The position numbers and the translations under genes were made by a program. Source: Pedobacter lusitanus (GTDB taxonomy: Bacteria > Bacteroidota > Bacteroidia > Sphingobacteriales > Sphingobacteriaceae). From it: a stretch of DNA of 64,000 bases. The DNA lies in the NCBI RefSeq assembly GCF_040026395.1, contig NZ_CP157278.1, positions 4,960,001 through 5,024,000 on the forward strand. The letters are read 5' to 3'. This document shows, piece by piece, positions 1 to 64,000 of the stretch; position 1 is the first letter of the stretch; each line of letters starts with the position of its first letter. A model generated the notes under the pieces. That model made no database searches. It saw only the letters and a program-made list of their open reading frames with translations, and had not been told where the DNA came from.

Positions 1-5
1 ATCGG

Positions 6-308
6 ATGGACACAATAGCGAAAAACAAACAATTAAATAACGACGAGATCTTTGAGCTGATGAAGCAATTTATCACAGAGGTTATAGGAGAAGAATTTGT
101 AGAAGAAATGGATATCACTCCTAAAAGCTCTTTTACCAAAGATCTGGAAATGGACAGTATAGAAATTGTATCCTTCTCTGAAAAGATAAAAACACACTTT
201 GGCGACCAGATTGATTTTACAGGATGGTTATCTGCTATGGATCTTGATCAGCTGATTAATCTGAACCTGGAAATGATCATTAATTATATACACGAATGCC
301 AGTCATAA
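6..308 (+). CDS. acyl carrier protein
   Basis: A 100-residue protein with the four-helix acyl carrier fold and the phosphopantetheine attachment motif D-S-I-E, serine at residue 51. Such proteins hold an acyl chain as a thioester for synthases or acyltransferases. It starts only five bases into the window, so its ribosome binding site cannot be seen and the operon begins further upstream. Its last codons overlap the start of the hydrolase gene by 13 bases, which implies translational coupling. The neighbours (hydrolase, glycosyltransferases, condensation-like enzymes) suggest a dedicated carrier for a specialised lipid or polyketide rather than the housekeeping fatty-acid ACP, which is normally shorter (about 78 residues) and sits beside fabF. 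That role is inferred. Confidence 0.85.
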   Translation: MDTIAKNKQLNNDEIFELMKQFITEVIGEEFVEEMDITPKSSFTKDLEMDSIEIVSFSEKIKTHFGDQIDFTGWLSAMDLDQLINLNLEMIINYIHECQS

Positions 309-1057
309 AAGTAAATCACAGAGATGTACACATTCAGGAACTGAATAAAGGAGCGGCCGAAACCGTTCTCTTAATTCATGGAATGTTCAGTAACCTCTCT
401 GTTTATTACTTTAATATTGCCCCGGTACTGGCCGAACATTTTCATGTGGTGATGTACGATCTGAAAAGTCATGGAATGAGTGAACGTACACTGGAAGGTT
501 ATGACCTGAACAGTATGACTGATGATCTTTATGCTTTAATGGAAGTACTTAAGCTGGAGAAGGTGCATCTGGCAGGTTATAGTTTTGGTGGTCTGATTGC
601 TTTAAAAATGGCCGTTCGTTTCCCGGAAAAACTGAGGAAACTTGTCCTGATAGAAGCGCCGGACCCCAATGATGATAAAACCCGTGGTATTATTGAAGAA
701 TACAGCAGGGAGTTTCTGGAACATTATGTAGCTAATTTTACGGATACAACTAAAGTGAAAATGGGTAAAAGACAGATGGACCGTAACCACCGGATGTATG
801 AATATCTGTTTTATCAGACCAGTATCAAAAAAGACATGATTCAGGAGAGCGGTTTTTTTAGCGCACCTGAAATCAATACGATGCAGAAAGATACCCTTTT
901 GTTGTATGGATCTGCTTCCAATTGTCTGGAAGCGGGTAAACAGCTTCATCAGAAAATCAGAAAATCAGATCTGATTCCATTAGATGGAGATCATAATATT
1001 CCTATTCAGGAACCCGTGATGATCGCGGAGATTGTTTCTGGATTTTTTAAGAATTAG
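296..1057 (+). CDS. alpha/beta hydrolase, possibly a thioesterase of the cluster
   Basis: A 253-residue alpha/beta-hydrolase. The oxyanion-hole segment LLIHGM is near residue 26, the nucleophile elbow G-Y-S-F-G-G carries Ser96, and the catalytic histidine is probably His233 in G-D-H-N. There is no signal peptide, so it should be cytoplasmic. It overlaps the ACP gene by 13 bases and precedes two glycosyltransferases, so it may release or proofread an acyl chain held by the ACP. The family is functionally broad (esterases, thioesterases, lactonases), so the substrate is not determined by sequence alone. Confidence 0.8.
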   Translation: MPVIKVNHRDVHIQELNKGAAETVLLIHGMFSNLSVYYFNIAPVLAEHFHVVMYDLKSHGMSERTLEGYDLNSMTDDLYALMEVLKLEKVHLAGYSFGGLIALKMAVRFPEKLRKLVLIEAPDPNDDKTRGIIEEYSREFLEHYVANFTDTTKVKMGKRQMDRNHRMYEYLFYQTSIKKDMIQESGFFSAPEINTMQKDTLLLYGSASNCLEAGKQLHQKIRKSDLIPLDGDHNIPIQEPVMIAEIVSGFFKN

Positions 1058-1079
1058 TTGTCAACTTAATACCTTATCA

Positions 1080-2285
1080 ATGGCGAAATTTGTATTTATA
1101 GTTCCTCCTTTAACAGGTCATATTAATCCTACCCTGAGTATGGGCGCTGTTTTGATTGGGCGTGGACATCAGGTTGGCTGGATTACACTTGACCCTGATT
1201 TAGGTTCCAGATTGCCCGAAGGTGGTGAATTGTTATTAATCAAATATAACGAGAGTGATCAGCAGAAACAGGATAGTGAGCAATATCTTGATATCATTAC
1301 CAAAAAAATTGTCTACGGAATAGACAGTATCAAGTTTTTATATGAAGAAGTTTTAATTCCATTAAACCGTCATAGTTATGAAGGGATAATAGAATGGCTG
1401 GAAAAGTATAAGCCCGATCTGGTCATTACAGATCACCAGATGTTTGCCGGAGCTATCGCCGCGGTCAATCAGAAAATACCTTATGCTACATCAGTAACGG
1501 CACCCGCTGCTATAAAAATCATGGATGAGCTACCCAAAGTCCACGAATGGGAGGTTAAGCAGATTGTTGATCTGCAAAAGGAACTGGGTATTGATAAACC
1601 AGTGTCAATTGCATGTTCGGGTCTGTTAACTATGGTTTTAACTTCAAAAGCATTTTTTGGGGAACTAGAATTGCCTGCACATTATCATTTTGTAGGACCG
1701 GTAATCAATCGCAAATCAGTAAAATCATCTTTTGACTGGGAGTTACTGCAAAAAAATAACAGGCCAAAAATATTAGTCAGTATCGGAACTACTTTTGATC
1801 ACGAGCATAAAAAGAACTTTTTTGCCAAAGTGATAGAAGCCTTCGGAGAAGAAGACATAACTGTAGTGGTTGTTTCAGAACCCTCACTATTTGAAGTCTG
1901 GCCAGATAATTTCATCGTTCAGCGGATGGTTCCGCAATTAGAATTATTACCGCATTTAGATGCAGTAGTTTGTCATGGCGGACATAATACTGTCTGTGAA
2001 ACCTTAATTAATGGTTTACCTATGGTCGTTATACCCATTGCCTATGATCAGTCACATGTGGCAGGCAGGGTAGTGCGTGTAGGTGCAGGATTACGTTTAA
2101 ACTTCAATCGTTTTAAAGCCAGACATCTGCAGGAGGCTGTCACAGAAATTCTTCAGAACCAGTCTTTTAAAACCTCAGCTGTTGAAATCAAACAATCTTT
2201 TATAGATGCTGGCGGTACGGAAGCTGCGGCGACTTTACTTGAGCAGTTCAGTGTCAATGAACCTTTGTTCTTATTAAATAATTAA
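1080..2285 (+). CDS. MGT-family (UGT-like) glycosyltransferase, copy 1
   Basis: About 401 residues with the two-Rossmann GT-B fold of macrolide/UDP-glycosyltransferases (GT1). The N-terminus F-I-V-P-P-L-T-G-H-I-N-P is the acceptor-side motif. The C-terminal donor-binding segment contains H-G-G-H-N-T followed by G-L-P-M and D-Q. A longer reading frame begins at 1032, but the ATG at 1080 directly precedes the conserved N-terminus and lies after the hydrolase stop, so it is preferred. Relatives glycosylate hydrophobic acceptors such as macrolides, carotenoids (CrtX-like) and lipids. It is a tandem paralogue of the next gene. The cluster context suggests glycosylation of a lipid or polyketide; acceptor and sugar are unknown. 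Confidence 0.85.
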   Translation: MAKFVFIVPPLTGHINPTLSMGAVLIGRGHQVGWITLDPDLGSRLPEGGELLLIKYNESDQQKQDSEQYLDIITKKIVYGIDSIKFLYEEVLIPLNRHSYEGIIEWLEKYKPDLVITDHQMFAGAIAAVNQKIPYATSVTAPAAIKIMDELPKVHEWEVKQIVDLQKELGIDKPVSIACSGLLTMVLTSKAFFGELELPAHYHFVGPVINRKSVKSSFDWELLQKNNRPKILVSIGTTFDHEHKKNFFAKVIEAFGEEDITVVVVSEPSLFEVWPDNFIVQRMVPQLELLPHLDAVVCHGGHNTVCETLINGLPMVVIPIAYDQSHVAGRVVRVGAGLRLNFNRFKARHLQEAVTEILQNQSFKTSAVEIKQSFIDAGGTEAAATLLEQFSVNEPLFLLNN

Positions 2286-2294
2286 AAAGAAATT

Positions 2295-3500
2295 ATGTCA
2301 AGATTTTTATTCGTCGTACCACCTTTTTTTGGTCATATCAGCCCAACACTTAGCATAGGATCCAGTTTAATTGCCCGCGGGCATGAAGTGAAATGGATAG
2401 GAATCACACCATTGGCAGACAAACATATACCAGAAGGAGGGGAATTTATTTACCCTGAAGCAGATCTGGAAGAATATCAGGAAGAGATTACCCGCATCCT
2501 GAAACGTCAGGATGATGGCCCTTCCTGTTCAGGACCTGAAGTCATGAAACTGGCATTGGAAGAAACTTATGTTCCTTTTGCCCGGATGATGATGAAAGGA
2601 CTTGGCAAGTTTGCTGATGAGTGGAAACCAGATGTGATTGTGAATGACTGTATTACTTTTGCGGGGGCATTATGTGCACATGTCAAAGGAATCCCTTCTG
2701 TGACCACTACACCTGTTCCGCCAGATGTAATGGGAGATACAGCTACCAGTGCACCTAAAATATTTGAGTGGCAGCAGCAGTTGATTAAAGGCTTACAAAA
2801 GGAATTAGGTATAATCGAAGATGGTATTTTTATCCACTCCAATAAACTTAATCTGGTTTTTACTTCCCAGGCTTTTGCCGGATTTGAAGAAGTTCCATCA
2901 CATATGAGATTTGTAGGTCCGGTGAAAGGCAGGCCAAATCACGCAGCCTTTGACTGGGAAAGACTTGCAAAGGCCACAACACCAAAGATTTTTGTCTCCC
3001 TGGGTACTCTGCTGGTTGATATCAGAGCTGCTTTTTTTCAGAAACTGATTGATGCTTTTGCCAATGAACCCGTAACAATTATAGCAGCAACTAATCCGGA
3101 TATTTTTGAGCAATGGCCGGCTAATTTTATTGTAAACAGTTTTGTGCCACAGGCAGAACTTATGCCGCATATGGATGCGGTAATCTGTCATGGAGGTTTT
3201 AATACTGTGAATGATACTTTTACCAATGGCTTGCCTATGCTGATCACACCAATTGCCTATGATCATTTTCACACCGCTAAACTGATTGAAAATGCAGGTT
3301 GCGGAATCAGTATCCGTTATAAACGCTTAAAGATAGCAGAACTTAGAAATGCTGTTTTTGAGTTACTGGGAAATCCGAAATACAGAAATGCAGCATTAAG
3401 AATAAGAGAAACATTTATCTCAGCCGGGGGAAATGATAAAGCAGTAGAGTTGCTTGAAGATTTTGCCGGGGTAGAACAATTACTCGAAAAAAATAACTAA
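2295..3500 (+). CDS. MGT-family (UGT-like) glycosyltransferase, copy 2
   Basis: A 401-residue paralogue of the preceding gene, nine bases downstream. It shares the N-terminal P-P-F-F-G-H-I-S-P motif and the donor-site H-G-G-F-N-T with following G-L-P-M and I-A-Y-D-H. Two successive transferases of one family suggest that two sugars are added to the same aglycone, or two acceptor positions are modified; this is inference. No membrane segment or signal peptide is seen. The downstream acyltransferase gene starts 156 bases later, the largest gap within this operon, so a secondary promoter there is possible. Confidence 0.85.
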   Translation: MSRFLFVVPPFFGHISPTLSIGSSLIARGHEVKWIGITPLADKHIPEGGEFIYPEADLEEYQEEITRILKRQDDGPSCSGPEVMKLALEETYVPFARMMMKGLGKFADEWKPDVIVNDCITFAGALCAHVKGIPSVTTTPVPPDVMGDTATSAPKIFEWQQQLIKGLQKELGIIEDGIFIHSNKLNLVFTSQAFAGFEEVPSHMRFVGPVKGRPNHAAFDWERLAKATTPKIFVSLGTLLVDIRAAFFQKLIDAFANEPVTIIAATNPDIFEQWPANFIVNSFVPQAELMPHMDAVICHGGFNTVNDTFTNGLPMLITPIAYDHFHTAKLIENAGCGISIRYKRLKIAELRNAVFELLGNPKYRNAALRIRETFISAGGNDKAVELLEDFAGVEQLLEKNN

Positions 3501-3656
3501 TACCTATGAGAATCCCAGAGGATTGAAATAGTTATCAGGCACGCAGGGCTGTACTTATTTATTCATGGATTTTACAGGTGCTTTTGTGTTCATAAACCCT
3601 TAGGAGTTTGATCATTCAAAGGCTCCATCACAAAACAAAACAAAAATTTAAAGCCT

Positions 3657-4934
3657 ATGAAAAGAAGGTTACTATTTGGGGAGAGGCTGATGCTGGGAGA
3701 CGGACATACTCCGTTTAACGGGGTAGTGCCGGTAAAAATCCGCGGAGAATTTTCTGCAGCGAGTTTACAGCACGCACTGTTGAGATTACAGCAAAAACAT
3801 CCCTTGCTTAATGCGGTTATCACTTATGATAAACATAACCGCCCTTATTTTACCGTTGATAAAGACCGGCCTGCTAAAATCCCGGTGCATATCATTCCCC
3901 GCAATAGCGATGATGACTGGAAAAAAGAATCAATCAATCAGTGGCTGAGCCCATTTGACACGGCTAAGGACCCAATGATGCGAATGGTCTGGATTAAAGG
4001 AGATGGTGTCTCAGAACTTTTAATGATTGTACATCACTGTCTGATTGATGGTGGATCTGTGCTGACTATTCTGGCTACCCTGTTCGAATTAATTGATAAC
4101 GGTGATGCTGAAATTGGACAGGAAGATCCGATTAAAGGGTTACAGGATATAGTTCCTGCAGAAATCCTGGAGAATAAAAAGCAAAGGTTTAAAGCTGGTC
4201 TGATCGGTAGCATAGCAGTTTTGGCTCTATGGCTCATGCCTGCCAGAAAAAAAGCAATAGAGAGACAGAAGGATTATATGCTTCACTGGAAACTGGATGA
4301 AGAGATGACTGCAGAGATCTCTAAATTCTGTAAAGGTTCGGGGATAACAGTCAATACGTTGTTATGTGCAGTGTTATTACAAGCCTTTAAAGACATCAGA
4401 AAAGAAAATGCACACAATAAAGTTTCCTGCCCTGTTGACCTGCGTACAATAAATAAGAAGATCAAAAAGGATAACATCTTTGCATTCGGTTCCATGTTCG
4501 TTGTCAGTGCTTATCCTGAGCTCGATTTTATGAGTAATGCAAAGGCCATACAGAAAGATATCAAACAGAAAGTTAAAAAGCTGGATCCATATCTGATGCT
4601 GATGGTACTTGAAAAAGCGCATCCTATACTAAATAAGTTCCGTCGTTTTTTAAAACATGGTAAATCAAGTAATGACTGTATGTTTTCCAATATAGGCAGA
4701 ATGCCTATTCCTTATCAGTACAGTACTTTCGAAATAGAAACAATATATACACCAACTGTGATCGGCCCTTTAGGTAATACAACTTCATTCATGACTACTA
4801 TCTACCGTGGAAAAATGGATTTTGCATTTGTAGCAAGTGAAGGATATATACCCTATGCAGATGGTCTGGCCATACAAGGCAAGATTATGTCAATACTCAA
4901 AGAGCAATTAGAAACACAGCTACAACCAGCATAA
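3657..4934 (+). CDS. condensation-domain-like acyltransferase, copy 1
   Basis: A 425-residue protein of the chloramphenicol-acetyltransferase-like fold shared by NRPS condensation domains, PapA5-type and alcohol acyltransferases. The catalytic motif H-H-x-x-x-D-G is intact (H126-H127, D131-G132), and an N-terminal segment on early strands followed by Q-Q-K-H-P-L-L is typical of the family. It stands alone without A or PCP domains, so it probably transfers an acyl group, perhaps from the ACP encoded upstream, to a hydroxyl of a glycosylated acceptor. The acceptor is inferred from the neighbouring glycosyltransferases. It lies two bases before a paralogue of equal length. Confidence 0.75.
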   Translation: MKRRLLFGERLMLGDGHTPFNGVVPVKIRGEFSAASLQHALLRLQQKHPLLNAVITYDKHNRPYFTVDKDRPAKIPVHIIPRNSDDDWKKESINQWLSPFDTAKDPMMRMVWIKGDGVSELLMIVHHCLIDGGSVLTILATLFELIDNGDAEIGQEDPIKGLQDIVPAEILENKKQRFKAGLIGSIAVLALWLMPARKKAIERQKDYMLHWKLDEEMTAEISKFCKGSGITVNTLLCAVLLQAFKDIRKENAHNKVSCPVDLRTINKKIKKDNIFAFGSMFVVSAYPELDFMSNAKAIQKDIKQKVKKLDPYLMLMVLEKAHPILNKFRRFLKHGKSSNDCMFSNIGRMPIPYQYSTFEIETIYTPTVIGPLGNTTSFMTTIYRGKMDFAFVASEGYIPYADGLAIQGKIMSILKEQLETQLQPA

Positions 4935-4936
4935 AA

Positions 4937-6211
4937 ATGAAAAGAAAGTTGATCATTGGAGAAAGGATTATGTATGTAGATGCTTTGACACCTGTTAACT
5001 GCATTTTTACAGTAAATATCCGCGGAGTTATAGCTCCGGAAACTTTACATGCTGCACTACGGAAAATACAGCAAAAACATCCGTTGTTACAGATGCAGAT
5101 TGATGATAAACAAACCGGTGGCCCTTATTTCATTTTAAATGAAAATATCGGGGAGATTCCTGTACGGGTCATTGAACGTAAAGGAGAGGATGACTGGCTC
5201 AATGAATCTAAAGCAGAATGGAACAAACTTTTTGATGGTGAAAATGAACCTTTAGCCAGAGTAGTCTGGCTAAAGGATGCAGAAGTATCAGATATTTTGC
5301 TGGTTCTGCCACATTGTATCTGTGACGGATCTACTTTGGTAACCCTGTTGCAGGAGCTGTTATTTCTGCTGGATCAGCCGGATCTGCAGCTTACCCCATA
5401 CAAGTCCTTCAGTTCAGTAAAAGAATTGCTGACACCAGCTTTTTCTATATCGCAGGCAAAGATTCTTAAAGCCCGTATGTTCTCGCTGTTAGGGAAAGCA
5501 TTTTTCTTATTTAAACCCACCAGCCGTAAAGTAGCAGCAGGGAATAATTATGTCCTCCACTGGACACTCAGTCCAGAGCAGACTATTGAACTGCTTGAGC
5601 AGAGCAAAGCCGAAGGAACTACTGTTCACGCCATGTTGTGCATTGCGGTGATGAAGGCCTTTCAGCAAGTGAGAGGAGTAAAGGCGCATGGAAAAGTAAT
5701 TTGTCCGGTAGATATCAGACAGTTTGTCCCTGAAATCAAAAGTGATACTATGTTTGCATTTGCTCCGATCGTGGAACTGGAGACAGATAAAAAAACGGAG
5801 CTGGATTTCTGGACAAGGGCAAGAAATCTGAAAGCAGATCTGACTGCAAAAGTACAGGAGCTGAAAGTAGAAGAAATGTTATGGATGAGTGAATACTTTC
5901 ATTCAGTAGTGACCAGGATGGTTAAATTTTTGAAAGCCACTGATGGTACCCATGACGTGACACTTTCCAATATGGGAAAACTCAGGATCAAAGAAAATTA
6001 CCACAATTTTGAAGTGATGGCTATTCATAGTCCGACAGTAGCTTTTCCGTGGAGAAATCCCAATACGATGGTGGCCTGTACTTTCAAAAACCGCATGGAT
6101 TTTACCTTTATGTCTAATGAGACTTTTCTGACTGAAAAGGAAGCCGGGCAGATTAAAGCTGAAGCAATGAATTTATTATTTGAAAACCTGAAACAATTAT
6201 CTGTTGCCTGA
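4937..6211 (+). CDS. condensation-domain-like acyltransferase, copy 2
   Basis: A 424-residue tandem paralogue of the previous gene, with matching segments along its length (R-G-V-I-A-P-E-T-L, Q-Q-K-H-P-L-L, C-P-V-D-I-R). Its active-site motif reads P-H-C-I-C-D-G. The first histidine of HHxxxDG is proline, but the second, catalytic histidine (H126) and the aspartate (D130) are kept, so activity is plausible. Together with copy 1 it could acylate two positions of one glycolipid, as duplicated Pap enzymes do in mycobacterial lipid pathways; that comparison is inference. Confidence 0.75.
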   Translation: MKRKLIIGERIMYVDALTPVNCIFTVNIRGVIAPETLHAALRKIQQKHPLLQMQIDDKQTGGPYFILNENIGEIPVRVIERKGEDDWLNESKAEWNKLFDGENEPLARVVWLKDAEVSDILLVLPHCICDGSTLVTLLQELLFLLDQPDLQLTPYKSFSSVKELLTPAFSISQAKILKARMFSLLGKAFFLFKPTSRKVAAGNNYVLHWTLSPEQTIELLEQSKAEGTTVHAMLCIAVMKAFQQVRGVKAHGKVICPVDIRQFVPEIKSDTMFAFAPIVELETDKKTELDFWTRARNLKADLTAKVQELKVEEMLWMSEYFHSVVTRMVKFLKATDGTHDVTLSNMGKLRIKENYHNFEVMAIHSPTVAFPWRNPNTMVACTFKNRMDFTFMSNETFLTEKEAGQIKAEAMNLLFENLKQLSVA

Positions 6212-6212
6212 T

Positions 6213-6803
6213 ATGTTAACCACAGCTGCTAAAAAAAAGGAGATTACGCTAAAGCGATTTTTACGCAAGAATTTACTGTACTATATTATCCCGAATGTTG
6301 TCTTTAATACAATTATTCCGTATTTCAGTTTTACAGATCTGCATGCAGTTCATTTATTTGATGGAGAACAGAATCTGGCGAGATTCATTCTGCCCATGGC
6401 TTTTTTTCTGCCTTTTATTATCACCTTTGATATCCTGAAAAAAACGATTACACTTTCAGAGAAAGGTCATTCAGAAATTATATTGCCTGAAGGTTTTAAG
6501 AAGAACAAATTTATTTTGCAGATGGCGGGTATCAATGGTTTTTGTACAGTATCATTTGTTTTTGCTATGATGCTGGGCCTGCATTTTGGCCTGCCTGAAC
6601 TTTATAATTATAACGGTGCTGTACTGGCAGTACTTTTAGGACTTACTGCCGGATTATTCTCTGTGCTTTTTACCTATATGCCCATCCGTAAATTAAAAAA
6701 ATACCATCTTCCTGATACCGGGAATACTCCGGAAGATCAACCTCAGAATCTCAGAACTGTTGCTCCTGCAGCAGCTGATAAGCCTCAGCTGATTGAGGAA
6801 TGA
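6213..6803 (+). CDS. small integral membrane protein of unknown function
   Basis: About 196 residues with a basic N-terminus and roughly four hydrophobic spans (near 20-40, 60-80, 105-130 and 135-155), then a polar, proline-rich tail. I recognise no family. The reading frame can begin at a TTG at 6204 overlapping the previous gene, but the ATG at 6213 is the more likely start. As last gene of the operon it may be a membrane partner for export or positioning of the product; nothing in the sequence proves this. It ends two bases before the stop of the convergent GNAT gene. Confidence 0.6.
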   Translation: MLTTAAKKKEITLKRFLRKNLLYYIIPNVVFNTIIPYFSFTDLHAVHLFDGEQNLARFILPMAFFLPFIITFDILKKTITLSEKGHSEIILPEGFKKNKFILQMAGINGFCTVSFVFAMMLGLHFGLPELYNYNGAVLAVLLGLTAGLFSVLFTYMPIRKLKKYHLPDTGNTPEDQPQNLRTVAPAAADKPQLIEE

Positions 6804-6805
6804 AT

Positions 6806-7243
6806 TTAATCCGCTATGTTCAGGTCAAACACTTTCTGCTCTTTGGTCTGGATAAAACCCGTCTTCTGATAAAAATGATGACTTGCTGTTCTTTTGGTCT
6901 GGCATCTTACCCGTAATTTCTTTACGTCTTTATTGAGCGCCCATTCTTTTACCTGTTCCACTAGTTTTTCACCTATTTGCTGGTTACGGTAATTCTCATC
7001 TACAACCAGTCCTCCGATCTCCACAAATGGATCGGCCTCTAACCTGATGGTATAGAAAGCATGAATCCAGCCAGTGATTGTTTCCCCGATAACAGCCACA
7101 ATGATACAATGATCAGGATGTAATAATAAGCTGTTGACCCTCAGTTCTGTTTCTGCTTTTGTAGCCGGATATCCCAGCTGATCGGATAATCTGGTAACCG
7201 CTTCTGCATCTTCGATTTTTAAGTCTCTAAAATAGAGGGGCAT
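6806..7243 (-). CDS. GNAT-family N-acetyltransferase
   Basis: A 145-residue GCN5-related acetyltransferase. The central motif V-D-E-N-Y-R-N-Q-Q-I-G-E-K-L is the acetyl-CoA pyrophosphate-binding signature, and the C-terminal F-Y-Q-K-T-G-F segment is the usual final strand and helix. Small single-domain members acetylate amines, amino acids or protein N-termini; the substrate is not predictable. It lies on the minus strand, downstream of the Lrp-type regulator gene with a 47-base gap, and may be cotranscribed with it. Confidence 0.85.
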   Translation of the reverse strand: MPLYFRDLKIEDAEAVTRLSDQLGYPATKAETELRVNSLLLHPDHCIIVAVIGETITGWIHAFYTIRLEADPFVEIGGLVVDENYRNQQIGEKLVEQVKEWALNKDVKKLRVRCQTKRTASHHFYQKTGFIQTKEQKVFDLNIAD

Positions 7244-7290
7244 AATTGTATGTGTTTATGAGGTTTATGAATACAAATGAAGTGATTTCA

Positions 7291-7755
7291 TTATAACGGA
7301 TATGCTGTATCGCTTTTAGTTTCAGATAAGACAAAGAAACTCTGAACGGTACTGATATTCGGCAATATGGCCAGTTTATTTCGCAGAAATAAATGATAGC
7401 TTTCCATATCACTGGTTGCAATGCGAAGAATAAAATCAAAAGCTCCGGTCATTTGAAAACATTCCATCACTTCGTTAAATTTAGCTACTTCCCGTTCGAA
7501 CTCATTTAGCGCATCTGCTGTATGTTCTTTTAACAAGACCTGAGAAAAGGCAATCAGACTTTTATTGATTTTTTGCCGGTCCAGAATAGCAACGACTTTT
7601 TTAATATAACCTCTTTCTTTTAATTTTCTTATCCTGTCATGTATAGTAGCGATAGATTTACGCAATTTAAAGGCGATCTCCTTATTTGTAAGAGTCGCAT
7701 CTATCTGTAAAATTCTTAAAATTTCGAGATCTGTCGTGTCTAAGTCTGCGTCCAT
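7291..7755 (-). CDS. Lrp/AsnC-family transcriptional regulator
   Basis: 154 residues with an N-terminal winged helix-turn-helix (about 8-55, containing T-N-K-E-I-A and R-I-R-K-L-K-E-R-G-Y-I) and a C-terminal RAM ligand-binding domain. These octameric regulators sense amino acids and usually act on their own promoter and on nearby amino-acid genes. The gene is divergent from the cysteine-synthase-like gene at 7940 with a 184-base shared intergenic region. Control of that gene is therefore the obvious hypothesis. Confidence 0.9.
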   Translation of the reverse strand: MDADLDTTDLEILRILQIDATLTNKEIAFKLRKSIATIHDRIRKLKERGYIKKVVAILDRQKINKSLIAFSQVLLKEHTADALNEFEREVAKFNEVMECFQMTGAFDFILRIATSDMESYHLFLRNKLAILPNISTVQSFFVLSETKSDTAYPL

Positions 7756-7939
7756 TGGCTGTTACAAATTATGAATGGAAAAATACCAGTAATTTACCAT
7801 ATAATACACATTAACTGTAATTAGTTATATTTTATTTGTTCTTTTCCATAAAATTTCCGGATTTAAAACAATTGATTGTTACTAAAGTTTGAATTGTAGA
7901 GTTTTACCGAAATATCAGGGAAAACAAAACTAAAGAATA

Positions 7940-8992
7940 ATGTCTGTAAGCACAATAAAAACAGCTGGTTTAACAGCTGATCTGGAGAAGAAATTTGAAC
8001 ATTTATGGCATCTGGTAGGGAATACGCCAATGCTGGAATTACACTATACATTCAAAGGAAAAGCAGGGAAAATATATGTGAAATGTGAACAGTATAACCT
8101 GACCGGTAGCATCAAAGACAGGATTGCCCTGTTTACCTTATATCATGCCTATAAAAACGGTCAGATTAAACCCGGTGATGAAATTATCGAAGCAACCAGC
8201 GGTAATACAGGAATAGCTTTCTCTGCGATAGGTAAGGCAATGGGACACCCGGTTAAAATTATTATGCCGGACTGGTTAAGTAAAGAGCGTATAGATATTA
8301 TCAAAAGCCTGGGTGCTGAAGTTGTACTGGTGAGTAAAGAACAGGGCGGATTTTTAGGTAGTATTGAATTAGCCGAATCTATGGCCCTAAAGAATGAAAA
8401 TACTTTTCTGCCCCGCCAGTTTGAAAATAATGATAATCCGAAAGCGCATCAGGAAACCACTGGAGTTGAAATCTGGGAGCAGCTCAGACTGAATAATTTA
8501 ATGCCGGATGCTTTTGTGGCAGGAGTTGGAACAGGAGGAACGATTATGGGAGTTGGCAGGTATTTAAAGACGATGAACCCAGCTGTAAGAGTCCATCCTC
8601 TGGAGCCGGCAGAATCTCCGACACTGACAACAGGTTATAAAGTAGGCAGCCATAGAATACAGGGGATTTCTGATGAGTTTATTCCGGAAATAGTAAAACT
8701 GGATGAAATGAATCAGGTAATTCAGGCTAATGATGGCGATGCAATATTGATGGCTCAGAAACTGGCTGGTCAGCTGGGACTGGCTGTTGGGATTTCTTCC
8801 GGAGCCAATGTTATAGGCGCAATCAGCTTACAGCAGGAATTAGGTCTGGACAGTTGTGTGGTTACTATATTTTCGGATAGTAACAAGAAATATCTGAGTA
8901 CCGATTTAATGAGAGCAGAACCCGTTAAAGAAGGCTATTTAACTCCGGAAACAGAGTTTATCAATTATCATCCGATATGCAGACTTAAATAA
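7940..8992 (+). CDS. PLP-dependent cysteine synthase / cystathionine beta-synthase family enzyme
   Basis: A 350-residue fold-type II PLP enzyme. The PLP lysine is K59 in S-I-K-D-R, the substrate loop T-S-G-N-T-G is at 87-92, and a glycine-rich phosphate loop G-T-G-G-T occurs near residue 190. Members make cysteine from O-acetylserine, or cystathionine or 2,3-diaminopropionate-type products by beta-replacement. The protein is longer than typical CysK (about 310) with a C-terminal extension and no CBS regulatory domain, so the exact reaction is uncertain. The divergent Lrp gene suggests amino-acid-responsive control. A strong hairpin follows the stop codon. Confidence 0.82.
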
Positions 8993-9006
8993 AATACGGG
9001 GAATTT

Positions 9007-9055
9007 AAAAGGCCGGCAAATCTATGTTGTAAATGCATAGATTTACCGGCCTTTT
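9007..9055. terminator. bidirectional intrinsic terminator hairpin
   Basis: Two 20-base arms (9007-9026 and 9036-9055) pair with a single mismatch around a 9-base loop, with A-rich and T-rich ends on either side. It sits between the convergent cysteine-synthase-like gene (plus) and the GH18 gene (minus), so it can serve both transcripts. Confidence 0.8.
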
Positions 9056-9086
9056 AATGATCTTTCCGCCTCAATAATACACTCTT

Positions 9087-10124
9087 TTAATTTTTACGTG
9101 GGTTCATGATCTGAATTGCCTGACGGGTACTGTTAAATGTAGGGGTATGATTATAATCCCTGCTCATTCTGTAAGTTCCTACACCAGCTGTTCCATTTGT
9201 TTTGGCCCATTGAGCAATGTCCCATAACCATTTGGTCGCTTTTGCATCTCCACCAGGAGTATCCTCAGAACCATTAGGATATTTAAATTCATCGCCGTTG
9301 GTCAGCACAACTAATTTAGTTTTATCAAAAGCAGTCAGCAGTGGGGTAAGGTCAGAAGTTTTGCTGCCGCTCCAGCGGCGGCTTCCACCAACATAAGATT
9401 GGAAGTTTACGTAGGTATAATTGCTTTTGAAAGGAGTATAAATAGTATTGTAACCCAGGCTACCGCTTGCCACATCTACATCCGTATCATAAATAAATAT
9501 AGGTTTTACACCTGCTTTGGTTAAGTTTCCGGCAAGTGCATTAGGACCAAAATATTTAGCTACAGACTGTAAAACTGCTTTAGCATTGCTGGCTGGTGCA
9601 TCGCCACCAAAAGTACCGGTTTCAATATCCACATCAATCCCATCCCAGCCCATGCGGGTGATAAATTTATCATACATAGCTTTAGCCCAGTGGTCATAAG
9701 TACTGTTTGCAGACAGGGTGGTTTTTTGAGTTGTTGTGGTATCTTTTGCTGACCCGTCATAAAAGGCATCATTTCCAGGAAAAGTGCAGGTCAGGATTTT
9801 TGTTCCTTTTGCCTGTAAGGTTGCCCAGTGTGAAGGATCTTTGTCCCATCCGGCAAAGGCGATTACAATATCTACGCTATCCGGTACATTGAGCATAGAA
9901 GAGGCTTCTGCAGGATCATTGCCATCTGCTACCAGGTAACCCAGATAGAGCTGATGTGCACTTTTTTTATAAGCCAGTAAATTTTTCAGATAATTCGGAT
10001 CTGAAGTAGTACCGCCTGTAGTGCCGCCTGCATCAGTGATTTTTTTGCAGGAGCTAAAGGCGATAACTGAAATGACAAGGACAAAAATTCCCTTGTAGAG
10101 TTGGATGAAAGGTTTTGTTCTCAT
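9087..10124 (-). CDS. GH18-family secreted lipoprotein (endo-beta-N-acetylglucosaminidase-like)
   Basis: 345 residues. An N-terminal lipoprotein signal ends at Cys26 (F-S-S-C-K-K). The catalytic GH18 signature DxxDxDxE is complete as D161, D164, D166 and E168, so substrate-assisted hydrolysis of a GlcNAc-containing glycan (chitin, peptidoglycan fragment or N-glycan) is likely. A glycine- and threonine-rich linker follows the lipid anchor. The protein is expected at the outer membrane. It is monocistronic and shares the hairpin at 9007-9055 with the convergent gene. Endo-S/EndoH-like enzymes in this phylum belong to SUS-type loci, but no SusC/SusD pair is present here. Confidence 0.82.
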   Translation of the reverse strand: MRTKPFIQLYKGIFVLVISVIAFSSCKKITDAGGTTGGTTSDPNYLKNLLAYKKSAHQLYLGYLVADGNDPAEASSMLNVPDSVDIVIAFAGWDKDPSHWATLQAKGTKILTCTFPGNDAFYDGSAKDTTTTQKTTLSANSTYDHWAKAMYDKFITRMGWDGIDVDIETGTFGGDAPASNAKAVLQSVAKYFGPNALAGNLTKAGVKPIFIYDTDVDVASGSLGYNTIYTPFKSNYTYVNFQSYVGGSRRWSGSKTSDLTPLLTAFDKTKLVVLTNGDEFKYPNGSEDTPGGDAKATKWLWDIAQWAKTNGTAGVGTYRMSRDYNHTPTFNSTRQAIQIMNPRKN

Positions 10125-10270
10125 AGTTGATATTGGTTTACATTGGTTGTTTTGAGTCGGCGACCTAAATGCTAAAACAATTTAGTTTATTTATTGTTTT
10201 ACTATACAACTGATTTTTAGTGTTTTGTGTTGAAGGGTTGACTCCGGAGTTATAAAAAGACAGGGCGGAT

Positions 10271-10963
10271 CTAAGAAATCAGTCTGGCGATGCCAAAAGC
10301 AGCAGCAGCGGCAATAAGACCTATTGCAGTGACCTTGATTGCACCTTTCAGGGCAGGCTGTCCGGTCACCTGGCTTTTGAAATAACCGAAAATAAACAGA
10401 CAGCAAGTCGTAATAATTGCAGAAAGCAGTAAACCGCTATGCGGATCTGAAGTCAGGAAATAGGCTGACAGGGGTAATAGTCCGCCGACACAATAAGCAA
10501 TACCTATAGTCAGGGCACTATTTCTGGCTCTGTTGATATCAGGTTCTTCCAGTCCCAGTTCAAACTTCATCATAAAGTCTACCCATTTGGTTTTGTCTTT
10601 AGCTAATTGATTGGCTAAAATAGTTTGTCCCTGTTCATCAATACCATATCCGGCAAAAATATCTTTAACTTCCTGTAGCTCTTCTGCCCTGAAATGCTCC
10701 ACTTCGTTGTATTCTCTGAGTTTTTCACTCTGATAATGTTCCTGTTCTGTTTTGCCGGCTAAGTATCCGCCCAGCCCCATGGCAATACAACCGGCAACGA
10801 TCTCAGCCAGACCAGCAGTAATAATAATAGTATTGTGCTGTACAGCTCCGCTTAGCCCGGCTGCGAGTGCAAAAGGGACAGTCAGTCCATCACTCATTCC
10901 AATGACAATATCAGAGATAAATGCAGAACTTTTAAGATGTTTTTCCTGATGCGTCTGGTTCAT
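10271..10963 (-). CDS. VIT1/CCC1-family transporter
   Basis: 230 residues with the VIT1/CCC1 layout: a first membrane pair with S-D-G-L-T-V-P-F and E-I-V-A-G, a cytoplasmic acidic metal-binding helical segment (about 75-135, rich in E, Q and H), then three C-terminal membrane helices. Relatives move Fe2+ or Mn2+ out of the cytoplasm; several bacterial members are annotated as rubrerythrin-linked or nodulin-like. It starts 3 bases after the stop of the AlkC-like gene and is probably its operon partner. Iron handling next to DNA alkylation repair is an association by position only. Confidence 0.82.
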   Translation of the reverse strand: MNQTHQEKHLKSSAFISDIVIGMSDGLTVPFALAAGLSGAVQHNTIIITAGLAEIVAGCIAMGLGGYLAGKTEQEHYQSEKLREYNEVEHFRAEELQEVKDIFAGYGIDEQGQTILANQLAKDKTKWVDFMMKFELGLEEPDINRARNSALTIGIAYCVGGLLPLSAYFLTSDPHSGLLLSAIITTCCLFIFGYFKSQVTGQPALKGAIKVTAIGLIAAAAAFGIARLIS

Positions 10964-10966
10964 AAT

Positions 10967-12064
10967 CTATTTCAATTCAAAGTTTTTGGGTTCTTTTTCC
11001 AGACCATTGAGGATAATGGATAACTGATGCCGGCCCGGATAAAATTTTCTGGTCGTAATAATTTTGAAACTTTGTTTTCTGCTGATGATGGTATTCTCAT
11101 CCGGCAGGAAATCACGCTCACTGATTTTAAATACTTTTTTAGCCATTGAGCCATTTAATCTTTTGTAGTAAATGGCATATTCCAAACGAATTTTCTGGGT
11201 ATGCTGAGCCGTATTTTTTAGGGTTATGGTAAATTCAAGACTATCACCAACAGCAACTTCAGGAGTTAATATTTCAAATTGGTTGAGTTCGATTTGTGTG
11301 CTTTCCAGGCCATAATGAGCTAATATCTGATGATGCCCCTGCTTAAGCAGGCTGCGGCAGCCATGTTTAATAATCGCATCGGTTTCTTTACTGAGCCCCT
11401 TCCATCTGCCAGCTATGGCAATTACAATTTCAGGATGATCTTTGGAGATATCATTTAAGCTGTTGGCTACACTTTTTCGCACCCATTCTGAAGGATCGTT
11501 TTTTAAATTTTCCAGAATTGGAAGTATTGGCGAAGGATCTTTTTTTAATCCGGGTACTGCCATTGCCCAGGGTAATCTTGACCTGCTGCCTTCGCTGGCA
11601 AGCCTTCTTACTTTGTAGTTTTCATGCAAAGACCATTGTTCCATCTGTTTCATCATTTGCTGACGATACTTAACCAGAAATGGTCTGACAGAAAATTCGC
11701 AGGAGATAAACTGTGTAATAAATTCTATTGCGCCAACTGAAGTTTCATAATCTTCCAGTCCGAAGGTTTCAATATAATCAGGTAGAAATATGTAGGCTAA
11801 TTTATCTTCTCCGGTGTCTTCAGTTCTCAGCTGATCAATTAAAGAACACAAATGTGAGACGGCCTGTGAGTAACCGGCTGGCAGGAACTGATGGATAACC
11901 AGAGTCGTATGATGCATCCGCTGTTTCAGTTCCATCAGTGCAAAATTTTCTGTATTGATCAGGCTGATAAATTTCTTCCTGTCAAATTCAGGATTTAACT
12001 TTATCAGGCTGTCTGCCAGTTTGTGATAAAAGGAGGCTGAATATATATCTTTTAATAAACTCAT
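10967..12064 (-). CDS. AlkC-type DNA alkylation repair glycosylase with C-terminal Ig-like extension
   Basis: 365 residues. The N-terminal 240 residues are helical HEAT-like repeats with W-V-R-K-S-V-A-N-S-L-N-D, as in the AlkC/AlkD family of DNA glycosylases that remove N3- and N7-alkylated bases without base flipping. The last 110 residues are beta-rich (V-G-D-S-L-E-F-T-I-T-L-K-N) and resemble the Ig-like domain known in some AlkC proteins, which points to AlkC rather than AlkD. It is cytoplasmic and first of a two-gene unit with the VIT1-like transporter. Confidence 0.78.
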   Translation of the reverse strand: MSLLKDIYSASFYHKLADSLIKLNPEFDRKKFISLINTENFALMELKQRMHHTTLVIHQFLPAGYSQAVSHLCSLIDQLRTEDTGEDKLAYIFLPDYIETFGLEDYETSVGAIEFITQFISCEFSVRPFLVKYRQQMMKQMEQWSLHENYKVRRLASEGSRSRLPWAMAVPGLKKDPSPILPILENLKNDPSEWVRKSVANSLNDISKDHPEIVIAIAGRWKGLSKETDAIIKHGCRSLLKQGHHQILAHYGLESTQIELNQFEILTPEVAVGDSLEFTITLKNTAQHTQKIRLEYAIYYKRLNGSMAKKVFKISERDFLPDENTIISRKQSFKIITTRKFYPGRHQLSIILNGLEKEPKNFELK

Positions 12065-12071
12065 TTAATAC

Positions 12072-12121
12072 GAAAGGCACCAGATTTTATCGCCTGATGC
12101 TGGATAAATATAGTGCCTTTC
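12072..12121 (-). terminator. possible terminator hairpin
   Basis: Nine-base perfect arms (12072-12080 and 12113-12121) enclose a 32-base partly self-complementary loop, just past the stop of the small secreted-protein gene on the minus strand. No long T-run follows, so the assignment is weak. Confidence 0.35.
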
Positions 12122-12162
12122 CCTTTTAGAAATGTCATTCAAACGGAATAAATTAAGCGCCG

Positions 12163-12537
12163 TTAATCCTCTTTTTGTCTAATACCAGTAAGGTCAAACT
12201 GACTGTTGATCTGACCTGTTAAGTTATCACTATCCTTTTTCAGCAGGTTCATTTCCACTTCACCACTGCTATGATCAAATTTAACCACCACTGTAGAATC
12301 GTTGAGGGTAATAGCAGTGAAAGGCATGTCTTTTTTTTCTTCTTTATCTGTAATGCTTCCGGCTAGCTTGCCATCTTTCAGTTCAAATTTTACCAGCGCT
12401 TCTGTATCACCTTTAGGCAAGCCTTTAATGACGATATTCCATTTGCCAACAAAATAGGCATCATTTTTTTGAGCATGTGCAGTATGCGTAAATAATAACA
12501 ATAGTACGAATGAAAAAATAAAGCCTGCCTGTTTCAT
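12163..12537 (-). CDS. small secreted protein of unknown function
   Basis: About 124 residues with a clear signal peptide (M-K-Q-A-G-F then a hydrophobic stretch ending T-A-H-A-Q). The mature part of about 100 residues is beta-rich, with G-K-W-N at its start and repeated short strands, similar to lipocalin-like proteins that open with a G-x-W motif. I do not recognise a named family with certainty. An in-frame extension to 12675 would run through the terminator of the neighbouring gene and lacks a signal peptide, so the ATG at 12537 is chosen. It should be periplasmic or extracellular. Confidence 0.65.
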   Translation of the reverse strand: MKQAGFIFSFVLLLLFTHTAHAQKNDAYFVGKWNIVIKGLPKGDTEALVKFELKDGKLAGSITDKEEKKDMPFTAITLNDSTVVVKFDHSSGEVEMNLLKKDSDNLTGQINSQFDLTGIRQKED

Positions 12538-12594
12538 AATGTTCTGATTATATGTTTGTTTATACGTAAATATAATTAATAATCTGCTAAACGG

Positions 12595-12638
12595 AAACAG
12601 CCGGTATCCCTGTTTTGTCAACATAATACCGGCTGTTT
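12595..12638 (-). terminator. intrinsic terminator hairpin after the aldo/keto reductase gene
   Basis: Perfect 13-base arms (12595-12607 and 12626-12638) with an 18-base loop, 20 bases past the stop of the minus-strand reductase gene. T residues occur at the 3' side of the stem on the minus strand. Confidence 0.65.
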
Positions 12639-12658
12639 TTAAGTATTTTAGCTTAAGC

Positions 12659-13645
12659 TTATCTGGCCTGATCAATCGCCTGCTGAATGATAGTTAATTC
12701 ATCTGTATGCAGCGTGATGTCCATAGTTTTTGCATTATCAATTGCCTGGGCTGCATTTCTTGAGCCTGCAAGTACGATACTTATTCCTGGCTGCAGGGTA
12801 GTCCATCTTAACACCAGCTGTGCGACTGTAGCATTTTTACTGGTTGCGATAGGTTCAATAGTTTGCAGTAAAGCTTTTACTTTTTCAGGATCAAACTGGC
12901 CAAAATAACCGTTACGGTGATCATTGGATTTAAGTTTGGCATCTTTAAAATATTTACCGGTAAGTAAGCCTCTTTCCAGCGGGCTGTAAACAATAATACC
13001 AATATTGTTTGCCAGCGTATAAGGAACGATTTCTTTTTCGATCTCTCTGTTCAGCATACTGTAAGAAACCTGGTTTGATGCAAGGCTGATAGTTTTTTGT
13101 GCTTCTTTCAGCTGATCAAGACTATAGTTACTGACACCTGCCGCTCTGATTTTTCCTTGTTCTATCAATAAATTAAGCGCCTCCATAGTTTCATCTACCG
13201 GTGTTGTCGCATCTGGCCAGTGTAATTGTAAAAGGTCAATATAATCTGTCCGCAGACGTTTCAAACTTTCTTCTACCTCTTTAATGACATTAGCTTTAGA
13301 AGCATATTTATAAACAGGTATGCTTTTACCATCTGCACCTGCATCAAAAAAGAATTCTCCTTTTCCATTGTTGCTGCCATCCCATACCAGGCCGAATTTA
13401 TTCAGTAACTGAATTTTTGAACGGTCTCTTCCTTTAATAGCTTCACCGATTAATTCTTCGCTTAATCCAAAACCATAAAACGGTGCTGTATCGATACTGG
13501 TCACTCCATGATCCAGTGAAGCATGTATCGCATCAATAGAGTCTTGTTTTTCATTTCCTCCCCACATATTTCCGCCGATAGCGAAAGCACCATGAGTAAT
13601 TACTGATAAGTTTAAATCTGTATTTCCTAATTTTCTGTATTCCAT
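12659..13645 (-). CDS. aldo/keto reductase
   Basis: 328 residues of the NADPH-dependent aldo/keto reductase TIM barrel. The catalytic tetrad is recognisable: D52, Y57, K83 and the histidine of L-Q-L-H-W. The cofactor-binding end carries the L-A-G-S-R motif near residue 295. Such enzymes reduce sugar, lipid or xenobiotic aldehydes and ketones. It is third in a minus-strand series after the quinone-reductase-like and ABM monooxygenase genes, with a 36-base gap, suggesting a shared role in carbonyl or quinone detoxification. A terminator follows. Confidence 0.9.
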   Translation of the reverse strand: MEYRKLGNTDLNLSVITHGAFAIGGNMWGGNEKQDSIDAIHASLDHGVTSIDTAPFYGFGLSEELIGEAIKGRDRSKIQLLNKFGLVWDGSNNGKGEFFFDAGADGKSIPVYKYASKANVIKEVEESLKRLRTDYIDLLQLHWPDATTPVDETMEALNLLIEQGKIRAAGVSNYSLDQLKEAQKTISLASNQVSYSMLNREIEKEIVPYTLANNIGIIVYSPLERGLLTGKYFKDAKLKSNDHRNGYFGQFDPEKVKALLQTIEPIATSKNATVAQLVLRWTTLQPGISIVLAGSRNAAQAIDNAKTMDITLHTDELTIIQQAIDQAR

Positions 13646-13681
13646 AATAATGATTATTGTAATCTCTGCAGGAGAGAGGGA

Positions 13682-13972
13682 TTAATCTACTCTCTCAGTG
13701 ATATAGATGATGGGTTTGCCATCCAGTATTATTGCAGCATCTGCGGCAAATTTTTTAATATGAGGTGTTGCGTTATGTAAATCCCATTCTTGCCGACTTG
13801 CCCATTCTTCATGGAAAATAAGCACGTTCGGATCTTCCTGAGCCTGATGCAGATCGTATTGTATACATGCTGCTTCACTTTTTGAACCGATTACCAGCGT
13901 TTTTAAAAGCGCTTTTAATTGTTCAGCGTTTCCTGGTGTACTTTTAATTATAGCTGTTAGATAAAGACTCAT
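13682..13972 (-). CDS. antibiotic biosynthesis monooxygenase (ABM) domain protein, YgiN-like
   Basis: 96 residues forming one ferredoxin-like ABM domain; the segments H-E-E-W and H-N-A-T-P-H-I-K are typical. Homologues such as YgiN act on quinols and are partnered with the quinone reductase MdaB in Escherichia coli. Here the gene overlaps the MdaB-like gene by 29 bases, reproducing that partnership. The family binds no cofactor, and the substrate is inferred to be a quinol. Confidence 0.85.
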   Translation of the reverse strand: MSLYLTAIIKSTPGNAEQLKALLKTLVIGSKSEAACIQYDLHQAQEDPNVLIFHEEWASRQEWDLHNATPHIKKFAADAAIILDGKPIIYITERVD

Positions 13973-14582
13973 TTTCTTGTTTTTGATTAATAAAAGTTTT
14001 GGTTAAATGTTCCTGATATGAATTCATATCATTGACAATGTCAGCATTCTTTTCTACATCATGAAAATGTATACCTTCCAGTGGTGTCATGCCGGTAAAA
14101 GCATTCATCCGGTGGAATCCGAATAATACACCATCGTCTGCACTGCGCTCATTAAAAAATTCGCCTGGTAAAGTGAAGGCTGTGGCCGGTGCATTCCATG
14201 AAGAAGTAACCATATATTTTTTTCCGTGTAAGGAGCCGCCTGTACCATAATTAATATTCGGATTAGCTGAAGAACGACCATCACTTCTGTATATCCCTTT
14301 CTGATGACCTTCAGTAAATACCTCGTCAATATATTTTTTCAGCCCGTTTGGTACCTGAAACCACCAGATTGGTGTATGATAAATAATGACATCGGCCCAT
14401 ACATAGTTTTCTACTTCTGTTGCAGGATCATAAACGTCATTGATATCAGTAGATCTGATCTCAAATCCGGGTTGATTTTTAAAGAAGTTTATTGTAGCAT
14501 TGAAAATTGTATTGTTAAAACGACCTCCAGAGTGTCCAAAGATCTGGCCTCCGTTAATCACAAATATTTTTTTAGTTTCCAT
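13944..14582 (-). CDS. MdaB-like NAD(P)H:quinone oxidoreductase
   Basis: 212 residues with the flavodoxin-like fold of the NQO1/MdaB family. The N-terminus K-K-I-F-V-I-N-G-G-Q is the FMN/FAD phosphate site, I-Y-H-T-P-I-W-W-F-Q is the second flavin loop, and G-T-G-G-S-L-H-G-K-K lines the active site. MdaB performs two-electron reduction of quinones and protects against redox cycling. It is first of the MdaB-ABM-AKR minus-strand operon. A TAATTTTG box at 14608-14615 could drive it, and palindromes in the shared upstream region suggest a repressor site. Confidence 0.85.
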   Translation of the reverse strand: METKKIFVINGGQIFGHSGGRFNNTIFNATINFFKNQPGFEIRSTDINDVYDPATEVENYVWADVIIYHTPIWWFQVPNGLKKYIDEVFTEGHQKGIYRSDGRSSANPNINYGTGGSLHGKKYMVTSSWNAPATAFTLPGEFFNERSADDGVLFGFHRMNAFTGMTPLEGIHFHDVEKNADIVNDMNSYQEHLTKTFINQKQENESLSNSYN

Positions 14583-14607
14583 ATTGCAGATCTTTTAATT
14601 GCTGATA

Positions 14608-14615
14608 CAAAATTA
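14608..14615 (-). promoter_or_regulatory. candidate -7 box for the quinone-reductase operon
   Basis: On the minus strand the bases read TAATTTTG, matching the Bacteroidota TAnnTTTG element, 26 bases before the start codon. No convincing -33 TTTG is seen at the expected distance. Confidence 0.35.
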
Positions 14616-14660
14616 ATGGTTCCAGGTGTCTCATTAAAATAGCATGAATCATAGTTATGT

Positions 14661-14674
14661 ATCATAATTATGAT
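14661..14674. promoter_or_regulatory. 14-bp perfect palindrome, candidate operator
   Basis: ATCATAATTATGAT is a perfect palindrome, preceded by a related imperfect copy at 14649-14662. It lies 79 bases upstream of the MdaB-like start in a divergent intergenic region, a usual place for an operator. No cognate regulator gene is adjacent. Confidence 0.35.
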
Positions 14675-14734
14675 ATATAAAAGCGCTCCTGTAAAATGCT
14701 TACCATAAAGCATAATGAGAAACCTCTGGCATTT

Positions 14735-14765
14735 CAATCGTTTGAAATGAAATATCAAACGATTG
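14735..14765. repeat. 11-bp perfect inverted repeat, possible operator
   Basis: The arms CAATCGTTTGA (14735-14745) and TCAAACGATTG (14755-14765) are separated by nine bases. The repeat sits 80 bases before the metalloprotease gene and is on the upstream side of both divergent genes, so it is more likely a protein-binding site than a terminator. Confidence 0.4.
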
Positions 14766-14844
14766 TGTTTCTCCTATTTTAAAATACCGGTAGGGCAGCA
14801 TAACTGATCAGGTTATCTTAGGTTGTAAATCTAAAACATTAACT

Positions 14845-16023
14845 ATGAGACTATTGAAGAACCTGAAAATGGGCGTAGCCCCCTTAATGATCGCGCTTTT
14901 GCTATGCTGTATTTCCTGTAAAAAAAGCGAACCGGATCATACTCCTGATGCCGGCAGTTTAAAAAAGAATCTGCAGACTGATACCTTATCAGATTATACT
15001 TCTGATTCTCCTTACAATCTGAATGTTATTTATTTTATCGGGAAAGACCGGACACCGGATAGTGCTTATCAGCAGCGTATCAGTTCATATATGCTGCAGT
15101 GTCAGGATTTCTACCGTACCTGGATGGATAAAAACGGATATGGTAAAATTACCTTTGGTTTGCTGAAGAACAGTGCTGATTTAATCAAGATTACTACGAT
15201 TACCGGAGTGAATGACCAGGCTTACTATGTTTCTGCCAAAAGCGGAGTGATCAGATCAGAAGTTGATGCTTATTTTGCCGCTCATCCACTGGAGAAAACC
15301 AGCCAGACATTATTAATGATCATGGGCTGTAAAGATCATGATGATGCGAATGGAAGAGCTTTTTTTGGCAGTGTAGGTGGCAATTACTGTTATGCAGTTG
15401 ATTATCCAACGATGTTTGAAGATGCAAAAGCTGGCAAAACTGCTTATGTCGGTGGTCTTTTTCATGAATTGGGACATGGTTTGGGTTTAGCACACAATGG
15501 AGGTTTAAAGACTGATTGCGCAGTTAACGGAACTTCTCTGATGGGGTCTGGAAATACGAGTTATTTAAAGTCGCCAACTTTTCTGACCCTTGCAGATTGT
15601 GCTACTCTGTATAATAATCAATGTTTCAGCACGACGGTTAAAACGGGCTGGTATGTAACGCCATCGACTGCTATCAGCAGAATACATGCAAAAGTAGAGA
15701 ACAATACCATTATAGTCTCCGGAAAATACACTTCCAACGCAACGGTCAATTCGCTTAATTTTTATAATGATCCCGGTACTTATGATGCCAACGGGAATAT
15801 TCAGAATATTGGAGTCAATCTGGATTATGATACTTCGGTATGGACTAAACCTCCGGTTAGTGTAGACAGTTTTTACGTAGCGATGCCTTTTAGTGAATTC
15901 CGGGCAAATCATGATGGCCCATATCAGTTGCGCATTCGCCTGCAGCAGGTCAACGGAAGTTTTCAAACCAAGTCTTATAATTATAAAGTGGTTGGCGGAA
16001 CTCCGGTTTTTGATCTTCCATAA
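14845..16023 (+). CDS. metzincin-type zinc metalloprotease lipoprotein
   Basis: 392 residues. The N-terminus has a lipoprotein-like signal (hydrophobic core then C-I-S-C-K-K, Cys25). The zinc motif HExxHxxGxxH is complete (H207, E208, H211, H217) and a downstream methionine in S-L-M-G-S could be the Met-turn. The C-terminal 120 residues are beta-rich and may be a binding domain. It is expected on the cell surface as a peptidase; no protein target can be named. It stands alone on the plus strand, divergent from the quinone-reductase operon. Confidence 0.8.
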   Translation: MRLLKNLKMGVAPLMIALLLCCISCKKSEPDHTPDAGSLKKNLQTDTLSDYTSDSPYNLNVIYFIGKDRTPDSAYQQRISSYMLQCQDFYRTWMDKNGYGKITFGLLKNSADLIKITTITGVNDQAYYVSAKSGVIRSEVDAYFAAHPLEKTSQTLLMIMGCKDHDDANGRAFFGSVGGNYCYAVDYPTMFEDAKAGKTAYVGGLFHELGHGLGLAHNGGLKTDCAVNGTSLMGSGNTSYLKSPTFLTLADCATLYNNQCFSTTVKTGWYVTPSTAISRIHAKVENNTIIVSGKYTSNATVNSLNFYNDPGTYDANGNIQNIGVNLDYDTSVWTKPPVSVDSFYVAMPFSEFRANHDGPYQLRIRLQQVNGSFQTKSYNYKVVGGTPVFDLP

Positions 16024-16125
16024 GGTAATTAAACATGTCCGGAATGCCCCCTGAAAATGACTTTTTAAGCAAGCAGGACTATCAGACTTATCATTTAATT
16101 TAGATCTGAACAAAAAATTATAATC

Positions 16126-16638
16126 ATGGGAACAATTCTGACAGACACAGACCAGACTTTCAATAATCTTGTAAAAACTGTTTCATCTTTTGATGAAGGA
16201 CAATTAAATGAAATCCCTTTTGAAGGAAGCTGGACTGCCGGACAGGTAGTGCAGCATCTGATTCTGGCGAATTCCGGATTTATAGAAGTGATGCAGGGGC
16301 CGGTTAAGGAAACCGAAAGAGAACCTGATCAGCTTGTAACGAGAATCAGGGAAGACTTCTTAAACTTTGCTACTAAACTGCAGGCTCCTGAGTTTATTTT
16401 GCCGCTGCCTATCGATTATAGTAAAACCAGACAGCTGGGAACACTTGAAAATATAAAAAGTGGACTACTGCATCTGATAGAGACTACCGAACTGGATAAG
16501 ACGTGTCTGACATTTGAACTGCCTGTTTATGGGTTTTTAACAAGAATGGAAGCTGTTTATTTTGTGAATTATCATACACAGCGGCATAACAATCAATTGG
16601 AAAATATCTATCAGCACTTGCTGAGGTCAGCAAGCTGA
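16126..16638 (+). CDS. DinB-family protein
   Basis: 170 residues forming the DinB/YfiT four-helix bundle. Candidate metal ligands are the histidine in V-Q-H-L-I-L-A-N and the histidines of Y-H-T-Q-R-H near residue 150. Members bind a divalent metal and include bacillithiol- or mycothiol-dependent transferases as well as many of unknown role. The cytoplasmic localisation fits the lack of a signal. The gene is alone and is followed by the long palindrome. Confidence 0.85.
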   Translation: MGTILTDTDQTFNNLVKTVSSFDEGQLNEIPFEGSWTAGQVVQHLILANSGFIEVMQGPVKETEREPDQLVTRIREDFLNFATKLQAPEFILPLPIDYSKTRQLGTLENIKSGLLHLIETTELDKTCLTFELPVYGFLTRMEAVYFVNYHTQRHNNQLENIYQHLLRSAS

Positions 16639-16966
16639 GCTATCCGGCAGGCTCTGATTTCGTGATCTTTTTATAAAACAGAAGTTAAGTTGAACAGATG
16701 TTTAACAAGTGTAAGTGATCGGAGTTGAGAAGGGGTTGATAAGGCCCCGGGCCTTATCAACCCCTTCTCAACTCCGATCACTTACTTACCTTAAACCTGC
16801 TTCTGGCTTTCCAGCCATAACCCGGTCTTTAACCAGGAACAGCTACAAGGATAATCCTGCTTCCGGGAAACTAATTACAGTGTCATTTATGCTCAGATCA
16901 TGCAGGATTTTTTTTGTCTGAGGGCTTTTTTCTTTTACCTTTAATTTGTATTTAAACTTCTGGTCA
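16639..16966. other. 328-base intergenic region containing a long palindrome
   Basis: Between the DinB and nitronate-monooxygenase genes, both on the plus strand. It contains the 75-base palindrome described separately and then about 180 bases with no recognisable gene. A TTAATTTG sequence at 16941-16948, one mismatch from the TAnnTTTG box, with a TTTG 24 bases upstream of it, could be the promoter of the downstream gene but is weak. A short open frame crosses the palindrome and is not credible as a gene. Confidence 0.6.
16711..16785. repeat. perfect 37-bp inverted repeat with one-base centre
   Basis: The arms 16711-16747 and 16749-16785 are exact reverse complements around the single base at 16748. 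The arms begin GTAAGTGATCGGAGTTGAG and end at a G+C-rich centre. It is much longer than an intrinsic terminator and has no T-run directly after it. As DNA it could extrude a cruciform; as RNA it would form a 37-bp hairpin. It may be a dispersed extragenic palindrome or a fold-back element. Confidence 0.9.
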
Positions 16967-18025
16967 ATGAAAAATACAACACAATTGTTAAAGCAATTGA
17001 ACATTGATTATCCCGTAATCCAGGGAGCTATGTTAGGCGTTTCCACGCCGAAAATGGCTGCCGAAGTATCGCAGGCAGGTGGTTTGGGTACTTTGGCTGC
17101 TGGCGGTTTATCGCCTGAAAAAACGATACAGCTGATCAGGGAAACCAAACAGTATACGGCTAAAAAATTTGCGGTCAATCTTTTTGCTCATGATGTACCC
17201 CGGGAGATAGATATTCAGGACTTTAATCATATGCAGGATTTCTTACAGGCCTACTGTAAAACCAATCAGCTTCCTTTTGAACTTAAAAAACCAGAAGATC
17301 TGCATTTCTATAGTTATCAGGATCAGATTGATATACTGATTGATGAAAAAATTCCTGTGGTCAGTTTTACATTTGGCATGCTTAACCCGGCAGCTATTGC
17401 TGCTTTAAAGAAAAACAACAGCCAGTTGATTGGTACGGCAACCGCTGTACAGGAAGCTATAGCGCTGGAACAAAGTGGAGTAGATATGATCACTGCACAG
17501 GGGGTGGAAGCCGGAGGACACAGAGGGTCTTTTTTAAATCCGGATCAGTTACCGCAGATTGGTGCAATGTCCCTGACTCCGTTGATTACAGATGCTGTTA
17601 AGATTCCTGTACTTGCAGCAGGCGGGATTTCCAGCAATAAAGCATTGAAGGCTGCCATATTACTTGGTGCTGCCGGGGTGCAGGTAGGGAGTTTATTTAT
17701 ACCTGCTGATGAAAGCATGGCAGCAGAATGTTATAAAAATGCTGTTTTAAACGCTGCTGATGAAGATACTCAACTGACCCGCGCCTTTTCGGGAAGATGG
17801 GCGAGAGGACTCAGCAATGCTTTCATGAAAGCTGTAGAAAAATCAGGGCTTAAAATTCCGGAATATGTAGTACAGAATAGCCTGACATCGGCCTTGCGTA
17901 GTTATGCACAGCAAAACAATCTGAAAGATTTTATCTCCATGTGGGCAGGGCAATCCTCTTCAAAAGCGGTAAGAGGAAAAACCAGAGATATTTTTGCCGC
18001 ATTGGTGAAAGATGGCTGGGAATGA
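16967..18025 (+). CDS. nitronate monooxygenase / enoyl reductase II-like FMN enzyme
   Basis: About 352 residues of the NMO (2-nitropropane dioxygenase) TIM barrel. The opening Y-P-V-I-Q-G-A-M, the G-V-E-A-G-G-H-R-G segment carrying the catalytic histidine, and V-L-A-A-G-G-I-S for FMN phosphate binding are all present. Members oxidise alkyl nitronates such as propionate 3-nitronate; the related FabK reduces enoyl-ACP. The upstream in-frame ATG at 16946 gives an unusual hydrophobic lead, so the start at 16967, just before K-N-T-T-Q-L-L-K, is preferred. It precedes a VOC gene by 27 bases. Confidence 0.85.
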   Translation: MKNTTQLLKQLNIDYPVIQGAMLGVSTPKMAAEVSQAGGLGTLAAGGLSPEKTIQLIRETKQYTAKKFAVNLFAHDVPREIDIQDFNHMQDFLQAYCKTNQLPFELKKPEDLHFYSYQDQIDILIDEKIPVVSFTFGMLNPAAIAALKKNNSQLIGTATAVQEAIALEQSGVDMITAQGVEAGGHRGSFLNPDQLPQIGAMSLTPLITDAVKIPVLAAGGISSNKALKAAILLGAAGVQVGSLFIPADESMAAECYKNAVLNAADEDTQLTRAFSGRWARGLSNAFMKAVEKSGLKIPEYVVQNSLTSALRSYAQQNNLKDFISMWAGQSSSKAVRGKTRDIFAALVKDGWE

Positions 18026-18052
18026 ATTTAACGAATTTAAAAACGCAGGATT

Positions 18053-18436
18053 ATGGCAATGTTCAAAGATGTAAATGCCTTTAGTGGCTTCTCTGTATTC
18101 GATATACCCACTGCAATAGATTTTTATGAACATAAGCTGGGGCTGAAAACTTCCCGGACTATGGAGCAGCTGGTGCTTCATCCCGGAGGTGGAGGAACTA
18201 TATTTGTTTATGCTAAACCCAACCATGTACCCGCAACTTACACTGTACTTAATTTTCCGGTTGATGATTTGAAAAATGCTATGGATGAATTAAGCAAAAG
18301 GGGTATAGAATTTATCATTTATGATGAAGAAGATTTTAAAACTGATGAGTATGGCGTTTTTCATGGGGGTGGCCCGAAAATAGCCTGGTTTAAAGATCCC
18401 TCCGGTAATATTTTATCTGTTCTTGAAAAACAGTAG
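18053..18436 (+). CDS. VOC-family (glyoxalase-like) protein
   Basis: 127 residues with the two beta-alpha-beta-beta-beta units of the vicinal-oxygen-chelate fold: F-S-V-F-D-I-P-T-A-I-D-F-Y-E at the first unit and W-F-K-D-P-S-G-N-I-L near the end, with the terminal glutamate a potential metal ligand. The family includes glyoxalase I, dioxygenases and resistance proteins; the function is open. It probably shares a transcript with the nitronate monooxygenase upstream, and both end at the hairpin at 18480. Confidence 0.85.
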   Translation: MAMFKDVNAFSGFSVFDIPTAIDFYEHKLGLKTSRTMEQLVLHPGGGGTIFVYAKPNHVPATYTVLNFPVDDLKNAMDELSKRGIEFIIYDEEDFKTDEYGVFHGGGPKIAWFKDPSGNILSVLEKQ

Positions 18437-18479
18437 TGTTTAGGTCTGCAGCAGAAATGATCTGGCGCAGAAAGCTTGT

Positions 18480-18512
18480 ATCAGCATCAGCTGTTGATCA
18501 GCTGATGCTGAT
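18480..18512. terminator. bidirectional terminator hairpin
   Basis: Perfect 14-base arms (18480-18493 and 18499-18512) with a 5-base loop, placed between the convergent VOC (plus) and Dabb (minus) genes. The stem is strong, but the flanking T-runs are short. Confidence 0.75.
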
Positions 18513-18518
18513 GATTTG

Positions 18519-18815
18519 CTAAATAGCGTCGTAGATTACTACTTTTTCAAATAATACTCTGAATTCATCCAGAAAGGCTTTATGTACAGGGTGCACCTGA
18601 TATACATCATGCGCAGCAAGATCTTCAAAGAATAACACTAAAGAAAAAGTGTAGGTTGTATCAACTACAGCACGCTCAATAGGTGCGGGAACTCCAGCAT
18701 GAAGAGATTTTATAACTTCAATGCTCTCTAAAGATTGTAGTCCGTTTCTGAATGCTTTTTTTTGATCTTCAGTGGTATCAGCTTTTAACCAGAATAAAAC
18801 GTGATGTGCTATCAT
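18519..18815 (-). CDS. Dabb (stress-responsive alpha/beta barrel) domain protein
   Basis: 98 residues forming one dimeric alpha/beta-barrel (Dabb) domain, with H-H-V-L-F-W at the N-terminus and H-P-V-H-K-A-F near the end. Proteins of this size are stress-induced in plants and bacteria; some act as small cyclases, most have no known reaction. The gene is monocistronic with a TACATTTG box upstream. Confidence 0.85.
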   Translation of the reverse strand: MIAHHVLFWLKADTTEDQKKAFRNGLQSLESIEVIKSLHAGVPAPIERAVVDTTYTFSLVLFFEDLAAHDVYQVHPVHKAFLDEFRVLFEKVVIYDAI

Positions 18816-18840
18816 AGTATCTATTTTTAATTTTTTTATG

Positions 18841-18848
18841 CAAATGTA
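18841..18848 (-). promoter_or_regulatory. candidate -7 box for the Dabb gene
   Basis: The minus strand reads TACATTTG followed by C, matching TAnnTTTG with its preferred next base, 26 bases before the start codon. No -33 TTTG is visible at 17 to 23 bases. Confidence 0.4.
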
Positions 18849-18926
18849 ATAACCTCCATGAGCTTATCAGGGAATAGTTAACATTGTTTTTTAAATCTTA
18901 TATTTATGTATTAAAAAAAGAATCAA

Positions 18927-19910
18927 ATGATAAAACTTGGTCTTCTTCTAACCAATCAGTATAGATTATTGAGTGTAGCCGCTATACTAGACGTTTTTGA
19001 AACTGTAAATAAACTTTATCTCCAGGACGGCCACCCTGCAGCTTTTCAGATTGATTTGTTTTGCAGTGATAATCATCTGCTCAGCAAGCCCGGAACTTAT
19101 TTTTATGGGTATCAGCCGCTGTCTATACAGAGCCCTTCAAAACAGGATCTGATTTTGATTCCTTCTTTTATCAATGAAGATATCAAACATGCAATCGCTG
19201 AAAATTATGCTGCAGTTGGCTGGTTAAATCAGCAATACCAGGAAGGGGCAGAGCTGGCCAGTTTCTGTACCGGAGCTTTTTTACTGGGCGCAACAGGATT
19301 ACTGAACGGTAAAATTGCCACTACCCATGTAGACGCCTGCACTGAATTTGCCATTGCATTTCCGGAAGTCAGTCTTCAGGCTGATAAAACGGTCACCCAG
19401 GACGGCAGGTTATACACCAGCGGTGGGGCAACTTCAAGTTTTCACCTGATGCTGCATCTGTTGCAGATACATTGCGGTAATTTAATTGCCATTAAGATTG
19501 CTAAACTGTTTGCTATCGATATGGACAGACATACCCAGTCTTATTTCAATACTTTTCAGATTTCAAGAAAGCATAATGATGATCTGGTAGCCATGGCACA
19601 GCAAAAGATAGAAACTGCTTATCATAATACCGGTACCATTGAAGAAATGATCAAAGATATCCCGGCAAGCAGAAGAAATATTGTGCGTCGTTTTAAACAG
19701 GTGACCGGGATTACGCTGATTGAGTACTTACAGCAGACCCGTATTGAGGCTGCAAAAAAATTACTGGAACAAACTGTGGAACAAATGACGGAAGTAATTT
19801 ATAAATCAGGATATAACGATCCTAAAGCTTTCCGGAAAGTTTTCAGAAAGACTGTGGGAATGACTCCCAGTGAATACCGGGATAAATTTTATCTGGGTAC
19901 CAGGGCCTGA
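18927..19910 (+). CDS. GlxA-type transcriptional regulator (DJ-1/PfpI domain plus AraC HTH)
   Basis: 327 residues. The first 190 form a DJ-1/PfpI-like amidotransferase-fold domain with a nucleophile-elbow cysteine (C114 in S-F-C-T-G-A). The C-terminal 100 are an AraC/XylS double helix-turn-helix ending in the usual G-Y-N-D-P-K-A-F-R-K-V-F-R and G-M-T-P-S-E-Y-R. GlxA-family regulators respond to small metabolites and usually activate adjacent catabolic genes. A phosphodiesterase gene follows 6 bases later, so they are likely cotranscribed. Confidence 0.9.
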   Translation: MIKLGLLLTNQYRLLSVAAILDVFETVNKLYLQDGHPAAFQIDLFCSDNHLLSKPGTYFYGYQPLSIQSPSKQDLILIPSFINEDIKHAIAENYAAVGWLNQQYQEGAELASFCTGAFLLGATGLLNGKIATTHVDACTEFAIAFPEVSLQADKTVTQDGRLYTSGGATSSFHLMLHLLQIHCGNLIAIKIAKLFAIDMDRHTQSYFNTFQISRKHNDDLVAMAQQKIETAYHNTGTIEEMIKDIPASRRNIVRRFKQVTGITLIEYLQQTRIEAAKKLLEQTVEQMTEVIYKSGYNDPKAFRKVFRKTVGMTPSEYRDKFYLGTRA

Positions 19911-19916
19911 TCGGAA

Positions 19917-20630
19917 ATGAAGAACAAAATAACCAGAGTTATTGCACATCGTGGTGCATTTAAGAAAAATAACTTCCCGGAGAATTCAATCGCTTCATTG
20001 AAAGAAGCGATCAGGTTGAAATGTTACGGGTCCGAGTTTGACGTCCATCTTACAAAAGATCATATAATTGTAGTTAATCATGATGATGATTTTCTGGGGA
20101 TGCCGATTGCACTTTCTACCTATGCCGAATTGAGGCAAAAAACGCTACATAATGGGGAACACCTTCCAACACTCGAAGACTATCTGAAAGAAGGGATGAA
20201 GCAGAATGAAACCAAACTGATTCTTGAAATCAAAGTTGCACCAAACCTTCCGGCTACTTTACAGCTTACTGATGCAGTGTTTGAAATGGTACAGCGATCA
20301 GGTGCAGGCCCATGGATAGAATATATCAGTTTTAGTTATGAAGCGCTTTTAAGAATATTGCATCATGATCCGGCGGCCAAAACAGCATTTCTGGCCGAAA
20401 TTGATGATGAGCTGCCAGTAGAAACATTAAAAAGAGATCATATTCTGCAGCTTGATTATGACTACAAAATATATCAGGAGGGGGACTGGTTTAACAGCGC
20501 GCATCAATCGGGAATGACTGTCAATGCATGGACTGTCAATGAAAAAGCCGATATGTTAGCATTGATGGCTAACGATATCGACTTTATCACGACTAATGAA
20601 CCGGAATTACTTTTTAGCCTGTTATCATAG
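19917..20630 (+). CDS. glycerophosphodiester phosphodiesterase family protein
   Basis: 237 residues of the GDPD TIM barrel. The catalytic residues fit the family: H11-R12, E22, E40, D42 and H55 (N-H-D-D-D). These enzymes split glycerophosphodiesters into glycerol-3-phosphate and an alcohol using a divalent metal. No signal peptide is present, so it is cytoplasmic like UgpQ. It follows the GlxA-like regulator by 6 bases, and its stop lies two bases from the stop of the convergent LCP gene. Confidence 0.85.
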   Translation: MKNKITRVIAHRGAFKKNNFPENSIASLKEAIRLKCYGSEFDVHLTKDHIIVVNHDDDFLGMPIALSTYAELRQKTLHNGEHLPTLEDYLKEGMKQNETKLILEIKVAPNLPATLQLTDAVFEMVQRSGAGPWIEYISFSYEALLRILHHDPAAKTAFLAEIDDELPVETLKRDHILQLDYDYKIYQEGDWFNSAHQSGMTVNAWTVNEKADMLALMANDIDFITTNEPELLFSLLS

Positions 20631-20632
20631 TC

Positions 20633-21619
20633 TTAACGTGCAGGAGCAATGTTTTTATAGATAAAATTATGAATCGATGCGGTAGTTGCTTTCAGATCTG
20701 CAGATAAATACCAGATGTTATTTACCCTGATCCCTTTACTGGAAGAATCCAGTGGGAACCTGGCTTGCTCAATACCTTTGCTTTTTGAATTTAGGATATC
20801 TCCGCCTATTTTAAATAAGTTCATTCCGGATAAACTGGTTTCCATATTTGGTAAAATCTGATTCATGAAAACCGGGTATAACTCCGGACCCGAACCCTTC
20901 ATTTTATTGAATAGGGCAACTAATACGGTTCTTTGTCTTTCAGTTCTTTCATAATCACCACGACCAACAGCCCTGATTCTGGTATAGGCTACGGTTTGTC
21001 TGCCGGTTAATTTCTGAAGACCAGGACTGGTGACATCAACCGGTGGGATATTCTCAATAATAGAGACCTCTTTCAGATAATTATTCAGGAAGGGAATCTC
21101 TTCAGGTTTAACATTGATTTCTACTCCGCCAAGAGCGTCAATCATTTTGGCTGTACCAAAAAAATCAACATTGATATAATCCTGAATATCCATATCGAAA
21201 TTCTGATTGATGGTCTTAATAGCCAGCTGAGGGCCTCCTAAAGCAAATGCTGCATTGATCTTGTCCATCCCTTTGCCTTCAATGTTAACATAGGTATCTC
21301 TCAAAATAGAAGACATTTTGATTTTTTTAGTGACCTGGTCTATAGTGATAATCATAATCACATCAGAATTTCCTTCGTCCTCTTTATTTCTTCTGTCTAC
21401 TGCAAAAAGAGCAATATTTATTGGCGGACTGGCAATAGCAGAAATTCTTTTCTGAGTTTTTGGGGAAATCCCCAGTGCGGCCGGAGTTTTAATTAATTTA
21501 ACCACAGTACGGGGCTTTGCTGCCTCAGTATTATTGCTGTTAACTGCTAAAGTATCCTGGGCAGAAACCGCTAAAGATAGGGTGCTTAACAGCAGTAAGC
21601 TGAATAGAAAATGTTTCAT
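20633..21619 (-). CDS. LytR-CpsA-Psr (LCP) family protein
   Basis: About 328 residues. A signal peptide (M-K-H-F-L-F then a leucine-rich core ending A-V-S-A-Q) starts at the ATG at 21619, seven codons inside the longest frame. The LCP domain spans about 75-240 with the conserved D-R-R-N, S-I-L-R-D-T-Y and, later, Y-T-R-I-R and G-D-Y-E-R-T-E-R-Q-R segments that bind polyprenyl pyrophosphate. In Gram-positive bacteria LCP proteins attach glycopolymers to peptidoglycan. In this phylum the role is little studied. Its placement directly before the exopolysaccharide island suggests a part in polysaccharide attachment; that is inference. Confidence 0.85.
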   Translation of the reverse strand: MKHFLFSLLLLSTLSLAVSAQDTLAVNSNNTEAAKPRTVVKLIKTPAALGISPKTQKRISAIASPPINIALFAVDRRNKEDEGNSDVIMIITIDQVTKKIKMSSILRDTYVNIEGKGMDKINAAFALGGPQLAIKTINQNFDMDIQDYINVDFFGTAKMIDALGGVEINVKPEEIPFLNNYLKEVSIIENIPPVDVTSPGLQKLTGRQTVAYTRIRAVGRGDYERTERQRTVLVALFNKMKGSGPELYPVFMNQILPNMETSLSGMNLFKIGGDILNSKSKGIEQARFPLDSSSKGIRVNNIWYLSADLKATTASIHNFIYKNIAPAR

Positions 21620-22259
21620 AATTATGGGGTAATAATTCAATTAATTATTTGTAATCTATTTACTATCTGCAAATTATGTGCTGTAATTGTAATCAGGACA
21701 TATTGTTTTGATGTTCAGGAGGCTTTGGCCTGCAGGCTGATTTTGCGTTTTTTGCTATCGGGGGTATAAATTTTACAGTTAGTTGAGATAATTCCCCTGA
21801 TTCTTTGTGATTGCGGGAATTTAGACCCGGGTTTGTTCCAGTTTAATACAATGATAACATTGGATGTCCGGATCGGGTAAAATCAGTCTCATCTTGCAAT
21901 TCTAAAGCTCCTGAATGAAATGTTTGCTTATAAATCCGGGGTTCAGGCAAAATAATTACGGGGATTAATAACCCGGGATATATTTTTTGTCAGCTAATCC
22001 CTCAGGAATTATGAGCAGTTTGAGATCTTGGCAGGATATTGGGAATATAGCATGCAGATTCAAAAGATATGAACTAACGGTAAAATATTTTATCAGAATT
22101 ATTAGTTATAAAACTGGTGTTTATTTTAATTCGTAATTGTTGAAAGGTTATATAACTTGCATGGTAATTGTAATGCTTTTGACAGGATCGGAACCATGAC
22201 TACAATTCAAATCAAAAAATCTCAAAATATTTTAATCTACAAATAATAGCTGGCTAAAA
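21620..22259. other. 640-base intergenic region ahead of the exopolysaccharide operon
   Basis: No credible protein or RNA gene was seen. The region separates the minus-strand LCP gene from the plus-strand receiver gene, so it must hold two divergent promoters. The only suggestion of a plus-strand promoter is an imperfect box, TAACTTGC, near 22150, within about 110 bases of the start. The length would accommodate a long regulated leader. Confidence 0.5.
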
Positions 22260-22661
22260 ATGGAAAATGTCTCATTTGAAAAAAAACAAATCTTAATAGT
22301 TGACGATGAGCCAAGTATTTTAAAGTTATTAAACTTCATTTTATCAAAGCAATACACTGTTCATGCAATGGAAAGTGGTTATAAAGCTCATTTGTGGCTT
22401 GAGGAAGGAAATTTCCCTGATATTATTATTCTGGATCTGCATATGCCACATTTTGATGGCACCTCTTTCCTTAAAAGTATCAAGATAAGCGGATATTACA
22501 GAGAAATTCCTGTTATCATCTTATCAGCTGCTGAAGATCTTGATCAGATCGTAGCGAATTTACCATTTGAAGTAGAGGCTTATTTCCCAAAACCATTTAA
22601 TCCGGAAAGCCTGAAAACGGAGATTGCTAAAGTACTGACCTCAATAACAACATCATTTTAA
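22260..22661 (+). CDS. single-domain response regulator (receiver only)
   Basis: 133 residues consisting of one CheY-like receiver domain with all key residues: D15-D16 for metal, D59 as phosphoacceptor, S89 and K111. There is no output domain, so it should act by protein contact. It is the first gene of the exopolysaccharide operon, 7 bases before a sugar transferase whose own N-terminal domain is a degenerate receiver. It may thus tune the initiating glycosyltransferase through phosphorylation by a kinase encoded elsewhere; this coupling is inference. No histidine kinase is found in the window. Confidence 0.9.
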   Translation: MENVSFEKKQILIVDDEPSILKLLNFILSKQYTVHAMESGYKAHLWLEEGNFPDIIILDLHMPHFDGTSFLKSIKISGYYREIPVIILSAAEDLDQIVANLPFEVEAYFPKPFNPESLKTEIAKVLTSITTSF

Positions 22662-22668
22662 ACAGATA

Positions 22669-23730
22669 ATGGACTATAATTATAAAGGAATCAGATTGGT
22701 TTACTGTGGCACTGAACTTTCTCCTGAATCAGGGGAGATTCTGGGCCAGGAGTATAATATTTTTCGGCTGGATGATCCATCTAAACTGGAAGCATATTTA
22801 AGCTCTTTATCCTTGTTCTCTACTCCTGATGTGATTATGATCGAGGTAGTTGATGAGGAGGTAGTCTTTTCTATTATTGCCAAAATTAAAAATAATCCGC
22901 TGACAAGCGGGCTGATCATTGTTTTAATGGCAAAGAAACCTGACGCTAAATTAAGAGCAAGGGCTATAAAAGCCAAGATACATGATTTGTATTTTCTTCC
23001 TTTTCAGATGGAAGATCTGAGAGACAGACTGAATTTTCTAATCAAATTCAAACTGATCAAACCAAACATTGAGCAGTTATCAGTGATTAAAAAACATAAG
23101 GAATATGATATTCCGGCAACCAAGCGGATTTTTGATATCGTGGCTGCAGGTGGAGTATTACTGGTATTATCACCTTTTCTTTTGATCGTAGCTCTGCTGA
23201 TTAAGCTGGATTCTAAAGGACCGGTTATCTATAAAAGTAAAAGGGTTGGTACCGGTTATAAAATATTTGACTTCTATAAATTCAGATCGATGAAAGCAGG
23301 GGCAGATCTTGAACTGAAAAATTTATCGGCACTGAATCAGTACGCTGATGATGGAAGTGGTACCAATGCTTTTGTGAAAATTAAGAATGATCCGCGTGTT
23401 ACTAAACTGGGGAATTTTTTAAGGAGTTCCAGTATTGATGAAATTCCGCAGTTGCTGAATGTGCTGAAAGGAGATATGTCTCTGGTAGGAAACAGACCGC
23501 TGCCCTTATATGAAGCTGAGATGTTAACCTCCAATGAATGGTCAATGCGTTTCTTAGGCCCTTCAGGTCTAACTGGTTTATGGCAGATCAGTAAAAGAGG
23601 AAAAGCTGATATGTCTGATACTGAAAGAAAAAAACTGGATAATTTTTATGCAAGAAATTACTCGGTCTGGTTTGATATGAGCATCATGTTAAGAACCTTC
23701 CCTGCCTTGTTCCAAAAAGAAAAAGTTTAA
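22669..23730 (+). CDS. pseudo-receiver / polyprenyl-phosphate sugar-1-phosphate transferase fusion
   Basis: 353 residues. Residues 1-130 look like a receiver fold but the phosphoacceptor position is a glutamate (E59 in V-I-M-I-E-V) and the conserved lysine is replaced (L110 in L-P-F). Residues 148-353 are a WcaJ/EpsE-type bacterial sugar transferase with one hydrophobic re-entrant helix (156-178), D-F-Y-K-F-R-S-M, S-I-D-E-I-P-Q-L-L-N-V and G-L-T-G-L-W-Q-I. This enzyme loads the first sugar phosphate on undecaprenyl phosphate. The usual multispanning N-terminal region of WcaJ is absent. It directly follows the free receiver gene. Confidence 0.9.
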   Translation: MDYNYKGIRLVYCGTELSPESGEILGQEYNIFRLDDPSKLEAYLSSLSLFSTPDVIMIEVVDEEVVFSIIAKIKNNPLTSGLIIVLMAKKPDAKLRARAIKAKIHDLYFLPFQMEDLRDRLNFLIKFKLIKPNIEQLSVIKKHKEYDIPATKRIFDIVAAGGVLLVLSPFLLIVALLIKLDSKGPVIYKSKRVGTGYKIFDFYKFRSMKAGADLELKNLSALNQYADDGSGTNAFVKIKNDPRVTKLGNFLRSSSIDEIPQLLNVLKGDMSLVGNRPLPLYEAEMLTSNEWSMRFLGPSGLTGLWQISKRGKADMSDTERKKLDNFYARNYSVWFDMSIMLRTFPALFQKEKV

Positions 23731-23826
23731 ACCCGGCAGCTTGTGCTCCCCAACAGAGGGGCTGGCCGGAAAGAACAATAAACAGATAAAATCAATTTAT
23801 AAATAATAACCTAAATTTACAATCAA

Positions 23827-24519
23827 ATGAAAAGAATATCTGCTCTCACAGTTTTTTTACTTTCGTTTCTTTGCCTGCAGGTATCTGCACAGGAGTCGAT
23901 TATCGGAGACATCAATTATGGTCAGCTGGAAAAATATATCCAGGCTGCAAAAGAAAATTACCCTAAACGTAAGATCCTTAAAGCACAGGAGGAAGCCATT
24001 AAAACTGGTATACCCATTGCACAGATTTCTTATCTTGATATGTTCAGTGCATCTTACTTTTATCGCCCTGGTGATAAACAGGCTATCAGTGGTCCGGGAC
24101 AGACAAATAATCCTTATATTGTAAATGGTATTCAATACGGAATCAGCTTTAACCTGGGTGCCTTTTTACAGAAACCATTTTTGGTTAAACGTGCAAAAGC
24201 GGATTATAAGGTAGCTAAGTTACAGACTGAAGATTATGATTATGCTTTGGTCAATGAGGTTAAAAAAAGATACTATACCTATATTCAGACTTTAAGCGAA
24301 CTGAAAATTAAAACCCAGACTGCACAGGACAATAATGGTGTAGCTGAAAATGCCCGCCGCAGATTTGAAAAAGGGGAGATTCCTTTGGATACCTATAACG
24401 GCAGCAGAGTTCAGTTATCGGATTCTAATTCTGCTAAAATACAGACTGAGGTGAATTATCTGAATGCAAAAGATGCATTGGAAGAAATAATTGGCAGGAA
24501 ACTTACTGATATAAAGTAA
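23827..24519 (+). CDS. short TolC-family-like periplasmic/outer-membrane protein
   Basis: 230 residues with a signal peptide (ending V-S-A-Q) and long helices resembling the TolC/outer-membrane-efflux family: Y-P-K-R-K-I-L-K-A-Q-E-E-A-I, then V-K-K-R-Y-Y-T-Y-I-Q-T-L-S-E-L-K, and A-R-R-R-F-E-K-G-E-I near the end. At half the normal length (about 430) it contains only one TolC repeat. It may form an assembly or an export accessory for the exopolysaccharide. No Wza-type polysaccharide export protein is present nearby, so it may fill that place; this is inference. Confidence 0.65.
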   Translation: MKRISALTVFLLSFLCLQVSAQESIIGDINYGQLEKYIQAAKENYPKRKILKAQEEAIKTGIPIAQISYLDMFSASYFYRPGDKQAISGPGQTNNPYIVNGIQYGISFNLGAFLQKPFLVKRAKADYKVAKLQTEDYDYALVNEVKKRYYTYIQTLSELKIKTQTAQDNNGVAENARRRFEKGEIPLDTYNGSRVQLSDSNSAKIQTEVNYLNAKDALEEIIGRKLTDIK

Positions 24520-24541
24520 TACAATTCAAGTTTATTACGAA

Positions 24542-26692
24542 ATGGACATTCAAAGATTTTTAAAGCTTCTCAAAAAATATATATGGATACTGGTATTGGT
24601 ACCTGTAGTAGCAGCTGTTATCACTTATTTTTTATCTAAAAATATTCCTAAAGAGTATAAATCTCAAGTTCAGATTTCTACTGGCCTGGTTGATCAGTCG
24701 AAACAATTGTCCTCTCAGACTCAGAATGATTACTTTAAAACAAGTCAGCAGTTTAGCAATATCATTGAAAAAATGAAGATGAGAAAGATTATGAGTATTC
24801 TTTCTTATAATCTGATTATTCATGATCTGGAAAACCCTAAGGCCACTTTCAGAAAATACAGTAAAAAACTGGATTCTCTTTCTGCTCCGCAAAAAGCTGA
24901 AGTTTTAGGAATCTATCAGCAGAAACTTGCGCAGAAAGTTCCGATTACGGTTTATGATAATAAAGGAAAGTATAAACTATATGACATCCTTCAGGGGATG
25001 GGTTATGGTGAGGCTGCCCTGAACAAAAAACTGATGATCTACAGACCTGATAACAGTGATTTTGTGAATATAGATTTTACATCAGAAAATCCGCAGTTGT
25101 CTGCCTATCTGGTGAATACACTGGCTACTGAGTTTATCAGTAACTACAGTATAGATGTTTACAATAACCAGAACAATTCTATAGCCGTGCTTGATTCCCT
25201 GCTTAAAAAGAAGGAAAAAGACATGAATGCCAAGAATGGTGCACTGAAAAGCTTCAAAATGAAAAACGGAGTCTTAAATCTGAATGAGCAGGCAGCTACT
25301 GTCTATTCGCAGATCTCTCAGTACGAAGAGAGAAAGGCTCAGGCTATTCGTGATATCCAGGCTAATCAGGGTGCCCTGGCAGCTATAAACAGTAAACTTA
25401 AAGGGGTTGGAGATCCTTATATGGGTGGTACGGTTATAGAAGATAATAATGCTATTCTCAATTTGAAAAGTGAACTGAAAATAGCCAATGACCGTTATAT
25501 AGATGGAAGTTTCAAACAGTCGGATAAACGTAAAGTAGATTCCCTGCAGAACTTATTATCCAGACAGTCTGCCAGAAATTCTGATAAAAACGTAGTTGAC
25601 CCGCAGGTAGCAAAACAGGGATTGGTACAGCAGAGAATTAATCTGGATATTTCAACCGGACAGATCAAGAATACCATCAATTCGATTGATAAGCAGCTGG
25701 CCAAACTTAAAGGACAGTATAATACAATGGTTCCTTTTGATGCCGGCATTCAAAACTATGAAAGGGATGCTGATATCGCAACAAAAGACTATATGGCAGC
25801 GCTGGAGCGTACTAATCAGAGTCGTACGGAGCAAAATACAGGTTTAAAACTGCAGGTTGCCCAGATTGGCTTACCAGGTTCTGCCGAGGCTTCTAAAACA
25901 CTGGTTTACGTTGCTTTATCTGGTATTGCGACTTTTGCTGTATGTTTTTCCGGTTTGGTACTGTTATTTCTGACAGATCATTCTATCAATACGATACATC
26001 AGCTGGAAGCAGCAACAAAAATGCGTGTACTGGGTAGTCTGAACTATGTTCCTGAAAAAAACATAGATATAAAATCTATCTGGAACGATACTAAAAACAA
26101 TAACTATACAATTCATAAGGATTTACTGCGGTCGCTGCGATTTGAAATCGGTGATCTGCTGGCGGCTGATGACAGCCGTGTACTGGGAATTACCAGTCTG
26201 GGCGCAGGTGAGGGAAAAACATTCCTGGCCTCTAACCTGGCTTATGCCTATGCCATGACCGGTAAAAAAGTGCTGTTGATTGGAGGTGATCAGGTTGCTC
26301 CTGTATTATCAGATTCCAAACAACTGCAGATCAGTCAGAACTTTGAAACGTTCCTGGTTAAAAGAGAAATACAGATCGATGATATGATCACCCGTTTGAA
26401 TAAGATTGATGAAACCAGATCTTTGCTTGAAATTCAGAGTGAGAGGAACCTGAGAGCGGGATTTGATGTGCTTAAAAAACAGTTTGATATCATCATTATC
26501 GATGTGAACAGCTTATTAAATATTAACCTGGCTAAAGAATGGCTTTCTTTTACTGAAAAGAACCTTGCTGTTTTTGAAGCTGGTAAAACATTAACTGATT
26601 CTGATAAAGATTTAGTAACTTTTCTTAAGAAACAGCCTGGGTTTATGGGCTGGGTGATCAATAAAATAAAATTGACCGGTATTGAAGGTTAA
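24542..26692 (+). CDS. Wzz/GumC-like chain-length protein with degenerate BY-kinase domain
   Basis: 716 residues. A first membrane helix is at about 14-30, a large periplasmic coiled region follows, and a second helix lies at about 453-478. The C-terminal ATPase domain has a good Walker A (G-A-G-E-G-K-T at 554-560) and a Walker-B-like I-I-I-I-D-V. The Walker A' aspartate motif is replaced by L-L-I-G-G-D-Q and the C-terminal tyrosine cluster is absent. It therefore fits polysaccharide co-polymerases, which set chain length with the Wzy polymerase encoded next, but autokinase activity is doubtful. It is 22 bases after the TolC-like gene. Confidence 0.85.
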   Translation: MDIQRFLKLLKKYIWILVLVPVVAAVITYFLSKNIPKEYKSQVQISTGLVDQSKQLSSQTQNDYFKTSQQFSNIIEKMKMRKIMSILSYNLIIHDLENPKATFRKYSKKLDSLSAPQKAEVLGIYQQKLAQKVPITVYDNKGKYKLYDILQGMGYGEAALNKKLMIYRPDNSDFVNIDFTSENPQLSAYLVNTLATEFISNYSIDVYNNQNNSIAVLDSLLKKKEKDMNAKNGALKSFKMKNGVLNLNEQAATVYSQISQYEERKAQAIRDIQANQGALAAINSKLKGVGDPYMGGTVIEDNNAILNLKSELKIANDRYIDGSFKQSDKRKVDSLQNLLSRQSARNSDKNVVDPQVAKQGLVQQRINLDISTGQIKNTINSIDKQLAKLKGQYNTMVPFDAGIQNYERDADIATKDYMAALERTNQSRTEQNTGLKLQVAQIGLPGSAEASKTLVYVALSGIATFAVCFSGLVLLFLTDHSINTIHQLEAATKMRVLGSLNYVPEKNIDIKSIWNDTKNNNYTIHKDLLRSLRFEIGDLLAADDSRVLGITSLGAGEGKTFLASNLAYAYAMTGKKVLLIGGDQVAPVLSDSKQLQISQNFETFLVKREIQIDDMITRLNKIDETRSLLEIQSERNLRAGFDVLKKQFDIIIIDVNSLLNINLAKEWLSFTEKNLAVFEAGKTLTDSDKDLVTFLKKQPGFMGWVINKIKLTGIEG

Positions 26693-26713
26693 TTTTTTGG
26701 TAGATATTTAATT

Positions 26714-28183
26714 ATGCAGCGAGATTCTAATCACCTGTTCTTAAAGAAATCGAGAATAAAATTTTTAATTTTTGGTCTTCTGATAGCGGGAATATCCAGT
26801 TTTGCAACTGCGAAACTGGAATTTTTAGTTCCGGTAGTATTAGCACTGCTGGCGGTATTTACTGTCTACCTGATTTTTTTATTCAGAAATCCTAAGGTCG
26901 GACTGGTAACTCTGGTTATTTACTGTTTTACGCTGGGCTTTTTAGGAAGAGAAATAGGTGGGGTACCTTATGGTATCGGGATTGAAATCTTGCTGGTGCT
27001 CACCTGGTTATCCTCGCTGATTTATTATAAAAAAGAAGACTGGCCGGTGATACGGAATGATCTGAGCTTATTGTTCCTGATCTGGTTTATCGTTAGTGTA
27101 ATTGAGGTTATTAATCCGGCCGGGGCAAGTGTAATGGGCTGGCTGATGGAAATCAGGTCAGTTGCCTTATATCCTGTGCTGCTTATTCCTTTGAGTTTTG
27201 TCGTTTTTAACAAAAAGAGTGATCTGGATCTCTTTATTAAACTGATTCTGGGTTTGGCACTTGTAGCTGCATTGAACGGAATTAAACAGATTCATATTGG
27301 TTTATTTCCCGGAGAACAGGCCTTTATTTTAGGTCCTGGTGGGGCAACACATTTGATTTTTGGGAAACTAAGAGCCTTTTCGTTTTACGATGCCGGACAG
27401 TTCGGTGCTTTTGAAGCTGTTTTTGTGGTGATGGCTGTGGTGTTGGCTCTGGGCTCGTCCAAACTATGGAAAAAGGTTACCTTGTTTTCTTTTGCAGCTA
27501 TCTATGGTTATGCGATGTTACTTTCGGGCACAAGGGGCGCTTTTTTCGCCCTGGTCGTCGCCGCTATATTTGCTATATTTCTTACTAAAAATTTCAAGGT
27601 GTTATTTCTGGGTGGGTTTTTTATGGTCATGTTTTTAGGGGTACTTAAATTTACTACCATAGGGAGCAATTACTATGAAATTAACCGCTTCAGAAGTTCA
27701 CTGGATCCGGAAGATCCGTCTTTGAATGTACGTTTTAATACACAACGGGTTTTAAGGGAATATCTCAGTACCCGGCCTTTTGGAGGCGGATTGGGTGTGC
27801 TGGGAGCCTTTTCCACGTATAACCAGGATAAATTTCTGTCGACTATCCAGCCGGATAGTTACTGGGTTAAGATCTGGGCTATGTATGGTATTGTCGGGCT
27901 GACCCTGTGGTTTAGTATACTGATGTATGTGCTGGGTAAATGCTGCGGAATCATCTGGAAAATACAGGATAAAAAACTTAAAGTAAAACTCATCGCTATT
28001 TTATCGGCCAGTGCCGGTATATTTTTCTGTAGTTATGGAAATGAGGTTATCAATAATATGCCCTCTTCCATGATTGTCTGTATCTCATTTGTTCTGGTTT
28101 ATCTGGGCCCTAAATTTGATAGGGATATAGCAGATGAAAATTTAATTGCCAATAGTAGTTCATTAGAAATTAAACCCGTTTAA
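26714..28183 (+). CDS. O-antigen ligase / Wzy-type polymerase
   Basis: 489 residues with about eleven hydrophobic spans and a large periplasmic loop in the C-terminal half, the layout of the O-antigen ligase/polymerase (Wzy_C) family. The S-G-T-R-G-A-F-F segment near residue 275 is the conserved loop motif, and the loop contains several arginines (N-R-F-R-S-S and V-R-F-N-T-Q-R). It would join repeat units on the periplasmic side. Its place right after the Wzz-like gene supports polymerase rather than ligase. Confidence 0.85.
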   Translation: MQRDSNHLFLKKSRIKFLIFGLLIAGISSFATAKLEFLVPVVLALLAVFTVYLIFLFRNPKVGLVTLVIYCFTLGFLGREIGGVPYGIGIEILLVLTWLSSLIYYKKEDWPVIRNDLSLLFLIWFIVSVIEVINPAGASVMGWLMEIRSVALYPVLLIPLSFVVFNKKSDLDLFIKLILGLALVAALNGIKQIHIGLFPGEQAFILGPGGATHLIFGKLRAFSFYDAGQFGAFEAVFVVMAVVLALGSSKLWKKVTLFSFAAIYGYAMLLSGTRGAFFALVVAAIFAIFLTKNFKVLFLGGFFMVMFLGVLKFTTIGSNYYEINRFRSSLDPEDPSLNVRFNTQRVLREYLSTRPFGGGLGVLGAFSTYNQDKFLSTIQPDSYWVKIWAMYGIVGLTLWFSILMYVLGKCCGIIWKIQDKKLKVKLIAILSASAGIFFCSYGNEVINNMPSSMIVCISFVLVYLGPKFDRDIADENLIANSSSLEIKPV

Positions 28184-28194
28184 TCCGATCCGTT

Positions 28195-28305
28195 ATGCCA
28201 TTTGAAATATTTCTTATTCCCGGTTTACTCTTTTTTGCCTATGGCTTCTTTAAGTCTGGTAAACACTTTGAAAAGGTGTATTCAAAAGAGGAAGAACCTA
28301 AATAA
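28195..28305 (+). CDS. 36-residue single-span membrane protein
   Basis: A small frame ATG at 28195 to TAA at 28305. The product has one hydrophobic helix (residues 4-19, rich in F, L and I) and a basic-then-acidic tail ending K-E-E-E-P-K. It fills the gap between the polymerase and the next glycosyltransferase gene, keeps 11- and 14-base intergenic spacings, and its composition fits a real micro-protein. No family is recognised. It could be an accessory to the polymerase or membrane glycosyltransferase. Confidence 0.45.
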   Translation: MPFEIFLIPGLLFFAYGFFKSGKHFEKVYSKEEEPK

Positions 28306-28319
28306 AAAGGATATTTATT

Positions 28320-29474
28320 ATGAATCAAACTCTTTGGGTAGTTTTTCAGGTCATCATTGGATATAACCTTGTTCTTCCAATGCTGCTTTTTGTTTTCTAT
28401 AAACTCTTTAAAAGAAAAAGAAAAACAAGCGGGAAGACCAGTAATTATGATTATGCCATCATTGTTACGGCTTACGAACAGACAGGGCTTTTGCCTTCGG
28501 TCGTTGATTCTCTGCTGCAGTTGAATTATGAAAACTATCTGATTTATATCGTAGCTGATAATTGTGATATTTCAGACCTGCATTTTAACAATGACAGGGT
28601 AATACTGTTAAAACCGGAAACAGTTCTGGCTAGTAACACCAGATCTCATCTTTATGCAATTGCTCATTTTAAAAGAGCGCATGAGCTGCTGACTATCATA
28701 GATAGTGATAACCTGACAGACCCGGAATATCTCAATGAACTGAATCAGTTTTTTGACCAGGGGTTTGAAGCGGTTCAGGGAGTCAGGGCAGCTAAAAACC
28801 TGAATACCACTTTTGCCTGTCTGGATGCGGCAAGGGATATTTATTATCACTTTTATGATGGAGAGGTTTTGTTTGAATTGGGCTCATCAGCTACTCTGGC
28901 GGGGTCAGGAATGGCTTTTAAAACCAGTCTTTACAGCTCCTGTTTTGATAATCTGGATATTACCGGGGCAGGGTTTGATAAGGTACTGCAGGCTCAGCTG
29001 TTAAAACGGGGTAAACGTATTGCTTTTGCTCAAAAGGCAGTTGTATATGATGAAAAAACGACGAATTCTGCACAGTTGGTTAACCAGCGGTCCAGATGGA
29101 TCAATACCTGGTTCAAATATTTTGGATATGGATTTGATATTTTATTCAGGGGGATAAAAAGATTAAATTTTAATCAGTTTTTATTTGGTGTGATTTTACT
29201 AAGACCACCCTTGTTTATGTTTATACTGTTGTCTCTTTTATGTGCTTTTGTTAATTTATTTATCTTCCCGTTTTATACTTTAATCTGGTTTTTTGCCTTC
29301 GGGATTTTTGCTGCGAGCTTCTGGATTTCACTGATCAGTCATCCAACTGATCCCAGGATATACCGGTCTTTAATTAACATTCCAAAGTTTATATTTTTTC
29401 AATTATTATCATTAGTACATGCCAAACAGGCCAACAAGCGGTCGGTAGCTACTAAACATGATATTACTTCATAA
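28320..29474 (+). CDS. membrane-associated family 2 glycosyltransferase
   Basis: 384 residues. An N-terminal membrane helix is followed by a GT-A domain (about 40-270) with I-I-V-T-A-Y-E-Q, D-N-C-D for donor binding and D-S-D-N as the metal motif. A Q-R-S-R-W-I-N-T-W motif, the QxxRW of processive GT2 enzymes, lies at about 255-265. Two or three membrane helices close the protein. This architecture matches enzymes that make and thread a glycan or act on lipid-linked acceptors. The sugar cannot be predicted. Confidence 0.88.
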   Translation: MNQTLWVVFQVIIGYNLVLPMLLFVFYKLFKRKRKTSGKTSNYDYAIIVTAYEQTGLLPSVVDSLLQLNYENYLIYIVADNCDISDLHFNNDRVILLKPETVLASNTRSHLYAIAHFKRAHELLTIIDSDNLTDPEYLNELNQFFDQGFEAVQGVRAAKNLNTTFACLDAARDIYYHFYDGEVLFELGSSATLAGSGMAFKTSLYSSCFDNLDITGAGFDKVLQAQLLKRGKRIAFAQKAVVYDEKTTNSAQLVNQRSRWINTWFKYFGYGFDILFRGIKRLNFNQFLFGVILLRPPLFMFILLSLLCAFVNLFIFPFYTLIWFFAFGIFAASFWISLISHPTDPRIYRSLINIPKFIFFQLLSLVHAKQANKRSVATKHDITS

Positions 29475-29479
29475 TTCTT

Positions 29480-30694
29480 ATGATCAAGCAAACAGAAGGA
29501 GCAGTCATTTCAGGAAGGGATATTGTTATTGTTGGCCAGCAGCCATGGGATGTGAATATTGGTAGTAATTGCAAAAATATAGCTATAGAACTGGCTAAAC
29601 ATAACCGGGTTTTATATGTTAATTCTGCGCTGGACAGGATAACGTTGCTCAGAAACAGAAAAGATGCTGCAATTATCAAACGCAGAGCTGTAATTAAAGG
29701 GAAAACAAATGGTCTGATTCCGGTTAGTGATAATTTATGGACGCTTTATCCTGATGTGCTGATTGAATCTGTCAACTGGATTAATAATTTTAAAATATTT
29801 GATCTGCTGAACAAGCGGAATAACAGGCTCTTTGCCGGATCAATTTTGAAAACCATATCCTTACTGGGTTTTAAAAATGTAATACTCTTTAATGATAATG
29901 ATATGTTCAAGAGTTTTTATCTTAAAGAATTTCTTCATCCTGCTCTGAGTATTTATTATTCCAGAGATTTTATGCTGGCTGTGGATTACTGGAAAAAACA
30001 CGGGACGAAAATTGAACCTGCCCTGATTGCCAAGAGTGATTTATGTGTAGCGAACTCTACTTATCTGAGTAATTATTGCAAGCAATATAATCCTTCCTCT
30101 TTTTATATAGGTCAGGGCTGTGAACTTGATATTTTTACCAGTTCAAAAGATCTTCCGGTTGTAGCAGCTATTGAAAAACTATCCGGGCCTAAAATAGGTT
30201 ATGTAGGAGCTTTGCAGAGTATACGTCTGGACATTGACCTTATTGGTTATATCGCGTGGACTAAACCGGAATGGAATATTATTCTGGTAGGTCCTGAAGA
30301 TGATGTATTCAGGGATAGTGAATTACACAGCATTCCGAATATCCATTTTTCTGGTGCTCAGAAACCTGAAGATCTGCCGCAGTATATCAATGCGTTTGAT
30401 CTGTGTATCAACCCTCAGCTGATTAACCAGGTAACTATAGGGAATTATCCCCGCAAAATTGATGAATACCTGGCTATGGGTAAACCCGTGGTGGCTACAC
30501 ATACCGAGGCTGTGACTATTTTTGAAAAGGCAGTTTATCTGGCAGAAGGTAAAGAAAACTTTGTAGCCATGATTGATAAGGGGCTTCATGAAAATACTGC
30601 TGAACTGGCAGCATACCGGGTAGAGGTTGCACAGTCGCATTCCTGGGAAAACAGTGTAGGTGAATTGTATAAGGCTATTAATCACGTCATATAA
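29480..30694 (+). CDS. GT4-like glycosyltransferase
   Basis: 404 residues of GT-B fold. The C-terminal donor half contains G-Y-V-G-A-L, I-I-L-V-G-P-E-D-D and P-R-K-I-D-E-Y-L-A-M-G-K-P-V-V-A-T, the typical EX7E-type region of family 4 (glycos_transf_1). The N-terminal half holds G-Q-Q-P-W-D-V-N-I-G-S-N for the acceptor side. It follows the GT2 gene by 5 bases and precedes an acyltransferase gene by 6, so it belongs to the same transcript. Confidence 0.85.
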   Translation: MIKQTEGAVISGRDIVIVGQQPWDVNIGSNCKNIAIELAKHNRVLYVNSALDRITLLRNRKDAAIIKRRAVIKGKTNGLIPVSDNLWTLYPDVLIESVNWINNFKIFDLLNKRNNRLFAGSILKTISLLGFKNVILFNDNDMFKSFYLKEFLHPALSIYYSRDFMLAVDYWKKHGTKIEPALIAKSDLCVANSTYLSNYCKQYNPSSFYIGQGCELDIFTSSKDLPVVAAIEKLSGPKIGYVGALQSIRLDIDLIGYIAWTKPEWNIILVGPEDDVFRDSELHSIPNIHFSGAQKPEDLPQYINAFDLCINPQLINQVTIGNYPRKIDEYLAMGKPVVATHTEAVTIFEKAVYLAEGKENFVAMIDKGLHENTAELAAYRVEVAQSHSWENSVGELYKAINHVI

Positions 30695-30700
30695 ACAGCT

Positions 30701-31321
30701 ATGTCATTATCCGCAAAAATAAAAGCCAATCCGGTACTGAAAAAAATAGCACACAGGATGTTAATTCCTGCTAATGATTTCAGACCAAGGTTATGGGTCA
30801 GATTACTGGTGAATCCTTTCAAACATCAAAAAGGAAAAGGGACGATTGTAAGAAGAATGACCAGAATGGATGTATTTCCATTTAATCCTTTTGCATTGGG
30901 GGATTATAGTATTATAGAGGATTTTTCAACGATTAATAACGGGGTAGGAGCAGTGCTGATTGGTAACCGGACAATTATTGGAATTGGTTGTACAGTTATT
31001 GGCCCGGTAAAAATCGGGAACCATGTTATGCTTGCACAAAACATCGTGATTTCAGGACTTAATCATGGTTATGAACTGATTGATATTCCTCCAAGTGAAC
31101 AGAAGACAGTAACAAAAGATATCACCATCAAAGATAATGTCTGGATCGGAGCTAATTGTGTGATTACTGCTGGTGTTACCATTGGCAGGCATGCTGTGAT
31201 CGGAGCGGGAAGTGTAGTTACTAAAGATGTACCTGATTACTCGGTAGCTGTAGGTAATCCTGCAAGAGTTATTAAATTATATAATTTTGAGAACAAACAG
31301 TGGGAGTCTGTAAAATCCTGA
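30701..31321 (+). CDS. left-handed beta-helix acetyltransferase (WcaF/hexapeptide family)
   Basis: 206 residues. Hexapeptide repeats run from about 80 to 190: I-G-N-R-T-I, I-G-P-V-K-I-G, then V-W-I-G-A-N-C-V-I-T-A-G-V-T-I-G, A-V-I-G-A-G-S-V-V-T-K-D-V-P and the closing G-N-P-A-R-V-I-K. A loop with L-N-H-G-Y holds the likely catalytic histidine. Members acetylate sugar hydroxyl or amino groups with acetyl-CoA. It probably modifies a residue of the repeat unit. Its resemblance is to WcaF rather than FdtC. Confidence 0.88.
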   Translation: MSLSAKIKANPVLKKIAHRMLIPANDFRPRLWVRLLVNPFKHQKGKGTIVRRMTRMDVFPFNPFALGDYSIIEDFSTINNGVGAVLIGNRTIIGIGCTVIGPVKIGNHVMLAQNIVISGLNHGYELIDIPPSEQKTVTKDITIKDNVWIGANCVITAGVTIGRHAVIGAGSVVTKDVPDYSVAVGNPARVIKLYNFENKQWESVKS

Positions 31322-31349
31322 CCAATTTATTCTTTCAAAGCTGAATATT

Positions 31350-32180
31350 ATGAAGAGCCCGTATAACCCTGACTGGATAAATCAATTCCTCTATACTTAC
31401 ACAAAGTATGAAGAAATTGACCCTGCTGTATTTGCAGCAATCAACAGGGATCTGGATAAAGTACAAAGTAAAGAGCCGCTGGTAAGTGTAGTGGTTATTG
31501 CATGGAATGAAGAGATTAATATTCTTCGTTGCGTGGCCAGTTTGTCTAAAATGAAAACAGCTATCCCTTTTGAAATTATTGTGGTTAATAATAATTCACA
31601 GGATAAAACACAGGAAACTATTGACCAGCTTCATGTCAGATCTTTTAATGAACTGACCCAGGGAGCAGGCCCGGCCAGACAAAAAGGCCAGGAAAATGCT
31701 TTGGGTAAATATATTTTAACTGCTGATGCAGATTGTTTTTATCCGGAAGTATGGATTGATGAGATGATGCGTGTTTTAACACAGCAAGGGGTAGTTTGTG
31801 TATATGGCAGATACTCTTTTATTGGCGAGCCGGGATTTCCAAGATGGAAACTCAGGATACTGGAAACATTAAAAGATACTATGGCTGAAATCAGACATAT
31901 CAAACAGCCTTATTTCAATACGTTTGGGATTAGCATGGGCTATGTGAAAGAGTTTGGCCTCAAAATTGGGTTTATCAGGATCAACAGGAGAGGTGAGGAT
32001 GGACAGCTTTGTCTGGATTTAATGAGTTATGGTAAAATCAAACAGGTTAAAGCCAGAAAAGCAAGAGTATGGACAGGTGTGAGAACACTGAGCCAGAACG
32101 GTTCTTTTTATAATATCGTAATTTCCAGAATCAAAGAAGATCTGAAAAGATTTAAATATAATTTTATTACCCGTAATTAA
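31350..32180 (+). CDS. family 2 glycosyltransferase
   Basis: 276 residues of soluble GT-A fold. The N-terminal strand V-V-V-I-A-W-N-E-E, the N-N-N-S-Q-D-K-T donor loop and the metal motif in T-A-D-A-D-C are present. There is no membrane helix. It probably adds one sugar of the exopolysaccharide repeat. It is followed after 4 bases by the first of a repeated GT2/GT8 set. Confidence 0.85.
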   Translation: MKSPYNPDWINQFLYTYTKYEEIDPAVFAAINRDLDKVQSKEPLVSVVVIAWNEEINILRCVASLSKMKTAIPFEIIVVNNNSQDKTQETIDQLHVRSFNELTQGAGPARQKGQENALGKYILTADADCFYPEVWIDEMMRVLTQQGVVCVYGRYSFIGEPGFPRWKLRILETLKDTMAEIRHIKQPYFNTFGISMGYVKEFGLKIGFIRINRRGEDGQLCLDLMSYGKIKQVKARKARVWTGVRTLSQNGSFYNIVISRIKEDLKRFKYNFITRN

Positions 32181-32184
32181 TAAT

Positions 32185-32988
32185 ATGTCCGTGATGCCAG
32201 TGAATGATAAGATGAATCTTTTTGATGATGTTACACTGCTGATTACTCATTATAACAGAAGTAGTTCTTTAGAACGGTTACTCAGAACTTTTAAAGAGCA
32301 GGGGGTTGGTTTCAGTGAAATTATAGTTTCTGATGATTGCAGTGACAGCTTTCATTTAAAGCATCTTGAAAAGATTAAGGATGAATTTTCCTTCAGACTG
32401 ATTACTGCAAAAGTTAATGGGGGATTAGGTAATAATCTCAATAAGGGACAAATTGAGGTGAAAACGCCCTATACGTTATATGTACAGGAAGATTTTATTC
32501 CTCTGCCTGTTTTTGCTGCACATTTTCATGATGCCATGGATATGATGCACGCTGAGGCAGATCTTGATCTGGTAAGATTTTATGCTTATGGTCCGTATCC
32601 TTATCTGAAACCGTATAAAAATGGATTTTCAGCGATGTTGTATAAACCCTGGTATACCGATAAAAATAAGATATACAATTATAGTGATCACCCTCATCTC
32701 AGACGCTCTTCATTCTTTGAACGTTTTGGGAAATATACTGAGGGGATAAAGTCTGACAAAACTGAATATGAAATGTGTCTGTCTTTCATTCAGAATAAAG
32801 GGAGAGCACTTTTTTATGATCAGTATGACAGCCTTTTTCTGCAGGAAAATTCTTCGGCAGAACCCAGTACGGTAACCAGAAGTAACTGGAGACAAAGTGA
32901 TAATCCACTGATTTCATTAGTCAGGCTGGTATACAGACAGATTAAGTATAATTATGACCTTCATATCAATACTAAATTCAAAAGATAA
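32185..32988 (+). CDS. family 2 glycosyltransferase, paralogue set member 1
   Basis: 267 residues of GT-A fold beginning V-T-L-L-I-T-H-Y-N-R-S with the donor-site V-S-D-D-C-S-D and the metal-site Y-V-Q-E-D-F. Shared segments P-Y-P-Y-L-K-P-Y-K-N-G-F-S and D-H-P-H-L-R-R mark it as a close paralogue of the genes at 33893 and 39398. An ATG at 32200 or later is also possible as start, but the short N-terminal extension does no harm. Confidence 0.85.
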   Translation: MSVMPVNDKMNLFDDVTLLITHYNRSSSLERLLRTFKEQGVGFSEIIVSDDCSDSFHLKHLEKIKDEFSFRLITAKVNGGLGNNLNKGQIEVKTPYTLYVQEDFIPLPVFAAHFHDAMDMMHAEADLDLVRFYAYGPYPYLKPYKNGFSAMLYKPWYTDKNKIYNYSDHPHLRRSSFFERFGKYTEGIKSDKTEYEMCLSFIQNKGRALFYDQYDSLFLQENSSAEPSTVTRSNWRQSDNPLISLVRLVYRQIKYNYDLHINTKFKR

Positions 32989-32999
32989 GACAAAAAAAT

Positions 33000-33881
33000 A
33001 TGAAACTGAACAATCGCATATCCGTTGTAGTAGCTTGTGATAATCACTATGTAATACTCATGGCTGCCTTATTGAAATCGATTGAAATGAATCATTTGAG
33101 TGAGGATATTGTGGATATTTATATCGTTGATGATCATATCTCGAAAGTGAACAGGCAAAAACTCACTGCTTCACTGGTACTGGAAAAGATTAATCTGATC
33201 TGGTTGAAAATGAGTGAAATAATTCCGGAAGGAGTCAAATTGCCATTAGTCAATAATTCTTATCCGCTCAATACTTATATCAGACTTCTGATCCCTTATT
33301 TTATACCAAAGGAAATCAAAAAGGTACTCTTTTTAGATGTGGATATGATCATGCTGGATGATATCAGTAATTTATGGAGGATTGAAACCGGGGATAAAGT
33401 GATCGGCGCTGTAAATGATAATGCCGGTGATCATGAAAAGACTATCAGGGAAGGGATTGAAAATTATCAGGAATTAGGTCTTGATCCTGATCAGAAGTAT
33501 TTTAATGCAGGTCTCCAGCTTATTAATATAGAAAAGTGGCAGGAACAGGATATTACACAGAAAACTTTTGATGCCATTAACAGCAATAAGAAATATGCTG
33601 GTCTGGGTGATCAGTATGGATTGAATATTTCACTGATTGGTAACTGGCACGAGATTGACAGAATGTGGAACTGTTTCTCTGTTTGTACCGATCCAAAACC
33701 TAAGCTGATTCATTATTTTCACAGAAAACCTATTTATAAAACCTATGCCTATAATTATAGGGAAGAGTTCTTTTATTATCTGAATCTGACAGCATGGAAA
33801 GGGTTTAAGCCAATTGGAGAAACAACAAGATATATGAAAAAGATAAATAATATCTTTGAGAAGATAAAACTGTTATTCTAA
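33000..33881 (+). CDS. family 8 glycosyltransferase, copy 1
   Basis: 293 residues of the LgtC/glycogenin GT8 family. The nucleotide-sugar strand V-V-V-A-C-D-N-H-Y, the metal motif D113-V-D115 in F-L-D-V-D-M-I-M-L, and K-Y-F-N-A-G-L-Q-L-I-N-I-E-K-W are characteristic. A histidine in L-I-H-Y-F-H probably completes the metal site. GT8 enzymes are retaining galactosyl- or glucosyltransferases. It lies between two GT2 paralogues and has a second copy on the minus strand at 38450. Confidence 0.88.
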   Translation: MKLNNRISVVVACDNHYVILMAALLKSIEMNHLSEDIVDIYIVDDHISKVNRQKLTASLVLEKINLIWLKMSEIIPEGVKLPLVNNSYPLNTYIRLLIPYFIPKEIKKVLFLDVDMIMLDDISNLWRIETGDKVIGAVNDNAGDHEKTIREGIENYQELGLDPDQKYFNAGLQLINIEKWQEQDITQKTFDAINSNKKYAGLGDQYGLNISLIGNWHEIDRMWNCFSVCTDPKPKLIHYFHRKPIYKTYAYNYREEFFYYLNLTAWKGFKPIGETTRYMKKINNIFEKIKLLF

Positions 33882-33892
33882 CGGGGATTTAA

Positions 33893-34693
33893 ATGACGAA
33901 AAATTCTAATCAGCTTATTCCGGGTGTTACGTTGCTTATTACTCATTATAACAGGAGTGAATCTTTATTACGCCTGTTAAAAACAATCGCTCAGCATGAA
34001 ATTTCTTTTGAACAGATCATTGTATCTGATGACGGCAGTAAAAAGGAACATCTGAACCGTTTAAAAGAGATGCATGAAGATCTGGGTTTTACTTTAGTCA
34101 CTACTGAAGTAAACAGAGGTCTGGGAAATAACATCAATAAAGGTATGGATGCGGTAAAATCTCCTTATATCCTTTATATCCAGGAAGATTTTGTGCCCAA
34201 ATCTGCTTTTATTACTGCCTTAAAGGACGGCCTTGAAATCATGAAGTCAGAAAGCCAGTGGGATATTGTTCGTTTTTATTCTTTTCCCTGGTCTCCTTAT
34301 CCTTATTTAAAACCTTATAAAAAAGGTTTTTCGCGAATGATATTCAGTTTGTGGCCATGGTATACCAATCATCTTAAATTTCATGTGTACAGTGATCATC
34401 CGCATTTAAAAAGAGCGGGTTTCACAACGAAGTTTGGCCGGTATTTCGAAGCGCCGAACGGAGATGTAACTGAAATGAAAATGTGTCGTTCCTTTCTTAA
34501 AAATAAAGGTAAAGCCCTGTACTTTAAAAATTATATGGAGCTGTTTGAACATGATAATCCCGAGGATGAACCCGGATTGTTCAGACCCGATAAAGTGAAA
34601 ACTAAAACTTATGCAGATATTAAGCCTTTATACTGGGCCTATCTGAAATATAAAATGATTAAGGACACCGTTTCTTTTGTTCTGAATAAATAG
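33893..34693 (+). CDS. family 2 glycosyltransferase, paralogue set member 2
   Basis: 266 residues, paralogue of the products encoded at 32185 and 39398: V-T-L-L-I-T-H-Y-N-R-S-E, V-S-D-D-G-S, I-Q-E-D-F-V-P and P-Y-P-Y-L-K-P-Y-K-K-G-F-S. It ends 2 bases before the flippase gene. The retention of nearly identical motifs suggests that the set uses related donors or acceptors. Confidence 0.85.
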   Translation: MTKNSNQLIPGVTLLITHYNRSESLLRLLKTIAQHEISFEQIIVSDDGSKKEHLNRLKEMHEDLGFTLVTTEVNRGLGNNINKGMDAVKSPYILYIQEDFVPKSAFITALKDGLEIMKSESQWDIVRFYSFPWSPYPYLKPYKKGFSRMIFSLWPWYTNHLKFHVYSDHPHLKRAGFTTKFGRYFEAPNGDVTEMKMCRSFLKNKGKALYFKNYMELFEHDNPEDEPGLFRPDKVKTKTYADIKPLYWAYLKYKMIKDTVSFVLNK

Positions 34694-34695
34694 AT

Positions 34696-36132
34696 ATGAG
34701 TAATAAAAAATTAGCTATCTCCGGCGCGAAATGGACAACAATTTCGACCGTTGTCAATACGGTACTTCAATTTGTCCAGATAGCGATTTTGGCCAGATTG
34801 TTAGAACCTTCGTCTTTTGGAATTGTAAGTATCAGTACACTGGTGATTACTTTTCTGGGGATCTTTGCCCATTTTGGTTTTTCCAACTCTATAGTTTACA
34901 AACAGGAAAGTGATCATAAAGTTTTATCAACGATCTATTTTCTCAACCTGATGATAGGTGCGGCTATGTTTGTGATCATTTACTTTGGCTCACCGCTGCT
35001 GGTCATGTATTATAAGGAACCGCGACTGCTGGAAGTTCTTCATATCTCTGCTTTTTATTTTCCTATAGTTTTTCTCGGGCAGATTTATAATATCCTGCTG
35101 GAAAAGGAACTTAAATTCAGATCACTGGCCTTAACTGAGATTGTCTGCTCCATTCTGGCTACATCGGTCACTATTGTGCTGGCTTATCAGGGTTTTCAGG
35201 CTAAGTCTCTGGTATTTGGTCTTTTAGCAGGTCAGACACTCAAGATGATTGTTCAGAATATTATTGGCAGGGTTTATTTTTCACCGGTATGGTATTTCAG
35301 GCTAAAGGAGATTAAAGATCACCTGATGTTTGGTATTTATAATATCGGGGATAGTTTGCTGGGTTTTGCCAACAGTAACATGGACACCATTCTGATTGGC
35401 GGCGTACTGGGCGTAAAAGAACTGGGTTATTATACGATTGCTTCTCAGATAGCCATTTATCCGGTTGCCAGAATCTGTCCTATTATTGTGCAGATCTGTT
35501 ATCCGATCATGGCAAGAATGAAGGAGAATCTGGAACAGCTGAAAGGGGCTTATCTGAAGATCGTAGATTTTCTGTCTTACGTGAATATTCCTTTGCTGGC
35601 CGGCCTGTATTTAATGGCGGCAAATGTTATTCCGCTGATCTATGGTTCGGGATGGGATGAAACAGTACCGCTGATTAAAATATTTGTATTTACCGGAATA
35701 TTCTCGTGTCTGATGTATCCGCTTTCTACTGTAGCTTATTCAACAGGAAAACCTAAATTGCTGTTTTATCTGAATCTGATAACTTTAATTATCAAATTTC
35801 CACTGATCTATTTCATGGCTAAACAATATGGAATTATGGGTATCGCCTATGGATTCCTGATCATGACATTTATTACGCTTATCCTGAATTTTGTATTGAT
35901 ACAATATATGGTAGGTGATTTTATGAAAACATTTTTAGAGAATATTGCCAAGCCTGTGCTGTTTAGTCTGGCGATGGCAGTGGTGATCTTACTTTACAAA
36001 CAATTTATAGGTAATACAGGAGTTTTCCATACCATTGTACAGATTGCCATCGGAGGATTGGTTTATGGTGGGTTAACATTAAAATATAAATTATCGCTTT
36101 CGGAAATAAAGAATTTAAAACAATCATTATAA
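34696..36132 (+). CDS. Wzx-type polysaccharide flippase (MOP superfamily)
   Basis: 478 residues with about 12-14 hydrophobic spans and the N-terminal A-K-W-T-T-I-S-T-V plus the L-A-R-L-L-E-P-S-S-F-G segment typical of polysaccharide-synthesis MOP transporters. It should flip undecaprenyl-linked repeat units across the inner membrane. With the sugar transferase, Wzz-like and Wzy-like products this makes a complete Wzx/Wzy pathway. It closes the long plus-strand glycosyltransferase run. Confidence 0.9.
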   Translation: MSNKKLAISGAKWTTISTVVNTVLQFVQIAILARLLEPSSFGIVSISTLVITFLGIFAHFGFSNSIVYKQESDHKVLSTIYFLNLMIGAAMFVIIYFGSPLLVMYYKEPRLLEVLHISAFYFPIVFLGQIYNILLEKELKFRSLALTEIVCSILATSVTIVLAYQGFQAKSLVFGLLAGQTLKMIVQNIIGRVYFSPVWYFRLKEIKDHLMFGIYNIGDSLLGFANSNMDTILIGGVLGVKELGYYTIASQIAIYPVARICPIIVQICYPIMARMKENLEQLKGAYLKIVDFLSYVNIPLLAGLYLMAANVIPLIYGSGWDETVPLIKIFVFTGIFSCLMYPLSTVAYSTGKPKLLFYLNLITLIIKFPLIYFMAKQYGIMGIAYGFLIMTFITLILNFVLIQYMVGDFMKTFLENIAKPVLFSLAMAVVILLYKQFIGNTGVFHTIVQIAIGGLVYGGLTLKYKLSLSEIKNLKQSL

Positions 36133-36165
36133 GAGCATGTTTAAATTTTTGAAATTAAACTTCAG

Positions 36166-36744
36166 GTGGACAGAAGATCATATCTAAAAAGTGTAGCTGG
36201 TCTGGCTGTGGCAGGCACAGCTTCTTTTTCTGTTTTTAAGTGGTTCAGTATACACCGCAAGGTAGTTCCTGCAGAATTTAGCAGTAAACATGAATTACTG
36301 GCTGAACTCGCCGAAATGATTATACCCCAAACTGATACTCCCGGGGCTAAAGCGGCAAATGTCCATGAGTATATCATTGCGGTCATGGTGGATTGTACTT
36401 CTGTAAAGGAACAGAATAAATTTATTGACGGAATTGCTGAACTCGAAGAATATGCGGCTCGTGAATATGGTAAAGAGTTTCTGAAATGTAACCCTGCTGA
36501 ACGAAAGGCGGTATTAAAACAGATGGCTAAAAATTCATCAGGCTATTCTTATAAAATTCTGAATAAGATTAACAATAAAATTTTCGGAAAACCCTTCTTT
36601 CTTAAACTAAGAGAGTTAACAGTTGAAGGCTATTGCCAATCCAGGTTAGGGGCTACTCAGGGGCTGGCCTATGACTATATTCCTGGTACTTTTGAAGCTT
36701 GTATTCCTATACGTCCAAACCAGAGATCCTGGGCAACCAAATAA
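36166..36744 (+). CDS. gluconate 2-dehydrogenase subunit 3 family protein
   Basis: 192 residues starting at GTG (36166); the ATG at 36137 is out of frame. The N-terminus D-R-R-S-Y-L-K followed by a small-residue hydrophobic stretch is a twin-arginine signal of the type usual for this subunit. The remaining helical domain with E-M-I-I-P-Q-T-D-T-P-G-A-K is the family signature. It is expected to accompany the flavoprotein encoded 3 bases downstream and to guide it across the membrane. It starts 33 bases after the flippase gene, so it may be on the exopolysaccharide transcript. Confidence 0.85.
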   Translation: MDRRSYLKSVAGLAVAGTASFSVFKWFSIHRKVVPAEFSSKHELLAELAEMIIPQTDTPGAKAANVHEYIIAVMVDCTSVKEQNKFIDGIAELEEYAAREYGKEFLKCNPAERKAVLKQMAKNSSGYSYKILNKINNKIFGKPFFLKLRELTVEGYCQSRLGATQGLAYDYIPGTFEACIPIRPNQRSWATK

Positions 36745-36747
36745 ATT

Positions 36748-38445
36748 ATGTACATCAGCGATAAAAATAAAATACTCCATACTTATGATGCCATTGTAAT
36801 TGGCTCGGGGATCAGCGGAGGCTGGGCGGCCATGGAGCTTTGCAAAAAGGGGATGAAAACGCTGCTTCTGGAGCGGGGCAGAGACGTTAAGCATCTGGTG
36901 GATTATCCGACAGCAAATCTTAATCCCTGGGACTTTAAAGCGGGTATGAATAATACCATACAGGACCGGGAAGCTAACCCGGTTCAGAGCAGTGCCTATA
37001 GTCCGGCCGATAAGCACTTTTATGTAAGTGACGCTGAACATCCCTATATACAGGAGAAACCGTTTAACTGGTACCGGGGCTATCAGGTTGGCGGAAGATC
37101 GCTGACCTGGGGAAGACAGTGTTACCGGTTAAGTGATCTTGATTTTGAAGCGAATCACCGCGACGGAACCGGGGTGGACTGGCCAATCAGGTATAAGGAT
37201 CTGGAGCAATGGTATAGCTATGCGGAGTCTTTTATAGGGGTAAGCGGAAACCGTGAAAATCTGGGACACCTGCCGGATGGAGAGTTTTTAACGCCTATGG
37301 AGCTGAACTGTATAGAAAAACATCTTGGAGATTCTATCCGGAAAAATGATGAGCACAGATTGTTAACTATAGCCAGGGTCGCTAATTTAACCAGGGGCTG
37401 GGATAACCGCGGGCCTTGTCAGAATAGAAACCTTTGTACCAGAGGCTGCCCGTTTGGAGGATATTTTAGTAGTAACAGTTCTACTATTCCTGCTGCAATG
37501 GCTACCGGAAATCTGACATTGAGACCTTTTTCTATCGTGACTGAAATCTTGTTTGATGAGCAGAAACAAAAAGCCAGAGGGGTAAGGGTGATAGATACTT
37601 TAACCAGCGAGGTGCATGAGTTTTATGCGAAGATTGTTTTTGTCAATGCGTCTACAATCGCCACTGCCGGATTATTACTGAATTCTGTTTCTTCGAGATT
37701 TCCTGATGGTTTTGGTAATGGAAGCGGGCAGATAGGTCATAATCTTATGGATCATCATTCTTCGGCAGGCGCCTACGGAGTGCATGATCAGTTTACAGAT
37801 CAATATTATAAAGGAAGAAGACCTTGTGGATTTCTGATTCCGAGATACAGAAATCTTCATCCTGGTGAAAAACTGAATTTTAAAAGAGGTTATAATATTC
37901 AGGGGCACGGAGAGCGTCAGGAATGGATGGATAAAGCCCAGAGTATTGATGGTTTTGGAGAAGACTTTAAAGCCGGGCTAACCACACCCGGACCGTGGAC
38001 CGTATGGATGGCAGGATGGGGAGAGTGTCTGCCTTATTTTGATAACCAGGTGACGCCTGATCCTTCAAAAAAAGATAAATGGGGCCAGCCGCTACTTAAA
38101 ATTGACTTTACCTTCCGTGAAAATGAGCATAAAATGATGACCGACATTGAACAGACATCGGCCAGGATGCTTGATCAGGCAGGATTCAAACATATTGAAT
38201 CTTTTAATTACAATAAACCGGGCGGCTCAACGATTCATGAGATGGGGACAGCCCGGATGGGTAATGACCCTAAAACATCTGTTTTAAACAAGTTTAATCA
38301 GATGCATGAGGCAAAGAATGTATTTATAACTGATGGGAGTTGTATGACCTCCTCTGCCTGTCAGAATCCATCGTTAACTTATATGGCACTAACAGCCAGA
38401 GCAAGTCAGTTTGCTTACGAGCAGTTAAAAAAAGGTGAACTATAA
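36748..38445 (+). CDS. GMC oxidoreductase (gluconate 2-dehydrogenase large-subunit-like)
   Basis: 565 residues. The FAD-binding motif G19-S-G21-I-S-G24 is near the N-terminus and L-L-E-R-G follows. The C-terminal catalytic histidine and asparagine are probably in S-T-I-H-E-M-G-T and C-Q-N-P-S. A cysteine pair C-T-R-G-C-P lies mid-protein. Together with subunit 3 this resembles sugar or sugar-acid dehydrogenases that feed electrons to the membrane. No cytochrome c subunit is encoded nearby. Its place inside a polysaccharide island suggests oxidation of a sugar or glycan; this is inference. Confidence 0.88.
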   Translation: MYISDKNKILHTYDAIVIGSGISGGWAAMELCKKGMKTLLLERGRDVKHLVDYPTANLNPWDFKAGMNNTIQDREANPVQSSAYSPADKHFYVSDAEHPYIQEKPFNWYRGYQVGGRSLTWGRQCYRLSDLDFEANHRDGTGVDWPIRYKDLEQWYSYAESFIGVSGNRENLGHLPDGEFLTPMELNCIEKHLGDSIRKNDEHRLLTIARVANLTRGWDNRGPCQNRNLCTRGCPFGGYFSSNSSTIPAAMATGNLTLRPFSIVTEILFDEQKQKARGVRVIDTLTSEVHEFYAKIVFVNASTIATAGLLLNSVSSRFPDGFGNGSGQIGHNLMDHHSSAGAYGVHDQFTDQYYKGRRPCGFLIPRYRNLHPGEKLNFKRGYNIQGHGERQEWMDKAQSIDGFGEDFKAGLTTPGPWTVWMAGWGECLPYFDNQVTPDPSKKDKWGQPLLKIDFTFRENEHKMMTDIEQTSARMLDQAGFKHIESFNYNKPGGSTIHEMGTARMGNDPKTSVLNKFNQMHEAKNVFITDGSCMTSSACQNPSLTYMALTARASQFAYEQLKKGEL

Positions 38446-38449
38446 AGAT

Positions 38450-39343
38450 CTATTTGATACCGATTAAGTTTCTGAGTTTTTCCAGGATATTATAGAACTT
38501 CTTTAAATACCTGGAGCTTTCGCCTATTGGCTTAAAGTTCTTCCAGCCTGTCATATTCAGATAGGAGTAGAAGATGTCTTTATACTTCTCACTGAATTCA
38601 TAGGACTTATAAATAGGCTTCCTGCCGGTGAAGTGAATCAGAAATGGTCTCTCTTCTTCAGAATAAGCAAAACGATTCCATAAAGGATCTAATTCATGCC
38701 AGTGCAGAGCGAGTACGGCATTCAGCCCATACTGATCCTGAAAAACTGCGTGTTTTTTATATTCTGTAAGACAATGCAGCACTTTATTGGTAATATCAGC
38801 ATTTTCCCATTTCTCTATATCGAGTACCATTAATCCGGCATTGAAGTATTTATTGTCGGCAGGTATGCCTAATTCTTCATAATTGCTGATACCGCCCCAG
38901 CGGGTTACTACCTGGATAAACTGGTCCTGGACTGCACCAACAATGTTATCACCCAGATCTGTATGCCATAACTTGCTGACATCTTCAAGCATAATCATAT
39001 CCACATCAAGGAATATGATCTTTTTGATATGTTTTGGTATGAAATGAGGGATAAACAGTCTGATATAAATATTCAGTGGAAGACTACTCTTATCAACTGG
39101 TAGTTTTGCATTTTTAGGCAGGCATTCAGACATCACCATCCAATGGATAGTAGTTATTGCGGGATTGCTTGCGTCTGCAATTCTTGATTTATTTTTATTG
39201 GTAATGCCATCTTCTACAATAAAGAATTCCAGCTTCTCGGCTGTATGATGATTGACTTCAATAGATTTGATTAAAGCAGCCAGCAAAATAGCATAGTGAT
39301 TGTCACAGACACAAATTATTGCAATAGGATTTGATTTTTCCAT
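38450..39343 (-). CDS. family 8 glycosyltransferase, copy 2
   Basis: 297 residues, paralogue of the product encoded at 33000, with the metal motif at identical positions (D113-V-D115), the same I-R-L-F-I-P-H-F-I-P-K segment, N-A-G-L-M-V-L-D-I-E-K-W and a C-terminal F-K-P-I-G-E-S-S-R-Y-L-K-K. It lies on the opposite strand and is cotranscribed with the GT2 gene upstream (54-base gap). Its stop is 4 bases from the stop of the convergent GMC gene. Confidence 0.88.
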   Translation of the reverse strand: MEKSNPIAIICVCDNHYAILLAALIKSIEVNHHTAEKLEFFIVEDGITNKNKSRIADASNPAITTIHWMVMSECLPKNAKLPVDKSSLPLNIYIRLFIPHFIPKHIKKIIFLDVDMIMLEDVSKLWHTDLGDNIVGAVQDQFIQVVTRWGGISNYEELGIPADNKYFNAGLMVLDIEKWENADITNKVLHCLTEYKKHAVFQDQYGLNAVLALHWHELDPLWNRFAYSEEERPFLIHFTGRKPIYKSYEFSEKYKDIFYSYLNMTGWKNFKPIGESSRYLKKFYNILEKLRNLIGIK

Positions 39344-39397
39344 TAATTTTAGCGTAGTTCTTTTCTTGTACGAATATAAATGATTTAGGTAATAAAC

Positions 39398-40198
39398 CTA
39401 TTTTACTGTTTTTGTAAGCAGCTGAAAATTAAGTTTTAAAAACTTATACTTTGCATATATCCATTTGGCTATAACCAAAGGGATACTATTGCCGCCTCTC
39501 CATGATTTTCTGAAAGTAGCCGTACTGGGTTCTTCTGCTGAATTTTCCTGTGTCAGCAGACCGTAGTGATCATCATAAAACAGACATCTGCCTTTGTTTT
39601 TAATAAAAGCAAAACTCATCTGCATCTCAGTCTGATCACCATTCAGGCCCTCAGGATATCTGCCAAAGTCTTTAAGGAATGTTGATCTTCTCAGATGTGG
39701 ATGATCACCATATAAATAAAACTTCAGGTTATTGGTATACCATGGAGCAAGATGAAACACTTTTTCTGAGAACCCCAGTTTGTAAGGGGTCATGTATGGG
39801 TAAGGAGAATAAGAATATAAAGTAACCATATCCCACTTTTTATCCTGCTGCATGATCTGTAATGCATTTGTAAAGTGCTCAGGAAAAGTAGCTTTTGGTA
39901 CAAAATCTTCCTGTATGTAAAGTGTATATTCTGTATTTACGCTATCCTGCCCTTTGTTGATGTTATTGCCCAATCCTTTGTTAACCGGGGTAGTAATTAA
40001 CCGGAACTGATAGGTTGACTGCAGTTCCTGTATGTACTGCAGGTGTGCTTTCTGGCTTCCATCGTCAGAAACAACTATATCATCAAAATGGCAGTTCAGG
40101 TCTTTAAAGGCTTTCAGCAGTCGCTCCAGTGACTTACATCTGTTATAGTGTGTAATAAGCAGGGTAACTTCTGGAAAATTATATGCGGGATTCGTCAT
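39398..40198 (-). CDS. family 2 glycosyltransferase, paralogue set member 3
   Basis: 266 residues, third member of the set: V-T-L-L-I-T-H-Y-N-R-C, V-S-D-D-G-S, Y-I-Q-E-D-F-V-P and P-Y-P-Y-M-T-P-Y-K-L-G-F-S. With the GT8 gene downstream it reproduces the GT2-GT8 order of 32185-33881 in inverted orientation. A hairpin at 40271-40308 separates it from the beta-helix gene transcribed toward it. Confidence 0.85.
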   Translation of the reverse strand: MTNPAYNFPEVTLLITHYNRCKSLERLLKAFKDLNCHFDDIVVSDDGSQKAHLQYIQELQSTYQFRLITTPVNKGLGNNINKGQDSVNTEYTLYIQEDFVPKATFPEHFTNALQIMQQDKKWDMVTLYSYSPYPYMTPYKLGFSEKVFHLAPWYTNNLKFYLYGDHPHLRRSTFLKDFGRYPEGLNGDQTEMQMSFAFIKNKGRCLFYDDHYGLLTQENSAEEPSTATFRKSWRGGNSIPLVIAKWIYAKYKFLKLNFQLLTKTVK

Positions 40199-40270
40199 CT
40201 ATTAGGGGGCCTTGCTATAAAGATAAATGTTTTAGATTGTTCGAGAGATAAGCAGATAGAGTGCCAAAAA

Positions 40271-40308
40271 AAAATCTCATCTCCACAGATTTATGGAGAT
40301 GAGATTTT
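40271..40308 (-). terminator. intrinsic terminator of the beta-helix lipoprotein gene
   Basis: Perfect 15-base arms (40271-40285 and 40294-40308) with an 8-base loop. On the minus strand the stem is followed by a run of T residues (A-run at 40266-40273 on the plus strand). It lies 24 bases past the stop codon of the gene at 40332. Confidence 0.85.
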
Positions 40309-40331
40309 ATAGCCTTTATATTGCTGTAAAC

Positions 40332-41711
40332 TTATTCAATAGCACCGATAGATGGTGCACTTGCGTTTCTTGGTTTACCATAAAAATCTGTAATTACAAA
40401 TGGTGTTGGTCTGCCTTTCTGTTTGGCAGGTGAAGCAGCTGTTAAATTAAATGAACTCTGATCGGACATGCCTGTATCTGAAAAGTTTTCGTCATATAAA
40501 TTATATGAGGTATTCGGAATAAGTTCAGCCCATTGCAGCGCAATTAATTTTTGATTTGGTTTGAAGTTATAACCCAGGTTATTATAAACATCACATTTAC
40601 CACCCTGCAGGCTGTATACATCAACTACTGCTGCCTGCCAGTCATTTGACAGGTTTAAATTTCCGCAGGTGTTATTAAAGACAATAGCATTGACATAAGT
40701 GGTTTTTCCTGAAACGATTCTGTCAGCATAAGCCTGAACTTCGAATCCTGAATACTTGCGTGAGTTTATAACTATGTTATTGTAAATAAGTATATCTTTT
40801 GGAGTTGAACCAACAGTGTGTCCCCAGGCTCTGATCGAATTGCCCTGGTGGTTACTGATATAGTTATCGTGGAATCTTCCATTTCCTGCAATCTGGAAAA
40901 TACCATTGTGATTGTTATTCGCTGTATTGATGTTATTAATCCTGTTATTGTGGATGTTATAATCTTCTGCATTACCCATAAAAACCACAGTTCCTACATC
41001 GGGAGCATTCTGGAAATCAACATTAGCTATTTCTATATCCTTAACCAGCCCATAAACTACTCCATTTTCTATATAACCGCCTGTAGTCATAAACTGGTTC
41101 GTGTTATCGCAGGATATATTCAGGAATTTAAGATTTTTAGAATAAGATGATTCTGTTCCATCATATACTGCATTATATTTGAAAGATATATCTAAATCCT
41201 TAACGTTTTTAAAGGCTGCATTCTGGAAAGTGAACTTATCCAGTGTTCCGGTAATAACTACTGCTCTGTATATATTGTCTCTGAACAGAAATCCTTTTGA
41301 TAGTCCTGCAGTTCCGTCTCCGGAGATAACCACATTTTTCAAGTTGGAAAGAGACATTGCATTATAATCTCCTGCAACTTCAACCAGTCCGTCATTTTTG
41401 AAGGTAATAGGACAGCCATCAGCAGATATTACATTCTTAATGGTGATTGACGAATATGATCCTCCTTTGATTTTAATCAGGTCGTTACATTGTACAGCAA
41501 AAGTAGCCCCGTCAAATACCAGACTGCCAGATCCGGTACCAATATTTACAGTTCTTTTATATACAATTGGTGGCGGAACCTTGGACGTATCAGGTCCCGA
41601 ACCAGGAATAATTAATGTATTCCCCGGATCTTCAAGCGGATTTTTCTTACAGGAAGAGAATAATAATAATGACGGAATGGATAGTATAAGTATGATATAT
41701 AATATTCTCAT
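40332..41711 (-). CDS. right-handed parallel beta-helix lipoprotein
   Basis: 459 residues. A lipoprotein signal ends at Cys21 (F-S-S-C-K-K). From about 60 on, repeated short strands with asparagine-rich turns (N-N-H-N-G-I-F, Y-N-N-I-V-I-N-S, V-F-N-N-T-C) indicate a right-handed parallel beta-helix (PbH1/NosD-like). Such folds occur in polysaccharide lyases, epimerases and modifying enzymes; no catalytic set can be assigned. It is probably surface-exposed and might act on the island's polysaccharide. It has its own terminator and a palindrome upstream. Confidence 0.8.
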   Translation of the reverse strand: MRILYIILILSIPSLLLFSSCKKNPLEDPGNTLIIPGSGPDTSKVPPPIVYKRTVNIGTGSGSLVFDGATFAVQCNDLIKIKGGSYSSITIKNVISADGCPITFKNDGLVEVAGDYNAMSLSNLKNVVISGDGTAGLSKGFLFRDNIYRAVVITGTLDKFTFQNAAFKNVKDLDISFKYNAVYDGTESSYSKNLKFLNISCDNTNQFMTTGGYIENGVVYGLVKDIEIANVDFQNAPDVGTVVFMGNAEDYNIHNNRINNINTANNNHNGIFQIAGNGRFHDNYISNHQGNSIRAWGHTVGSTPKDILIYNNIVINSRKYSGFEVQAYADRIVSGKTTYVNAIVFNNTCGNLNLSNDWQAAVVDVYSLQGGKCDVYNNLGYNFKPNQKLIALQWAELIPNTSYNLYDENFSDTGMSDQSSFNLTAASPAKQKGRPTPFVITDFYGKPRNASAPSIGAIE

Positions 41712-41744
41712 TTTCAGTATGATATTTTCAGATTACAATGCATA

Positions 41745-41765
41745 GATACAAATATTATTTGTATC
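41745..41765. repeat. 21-base palindrome upstream of the beta-helix gene
   Basis: Nine-base arms GATACAAAT (41745-41753) and ATTTGTATC (41757-41765) around a 3-base centre, 34 bases before the start codon of the minus-strand gene. The position fits an operator. Confidence 0.4.
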
Positions 41766-41952
41766 AGAAAGAATTTTATTTTAAATAGTGGGGAAATTTG
41801 GGTAAAAATGTCCCGGTTTTAAACTAATTTATTACGCTCTGATAGCAGAATTCGCAGAAAAAATAAATTATCTTTTTTTTCTGTTCAAAAAGTAAATCTG
41901 CGGAACCGGTAACAGAAAATTAAAGATGTTTAACAACCCGTTGTTTAGCTTA

Positions 41953-42006
41953 ATCTGAAATTCAGATGCAGATAATTTTAATATCTGAATTTCTAAAATT
42001 CAGATA
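41953..42006. promoter_or_regulatory. repeated ATCTGAA palindromes, candidate operator
   Basis: A 15-base perfect palindrome ATCTGAAATTCAGAT at 41953-41967 is followed by a second one with the same half-site (arms TATCTGAATTT at 41982-41992 and AAATTCAGATA at 41996-42006). The half-site ATCTGAA therefore occurs four times, alternating in orientation, within 54 bases. The second palindrome falls where the -33 element of the box at 42021 would be. Confidence 0.5.
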
Positions 42007-42020
42007 TACATTGATAAATG

Positions 42021-42028
42021 TAATTTTG
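42021..42028 (+). promoter_or_regulatory. candidate -7 box for the GT14 gene
   Basis: TAATTTTG matches TAnnTTTG exactly, 121 bases before the start codon of the gene at 42150, just downstream of the palindromes. No TTTG is found at the -33 distance; an activator bound to the palindromes could replace it. Confidence 0.4.
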
Positions 42029-42149
42029 GTAAAAGATGGAATAATGGTTGCTATTAATTCCTACTTTTGAAAGAGTATTTATGATTATTGCCTGCTAATG
42101 AAAAACGACGCGTTCCAATATTTATTAATTGGATTAATTTAATTCTTGT

Positions 42150-43010
42150 ATGCGTATAGCTCATATTATAATCACTCATAAAAATCCCCATCAGCTCAGT
42201 CGTCTTTTGAAAAGAATGCAGCACCCTGATTTTGATTTCTATATTCATGTAGATAAAAAAACTGATATCAGGCAATATGAGTTTCTGACTGCTTTAGAAG
42301 GGGTTCAGTTTATAAAAAACAGATTGATTTGCAATTGGGGAGGTTATAGCACCTTACAGGCGATGGTCAGTTCTTTAAAAGAAGTACTTGATAATGGTAA
42401 TCAGTATGGCTTCTATAATTTATTGAGCGGGCAGGATTATCCATTAAAAAGTAATAATGAGATCTGTGAATTTTTTGAGCAAAATCCGGATAAATCATTT
42501 ATCTATTATGAAGCTGAGAATTCGCTTTGGTGGGAGAGTGCGGTTAACCGGTTTCAACGTTACCATTTAACTGATTATAATTTCAGAGGTAAGTTTTTTG
42601 TTGAAAATATGCTCAATAAAATACTTCCTTTACGCAAATTTCCGATGTCCATGAAGTTATATGGTGGAAGTAAATCCAGCTGGTGGACAATTAACCGGGA
42701 GAGTGCTCAGTATGTTGCGAAATTTTTTGACACAGAAGTCAAAATCAACAAATTCCTTAAATATTGCTGGGGTACGGATGAGTTTGTTATTCCGACTATC
42801 CTGATCAACTCACCCTTAAAGTATAATATTATTAATGATAATCTGCGTTATATAGATTTTCCGGAAGGTATGGCAAACCCGAAGATTCTTGGATTAGAGG
42901 ATATTGATAAAATGATATCATCCAGTATGTTCTTTGCCAGAAAATTCGATATTTCAATCAATACTGATATTCTGGATAAAATTGATGAACATATAGCTCA
43001 GCACATATAA
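42150..43010 (+). CDS. GT14 beta-1,6-N-acetylglucosaminyltransferase-like enzyme, copy 1
   Basis: 286 residues of the core-2/I-branching (GT14) family: H-I-I-I-T-H-K-N-P-H-Q at the N-terminus, Y-I-H-V-D-K-K, N-L-L-S-G-Q-D-Y-P-L-K and, later, C-W-G-T-D-E-F-V-I-P-T. Family members transfer xylose or GlcNAc in inverting fashion without a DxD metal site. It may make a branch in the polysaccharide. A second copy lies at 46322 on the other strand. Confidence 0.87.
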   Translation: MRIAHIIITHKNPHQLSRLLKRMQHPDFDFYIHVDKKTDIRQYEFLTALEGVQFIKNRLICNWGGYSTLQAMVSSLKEVLDNGNQYGFYNLLSGQDYPLKSNNEICEFFEQNPDKSFIYYEAENSLWWESAVNRFQRYHLTDYNFRGKFFVENMLNKILPLRKFPMSMKLYGGSKSSWWTINRESAQYVAKFFDTEVKINKFLKYCWGTDEFVIPTILINSPLKYNIINDNLRYIDFPEGMANPKILGLEDIDKMISSSMFFARKFDISINTDILDKIDEHIAQHI

Positions 43011-43059
43011 ATACCGGCCGCTTCAACGTTCGATAATTATCCGAAACCCTTATTTACAA

Positions 43060-44049
43060 ATGATTAATAAAAATCTGGTTTTTCTCTCTTACGGCGCTGA
43101 ATCTGAGTTGCGCAGAGCAATATTTTGTATCTTAAGTTTTTATGCCTGGTCTGATACTCAGGATATTGAAAATTCCAGGATAGTTATTTATACTGACCAC
43201 CCTGAGTTTTTTCAGATTTATCTGAAAGAGACCAATATTGAATATGTTCTGATGACACCGGCACTGATGGAGGAAATGCTGGGAGGCACAGGTTTTAATC
43301 ACCGCAGAAAAATCGCATGTATAGATCTTACGCTGAAAAAATATCCTGAGGATGATTTATTGTTTATAGATTCTGATACTTTTTTTATTAATGATTCTGC
43401 AAAACTATTAAACGGACTGGCCAGAGATCATGCTTTTATGCACATGCGGGAGTATACCTTTAAAGAAGGACTGGCAATTTTTACAGGCTTTAATCAGGGG
43501 AAGTTTCCACAGGCATTTATTGATTACATCTCCGGTAGGGACCTTATGATAGGCGGACGGGCTGAGAGGTTCACAGAGAATGATTATGGCTGGAATTCGG
43601 GTGTATTGGGCCTTCACCGGAGTTTTGCTGAGTACATGCCTGATGTGTTCCGGCTGAATGATGAATTTTACAGGAATTCTGAATGGTTTATCAGTGAACA
43701 GCTCGCCTTTTCCTTAATACTGCAGCGCAGAACAGATCTGCGTCCGGCCAATGAGTTTATTTTACATTACTGGGGTAAACGTCAGAAACTGATGATGGAT
43801 CAGTTTTTAATTGATTTGCTGAACAAATATCCTGCTTTGGAACTGAAAGACAAAACGTTGATCAGAACTTATACGAAAAAATGGAAATTCAGCGTAGAGG
43901 TTGATGTTATCCAGGAAAAGGCTGCAATAGCACTTACTTTTGGTTCCTGGGTATATGGCACCAGAAAAAGTCTGCAGGTGATGATGAAGGACCCTTTCAA
44001 TTTAAATAACTATAAAGAGCTAATTGCAGCTGCGGTACAGAAAAGATAA
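43060..44049 (+). CDS. putative GT-A glycosyltransferase
   Basis: 329 residues with a GT-A-like beginning (L-V-F-L-S-Y-G-A-E-S-E-L-R-R), a metal-type motif in F-I-D-S-D-T-F-F near residue 110, N-S-G-V-L-G-L as in GT8-like enzymes and a histidine in F-I-L-H-Y-W-G. It is not clearly in a numbered family known to me, but it fits a nucleotide-sugar transferase. It follows the GT14 gene by 49 bases and its stop is 13 bases from that of the convergent methyltransferase gene. Confidence 0.7.
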   Translation: MINKNLVFLSYGAESELRRAIFCILSFYAWSDTQDIENSRIVIYTDHPEFFQIYLKETNIEYVLMTPALMEEMLGGTGFNHRRKIACIDLTLKKYPEDDLLFIDSDTFFINDSAKLLNGLARDHAFMHMREYTFKEGLAIFTGFNQGKFPQAFIDYISGRDLMIGGRAERFTENDYGWNSGVLGLHRSFAEYMPDVFRLNDEFYRNSEWFISEQLAFSLILQRRTDLRPANEFILHYWGKRQKLMMDQFLIDLLNKYPALELKDKTLIRTYTKKWKFSVEVDVIQEKAAIALTFGSWVYGTRKSLQVMMKDPFNLNNYKELIAAAVQKR

Positions 44050-44062
44050 ATCGTATACCTGA

Positions 44063-44875
44063 TTACGGACGAAGTTTCCACAGTGTTCCTTCATACCTGA
44101 AGGGCTTAAATCCAATATAGAATTTCTCTTCTGTAGAGATAAAATCATGTTCTTTATCATATCGTTCACATAACTTATCCTGTATTTTAGCTCTGTTGAA
44201 GAAGTAACATGGATAGGATGCTTCTATTCCATAAAATACCGGGGGTACATATTGTACTGTTATTCTGTCTGAATTGCGGTTATTGTAACCTACATAGTCC
44301 AGCATCACATATGGAATTCCAGTATTAATGACCTCATCAAGCAGTTTGTATGGTTTCTCTATGTATTGCAGAACGCTGCAAATCAAAAATAACCCGGGGT
44401 TATTCTCTGCCATACATTCCTGAATGCTGTTATAGAATTTAATGTGCTCATTCTCAAAGTGTTTTTTTCCTGCCTCTACAAACTTTGGTTGTTCAATGAT
44501 ACACCATCTTATCTTTTTTAAATGTTTCAGATATGGATAATTCTGGTAATAGGTAGTTCCCAGGGAGCCGCCAAAGTCAATGATCGTCAGTTCGTTATCG
44601 TTTTTTGATGCAACGAACAGCAGTGTTTTTAAGAGCGGGAAATTCATCTGAACGGTATCATACATGATTCCATCACGTTCGTAAGCAATTTCTTTGTTTT
44701 TTACTTTATAGGTAGTTTCAATAATTCTGTTCAGAATATGATCCTCATCGTAACCTCTGCATTTCTGTTTTGCCTCTTCATAAGTTTTATAATGACCTTT
44801 CCAGCCATATTTAAAACTAAACCATCTTAAAGTATGTAAAATAGGAGGGGCAAGTTCTTTCAGTAAATAGAACAT
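44063..44875 (-). CDS. putative methyltransferase of the TIGR04325 family
   Basis: 270 residues. The class-I methyltransferase glycine motif appears as I-I-D-F-G-G-S-L-G-T near residue 97, and the N-terminal Y-E-E-A-K-Q-K-C-R-G-Y is the hallmark of the TIGR04325 group, which occurs in polysaccharide loci. It probably methylates a sugar residue, or an acceptor, using S-adenosylmethionine. It is last in the minus-strand series GT14, FdtA-like, FdtB-like, methyltransferase, with a 13-base gap to the aminotransferase gene. Confidence 0.8.
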   Translation of the reverse strand: MFYLLKELAPPILHTLRWFSFKYGWKGHYKTYEEAKQKCRGYDEDHILNRIIETTYKVKNKEIAYERDGIMYDTVQMNFPLLKTLLFVASKNDNELTIIDFGGSLGTTYYQNYPYLKHLKKIRWCIIEQPKFVEAGKKHFENEHIKFYNSIQECMAENNPGLFLICSVLQYIEKPYKLLDEVINTGIPYVMLDYVGYNNRNSDRITVQYVPPVFYGIEASYPCYFFNRAKIQDKLCERYDKEHDFISTEEKFYIGFKPFRYEGTLWKLRP

Positions 44876-44888
44876 CCTTCTTCTGTTT

Positions 44889-45980
44889 TTATGAGTGAAA
44901 TTTATTCAAAATCCTGATTACCCCGAGTACGTCTGCTTCAGTATGTGCAAAAGAACAGGGCAGACTAAGCGTCTGCTGATGTATTTTTGCGGATACGGGA
45001 TAGTCAAAACTCCGGAGATAATCTTTCAGTGCTGGCTGATCCTGCGGCGCTACAGGATAATGTACTTCGGTACCTATATTGTTTTCAAGCAGATATTGTT
45101 TAAGCCTGTCTCTTTCCGGATGCAGGATATTATAGATATGAAAAACATTATAAAAATCCGGATCTGACTTTGGCTTAATAAATGAATCGTTCAGATTTTC
45201 AGTATATAACTGTGCGAGTTTTCTTTTATGTGTGTTTATTTCATCAAGATAAGGCAGCTTGATTCTTAAAAAAGAAGCCTGCAATTCATCAAGTCTTGAA
45301 TTATAACCTATTATGCCGTTATGATATTTTTTTTCTGACCCGTAGTTTCTCAATTGCTTTATTTTGAGATAGTCTGCCTCAGTTTTACATAAAACTGCTC
45401 CTGCATCTCCCAAAGCACCTAAGTTTTTAGTAGGATAAAAACTAAAGGCACCGAAATCGCCGAATGTTCCGGCTAGTTTACCTTTGTATTTTGCACCATG
45501 TGCCTGTGCACAATCTTCAATAACTTTAAGCTGATGCTGTGCAGCCAGCTCCATTATCGGGTCCATTTCACAGCACTGACCGTATAAATGTACGACCATA
45601 ATTGCCACAGTTCTGTCTGTAATGGCAGCAGGTATAGCGGCAGGATCAATATTATAGGTACGGCTGTCAGGTTCAACAAGAACAGGAATTAAACCAGCCT
45701 GTATAATAGCCAGAATGGTTGCTATATAAGTATTGGAGGGTACAATAACCTCGTCCCCTTTTTTAAAGTTGCAGCAGCGCAGCGAAAGTATCAGCGCATC
45801 CAGCCCGTTGGCAACTCCGGCAACATATTTTTCATCGTGATAAGCTGCAAATTCCTCTTCGAATAAAGAAACCTCCTCTCCAAGTACATACCATCCTTTT
45901 TCAAGGAAACCGGCAAACCTGGCTTTAAATTTTTCTTCAAAGGGACGGTTAAGTATTTTCAGACTTTCATATGGAATCAT
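44889..45980 (-). CDS. DegT/DnrJ/EryC1 sugar aminotransferase, FdtB/QdtB-like
   Basis: About 363 residues of fold-type I PLP enzymes. PLP contacts are clear: K185 in [10 protein letters not shown]156 in E-D-C-A-Q-A-H-G-A, and S-N-T-Y-I-A-T near residue 83. With the ketoisomerase gene upstream it should form a dTDP-3-amino-3,6-dideoxyhexose (Fuc3N or Qui3N). The start at 45980 (M-I-P-Y-E-S-L-K) matches the usual N-terminus; two upstream ATGs in frame, to 46031, overlap the previous gene further. The overlap indicates coupling. Confidence 0.88.
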
Positions 45981-46338
45981 AAGGCTCATAAATATAATCT
46001 TTAGGGTCAAATGCTGTTGAAGCGAGTACAAGAAGAATAGCGTCTGCTGAAAAATTATGCATCACATGCCAGTCTTCGGGCAGCAACATTAAGCATTTTT
46101 CCGGACTATCTAAATCAAAGACCTCAGTTGTTTTTCCATTGTTGTTGGTGATTTTGCAGGAACCTTTAATGCAGATTGCTGCCTGATGAGTTTCGTGATG
46201 TCTGTGTCCGCCACGTTCAGTATCATCAACAGAGTAGATATAGAACAATCTTTTAATCTCAAAAGGAACGATATTATCTAATACAGTAAGAATTCCTCTG
46301 CTGTCTTTAAACGTTTGTATATTAATTATATGGGCCAT
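45967..46338 (-). CDS. sugar 3,4-ketoisomerase, FdtA/QdtA-like cupin
   Basis: 123 residues of the WxcM/FdtA cupin family. The motif [11 protein letters not shown] carries the active-site histidines, and I-K-G-S-C-K-I follows on the next strand. FdtA and QdtA convert dTDP-4-keto-6-deoxyglucose to the 3-keto isomer, axial or equatorial at C4; the sequence does not tell which. The gene overlaps the GT14 gene before it and the aminotransferase gene after it, so the three form a tight operon. Confidence 0.88.
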
Positions 46339-47182
46339 GTGCTAATAAGTTCTTGTCAATTAAATCCAGTATTTCAGGGTGAACGGCCGCATCAAATTTT
46401 CTTGCGAACAACATTGCTGATTCTGCAATCTTTCCAAAGTCACTTTTCTCCAGTGTTTTCGGGCTTGCTCCGCCTGCAGACCAATCAATATACCGGTAAT
46501 TATTATTTACTACTTTATCTTTAAACTTCGAATTTAACAGAATTGTCTGAAAAACGAATTCATCACTTGCCCAGCATAAAGAGAAAAAGTGTTTTAGCTT
46601 CGGATCTTCTTCGACTCTTTTTACTACAAATAAAGCAACTTCAGGACTTAGCATCCAGAACATTGACTTCCCATAAGGGTGCAGTTTATAAGGTAAAGTT
46701 CTTTTAGGAAGTATCTTATTGATAAGCATTTCTATTCTGTACTTTCCAATAAAATTATAACTGGTCAGGAAATACTTTTCCATTCTGATTAGTCCTTCTT
46801 TCCAGTCATTCTTAATATCGCGATAGCTCAGAAACTCTTTTCCTTTATTCTGAACAAAAAAGTCATTGATATAATCAGCTGTTTTGATGGGATAATCCTG
46901 ACCGCTTAAAAAATTGATAAAGTCGTACTCAATACCTGTTCCTACAATTTCTTTAATGCATTCAAAAGTTGCCGTTACCGTGCTGAATCCTGCCCATTTT
47001 ACGTCTATTCTGTTATTGATGAAATAAACATTGGGTATAGACTTCAGGAATAAATGTGGGTTTATATCAAATTTCTTATCTACATGTATATAAAAATCGA
47101 AATTCTGATGAGATAAACTTTTAATCATTCTCTCTGTTTGTTTTGGATCAGTATAAGTAAGTATCAAATGAGCAACACGCAT
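46322..47182 (-). CDS. GT14 beta-1,6-N-acetylglucosaminyltransferase-like enzyme, copy 2
   Basis: 286 residues, the same length as copy 1 and with matching segments: L-I-L-T-Y-T-D-P-K-Q-T, Y-I-H-V-D-K-K-F-D-I, N-F-L-S-G-Q-D-Y-P-I-K and C-W-A-S-D-E-F-V-F-Q-T. It is first in the minus-strand operon with the amino-sugar genes and overlaps the next gene by 17 bases. It could transfer the amino sugar made by that operon, though the family usually uses UDP-GlcNAc or UDP-xylose. Confidence 0.87.
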   Translation of the reverse strand: MRVAHLILTYTDPKQTERMIKSLSHQNFDFYIHVDKKFDINPHLFLKSIPNVYFINNRIDVKWAGFSTVTATFECIKEIVGTGIEYDFINFLSGQDYPIKTADYINDFFVQNKGKEFLSYRDIKNDWKEGLIRMEKYFLTSYNFIGKYRIEMLINKILPKRTLPYKLHPYGKSMFWMLSPEVALFVVKRVEEDPKLKHFFSLCWASDEFVFQTILLNSKFKDKVVNNNYRYIDWSAGGASPKTLEKSDFGKIAESAMLFARKFDAAVHPEILDLIDKNLLAHGPYN

Positions 47183-47549
47183 TTTTCAAATAGAGTTAAT
47201 GAATTTTTCAGATAGATAGTAACGTCTGGTGTATAGAAAAAATGGTGCCAGTATTGAAATGCAATTAAATTGCTTGTGGTTTTTTTATAATAATTAATGT
47301 TTAATGCTAATAGGCAATAAATTTGCTATTTTATCTCGGGAGCTTCTGCTAATGTAAAAAACAGGGGCATAAATCAGACTTATTTGCCCAAATTGTAGAT
47401 CTCTTTGTACATAAATCTATTATTGCGTAATATAATCCTTTTGAAATGCCTGAATGATGATGTGCCGGACTTGGATTACTTATTGCATATCATGCGGGTA
47501 ATCATTGAAAAACAATAATATTACCAGCAAATAATTACTTTTACCCGGA
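47183..47549. other. 367-base divergent intergenic region
   Basis: Between the divergent GT14 (minus) and GT2 (plus) genes. It is very AT-rich and shows no coding frame, RNA gene or clear promoter box. Short imperfect inverted bases around 47310-47335 are not convincing. Confidence 0.5.
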
Positions 47550-48461
47550 ATGAAGCTCACCTCAATTATAACCGTCAATTTTAATCAGCCTGAAGTTACC
47601 ATTGATTTTCTCAGGTCAGTAAAGCTTCATAGTAATCTGTCTGAGGTTGAGGTTATCATTGTCGATAATGGAAGTAAAGAGGATCATCGTCAGGATTTTC
47701 TGAAAGAATATCCTGAACTTATATATATAAGCTCTGCAAAAAATCTTGGGTTTGCCGGAGGGAATAACCTTGGAATTGAGGCAGCTCAGGGGGACTATCT
47801 TTTGTTCTTAAATAATGATACAGAAATTACCGGAAACCTGATCAGTGAGCTGATCAGAGAACTGGATGAGAATGAGGAGATCGGGCTGATATCACCGTTG
47901 TTGTTATATTTTGATAATCCTGATATCATACAATATGCAGGAGCCACACCAATGGATTATTTAACCTGCCGGAACAGTACGATAGGACTCCTGGAAAACA
48001 ATAACGGACAGTATGACCATCAGAGCAGAGAAACTGCTTTCTGTCATGGAGCTGCTATGATGTGTCGTAAACGGGATCTTGAAAGTGCTGGCCTGATGGA
48101 TAAGAATTTCTTTCTTTATTATGAAGAACTGGATTGGTGCGAGCAGTTTAAAAGAGCTGGTAAAAAGATATGGTTTACTGGCAATACAAAAGTTTATCAT
48201 AAAGAATCAATGAGTGTGGGTAAGGAAAGTATGATCAAGACATACTTTATGACAAGAAACAGAATGTTGTTTATCCGTAGAAATACAGGGAAACTTAATA
48301 CTTTGTTTTTTAGTTTATATTATATCGGCATTGCCTGTCCCAAGCAGATATTTATCTATCTTAAAAAGAATAGAACAGATCTGATCAGGTGGGTGTTTCG
48401 TGGCATAAAATGGAATCTTACCCATTCGAAAAACAGTGAAGATTTAGGTTTTAAAATATAA
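47550..48461 (+). CDS. family 2 glycosyltransferase (rhamnosyltransferase-like)
   Basis: 303 residues with S-I-I-T-V-N-F-N-Q-P, V-D-N-G-S, the conserved N-L-G-F-A-G-G-N-N-L-G-I and the metal motif L-N-N-D-T. A C-H-G-A-A-M-M-C segment and Y-Y-E-E-L-D-W-C-E-Q-F-K complete the WbbL-like rhamnosyltransferase pattern. It probably transfers a deoxysugar to a lipid-linked acceptor, fitting the deoxyamino-sugar genes nearby. The next gene begins 6 bases later. Confidence 0.87.
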   Translation: MKLTSIITVNFNQPEVTIDFLRSVKLHSNLSEVEVIIVDNGSKEDHRQDFLKEYPELIYISSAKNLGFAGGNNLGIEAAQGDYLLFLNNDTEITGNLISELIRELDENEEIGLISPLLLYFDNPDIIQYAGATPMDYLTCRNSTIGLLENNNGQYDHQSRETAFCHGAAMMCRKRDLESAGLMDKNFFLYYEELDWCEQFKRAGKKIWFTGNTKVYHKESMSVGKESMIKTYFMTRNRMLFIRRNTGKLNTLFFSLYYIGIACPKQIFIYLKKNRTDLIRWVFRGIKWNLTHSKNSEDLGFKI

Positions 48462-48467
48462 ATATTG

Positions 48468-49637
48468 ATGATTATAATTTTCTGGATCAGCATTTTTCTG
48501 ATCGTTTATACATTTGTTGGTTATGGTTTTGTTCTTTACATCCTGGTGAAAATCAAGAGATTGTTTGTCAAACCATTTGTTTTTAAAACTGATGTCGCTT
48601 TACCTTCGGTCACTTTACTGGTTGCGGCTTATAATGAAGAAGATATCATTGAGGAAAAAATACGGAATACCCTGCAGCTGGCTTATCCGAAAGATAAACT
48701 TCAACTGATTTTTATTACAGATGGTTCTTCAGATCAAACTGCTGCAAGGGTTAGCAATTTTAAGGAAATAACCCTGTTACATCAGGATCTCAGAGCAGGG
48801 AAAATGGCTGCAATCAAAAGGGCTATACCTTTAATTACGGGTGAAATAACCGTATTTACAGATGCCAATACATTCTTAAATGCAGAAGCCATTAATGAAC
48901 TTGTTAAACATTATCAGTATGCTAAAGTCGGGGCTGTAGCGGGTGAAAAGAGAATCCTGGTAGAGGAAACTGCGGATGCAAGTTCTGCAGGGGAAGGATT
49001 TTACTGGAAATATGAATCGAAACTGAAAAAACTCGATTACGAATTATATTCCAATGTAGGTGCTGCCGGCGAATTGTTCAGTATCAGAACTGCACTTTAT
49101 CAGCCAGTAGAAACAGATACAATTATTGATGATCATATGATTGCCATGCGTATTGCAGAAAAAGGGTATATCATTGCCTACGAGCCGGAAGCCTATGCTA
49201 TGGAAACGGCATCGGCTGACGTCAGAGAAGAACTTAAAAGAAAAATCAGGATAGCAGCAGGGGGAATACAATCCATACTGCGACTGAAAAAAGCTGCCAA
49301 TCCCTTTAACCAGCCTGTTTTTACCTTTCAATATATCAGTCACAGGGTTTTACGCTGGACAATAGTGCCTTTTCTGTTGTTTGCAGTTTTTATTCTTAAT
49401 GGAATTATTGCGTTCACAGTTCCTGCTCCTTTTTACCGGATATTGTTTGTTCTGCAGATTCTTTTTTACCTCCTGAGTGTGATTGGGTTTTACTTTGAAC
49501 AGCGGAATATCCGCATCAAAGCATTATTTATCCCTTACTATTTTTGCATGATGAATTATGCAGTTTTAGCAGGTATCATTAAATATTATAATAAGAACCA
49601 AAGTGCTGCCTGGGAAAAATCAAAAAGAAAAGTCTGA
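48468..49637 (+). CDS. membrane family 2 glycosyltransferase (processive type)
   Basis: About 389 residues. An N-terminal helix (I-F-W-I-S-I-F-L-I-V-Y) precedes a GT2 domain with V-A-A-Y-N-E-E-D, D-G-S-S-D and F-T-D-A-N-T. A later D-D-H-M and the K-R-K-I-R-I-A segment sit where processive enzymes keep their acceptor motifs, though QxxRW is not obvious. Three C-terminal membrane helices follow. The frame can start at a TTG at 48465; the next codon, ATG at 48468, is preferred. Its stop is one base from that of the convergent NRPS gene. Confidence 0.86.
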   Translation: MIIIFWISIFLIVYTFVGYGFVLYILVKIKRLFVKPFVFKTDVALPSVTLLVAAYNEEDIIEEKIRNTLQLAYPKDKLQLIFITDGSSDQTAARVSNFKEITLLHQDLRAGKMAAIKRAIPLITGEITVFTDANTFLNAEAINELVKHYQYAKVGAVAGEKRILVEETADASSAGEGFYWKYESKLKKLDYELYSNVGAAGELFSIRTALYQPVETDTIIDDHMIAMRIAEKGYIIAYEPEAYAMETASADVREELKRKIRIAAGGIQSILRLKKAANPFNQPVFTFQYISHRVLRWTIVPFLLFAVFILNGIIAFTVPAPFYRILFVLQILFYLLSVIGFYFEQRNIRIKALFIPYYFCMMNYAVLAGIIKYYNKNQSAAWEKSKRKV

Positions 49638-49638
49638 T

Positions 49639-52600
49639 TTAAGAAACGCTGTCCAATACTGATTGCAGCGTTCTGGCAAACTCTTTGTCATAAGGAGCAA
49701 GCAGCATCGTTTTATGATCACCGGGAACGTCATGTACTTCAACTCCTTTCTTTGCGTATTTCTGCCATCCCAGGTATTTGAAGTCTTCTACAAAATAGAC
49801 ATTATCGGTTGCTCTGAATAAATGTATTTTTTCATCAAATGGGGCTAACTTATAGGCCTGATAAGCAATATCATATTTCTTATCAATCCTTCTCATAATT
49901 TCATATATCCCACCTGATTCTTCTTCTGTAATGGTTTTAATTCCGAGAACTTCTTTTAGTCTGGTGGTAATGATATGTTTCTGATAGTTAATAGTAGCTT
50001 TTGGATTCTTGAAAAGTGAAGAGATGATCCACCATAATTTGGGCAATTGTTTTTTGACTCTTTCTTTAAAAACATTAAAATCATTTCCATGAAAATCAAG
50101 GTTTTTTGCATTGGTATCAAAGATTCCCAGCATCTTGATTTCATGTCCCAGTTCCTTTAACTGTCTGGCCATTTCTATCACTACGTAACCTCCAAAAGAG
50201 TAGCCGGCTAAGGCATATGGTCCATGAGGATTCTGGGCGAGTATACTTTCTATATAATAACGGGCTATATCTTCCATATTGTCCATTGGCTCTTCCACAC
50301 CGTCCAGTCCCTGCGCCTGAATACCGAATACAGGTTGTTCCTGATCTACGTGAAGTCCTATTCCGCTAAAATTAAGTACATTGTATCCGCCTCCGTGTAC
50401 AATGTAAATCGGAGTTTTAGACCCACCTGGTTTAATAGGAACCAGCGAGGTATAGGTAGTAGGCCGGTTTTGTCCGTCAAGTAGTTTGGCCAGTGTTCTT
50501 ACTGTTGGATATTCAAATAATGTTGCCAGCGGTAATCCATGTCCATTTGCCTTTTCTATCTGGATCATGAACTGAATAGCAATCAGGGAATGTCCGCCAA
50601 GTTCAAAGAAATTATCATCAGTACCAATCTCTTTGACATTAAGCAACTCTTCCCATAATTTGACAATTACATTTTCGGTAGCTGTTTGTGGTGCGGTATA
50701 TTTACTCAGATCTCCTGAATGCAGGTGATCAGGAGCAGGCAAAAGCTTTTTATCTATTTTACCACTGCTGGTTCTTGGAAATTCCATCACCCAGACAAAT
50801 ACCGATGGAATCATAAAGGCAGGGAGTCTGTTTTGTATTTCGCTTCTTACATAACCAGTATCCTGACTGCCATTAGAAGAGGCGAGATAGGCAACTAATC
50901 TTTTCTGTCCGTTATGATCTTCTTTTGCAGTAACGACTACCTGTGCAATACCCGGAATACGGTTTAATACGGCTTCAACTTCTCCGATCTCAATTCTATA
51001 GCCTCTTATCTTGACCTGATCGTCATTACGTCCCAGAAATTCTATATTTCCATCGGGCAGAATTCTTGCCAGATCACCTGAACGATAAGTTCTAACCTGT
51101 TTTCCATCCGGTAAGGTGAGCATAACAAATTTCTCATCCGTCAGTTCAGGTTTGTTTAAATAACCTGTAGCCAGACTGGCACCTGCAATGCATAATTCCC
51201 CGGTGTCTCCCGGTGATACAATTTCGAGGTTTTCATCAGTAATATAAATAACCGTATTGTATACAGGAATTCCAATGTTAGGTAAGGCCGGCCAACGGGA
51301 AGGATTTCCGGTTAACTTCAGTTGTGTAACCACGTGACATTCAGTCGGGCCATATTGATTGTAAAGTACGCAACCAGGAACAGCTCTGAAAAACTGTTCA
51401 ATCTGCGGGGTGATTTTTAATTGTTCACCTGCGGTCATGACCTCTTTTAAAGCTCTAGGGAATTTTCCTATGCTTGCAGCGGTTTCGGCCAGGAATTGTA
51501 GCGCAACAAAAGGCAGATAGATCCTGTTGATTTGTTTTACTTCAATTTTGTCTAGCAGACTATCAGGGTTTAATCTCAGTACATCATCAATCAGAATTAA
51601 TTGTCCTCCGCTGCATAGTGTACAGAATATCTCCTGAAAGGATACATCAAAAGTAAGTGGTGCAAATTGCAGGGTTATACTTCCGGAACCGGCAGTTGAA
51701 TTGGCTGTCTGCCATTGAATCAGATTAACTAATGCAAGCTGAGTCATATATACTCCTTTCGGTTTTCCTGTAGACCCTGAAGTGTATAAAACATATCCGT
51801 TAGGATTTTGATTACTCATGGTTTGCACTGGCAAACTATAAGTAATGTCAAAATCTATAGTCTGTAAATCCAGTTGCTGAAAGAATTTGTTTTCTACAGC
51901 TCCCGCAATACAGAACTGGAGATTGGAATCATTAATAATCTGACTTAACCTGATTTCGGGATAAGTTGGGTCAAGAGGCAGATAGGCTTTTCCTGCTTTC
52001 AGAATAGCAAGGATAGCCACAATCATATTTATTCCTCTGGTTGTACTGATTCCTATGATTTGCTGATCAGGTGCGCGGTTTAAGATTGCTCTGCTCAGGT
52101 TATCTGCTCTGATATCAAGATTACTGTAGCTGATGGATTCATCCTGAAAGGTAATTGCAGTCTGATCCTTGAAAATGGTAGCTGCTTTTTCAAACAAACT
52201 CTGAATGGTTATTCCTTTTAAGGCAGCAATCTCTTCACTGAAATCAGTTGTCTTTATATGGGAAACTGTAGTACTTCTTTTAAAAACAGGTTCGGCAAGA
52301 AAACAGGCATTATCTGATTGTATTAATTCTTTCAGCTTATGATCGGGTTGAGTGGTGATGAATCTGATTATGTTTTCAAAACCAGCCATCATTTGCCGGA
52401 TCGTTTGCTCTTCAAATAATTGTGTATTATAAGACCATTCCAGTACAAAAGAGTCTTCTGAACCGCTTGCATTAATGAACAATTCAAAGCTTTCAAATGC
52501 TCTGGGATTACTGATCAGTTTATAATCCAGTTGCTCAAAATTTACTCCGTCATCTAAACCCATGTCAACGTTGAATACAACAGGAGCCAGGGGGATTCTG

Positions 52601-53697
52601 GAAGGGTCGCGGGCTATTTTAAGATTCTTTAATAAATTACCCCAGGTAATCTGCTGATGATCAAAAGCATCAAGTACGGCTGGTTTTCTGATCTTCAGAT
52701 ATTCTCTGAAACTGTAATTTTTGTTTGGATAACTTCTCAGCGGGAGGAAATTTACACAATGTCCAACCAGATTATAATGACCGGTGACTGCCTGTCCGGA
52801 TGCGGGTAATCCTACTACTATATCTTTTTGTCCGCTTAAAAAATGAAGGAAGACCTCAAATGCGGCCAGAAAAGTAATTACCAGACTGCTTCCTTCGGCT
52901 TTCCCAGTTTTCTTCAGCGCGTGAATCAGTTCCTGAGAGATCTTAAAATCCAGCCGGTTGCTTTTAAATGTTCTGAGTTGCGGACGTTCATGGTCAGTTG
53001 GTATATCCAGTACTGGTATACTTTGTTCATATTCTTTTAACCAGAACTGTTCATTGATTTTGCGTTCTGCGCCTTTTGAAAACTCCAGCTGTTCAAAGGC
53101 GAAATCAGTAAGTGCAGTTGCTTCTTCTAAAACAGGACGAGTGCCATTAGCCAGTGCAGTATAGATTTTACTGATATCCTGTAAGATGATACCCAGTGAC
53201 CAGCCATCGCAGATGATATGATGTCCGGTAAAGGTAAAGTGATATTCCTGATCAGAAAGCTTTTGTAAACCGGTTTTAAACAACGGCCCGTTTAAAAGAT
53301 CAAACAGAAACATTGCATCACCATTTACATATGCGCTGATTTCTTCTTCCTGATGGTCAGCATTCAGCTCAGACAGATCTGCGAAAGACACTTCTGCCTT
53401 TACCTGATCAAAAATGAGTATTGTTGAGCCATCTCTGCTGAATGCGGATCTTAAAGCTTCATGTCTTTCTGCTACTCTTTTTATAGTATCGGCTAATAAA
53501 TCAATCCGGATATTCCCTTTGAGACGGAGTGAGACAGACTCATTGTATGCCCTGCTTGCATCATCACCACCCAGCATACAGGAAGTCCAGATTTCTATCT
53601 GGGGCTCTGTTGATGGTGCGGTGCGAATAATTTCTCCTCCGGCAAAAGGATCAAAATCAACCTGTTTATATATTATGTTTTTTGTAGAATCTATCAT
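49639..53697 (-). CDS. NRPS module C-A-PCP-TE
   Basis: About 1352 residues. Condensation domain (about 35-470) with intact HHxxxDG (second His160). Adenylation domain (about 500-985) with L-Y-T-S-G-S-T-G-K-P-K-G and G-P-T-E-C-H-V-V; its pocket residues read by alignment to GrsA are D-V-Q-Y-M-A-Q-V-V-K, close to the proline code. Carrier domain with Ser1037 in G-G-H-S-L. Type I thioesterase with Ser1167 (G-Y-S-F-G-G) and His1328. It condenses a second amino acid with the chain from the upstream protein and releases it by hydrolysis or cyclisation. A TTG at 53715 would overlap the previous gene; the ATG at 53697 begins one base after that stop. Confidence 0.93.
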   Translation of the reverse strand: MIDSTKNIIYKQVDFDPFAGGEIIRTAPSTEPQIEIWTSCMLGGDDASRAYNESVSLRLKGNIRIDLLADTIKRVAERHEALRSAFSRDGSTILIFDQVKAEVSFADLSELNADHQEEEISAYVNGDAMFLFDLLNGPLFKTGLQKLSDQEYHFTFTGHHIICDGWSLGIILQDISKIYTALANGTRPVLEEATALTDFAFEQLEFSKGAERKINEQFWLKEYEQSIPVLDIPTDHERPQLRTFKSNRLDFKISQELIHALKKTGKAEGSSLVITFLAAFEVFLHFLSGQKDIVVGLPASGQAVTGHYNLVGHCVNFLPLRSYPNKNYSFREYLKIRKPAVLDAFDHQQITWGNLLKNLKIARDPSRIPLAPVVFNVDMGLDDGVNFEQLDYKLISNPRAFESFELFINASGSEDSFVLEWSYNTQLFEEQTIRQMMAGFENIIRFITTQPDHKLKELIQSDNACFLAEPVFKRSTTVSHIKTTDFSEEIAALKGITIQSLFEKAATIFKDQTAITFQDESISYSNLDIRADNLSRAILNRAPDQQIIGISTTRGINMIVAILAILKAGKAYLPLDPTYPEIRLSQIINDSNLQFCIAGAVENKFFQQLDLQTIDFDITYSLPVQTMSNQNPNGYVLYTSGSTGKPKGVYMTQLALVNLIQWQTANSTAGSGSITLQFAPLTFDVSFQEIFCTLCSGGQLILIDDVLRLNPDSLLDKIEVKQINRIYLPFVALQFLAETAASIGKFPRALKEVMTAGEQLKITPQIEQFFRAVPGCVLYNQYGPTECHVVTQLKLTGNPSRWPALPNIGIPVYNTVIYITDENLEIVSPGDTGELCIAGASLATGYLNKPELTDEKFVMLTLPDGKQVRTYRSGDLARILPDGNIEFLGRNDDQVKIRGYRIEIGEVEAVLNRIPGIAQVVVTAKEDHNGQKRLVAYLASSNGSQDTGYVRSEIQNRLPAFMIPSVFVWVMEFPRTSSGKIDKKLLPAPDHLHSGDLSKYTAPQTATENVIVKLWEELLNVKEIGTDDNFFELGGHSLIAIQFMIQIEKANGHGLPLATLFEYPTVRTLAKLLDGQNRPTTYTSLVPIKPGGSKTPIYIVHGGGYNVLNFSGIGLHVDQEQPVFGIQAQGLDGVEEPMDNMEDIARYYIESILAQNPHGPYALAGYSFGGYVVIEMARQLKELGHEIKMLGIFDTNAKNLDFHGNDFNVFKERVKKQLPKLWWIISSLFKNPKATINYQKHIITTRLKEVLGIKTITEEESGGIYEIMRRIDKKYDIAYQAYKLAPFDEKIHLFRATDNVYFVEDFKYLGWQKYAKKGVEVHDVPGDHKTMLLAPYDKEFARTLQSVLDSVS

Positions 53698-53698
53698 T

Positions 53699-56600
53699 TT
53701 AATTATTTGACTCAACCTGAAGATATTTTTCCGGATTTTCCGGGTCTGTAATAAACCAGGCAGGATTTCCTGACTGATCTCTTCCCAGTCTGGCTCCGGG
53801 AACAGGCGGTTGAGGTACAGGGGTTATTTTTGAATTGTCAGATCCGGATAAAGCCGCAGGTGTATTTAGAGGGATCAGCCCCACTTTCATTAATTCTGCT
53901 ATACTTTCTTTAAACCGGTCAGCAATCAGTTTAATCTCATCCAGTGTATGGGCTGCAGTAAGGAAACAGGGAAAACCATCCCAGATATGAATTCCTTTAT
54001 ATCTCATTAAGGTAAACAGCAGCTCGCTGTATGGATATTCCTCTTTAAATTTAATCTTCCATAAAGAACCAAAATGGGCTGCAAATAGTGGAAGTCCCAG
54101 CTCTTCAGCAACATCGTTTAACAGACCAGCCAGATAAGCCGTATTCTTATTCAGGTTTGCCTGGAATTCAGGACCTTTAGCCTTCATGTATTCCAGACTT
54201 GCCTTGCCAGCTGCAAGGGCTAATGGATGTCTTACAAAAGTTCCGGCAAAATAAGTTACACCAACTTCAGGAAAGGAAGTGTCTCCGTATTGCCAGAAGC
54301 CACCATCCAGTGCATCCATATATTGTTTTTTCCCTGCAATGGCTCCGATGGGCAGGCCTCCTCCAATAACTTTTCCATAAGTACCCAGATCGGCTTTTAT
54401 TCCAAACAGGGCCTGTGCACCACCCTGATGTGCACGGAAACCAGTGATAACTTCATCAAAAATCAGTACGGTTTCAGATTTAAGGGTAATTTCTCTTACC
54501 TGTTTGAGGAATTCTACCGGCTGAAATTCGGGTCTCCGGCTTTGTACAGGTTCTACCAGTACAGCTGCTATTTCGTGCGCTCTTTCCCTGATAATATTTA
54601 ATGTTTCTTCTGTTCCATAATCCAGTACCAGCATGTTTTGTACGGCTTCTGGCATAATTCCCGGCGCAGCAGGGAAGCTTTTTAGTTTTTTGGTCCCTCT
54701 GATAATCACTTCATCATTGATCCCGTGATAAGAGCCGGAGAAAGCAATAATCAATGAACGCCCGGTTACTGTTCTCGCTATTCTCATTGCTCCTAATACG
54801 GCCTCAGAGCCAGTATTACAGAGTGCAGCCCTGTCAAACCCTGTAAATTCACAGATCAGCTTACTGACATCACCTGCAAGTTCGTGCTGCGGACCTATCT
54901 CATATCCTTTTTCTACCTGTTCGAGTATGGCATTTTTTAATACCGGATGCTGATAACCTAATAAGTTTGATCCAAAGCCGTTCAACGCATCTATGTACTC
55001 ATTTCCGTCAATATCCCATAAATGACTACCTGCTGATTTATTGGTAACAATGGAATAAACGATTTCTTTAGTATAAGGTTTAAACCCTGACACTACACGG
55101 GGATCTGCCATATATGATCTGTGCTTCTGTGTATAGGTTTTGCTGGCGGCGGTTTTTTGATTATAACGTGCTGTTAACTGTTCAAGGAACTGCTTTTGTT
55201 CTGGTTGTAATTCAGTGACGTTTTTTTCTATACGTGCAGTTGCTCCAAAAGGCTTTTTAATTTCTGCCAGTTCTTCTGCTGATAGCTCGGCATTTGTTTT
55301 GACTGCTGATTTTACCGGTGAGCTGCCATTGCTGAAATTTAATGGAGCAGGAGAACCACTCATCAATTCTACCTGCCGGGTTAATAATTGTAATTGCTGT
55401 GCAATTAGTCCCAAAGCGGTATCGGCAGGGGTAAAGGCAGAGGTTTGTGCAGCAGGCTGTGCATTTACAGTTGCCTGAAAAACCTGTGGTTCAGCTATAT
55501 TTTCTTTTGGTAAATTTTTGTCTATATAAGTTGCGAGCGCATCAATGGTTGCATATTCTTCATTGAGTTGTCTGAAACTGATTGGCAGGGAAAACTCTTT
55601 TTTAAATGTTAGTGCTACCTGTGTCATTAGTAATGAATCCAGGCCAATCTCAATAAAACTGCTGTCTGGAGTAACACCATCCATCTCAATTCCGGAGGCA
55701 TTTTCCAGTAAATGTTTTATCTTTTCAATCAGAGTGTCTTTCCTCATGGCAGTAAGAGTATTTGTATCTTGTTGGTTAAAATTTGTATGAGTTTTTTGTT
55801 CAGTAATGTTTTTTGGTTCAACCCAATATCTTTTCTTAAGATAACTATAGGTTGGTAAATCAACCTTTCGTCTCTGCTGACCCTGGTAGAATGATTTCCA
55901 GTCCGGATTTAAGCCTGATAACCAGGCTTTACCCAGCGCATTTAATATAGCATCATAAGAACCTGTTATTTCTTTTTTATCCAGACTTGCAATCGCAGTA
56001 AAAGAAGCTTTAGCTTCATGCTGCCAGGCCAGAGTTGTGCAGGTATTTCCAGGTCCGGTTTCAATCAATACAGGATTATCCAGTTCGAGTATAGTATCGA
56101 GCGCCGGAGAAAATTTAACCGTCTTTCTCATGTGTTCTGTCCAGTAATCCGCGCTTTGTGCTTGTGTATCAGTGAGAAACTGACCGGTTACTGTAGAGAC
56201 AACGGGTTTCTGAGGTCTGTTTAGTTTAACCTCACTGACAACCTTACTAAAGTCTTTCAGCACAGGGTCCATCATAGAAGAATGAAATGCATGGCTGGTC
56301 AGTAACTTCTTGTGCAGAATCAGTTGCTCATCCAGTTGTATCTGAAAAGCATCGATATCTTCATTTTTACCAGCTACGACACATAGTTTAGGGCTATTTA
56401 TTGCGGCCAGGGATAAAGTTTCCGGAAGGATTTTTTCAATTTCCGAAGCTGAAGTACGTACACTTAACATACTTCCTGCCGGGAGTGCACTGACCATCGT
56501 ACCGCGCGCAGCAATCAATTTAAGGCCATCTTCCAATGTGAAAATTCCGGCTAAATGTGCAGCAACATATTCTCCTATACTGTGTCCGCAAAGGATGGAA

Positions 56601-59600
56601 GGTTGTATTCCCCAGCTTATCCATAATTGCGCCAGTGCATAGGATGTAACAAATAATGCTGGTTGTGTATATTTGGTATTATTTAGTAAACCGGCATGTT
56701 CATCATCAGCTGCTGCATAAATAACTGTTCTGATATCTCTATCCAGGTACGCAGTCAGAATTGAAGCACATTTGTCGACTGCAGTTTTATATACAGGTTC
56801 GTTTATATATAATTCTGCACCCATTCCAGGATACTGGGCACCCTGACCAGGAAAAAGAAATACGGTTTCACCCGGTAGTTTTTTTAGTCTGGAAGCTGGA
56901 ATTGCGGTATCAGTCAAGGCATCAAGCAGCTCCTGTTTTGTCCCGGCAACAATAAAACTACGATGATTGAAATCAGCTCTTGTAGTTTGCAGTGTAAAGG
57001 CGGTATCAGCGAGGTTAAGTTCCTGCCGGGTTTGTAATTGTGTTTTTAAGGCCAGTTCATAATCCTGGAGGCTTTCCTGGGATTTAGCAGACCAGCTGAA
57101 CAGATTTTTTAGTCTGCCATTGTCTTGATTTACACCAGGTAAATGGTCATGCTCCTCTACGATAACGTGAACATTTGTACCACCTACTCCAAAAGAACTT
57201 ACCCCCGCTCTTCTGATATCTTTTGTATCCCAGTGTTTTAACTGGTTGTTTACATAAAAAGGAGACTCAGTAAAAGAGATATTTGGATTGGGTTTATCAA
57301 AATTAATAGAAGGCGGGATTTCTTTATGATATAATGCGAGTGTAGTTTTAATCAGACCGGCTACGCCAGCAGCAGCAGTCATGTGTCCCATATTACTTTT
57401 GATCGAACCAATTGCACAAAACTGCTGATTGGTTTGTTCACCAAATGCCTGTTTTAATCCTTCAATTTCAATAGGGTCACCCAGAGGGGTTGCAGTTCCA
57501 TGGGTCTCTACATAAGAAATAGTTGAGGGATCTACTGCTGCATCGGCTATTGCCATAGCAATTGCCGTGGCCTGTCCATCGGTACTGGGAGCAGTAAAAC
57601 TACCTTTCGCACCCCCATCATTATTTACCCCGACACCTTTGATCAGTCCATAAATTGTATCACCATCCTGTAAAGCAGCAGACAGTGTTTTTAAAAGTAC
57701 AACTCCGGCACCATCACTAAAGACAGTTCCTGTGGCCTTTTCATCAAAAGACCGGCAATGACCATCTTTACTTAACATAGCACCTTCCTGATAGATATGT
57801 CCGCTGTGAATAGGAGAGGAGATGCTTGCACCACCGGCAATAGCTACATCACATTGATTTTTTCGTAAACTTTCTACCGCCTGGGAAACTGCAAGTAATG
57901 AAGTGGAACAAGCTGAGAAAACACTAACTGCAGGCCCTTTTAAATCCAGTTCATAAGCCGTTCTGGAAGAGATATAATCCTTCTCATTAACAGTCATGAC
58001 CTGGAAACTTCCGATTTGATTAATTAAATCTGTATTTCCTGCAACGTTATGCGGAAAATAACTGTTATTTCCTGAGCCGGCAAAAACGCCGATTACTCCA
58101 TCATAAACGGCTGGCAAATGTCCGGATTTTTCCAAAACATCTCTGCTGATTTCAAGAAAAACCCTTTGCTGGGGATCCATGAGTTCTGCAAGTTTAGGGT
58201 TGATGCCAAAAAATGCAGGATCAAATAAGTCAGCATCCTTTATAATTCCTCTTGCTTTTACATATAGCGGATCATTCTTTAGCTCAGCTGGAATAGAATA
58301 ATCAAGTTCCTGATCTTTAAAAAATGTAGTAGTTTCTTCGCCATTTCGCAGTACCTGCCATAACTCTTCAATTGTATCAGCACCAGGAAATTTACCTGCC
58401 ATGCCAATAATTGCAACAGGCTGACCCGGATCTGAAGGATGTTCCTGAGTCCGTCTTTTTTTAGGCATGGCCGATGCTGCATTAATATAATTAATTAGCT
58501 GACTGATTTGTGGAAACTGATAAAGTTTGGTAATTGGTAATTCTATATGTTGTTCAGTTCTTAATAAAGCGACTGTCTTTAATGCCAGCAGGGAGTTTCC
58601 TCCCAGCTCGAAGAAATTATCATTGATTCCTACTGTATCCAATTCCAGTACCTGTATCCAGATCGCTGCAATTCTTTTTTCCAGAGCAGTCCTGGCCGGG
58701 CTGTAAAGTGCAGATAAATCTGGTCTTTTACGCTCTGGTACAGGTAATGCTTTTTTATCAATCTTACCACTGGTTGTTTTTGGGAAATCTTCCATCCAGA
58801 TAAAAGAAGATGGAATCATATAATCCGGTAAACTGGCTTCAAGTTGTTTTCTGATCAGCAGGGTATTCTTGTTTTCGTGATCAGCAATAAGATAAGCCAG
58901 CAATCTGTTCTGACCACTCAGATCTGGCTTTGCAATAACTACTGCCTGCCTGATCCCGTCAATATGATTAAGTTTTACTTCAATTTCACCCAGTTCAATC
59001 CTGTAACCTCTGATTTTAACCTGATCATCCTGTCTACCCAGAAATTCTATAGTTCCATCTGCTTCATAGCGGGCGAGGTCTCCAGTGAGATAAACACGGG
59101 TCTGTTTACCATTAACGGGAATAATTATAAACTTTTCTGCAGTTAATTCAGGTTTGTTCAGATAACCCTGGGCCAGGCTGATGCCAGAAATGCACAACTC
59201 GCCGGTTTCACCTGATTTAAGCAGGTTTCTGTCCTGGTCTAAAATATGAATTGCTGTATTGGATATTGGTGTACCTATGTTGGGTAGTAATGGCCAGTTT
59301 GCTGCTGGCCCCTGTAATTTAAGCTCACTCACCACATGACATTCTGTAGGGCCATACTGGTTGAAAAGAACACAACTTCCAAGACCCGCAAAAAAGTCTT
59401 TTACCTGTGGGGTTATTTTTAGTTGTTCACCGGCAGTAATTACTTCTTTTAAACTTTTGGGGAACTGCTTGTTTACGCTTGCAGCTTCTGCCAGAAACTG
59501 AAGAGCTACGAAAGGCAGAAAAATACGGTCAATCTGATTTTCGTCAATGAAGTTAAGCAAATTGACAGGGTCCAGTCTTAAATCATCACTGATTAATACT

Positions 59601-60283
59601 AAAGTAGCTCCTGTTGTCAGTGTAGAGAATATCTCCTGGAAAGATACATCAAAGCTGATTGGCGCAAATTGCAATGTTTTACTGCCCGGGCCGGCCACAG
59701 AGTTTTTCTGTTGCCATAAAATGAGATTAACCAGTGCAGCTTGTGTCATATACACTCCTTTCGGAGTGCCTGTAGAACCTGAAGTATACAATACATAAGC
59801 ATTCGGATTTTGTCCGGTAAGCTGACTTTGAGCCAGATGCTGTTTGGTTGAGATTTCGGCAGGTTCGTCAATATTGTTTAATAGTGTATTTAATCCGGTT
59901 GTCAGGAAAAAATCCTGATCAGTTTCCGGGCAAATACAGGTCTTGATGCCAGAATCCTTAATAATCTGTGTTAATCTTTGTTTTGGATAAGCCGGGTCTA
60001 AAGGAAGGTAAGCCCTTCCTGACTGGAGTATCGCCAGTAGGGCGATAATCATATCGGCCGATCTGGTTGTGCTTAAACCAATAATATCTTCATTTAGTGT
60101 TAATTCAGTAATTTGCTGACCTAATCTGATAACTTTCTGAAAAAGAATTTCATAAGTGATCTGCTCATGTGCTGTCGAAAGGGCCGTGAGCTGGGGGAAA
60201 TTTCTGGCTGCACTTTCAAAAAGTGTAAATACCAAAGAAACTGATTCCGGGTCAGTAAAATCCTGTTTAGTAATATTATGCAT
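53699..60283 (-). CDS. hybrid NRPS-PKS: A-PCP-KS-AT-ACP-aminotransferase
   Basis: 2194 residues. Adenylation domain (about 20-520), pocket code by alignment D-V-Q-F-I-A-Q-V-V-K, no preceding C domain, so it is a loading module. PCP Ser564 (G-G-N-S-L). Ketosynthase about 623-1040 with Cys792 (A-C-S-T-S). Acyltransferase with Ser1235 (G-H-S-I-G-E) and H-A-F-H at 1331-1334, which indicates malonyl-CoA. ACP Ser1550 (G-L-D-S-L). Class-III aminotransferase about 1718-2128 with PLP Lys1971 (G-K-V-I-G-G-G). A C-terminal tail has P-V-P-G-A-R-L-G-R-D as in McyE-type synthases. No ketoreductase is present, so the aminotransferase should convert the beta-ketone to a beta-amine, as in iturin and microcystin assembly. 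Confidence 0.93.
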   Translation of the reverse strand: MHNITKQDFTDPESVSLVFTLFESAARNFPQLTALSTAHEQITYEILFQKVIRLGQQITELTLNEDIIGLSTTRSADMIIALLAILQSGRAYLPLDPAYPKQRLTQIIKDSGIKTCICPETDQDFFLTTGLNTLLNNIDEPAEISTKQHLAQSQLTGQNPNAYVLYTSGSTGTPKGVYMTQAALVNLILWQQKNSVAGPGSKTLQFAPISFDVSFQEIFSTLTTGATLVLISDDLRLDPVNLLNFIDENQIDRIFLPFVALQFLAEAASVNKQFPKSLKEVITAGEQLKITPQVKDFFAGLGSCVLFNQYGPTECHVVSELKLQGPAANWPLLPNIGTPISNTAIHILDQDRNLLKSGETGELCISGISLAQGYLNKPELTAEKFIIIPVNGKQTRVYLTGDLARYEADGTIEFLGRQDDQVKIRGYRIELGEIEVKLNHIDGIRQAVVIAKPDLSGQNRLLAYLIADHENKNTLLIRKQLEASLPDYMIPSSFIWMEDFPKTTSGKIDKKALPVPERKRPDLSALYSPARTALEKRIAAIWIQVLELDTVGINDNFFELGGNSLLALKTVALLRTEQHIELPITKLYQFPQISQLINYINAASAMPKKRRTQEHPSDPGQPVAIIGMAGKFPGADTIEELWQVLRNGEETTTFFKDQELDYSIPAELKNDPLYVKARGIIKDADLFDPAFFGINPKLAELMDPQQRVFLEISRDVLEKSGHLPAVYDGVIGVFAGSGNNSYFPHNVAGNTDLINQIGSFQVMTVNEKDYISSRTAYELDLKGPAVSVFSACSTSLLAVSQAVESLRKNQCDVAIAGGASISSPIHSGHIYQEGAMLSKDGHCRSFDEKATGTVFSDGAGVVLLKTLSAALQDGDTIYGLIKGVGVNNDGGAKGSFTAPSTDGQATAIAMAIADAAVDPSTISYVETHGTATPLGDPIEIEGLKQAFGEQTNQQFCAIGSIKSNMGHMTAAAGVAGLIKTTLALYHKEIPPSINFDKPNPNISFTESPFYVNNQLKHWDTKDIRRAGVSSFGVGGTNVHVIVEEHDHLPGVNQDNGRLKNLFSWSAKSQESLQDYELALKTQLQTRQELNLADTAFTLQTTRADFNHRSFIVAGTKQELLDALTDTAIPASRLKKLPGETVFLFPGQGAQYPGMGAELYINEPVYKTAVDKCASILTAYLDRDIRTVIYAAADDEHAGLLNNTKYTQPALFVTSYALAQLWISWGIQPSILCGHSIGEYVAAHLAGIFTLEDGLKLIAARGTMVSALPAGSMLSVRTSASEIEKILPETLSLAAINSPKLCVVAGKNEDIDAFQIQLDEQLILHKKLLTSHAFHSSMMDPVLKDFSKVVSEVKLNRPQKPVVSTVTGQFLTDTQAQSADYWTEHMRKTVKFSPALDTILELDNPVLIETGPGNTCTTLAWQHEAKASFTAIASLDKKEITGSYDAILNALGKAWLSGLNPDWKSFYQGQQRRKVDLPTYSYLKKRYWVEPKNITEQKTHTNFNQQDTNTLTAMRKDTLIEKIKHLLENASGIEMDGVTPDSSFIEIGLDSLLMTQVALTFKKEFSLPISFRQLNEEYATIDALATYIDKNLPKENIAEPQVFQATVNAQPAAQTSAFTPADTALGLIAQQLQLLTRQVELMSGSPAPLNFSNGSSPVKSAVKTNAELSAEELAEIKKPFGATARIEKNVTELQPEQKQFLEQLTARYNQKTAASKTYTQKHRSYMADPRVVSGFKPYTKEIVYSIVTNKSAGSHLWDIDGNEYIDALNGFGSNLLGYQHPVLKNAILEQVEKGYEIGPQHELAGDVSKLICEFTGFDRAALCNTGSEAVLGAMRIARTVTGRSLIIAFSGSYHGINDEVIIRGTKKLKSFPAAPGIMPEAVQNMLVLDYGTEETLNIIRERAHEIAAVLVEPVQSRRPEFQPVEFLKQVREITLKSETVLIFDEVITGFRAHQGGAQALFGIKADLGTYGKVIGGGLPIGAIAGKKQYMDALDGGFWQYGDTSFPEVGVTYFAGTFVRHPLALAAGKASLEYMKAKGPEFQANLNKNTAYLAGLLNDVAEELGLPLFAAHFGSLWKIKFKEEYPYSELLFTLMRYKGIHIWDGFPCFLTAAHTLDEIKLIADRFKESIAELMKVGLIPLNTPAALSGSDNSKITPVPQPPVPGARLGRDQSGNPAWFITDPENPEKYLQVESNN

Positions 60284-61067
60284 TAACTTCTAATTTTTTT
60301 AACTGATCATAAATATCCTTCCTAATGAACAAACGTTTCATGGCAACAGTAGAATGCGCCAGTATATAACCGGCTTTTCTTAATTTATCACAGCTTTTTT
60401 TTATTCTGAAAAGGAAGGTTTTGTCCCTGGTATTATAAACCTCGTCAAATTCTACCAGAATGGCCTTAACATTTAATTTGTCTTCAATTATAGTATCAAT
60501 AACCTTATATTCAGCTCCTTCTATTTCTATTTTAAGCAGGTCGATATGCTGGTGATCCAATTGTTGCATTAGATTACTTAAACGGTCAACGGGGGCTTCA
60601 ATGAATTTCTTTGACTCCTTAAACAAATAAGCAGAATGGGAAGAATAGTTCTCTTTTTCGGGGTCATAAAATTTCATTGTTTTCTTTTTGTCCCAGAGGC
60701 CGACAGCAACAAATTTTATTTCTGAGAATTGTTTACTACTTATATTATATACATAAGGAGCAAGAGTTTTGTCCAGTGTTAAGGGGATCCCATAATCTAC
60801 ATAATCTTTAACCTGATTAAAGTGATTAATCCCATAAGGAGAGGGATCAAAAATAAAAACTTTGGAATCAAAAGCCATTTTAAGTTCTGTATCAAAAGAA
60901 ATGTCTTCACCGGCACCAACACAATAACAAATTGAACCTGACCCTAAGAAATGATCAGGAACCATATATCCATGTCTTACTGAGCCATAATAACTGAGAT
61001 TTTTCAATGGTTTTACGTTAGATTGATGATGAATGCCTAAAATTTTCTTAATAAATTGAGTTGCCAT
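60276..61067 (-). CDS. FkbM-family methyltransferase
   Basis: 263 residues. A class-I methyltransferase with C-V-G-A-G-E-D-I-S-F-D near residue 50 as the S-adenosylmethionine loop, F-D-P-S-P as the next acidic motif and the family signature L-L-K-I-E-I-E-G-A-E-Y near residue 185. FkbM enzymes O-methylate hydroxyls of polyketides and sugars. It overlaps the NRPS-PKS gene by 8 bases and is first in the operon, so it likely tailors the peptide-polyketide product; whether an O or N atom is methylated cannot be told. Confidence 0.88.
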   Translation of the reverse strand: MATQFIKKILGIHHQSNVKPLKNLSYYGSVRHGYMVPDHFLGSGSICYCVGAGEDISFDTELKMAFDSKVFIFDPSPYGINHFNQVKDYVDYGIPLTLDKTLAPYVYNISSKQFSEIKFVAVGLWDKKKTMKFYDPEKENYSSHSAYLFKESKKFIEAPVDRLSNLMQQLDHQHIDLLKIEIEGAEYKVIDTIIEDKLNVKAILVEFDEVYNTRDKTFLFRIKKSCDKLRKAGYILAHSTVAMKRLFIRKDIYDQLKKLEVNA

Positions 61068-61524
61068 CCTGAGCGTATTTTGAGTTTGCGTTAATTTTTA
61101 CCTCTTAATTAGTATTATGTTAATTTAAGAAAGCTAAATGATATTTTCTTAATTATTTATATAATACCAAGATGTTCCCGTGATTGCGTTTTACATGATT
61201 TTATAGATTAAAGGATTGCTTTGTGTACTGTTTTTATCTAAGAATTTAAGAATTCGTTTATTTCTGCTATTCTGAGAATAATTAACAAAGATCGTTCCTC
61301 TTCTCCCTATAAGAAATACTAGTTAATGATAACTGGTTGTCTGCCTCAGTTTAAAACATGTTGTCATTATTTTGTTACTAATTTGATCTAATGATTTGTC
61401 AGGATGAAAAAGGCTTCTTTTTATTTTTAGGGTATTATTTTCCCCAGTTAAATTCAATACTTTTGGAATCTGAAAGAAGCTGAACTTTAATCAGCTAGTA
61501 TATTCAAATCTTTGCTTGGTGCTT
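61068..61524. other. 457-base divergent intergenic region
   Basis: Between the biosynthetic operon (minus) and the TetR gene (plus). No gene is seen. It should hold both promoters; a TetR-type operator would be expected here, but no clear long palindrome was found by eye. One -7 box at 61458 is described separately. Confidence 0.5.
61458..61465 (+). promoter_or_regulatory. candidate -7 box for the TetR gene
   Basis: TACTTTTG matches TAnnTTTG, 60 bases before the ATG at 61525. No TTTG lies at the -33 distance, so support is limited. Confidence 0.3.
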
Positions 61525-62112
61525 ATGGATAAAGATGAAATTGTAATTAGTGAAATTTTAATTGCCGCCAAATCTTTATTTGGAAAATTCGGGTTAAAAA
61601 AGACAACGATAGAGGATATCTCCGCAGCAGCCGGTAAAGGAAAAAGTACACTTTATTATTATTTCCCCGGAAAGAATGAAATCTTCGCTGCTGTTGTAAA
61701 AGATGAGATGAAAGCAGTGATTAAAAATTTAAGGGAAACAGTAAACAGAGCACTATCTGCAAAAGATAAACTGAAAGCTTTTTTAAATTTTCAAAGTATA
61801 GCTATCCTGGAATTCAGAAGTCTTTATAAAGTGATTTTTGAAGATATGATTGAATCAAGGAGGATGCTGCTTCCGCTAAGGCTTAAATACGAACAGATGC
61901 AGCTGGGTATGATCAGTGAAATACTTCTTGGAGGTACACAAAGTGGTGAATTTAAAGAACTTTCGGCAGAGAGTATTCATAAAATGTCTTTTGTTCTTAT
62001 TGTCGCTTTCAGGGGGCTTCACTTTCCGCTGTCTATTAACCCTTCAGAAGTACAGTCCCATGAATATTTTGATGAGCTGGTAGATATGCTTATCGAGGGT
62101 ATTGGGAATTAA
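61525..62112 (+). CDS. TetR/AcrR-family transcriptional regulator
   Basis: About 195 residues. The N-terminal helix-turn-helix (about 10-55) has the family pattern T-T-I-E-D-I-S-A-A-A-G-K-G-K-S-T-L-Y-Y-Y-F. The C-terminal part is an all-helical ligand-binding domain. TTG and GTG codons upstream at 61516 and 61519 are in frame, but the ATG at 61525 is the natural start. It is divergent from the NRPS-PKS operon and close to the next gene, so it could control either; the ligand is unknown. Confidence 0.9.
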   Translation: MDKDEIVISEILIAAKSLFGKFGLKKTTIEDISAAAGKGKSTLYYYFPGKNEIFAAVVKDEMKAVIKNLRETVNRALSAKDKLKAFLNFQSIAILEFRSLYKVIFEDMIESRRMLLPLRLKYEQMQLGMISEILLGGTQSGEFKELSAESIHKMSFVLIVAFRGLHFPLSINPSEVQSHEYFDELVDMLIEGIGN

Positions 62113-62134
62113 TAATTTAAACCACCATATTTAT

Positions 62135-63409
62135 ATGATGAATTACCTGGATATACTAGATCAGGTCAGAGCACATGTCTCGAGCTTGTTTCACACTAAT
62201 AAAGACGAGAGATTAATCTATCATAATCTGCTGCATACCGAACAGGTGGTCAAAGCTGCAGTGAAAATTGCTAACCACTATCAGTTATCAGATCATGATT
62301 TTTTTGTAGTGAGCATAGCCGCGTGGTTTCATGATATTGGTTATTTGACCAGTTGTGAAAAACATGAAGAACGGGGAGCTGGTCTTGTAAAAGAATTTCT
62401 GGAATCTAAAGGAGCAGATCCTGAGTTAACCAGTCTGGTGATGAATTGTATTCTGGCTACCAGAATGCCGCAACGTCCGGTAGGGCTGCTTGAAGAAATT
62501 GTATGTGATGCAGATCTCTTTCATCTGGGTAGTGAAGATTTCAGAGAAAGAAATAAACTGATCCGTAAAGAGGCCAGCGCTTTTGCTGGTAAAGATATTG
62601 ATAAACACGAATGGCGTCTAAAAACAATTATGCTTTTTGAGTCGCATCATTATCATACGGATTACTGCCGTGATTTACTCAATGAAAAAAAAGAGATGAA
62701 TCTGAATGAATTGAAAGAAAAAGTGATCAAAGATGATCATGAAAAGTCAAAAGAAGAGAAAGCAATCAATTCGGTTCTGGAAAATACTGACCATCATCCT
62801 GAAATAGCAGCTACCGGATCTAAGGCTCAGCTCATGGAAAAAAAAGAAAATAAAAAGGAAGAGAAGAAAAAAAGTGACCGTCCTGATAAAGGGATAGAAA
62901 CGATGTTCAGAATTTCGTCAGGTAACCATCAGCGTTTAAGTGATATGGCAGATAATAAAGCACATATCATGATTTCCACTAACTCTATTATTCTGTCGGT
63001 TACCCTTAGTGTTTTACTGCGAAAGCTGGAAGATAATCCTCATTTGATTATTCCTACTTTAATATTACTGGTTATTTGTGTGGTGACTATGGTGTTTTCT
63101 ATACTGGCCACCAGACCAACAGTTCCTCCGGGAACTTTTACACACGAAGATATTGAGCAAAAAAAGGTGAATCTGCTGTTCTTTGGTAATTTTTACCGGA
63201 TGGCCTTGCCTGATTATGTAGAAGGGATGCAGAATATGATGGAGGACAGAGATTTTCTATATGGAAGTCTGATCCGGGACTTATATTCACAGGGAGTTGT
63301 CTTAGGACGTAAATATCGTCTGTTAAGAGTTGCTTACAATGTATTTATGTTCGGTATTATTGCTTCTGTTCTCGCATTTGTTATTGCCAGTGCGGTAGTA
63401 GCTTTATAG
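62135..63409 (+). CDS. HD-domain protein fused to a Pycsar-effector-like (PycTM/DUF5706) membrane region
   Basis: About 424 residues. Residues 1-190 are an HD phosphohydrolase with metal-site histidines in L-L-H-T-E-Q, the H-D pair in W-F-H-D-I-G-Y and a later D-A-D-L-F-H. A charged lysine/glutamate-rich linker (about 190-265) follows. The C-terminal part has the D-N-K-A-H-I-M-I-S-T-N-S segment and two membrane helices of the Pycsar effector family, then L-Y-S-Q-G-V-V-L-G-R-K-Y and a final helix. Longer frames need a TTG at 62102; the ATG at 62135 is chosen. The HD domain may hydrolyse a nucleotide sensed or released at the membrane; no cyclase gene is adjacent. Confidence 0.82.
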   Translation: MMNYLDILDQVRAHVSSLFHTNKDERLIYHNLLHTEQVVKAAVKIANHYQLSDHDFFVVSIAAWFHDIGYLTSCEKHEERGAGLVKEFLESKGADPELTSLVMNCILATRMPQRPVGLLEEIVCDADLFHLGSEDFRERNKLIRKEASAFAGKDIDKHEWRLKTIMLFESHHYHTDYCRDLLNEKKEMNLNELKEKVIKDDHEKSKEEKAINSVLENTDHHPEIAATGSKAQLMEKKENKKEEKKKSDRPDKGIETMFRISSGNHQRLSDMADNKAHIMISTNSIILSVTLSVLLRKLEDNPHLIIPTLILLVICVVTMVFSILATRPTVPPGTFTHEDIEQKKVNLLFFGNFYRMALPDYVEGMQNMMEDRDFLYGSLIRDLYSQGVVLGRKYRLLRVAYNVFMFGIIASVLAFVIASAVVAL

Positions 63410-63416
63410 AAATACC

Positions 63417-64000
63417 ATGAAAGAATATTCTTTTTTTAATCGCGATCTGAGCTGGTTGAGTTTTAATGAGCGTGTGCTCATGGAGGCCGAAAATGAACAG
63501 GTTCCATTACTGGAACGAATCAGATTTCTATCCATTTATTCTTCCAATCTCGATGAGTTTTACAGAGTGAGGATGCCGGTATTGATGGCTATTGATAATT
63601 TTGATGAGAACACCGGTTTAAATAACAATTATTATAAAGCACAGTTTTTAATCAATCAGCAGCAACAGCGATTTGGGCATCTGCTGGCTAACGAGCTTTT
63701 ACCTGCTTTAAAGGTCAGAAATATACACTGGTTATATAATGAGGCTATTCCTGATCAGATAACAGATGAATTGTCCCGGATTTTCTTTAATGAAGTCCTG
63801 GCGTATATCAGGCTGTATTCAGTAGCGAAGGATGAAGATGGTTTTTTTGCAGAAAACAATAAGCTTTATCAGGCAGTTATATTATCTGATACGGTCGGAA
63901 CAGAGCGCTTAGAGTTGATTACCATCCCATCTGATGATTTGCCAAGGTTATATGCAGTGAATAAAGGGGATCAGAAATATGTGGTTTTCCTGGATGATAT
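63417..64000 (+). CDS. ppk1: polyphosphate kinase 1 (5' part, cut by the window end)
   Basis: 194 codons to the window edge with no stop. The start M-K-E-Y-S-F-F-N-R-D-L-S-W-L-S-F-N-E-R-V-L and the following S-I-Y-S-S-N-L-D-E-F-Y-R-V-R are the highly conserved N-terminus of PPK1, which builds polyphosphate from ATP. The catalytic histidines lie beyond the window. It begins 7 bases after the HD-PycTM gene, so the two are probably cotranscribed. Confidence 0.93.
   Translation, partial: MKEYSFFNRDLSWLSFNERVLMEAENEQVPLLERIRFLSIYSSNLDEFYRVRMPVLMAIDNFDENTGLNNNYYKAQFLINQQQQRFGHLLANELLPALKVRNIHWLYNEAIPDQITDELSRIFFNEVLAYIRLYSVAKDEDGFFAENNKLYQAVILSDTVGTERLELITIPSDDLPRLYAVNKGDQKYVVFLDD

Follow-up and report, generated by a model that had tools for sequence, protein, structure and literature searches.

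Three tightly packed minus-strand genes in the window, the whole 64,000-nucleotide stretch of Pedobacter lusitanus DNA analysed here, raise a double question: what would so small a hybrid assembly line make, and what would its product be for? A first-pass annotation had read them as complete, in the order FkbM / A-PCP-KS-AT-ACP-AMT / C-A-PCP-TE, and open reading frames, Pfam matches and intact motifs confirm this. First comes an FkbM-family methyltransferase gene (60276–61067, 263 aa; PF05050, 7.3e-10; TIGR01444), then the hybrid NRPS-PKS gene 1 (53699–60283, 2194 aa; assigned from Pfam, homologs and motifs) and then the NRPS gene 2 (49639–53715, 1358 aa, TTG start; Pfam and motifs). By ORF coordinates, the FkbM gene overlaps gene 1 by 8 bases and gene 1 overlaps gene 2 by 17. 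Pfam recognizes AMP-binding, two PP-binding, KS N/C, AT and Aminotran_3 domains in gene 1 and Condensation, AMP-binding, PP-binding and Thioesterase, in that order, in gene 2, giving one PKS module and two NRPS modules, three altogether.

The domains, all on the minus strand, carry the motifs expected for activity. In gene 1 these are the adenylation domain A1 (58745–60220; code DVQFIAQVVK, predicted L-proline), a ketosynthase (56948–58423; C792, H928 and H967), an acyltransferase (55925–56863; S1235, with GHSIGE/HAFH motifs that we take to be malonyl-specific) and the AMT aminotransferase (53867–55228; Aminotran_3, 9.4e-51), whose motif YGK1971 holds the PLP lysine. Gene 2 has HHIICDG at 165 in its condensation domain, the adenylation domain A2 (50758–52194; the A1-like code DVQYMAQVVK) and a thioesterase (49702–50412; GYSFGG with S1173, and H1334). 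The motif scan also found A3 and A10 in both adenylation domains and carrier serines at 564 and 1550 in gene 1 and at 1043 in gene 2. The ketoreductase that the first-pass annotation reported missing is indeed not among the Pfam matches, and the single KR-like pattern tried in the motif scan had no match.

This arrangement supports the assembly logic proposed earlier, namely a first amino acid extended by one malonate, β-amination, condensation with a second amino acid and release by the thioesterase. A1 would load L-proline onto PCP1 and KS-AT-ACP would add one malonate, giving 3-oxo-3-(pyrrolidin-2-yl)propanoyl-ACP. Because no KR is present, the AMT would act on the ketone and turn it into an amine, giving 3-amino-3-(pyrrolidin-2-yl)propanoyl-ACP. 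The condensation domain would then join this β-amino acyl chain to the substrate of A2 (proline in the window, in relatives most often one of the glycine type), and the thioesterase would release a predicted 3-amino-3-(pyrrolidin-2-yl)propanoyl-proline, all carriers having been primed by a phosphopantetheinyl transferase (PPTase) encoded elsewhere in the genome.

The closest precedent for the amination step is MycA of the mycosubtilin/iturin type, which has the domain order KS-AT-ACP-AMT, the same as in gene 1. In both, a GSA-type AMT marks the junction between PKS and NRPS (in gene 1, 461 aa align to the mycosubtilin synthase AMT structure 6kfu, E = 1.1e-121). The AMT of gene 1 stands after KS-AT-ACP and before a condensation domain, with catalytic motifs present, and is predicted to transaminate a β-keto thioester. 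MycA uses a fatty acid starter and feeds a long cyclic lipopeptide, and iturin and mycosubtilin synthetases combine a fatty acyl ligase starter with a multi-module NRPS. Unlike MycA, gene 1 starts from an amino acid, through an amino-acid-type A domain, and only one further residue follows in an assembly line of three modules. Dolaproine- and detoxinine-type units also consist of proline extended by a PKS module; they keep a β-oxygen, whereas a β-amine is predicted here. The function of the MycA AMT is cited in the available text of PMC3870968.

A proline-type code is present in A1 and A2 alike, and proline is the predicted substrate of each, which refines the two-amino-acid product claimed earlier while leaving its domain logic standing. 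In PDB comparisons the A1 pocket region is closest to tyrocidine synthase 2 (1.9e-36), followed by gramicidin S synthase 2 (3.5e-34). The first modules of these two enzymes are proline-specific elongation modules of cyclic decapeptides, and we take the matched regions to be those modules. They differ from A1 in the NxYGPxE motif, where they have H and A1 has Q. A1 has a DVQxxAxVVK code, and the solved structures nearest to it are of proline modules, but it carries Gln at position 322, where proline codes usually have His. Among 120 gene-1 sequences (P0002 and the best 119 homologs listed), 103 have DVQF[MI]AQVVK, and DVQ[FY]IAHVVK occurs in 6 of 68 gene-1 A domains from the fetched loci. The Gln at 322 could mean that the A domains accept, in place of proline, an analogue of it (hydroxyproline, pipecolate) or some other amino acid, so that the chemistry would be right and the residue wrong; Cupin_8 (JmjC-like) model matches, found in 17 of 79 loci, could supply hydroxylated substrates. 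We regard this as improbable, given the tyrocidine and gramicidin S synthase 2 matches and the Q-type codes assigned to Pro in the part of PMC9113097 available, where DVQFVAQVVK, one residue from the A1 code, and DVQYIAHVVK are both listed as Pro.

Gene 2 differs more between lineages. The glycine-type DILQ[LI]G..WK is the commonest gene-2 code of relatives (25/57, counted by hand from the code list), and a proline-type code occurs in 6 of the 57 domains, all within the window's branch. Judged by these codes, this branch has an A1-like domain in gene 2 where relatives mostly have a glycine-type one. Replacement of the A domain probably switched the last residue of the product, most likely glycine, to proline, and would constitute a natural experiment.

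The cluster is far from unique. NRPS-PKS matches occur in 88 of 301 genomes of the Sphingobacteriaceae, the window's family, and 75 were counted as members, five of them (G109, G170, G198, G216 and G290) matched in pieces or in part. The other 13 (G101, G155, G165, G173, G177, G197, G215, G220, G234, G248, G262, G264 and G271) were left out as partial or KS/AT- or A-like matches and are counted among the 226 non-members. The window's cluster represents one member of a hybrid NRPS-PKS family spread across Bacteroidota, and the label "candidate undescribed" is not supported for a lone find: an A-CP-KS-AT-CP-PLP1 layout, the same as that of gene 1, was tabulated in 2013 for Pedobacter heparinus C6XWU5 (PMC3870968). 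That is a survey entry with a generic predicted product, and the available text of PMC3870968 gives neither an isolated product nor a context. The P. heparinus gene P0034, which may be C6XWU5, is 66% identical to gene 1. A search of annotated plasmid records gave no close match, the best-ranked (Spirosoma linguale) having only 49.3% identity. No product for the synthetase family was found among the top-ranked papers of the literature searched. A compact synthetase that recurs across many genera of a single phylum can be expected to have a general role.

The surroundings of the cluster offer a lead on that role. The NRPS-PKS genes lie where a Wzx/Wzy/Wzc exopolysaccharide (EPS) locus ends, a context that the first-pass annotation missed. 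Its plus-strand core (22260–36132, by a Pfam scan that leaves out 33893–34693) encodes a response regulator, the initiating transferase Bac_transf, OEP, Wzz/Wzc, Wzy_C, glycosyltransferases, a hexapeptide transferase and a Wzx flippase. Amino-sugar genes follow on the minus strand (44063–47182: a branch glycosyltransferase, an FdtA-like protein, a DegT aminotransferase and a TIGR04325 putative methyltransferase), and then two paired plus-strand GT2 glycosyltransferase genes, c2 (47550–48461) and the terminal c1 (48465–49637), which is convergent with the NRPS. The earlier statement that no transporter is adjacent holds for the genes closest to the cluster, but the EPS locus, with OEP, Wzz/Wzc and Wzx, begins at 22.3 kb, to the left. 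No gene was identified that could link the product to a sugar; the gene at 44063–44875 was considered as an N-acyltransferase for an amino sugar and rejected, its homologs being named TIGR04325 methyltransferases.

Because relatives in the bacterium's family often lie near EPS genes, the product may belong to the sugar coat. In Sphingobacteriaceae, c1 is found in 74 of the 75 NRPS-PKS genomes versus 87 of the 226 others (Fisher 1.4e-23, relatedness ignored, although related genomes are not independent). It lies within 25 kb of the NRPS-PKS in 39 of the 74, where about 1.4% would be expected at random (an approximation that takes 58 kb of a genome assumed to be 4.2 Mb and ignores contig breaks), and farther away or on another contig in the other 35. 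The proximity recurs in six genera and in several arrangements: convergent, c1 directly upstream, c1 some 17–19 kb downstream, or the synthetase genes inside the locus (L085). A phylum-wide sample gave c1 in 12 of 14 members versus 38 of 381 others, where members were judged by eye among 28 matching genomes (c1 in 13 of these overall) and 8 members are family genomes that the 301-genome sample includes as well. Outside the family, c1 was found in 4 of 6 members, against an approximate background of 378 genomes, with matches 38–59% identical that may not be strict orthologs. A similar EPS set ending in c2-c1 occurs also in genomes that lack a member NRPS-PKS (e.g., L174 and L175). Poly_export (Wza) was discarded as a linkage marker, since both own-genome matches among those listed are far from the window.

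We conclude that the pathway has a link to a Wzx/Wzy/Wzc locus in Sphingobacteriaceae, in Spirosoma and in a small number of further groups, and that outside Sphingobacteriaceae and Spirosoma this link is weak. The idea that all loci of the synthetase family are polysaccharide-linked is refuted by flank counts, Pfam tallies and tree rows. At least two polysaccharide genes flank 9 of 53 loci outside Sphingobacteriaceae versus 3 of 39 random stretches (Fisher 0.23), and at least one flanks 16 of 53 versus 5 of 39 (Fisher 0.077). This comparison is not matched, because all 39 stretches (42 drawn, 40 of them listed, one of these dropped as overlapping another) come from Sphingobacteriaceae genomes; the scoring HMMs derive from the flank sequences, a bias in favour of the flanks, and L097, scored as outside, groups with Mucilaginibacter in the tree. 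GT2 Pfam matches differ little (5/150 flank versus 3/150 control ORFs, drawn from 408 flank ORFs outside Sphingobacteriaceae and 496 control ORFs of a simple caller). A quick gene-1 tree of 45 of 80 rows, with two long branches flagged as possibly misplaced, needs at least six label changes, gains or losses, to account for the EPS-linked rows; its length and motif filter dropped 35 rows, including six polysaccharide-linked Mucilaginibacter loci with c7, described below. The core function seems not to need an EPS locus, because 9 of 10 rows of a mainly Flavobacteriaceae clade and 5 of 5 Hymenobacter rows have no scored polysaccharide gene in the examined flanks.

These rows, and the lack of significant enrichment outside Sphingobacteriaceae, would suit a free secreted small molecule, a β-amino dipeptide or lactam with a signalling, inhibitory or metal-binding role, the EPS adjacency reflecting a shared variable genomic island. 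Cupin_8, methyltransferase and CAAX-protease-like genes recur instead in Flavobacteriaceae loci. We consider such a molecule a serious possibility, at somewhat below an even chance; set against it are the single c1-free genome among the 75, the frequency of c1 without a member NRPS-PKS (87/226) and the proximity in several arrangements and six genera. Our preferred reading, to which we give about an even chance, is that this Bacteroidota-wide NRPS-PKS makes a proline-derived β-amino product that is most likely an EPS accessory, either a substituent or a metabolite glycosylated by the transferases of the locus. Architecture, motifs, codes, the spread of the synthetase family, co-occurrence and proximity are observed here, while the substrates, the product and the role in the glycan are inferred.

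The FkbM gene does not have to act on the peptide, whose methylation was suggested earlier as possible: just 6 of the 301 family genomes match it at E ≤ 1e-40, each from the window's genus, and FkbM enzymes occur in polysaccharide loci as well. That no PPTase gene lies beside the cluster is true of the window but atypical, since 52 of the 79 named loci of relatives contain an Sfp-type PPTase, usually immediately after gene 2. Its absence here and in L087, its lack in 27 of the 79 loci within the stretch examined (some cut by contig ends) and an apparently decayed copy in G101 could point to a silent or decayed cluster. This is highly improbable, as all motifs are intact and the genome has four PPTase-superfamily matches elsewhere. 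The earlier interpretation is partly supported: its domain logic stands, the reading as a lone undescribed find does not, and it overlooked the EPS context.

If the product does serve the polysaccharide, the terminal thioesterase could itself act as an acyltransferase, placing the peptidyl group on an EPS sugar, the gene set being a polysaccharide-decorating machine. Six Mucilaginibacter loci have among their EPS genes c7, an A-PCP-TE protein of about 885 aa, glycine-type and without a C domain, which would merely release glycine unless its thioesterase has another acceptor. It is 52–61% identical over about 870 aa to the terminal modules of gene 2 in 20-odd relatives, and its thioesterase falls in the same group (the c7 assignments of L096 and L101 are pieces of gene 2 truncated by contig ends; that of L098 is doubtful). 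Outside its own branch, the window's thioesterase is nearest to those of the polysaccharide-linked L085 (Segetibacter), L067 and L117 (Spirosoma), but also to L053, which is not polysaccharide-linked. Acyl transfer is a proposal, and we hold it to be rather unlikely: many c7 genes are away from c1, c7 shares only 41–47% identity with the gene-2 proteins listed from the window's genus, the window's own gene 2 falls below the cut-off of that comparison, and A-PCP-TE enzymes with other chemistry are known. In its fullest form, which we rate as doubtful to the same degree, there would be no free antibiotic; the assembly lines would make a proline-derived β-amino acyl group for a surface EPS, transferred to sugars before Wzx export by the thioesterase and by c7, its relative encoded within the EPS operon.

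A real glycan link would connect nonribosomal chemistry with the biology of surface polysaccharides and would explain the absence of a dedicated transporter. Were the acyl-transfer scheme true, assembly-line natural-product chemistry would serve these bacteria as a glycan-decoration system.

The first-pass annotation had described three tightly packed minus-strand genes with their domains in order, and this held: within the window (positions 4,960,001-5,024,000 of one 6.05-Mb contig) the ORFs of the FkbM gene (60276..61067), gene 1 (53699..60283, A-PCP-KS-AT-ACP-AMT) and gene 2 (49639..53715, C-A-PCP-TE) overlap by 8 and 17 bases, and Pfam and motif searches found the domains and motifs in the named order. 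The aminotransferase domain matched the solved mycosubtilin synthase AMT at 1.1e-121, with free-standing glutamate-1-semialdehyde aminomutases trailing at 6.1e-54 and weaker; Pfam reported no KR in the synthetase genes. We take the AT motifs of gene 1, GHSIGE and HAFH, to indicate malonyl-CoA. Upstream of the FkbM gene and divergent from it, at 61516-63409 (+), are one gene for a TetR regulator and another whose 435-aa product has a PycTM (Pycsar effector) domain; both recur in this position among Pedobacter loci of the window's branch. Other large NRPS loci may lie elsewhere in the genome, at G000:C1:2.06-2.10 Mb and 5.94-5.95 Mb, where the synthetase has short DNA matches.

Of 8000 candidates scored in the protein search, 7828 matched at E ≤ 1e-100, and the best 120 of them share the domain set, fused with gene 2 in some cases. 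Among the matches listed, the closest organism-labelled homologs come from Pedobacter cryoconitis and relatives; the best 80 include named loci of Pedobacter, Mucilaginibacter, Spirosoma, Hymenobacter, Flavobacteriaceae and Chitinophagaceae, and more divergent copies in records labelled Marinobacter, Tychonema, Calothrix, Pseudoxanthomonas and others. In Sphingobacteriaceae 88 of 301 genomes match (75 taken as members); a phylum sample of 395 genomes, searched at E ≤ 1e-200, yielded 28 matching ones (14 taken as members). The earlier interpretation of the cluster was partly right; the same layout is tabulated for P. heparinus in a 2013 survey (PMC3870968). A Pedobacter survey counts 34 multimodular NRPS clusters without a MIBiG match and leaves unstated whether this one is included (PMC12181424), and a second survey reports few MIBiG matches overall (PMC10609062). 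None of the top-ranked literature matches gave a product or a glycan link for the synthetase family.

The window's exopolysaccharide locus occupies 22.3-49.6 kb and ends in a pair of GT2 glycosyltransferase genes, c2 (47550..48461, +) and c1 (48465..49637, +); ahead of these it has genes for a response regulator, Bac_transf, OEP, Wzz/Wzc, Wzy_C, glycosyltransferases and Wzx, besides amino-sugar genes. Also within it (36166-38445, +) are genes for a gluconate 2-dehydrogenase subunit 3-like protein and a GMC oxidoreductase. Genomes without a member NRPS-PKS (L174, L175) have a similar gene set, likewise ending in c2-c1. Across the family, c1 occurs at E ≤ 1e-70 in 161/301 genomes, in single copy save two exceptions, and is found in 74 of the 75 NRPS-PKS genomes versus 87 of 226 others, relatedness being ignored. 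Its distance to the synthetase is ≤25 kb in 39/74 and ≤10 kb in 33/74; in 16 it is farther off but shares the synthetase's contig, and in 19 it is on a different one. Random placement would bring c1 within 25 kb in roughly 1.4%. Arrangements vary: convergent with c1 downstream (18 in the window's genus, one each in genera g19 and g4), co-directional with c1 upstream (6 in the window's genus, 4 in g14, 3 in g21), or co-directional with c1 about 17-19 kb downstream (5 in g14, 1 in g17). In a Segetibacter locus (L085) the NRPS-PKS sits between a c12 gene and c2-c1. Apparently decayed NRPS-PKS gene fragments were also seen at G101:C1:2130324-2138750, about 15-24 kb from c1.

In the phylum sample, c1 accompanies 12/14 members versus 38/381 others (13/28 when every match counts). 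Four of six non-family members carry it (G543, G662, G485 and G445, not G449 or G530), a c1-like gene lying 15 kb off in G543, where it is one copy of two, and 30 kb off in G662. Two or more scored polysaccharide genes flank 19/26 Sphingobacteriaceae loci versus 3/39 random stretches (5.1e-8, relatedness ignored), and all four Spirosoma tree rows are linked. The gene-1 tree covers 45 of 80 rows, and the distribution of polysaccharide-linked rows on it requires at least six label changes, gains or losses, on well-supported branches; 22 of the 45 rows lack a scored polysaccharide gene. Outside Sphingobacteriaceae the excess of such genes in the flanks was not significant (9/53). The Pfam tallies gave GT2 in 5/150 flank versus 3/150 control ORFs, with Bac_transf (4) and Polysacc_synt (4) among the first 25 entries of the flank list only. 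On this evidence, whose statistics ignore relatedness, we consider a synthetase-polysaccharide link likely in Sphingobacteriaceae and Spirosoma and unproven elsewhere.

The neighbour seen most often is an Sfp-type PPTase (c0; 52/79 loci, some ending at contig breaks), usually straight after gene 2; in the window and L087 this PPTase is absent near the synthetase. Against the c0 model, four other PPTase-superfamily matches in the window's own genome reach 13-52 bits, far under the five weakest c0 members (170 or more), and are therefore of other kinds. One superfamily match borders the window on the left, inside a 1428-aa open frame (G000:C1:4959734-4959988). A Cupin_8/JmjC-like model, c4, matches in 17/79 loci versus 1/39 random stretches; these candidate hydroxylases are encoded near or between both synthetase genes in L048, L051, L054, L061, L083, L088, L100, L101 and others.

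The gene-1 adenylation domain (A1) of the window has the code DVQFIAQVVK, and its pocket region finds tyrocidine synthase 2 and gramicidin S synthase 2 as its top two PDB matches. In gene 1 and its best 119 homologs, DVQFMAQVVK occurs in 77/120 and DVQFIAQVVK in 26/120; twelve other codes (ten with single variants of one pattern pooled) make up the rest, including DLTKIGEVVK (three) and DAFTIAQIVK (two), so a few relatives would load another substrate. Gene-1 codes of the fetched loci begin with DVQ in 64/68, six being DVQ[FY]IAHVVK. In their gene 2, DILQ[LI]G..WK, presumably of glycine type, occurs in 25/57, DLTKMGHIGK, which we take as Asp type, in 4/57, and DVQYMAQVVK in 6/57, the last confined to the window's branch (the window, L039, L040, L041, L078 and L087). 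The Gln variant of a proline code has precedent, since DVQYIAHVVK, DVQFVSQVMK and DVQFVAQVVK are assigned to proline in a published table (PMC9113097). Gene 2 has two adenylation domains in L060, L094 and L111 (2148-2427 aa), likewise in L074 and L103, and these relatives may add a further residue.

In a sliding comparison, residues 641-920 of the gene-2 protein (P0001) are 56-74% identical to the window's A1 and 16-50% identical to five glycine-, aspartate- or DIVQ-type gene-2 adenylation domains (A2) of relatives, while its PCP stretch (1001-1080) is closer to the A2 relatives (39-51% versus 30%). The simplest reading of these sequences is that an A1-like domain replaced an older A2 in the window's branch.

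The domain content underlies the predicted chemistry, and the released product would be a free acid or a 7- or 8-membered lactam, or would be transferred to a sugar. The last outcome may be hinted at by c7, an A-PCP-TE protein of about 885 aa with no C domain, encoded among exopolysaccharide genes of six Mucilaginibacter loci and of g14 genomes (L172, L173, L178), because an aminoacyl-PCP-TE on its own would serve no purpose unless the TE used an acceptor other than water. It occurs in L172, L173, L043, L045, L081, L082, L090 and L113, a glycine-type code being read in six of them. Its best matches to gene-2 terminal modules reach 52-61% across about 870 aa, with lower values in the window's genus. 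No intact NRPS-PKS was found within the stretch fetched for L172 and L173. Many c7 genes are remote from c1, however, which counts against this clue to acyl transfer. The interest of the synthetase lies in the breadth of its family together with its glycan neighbourhood.
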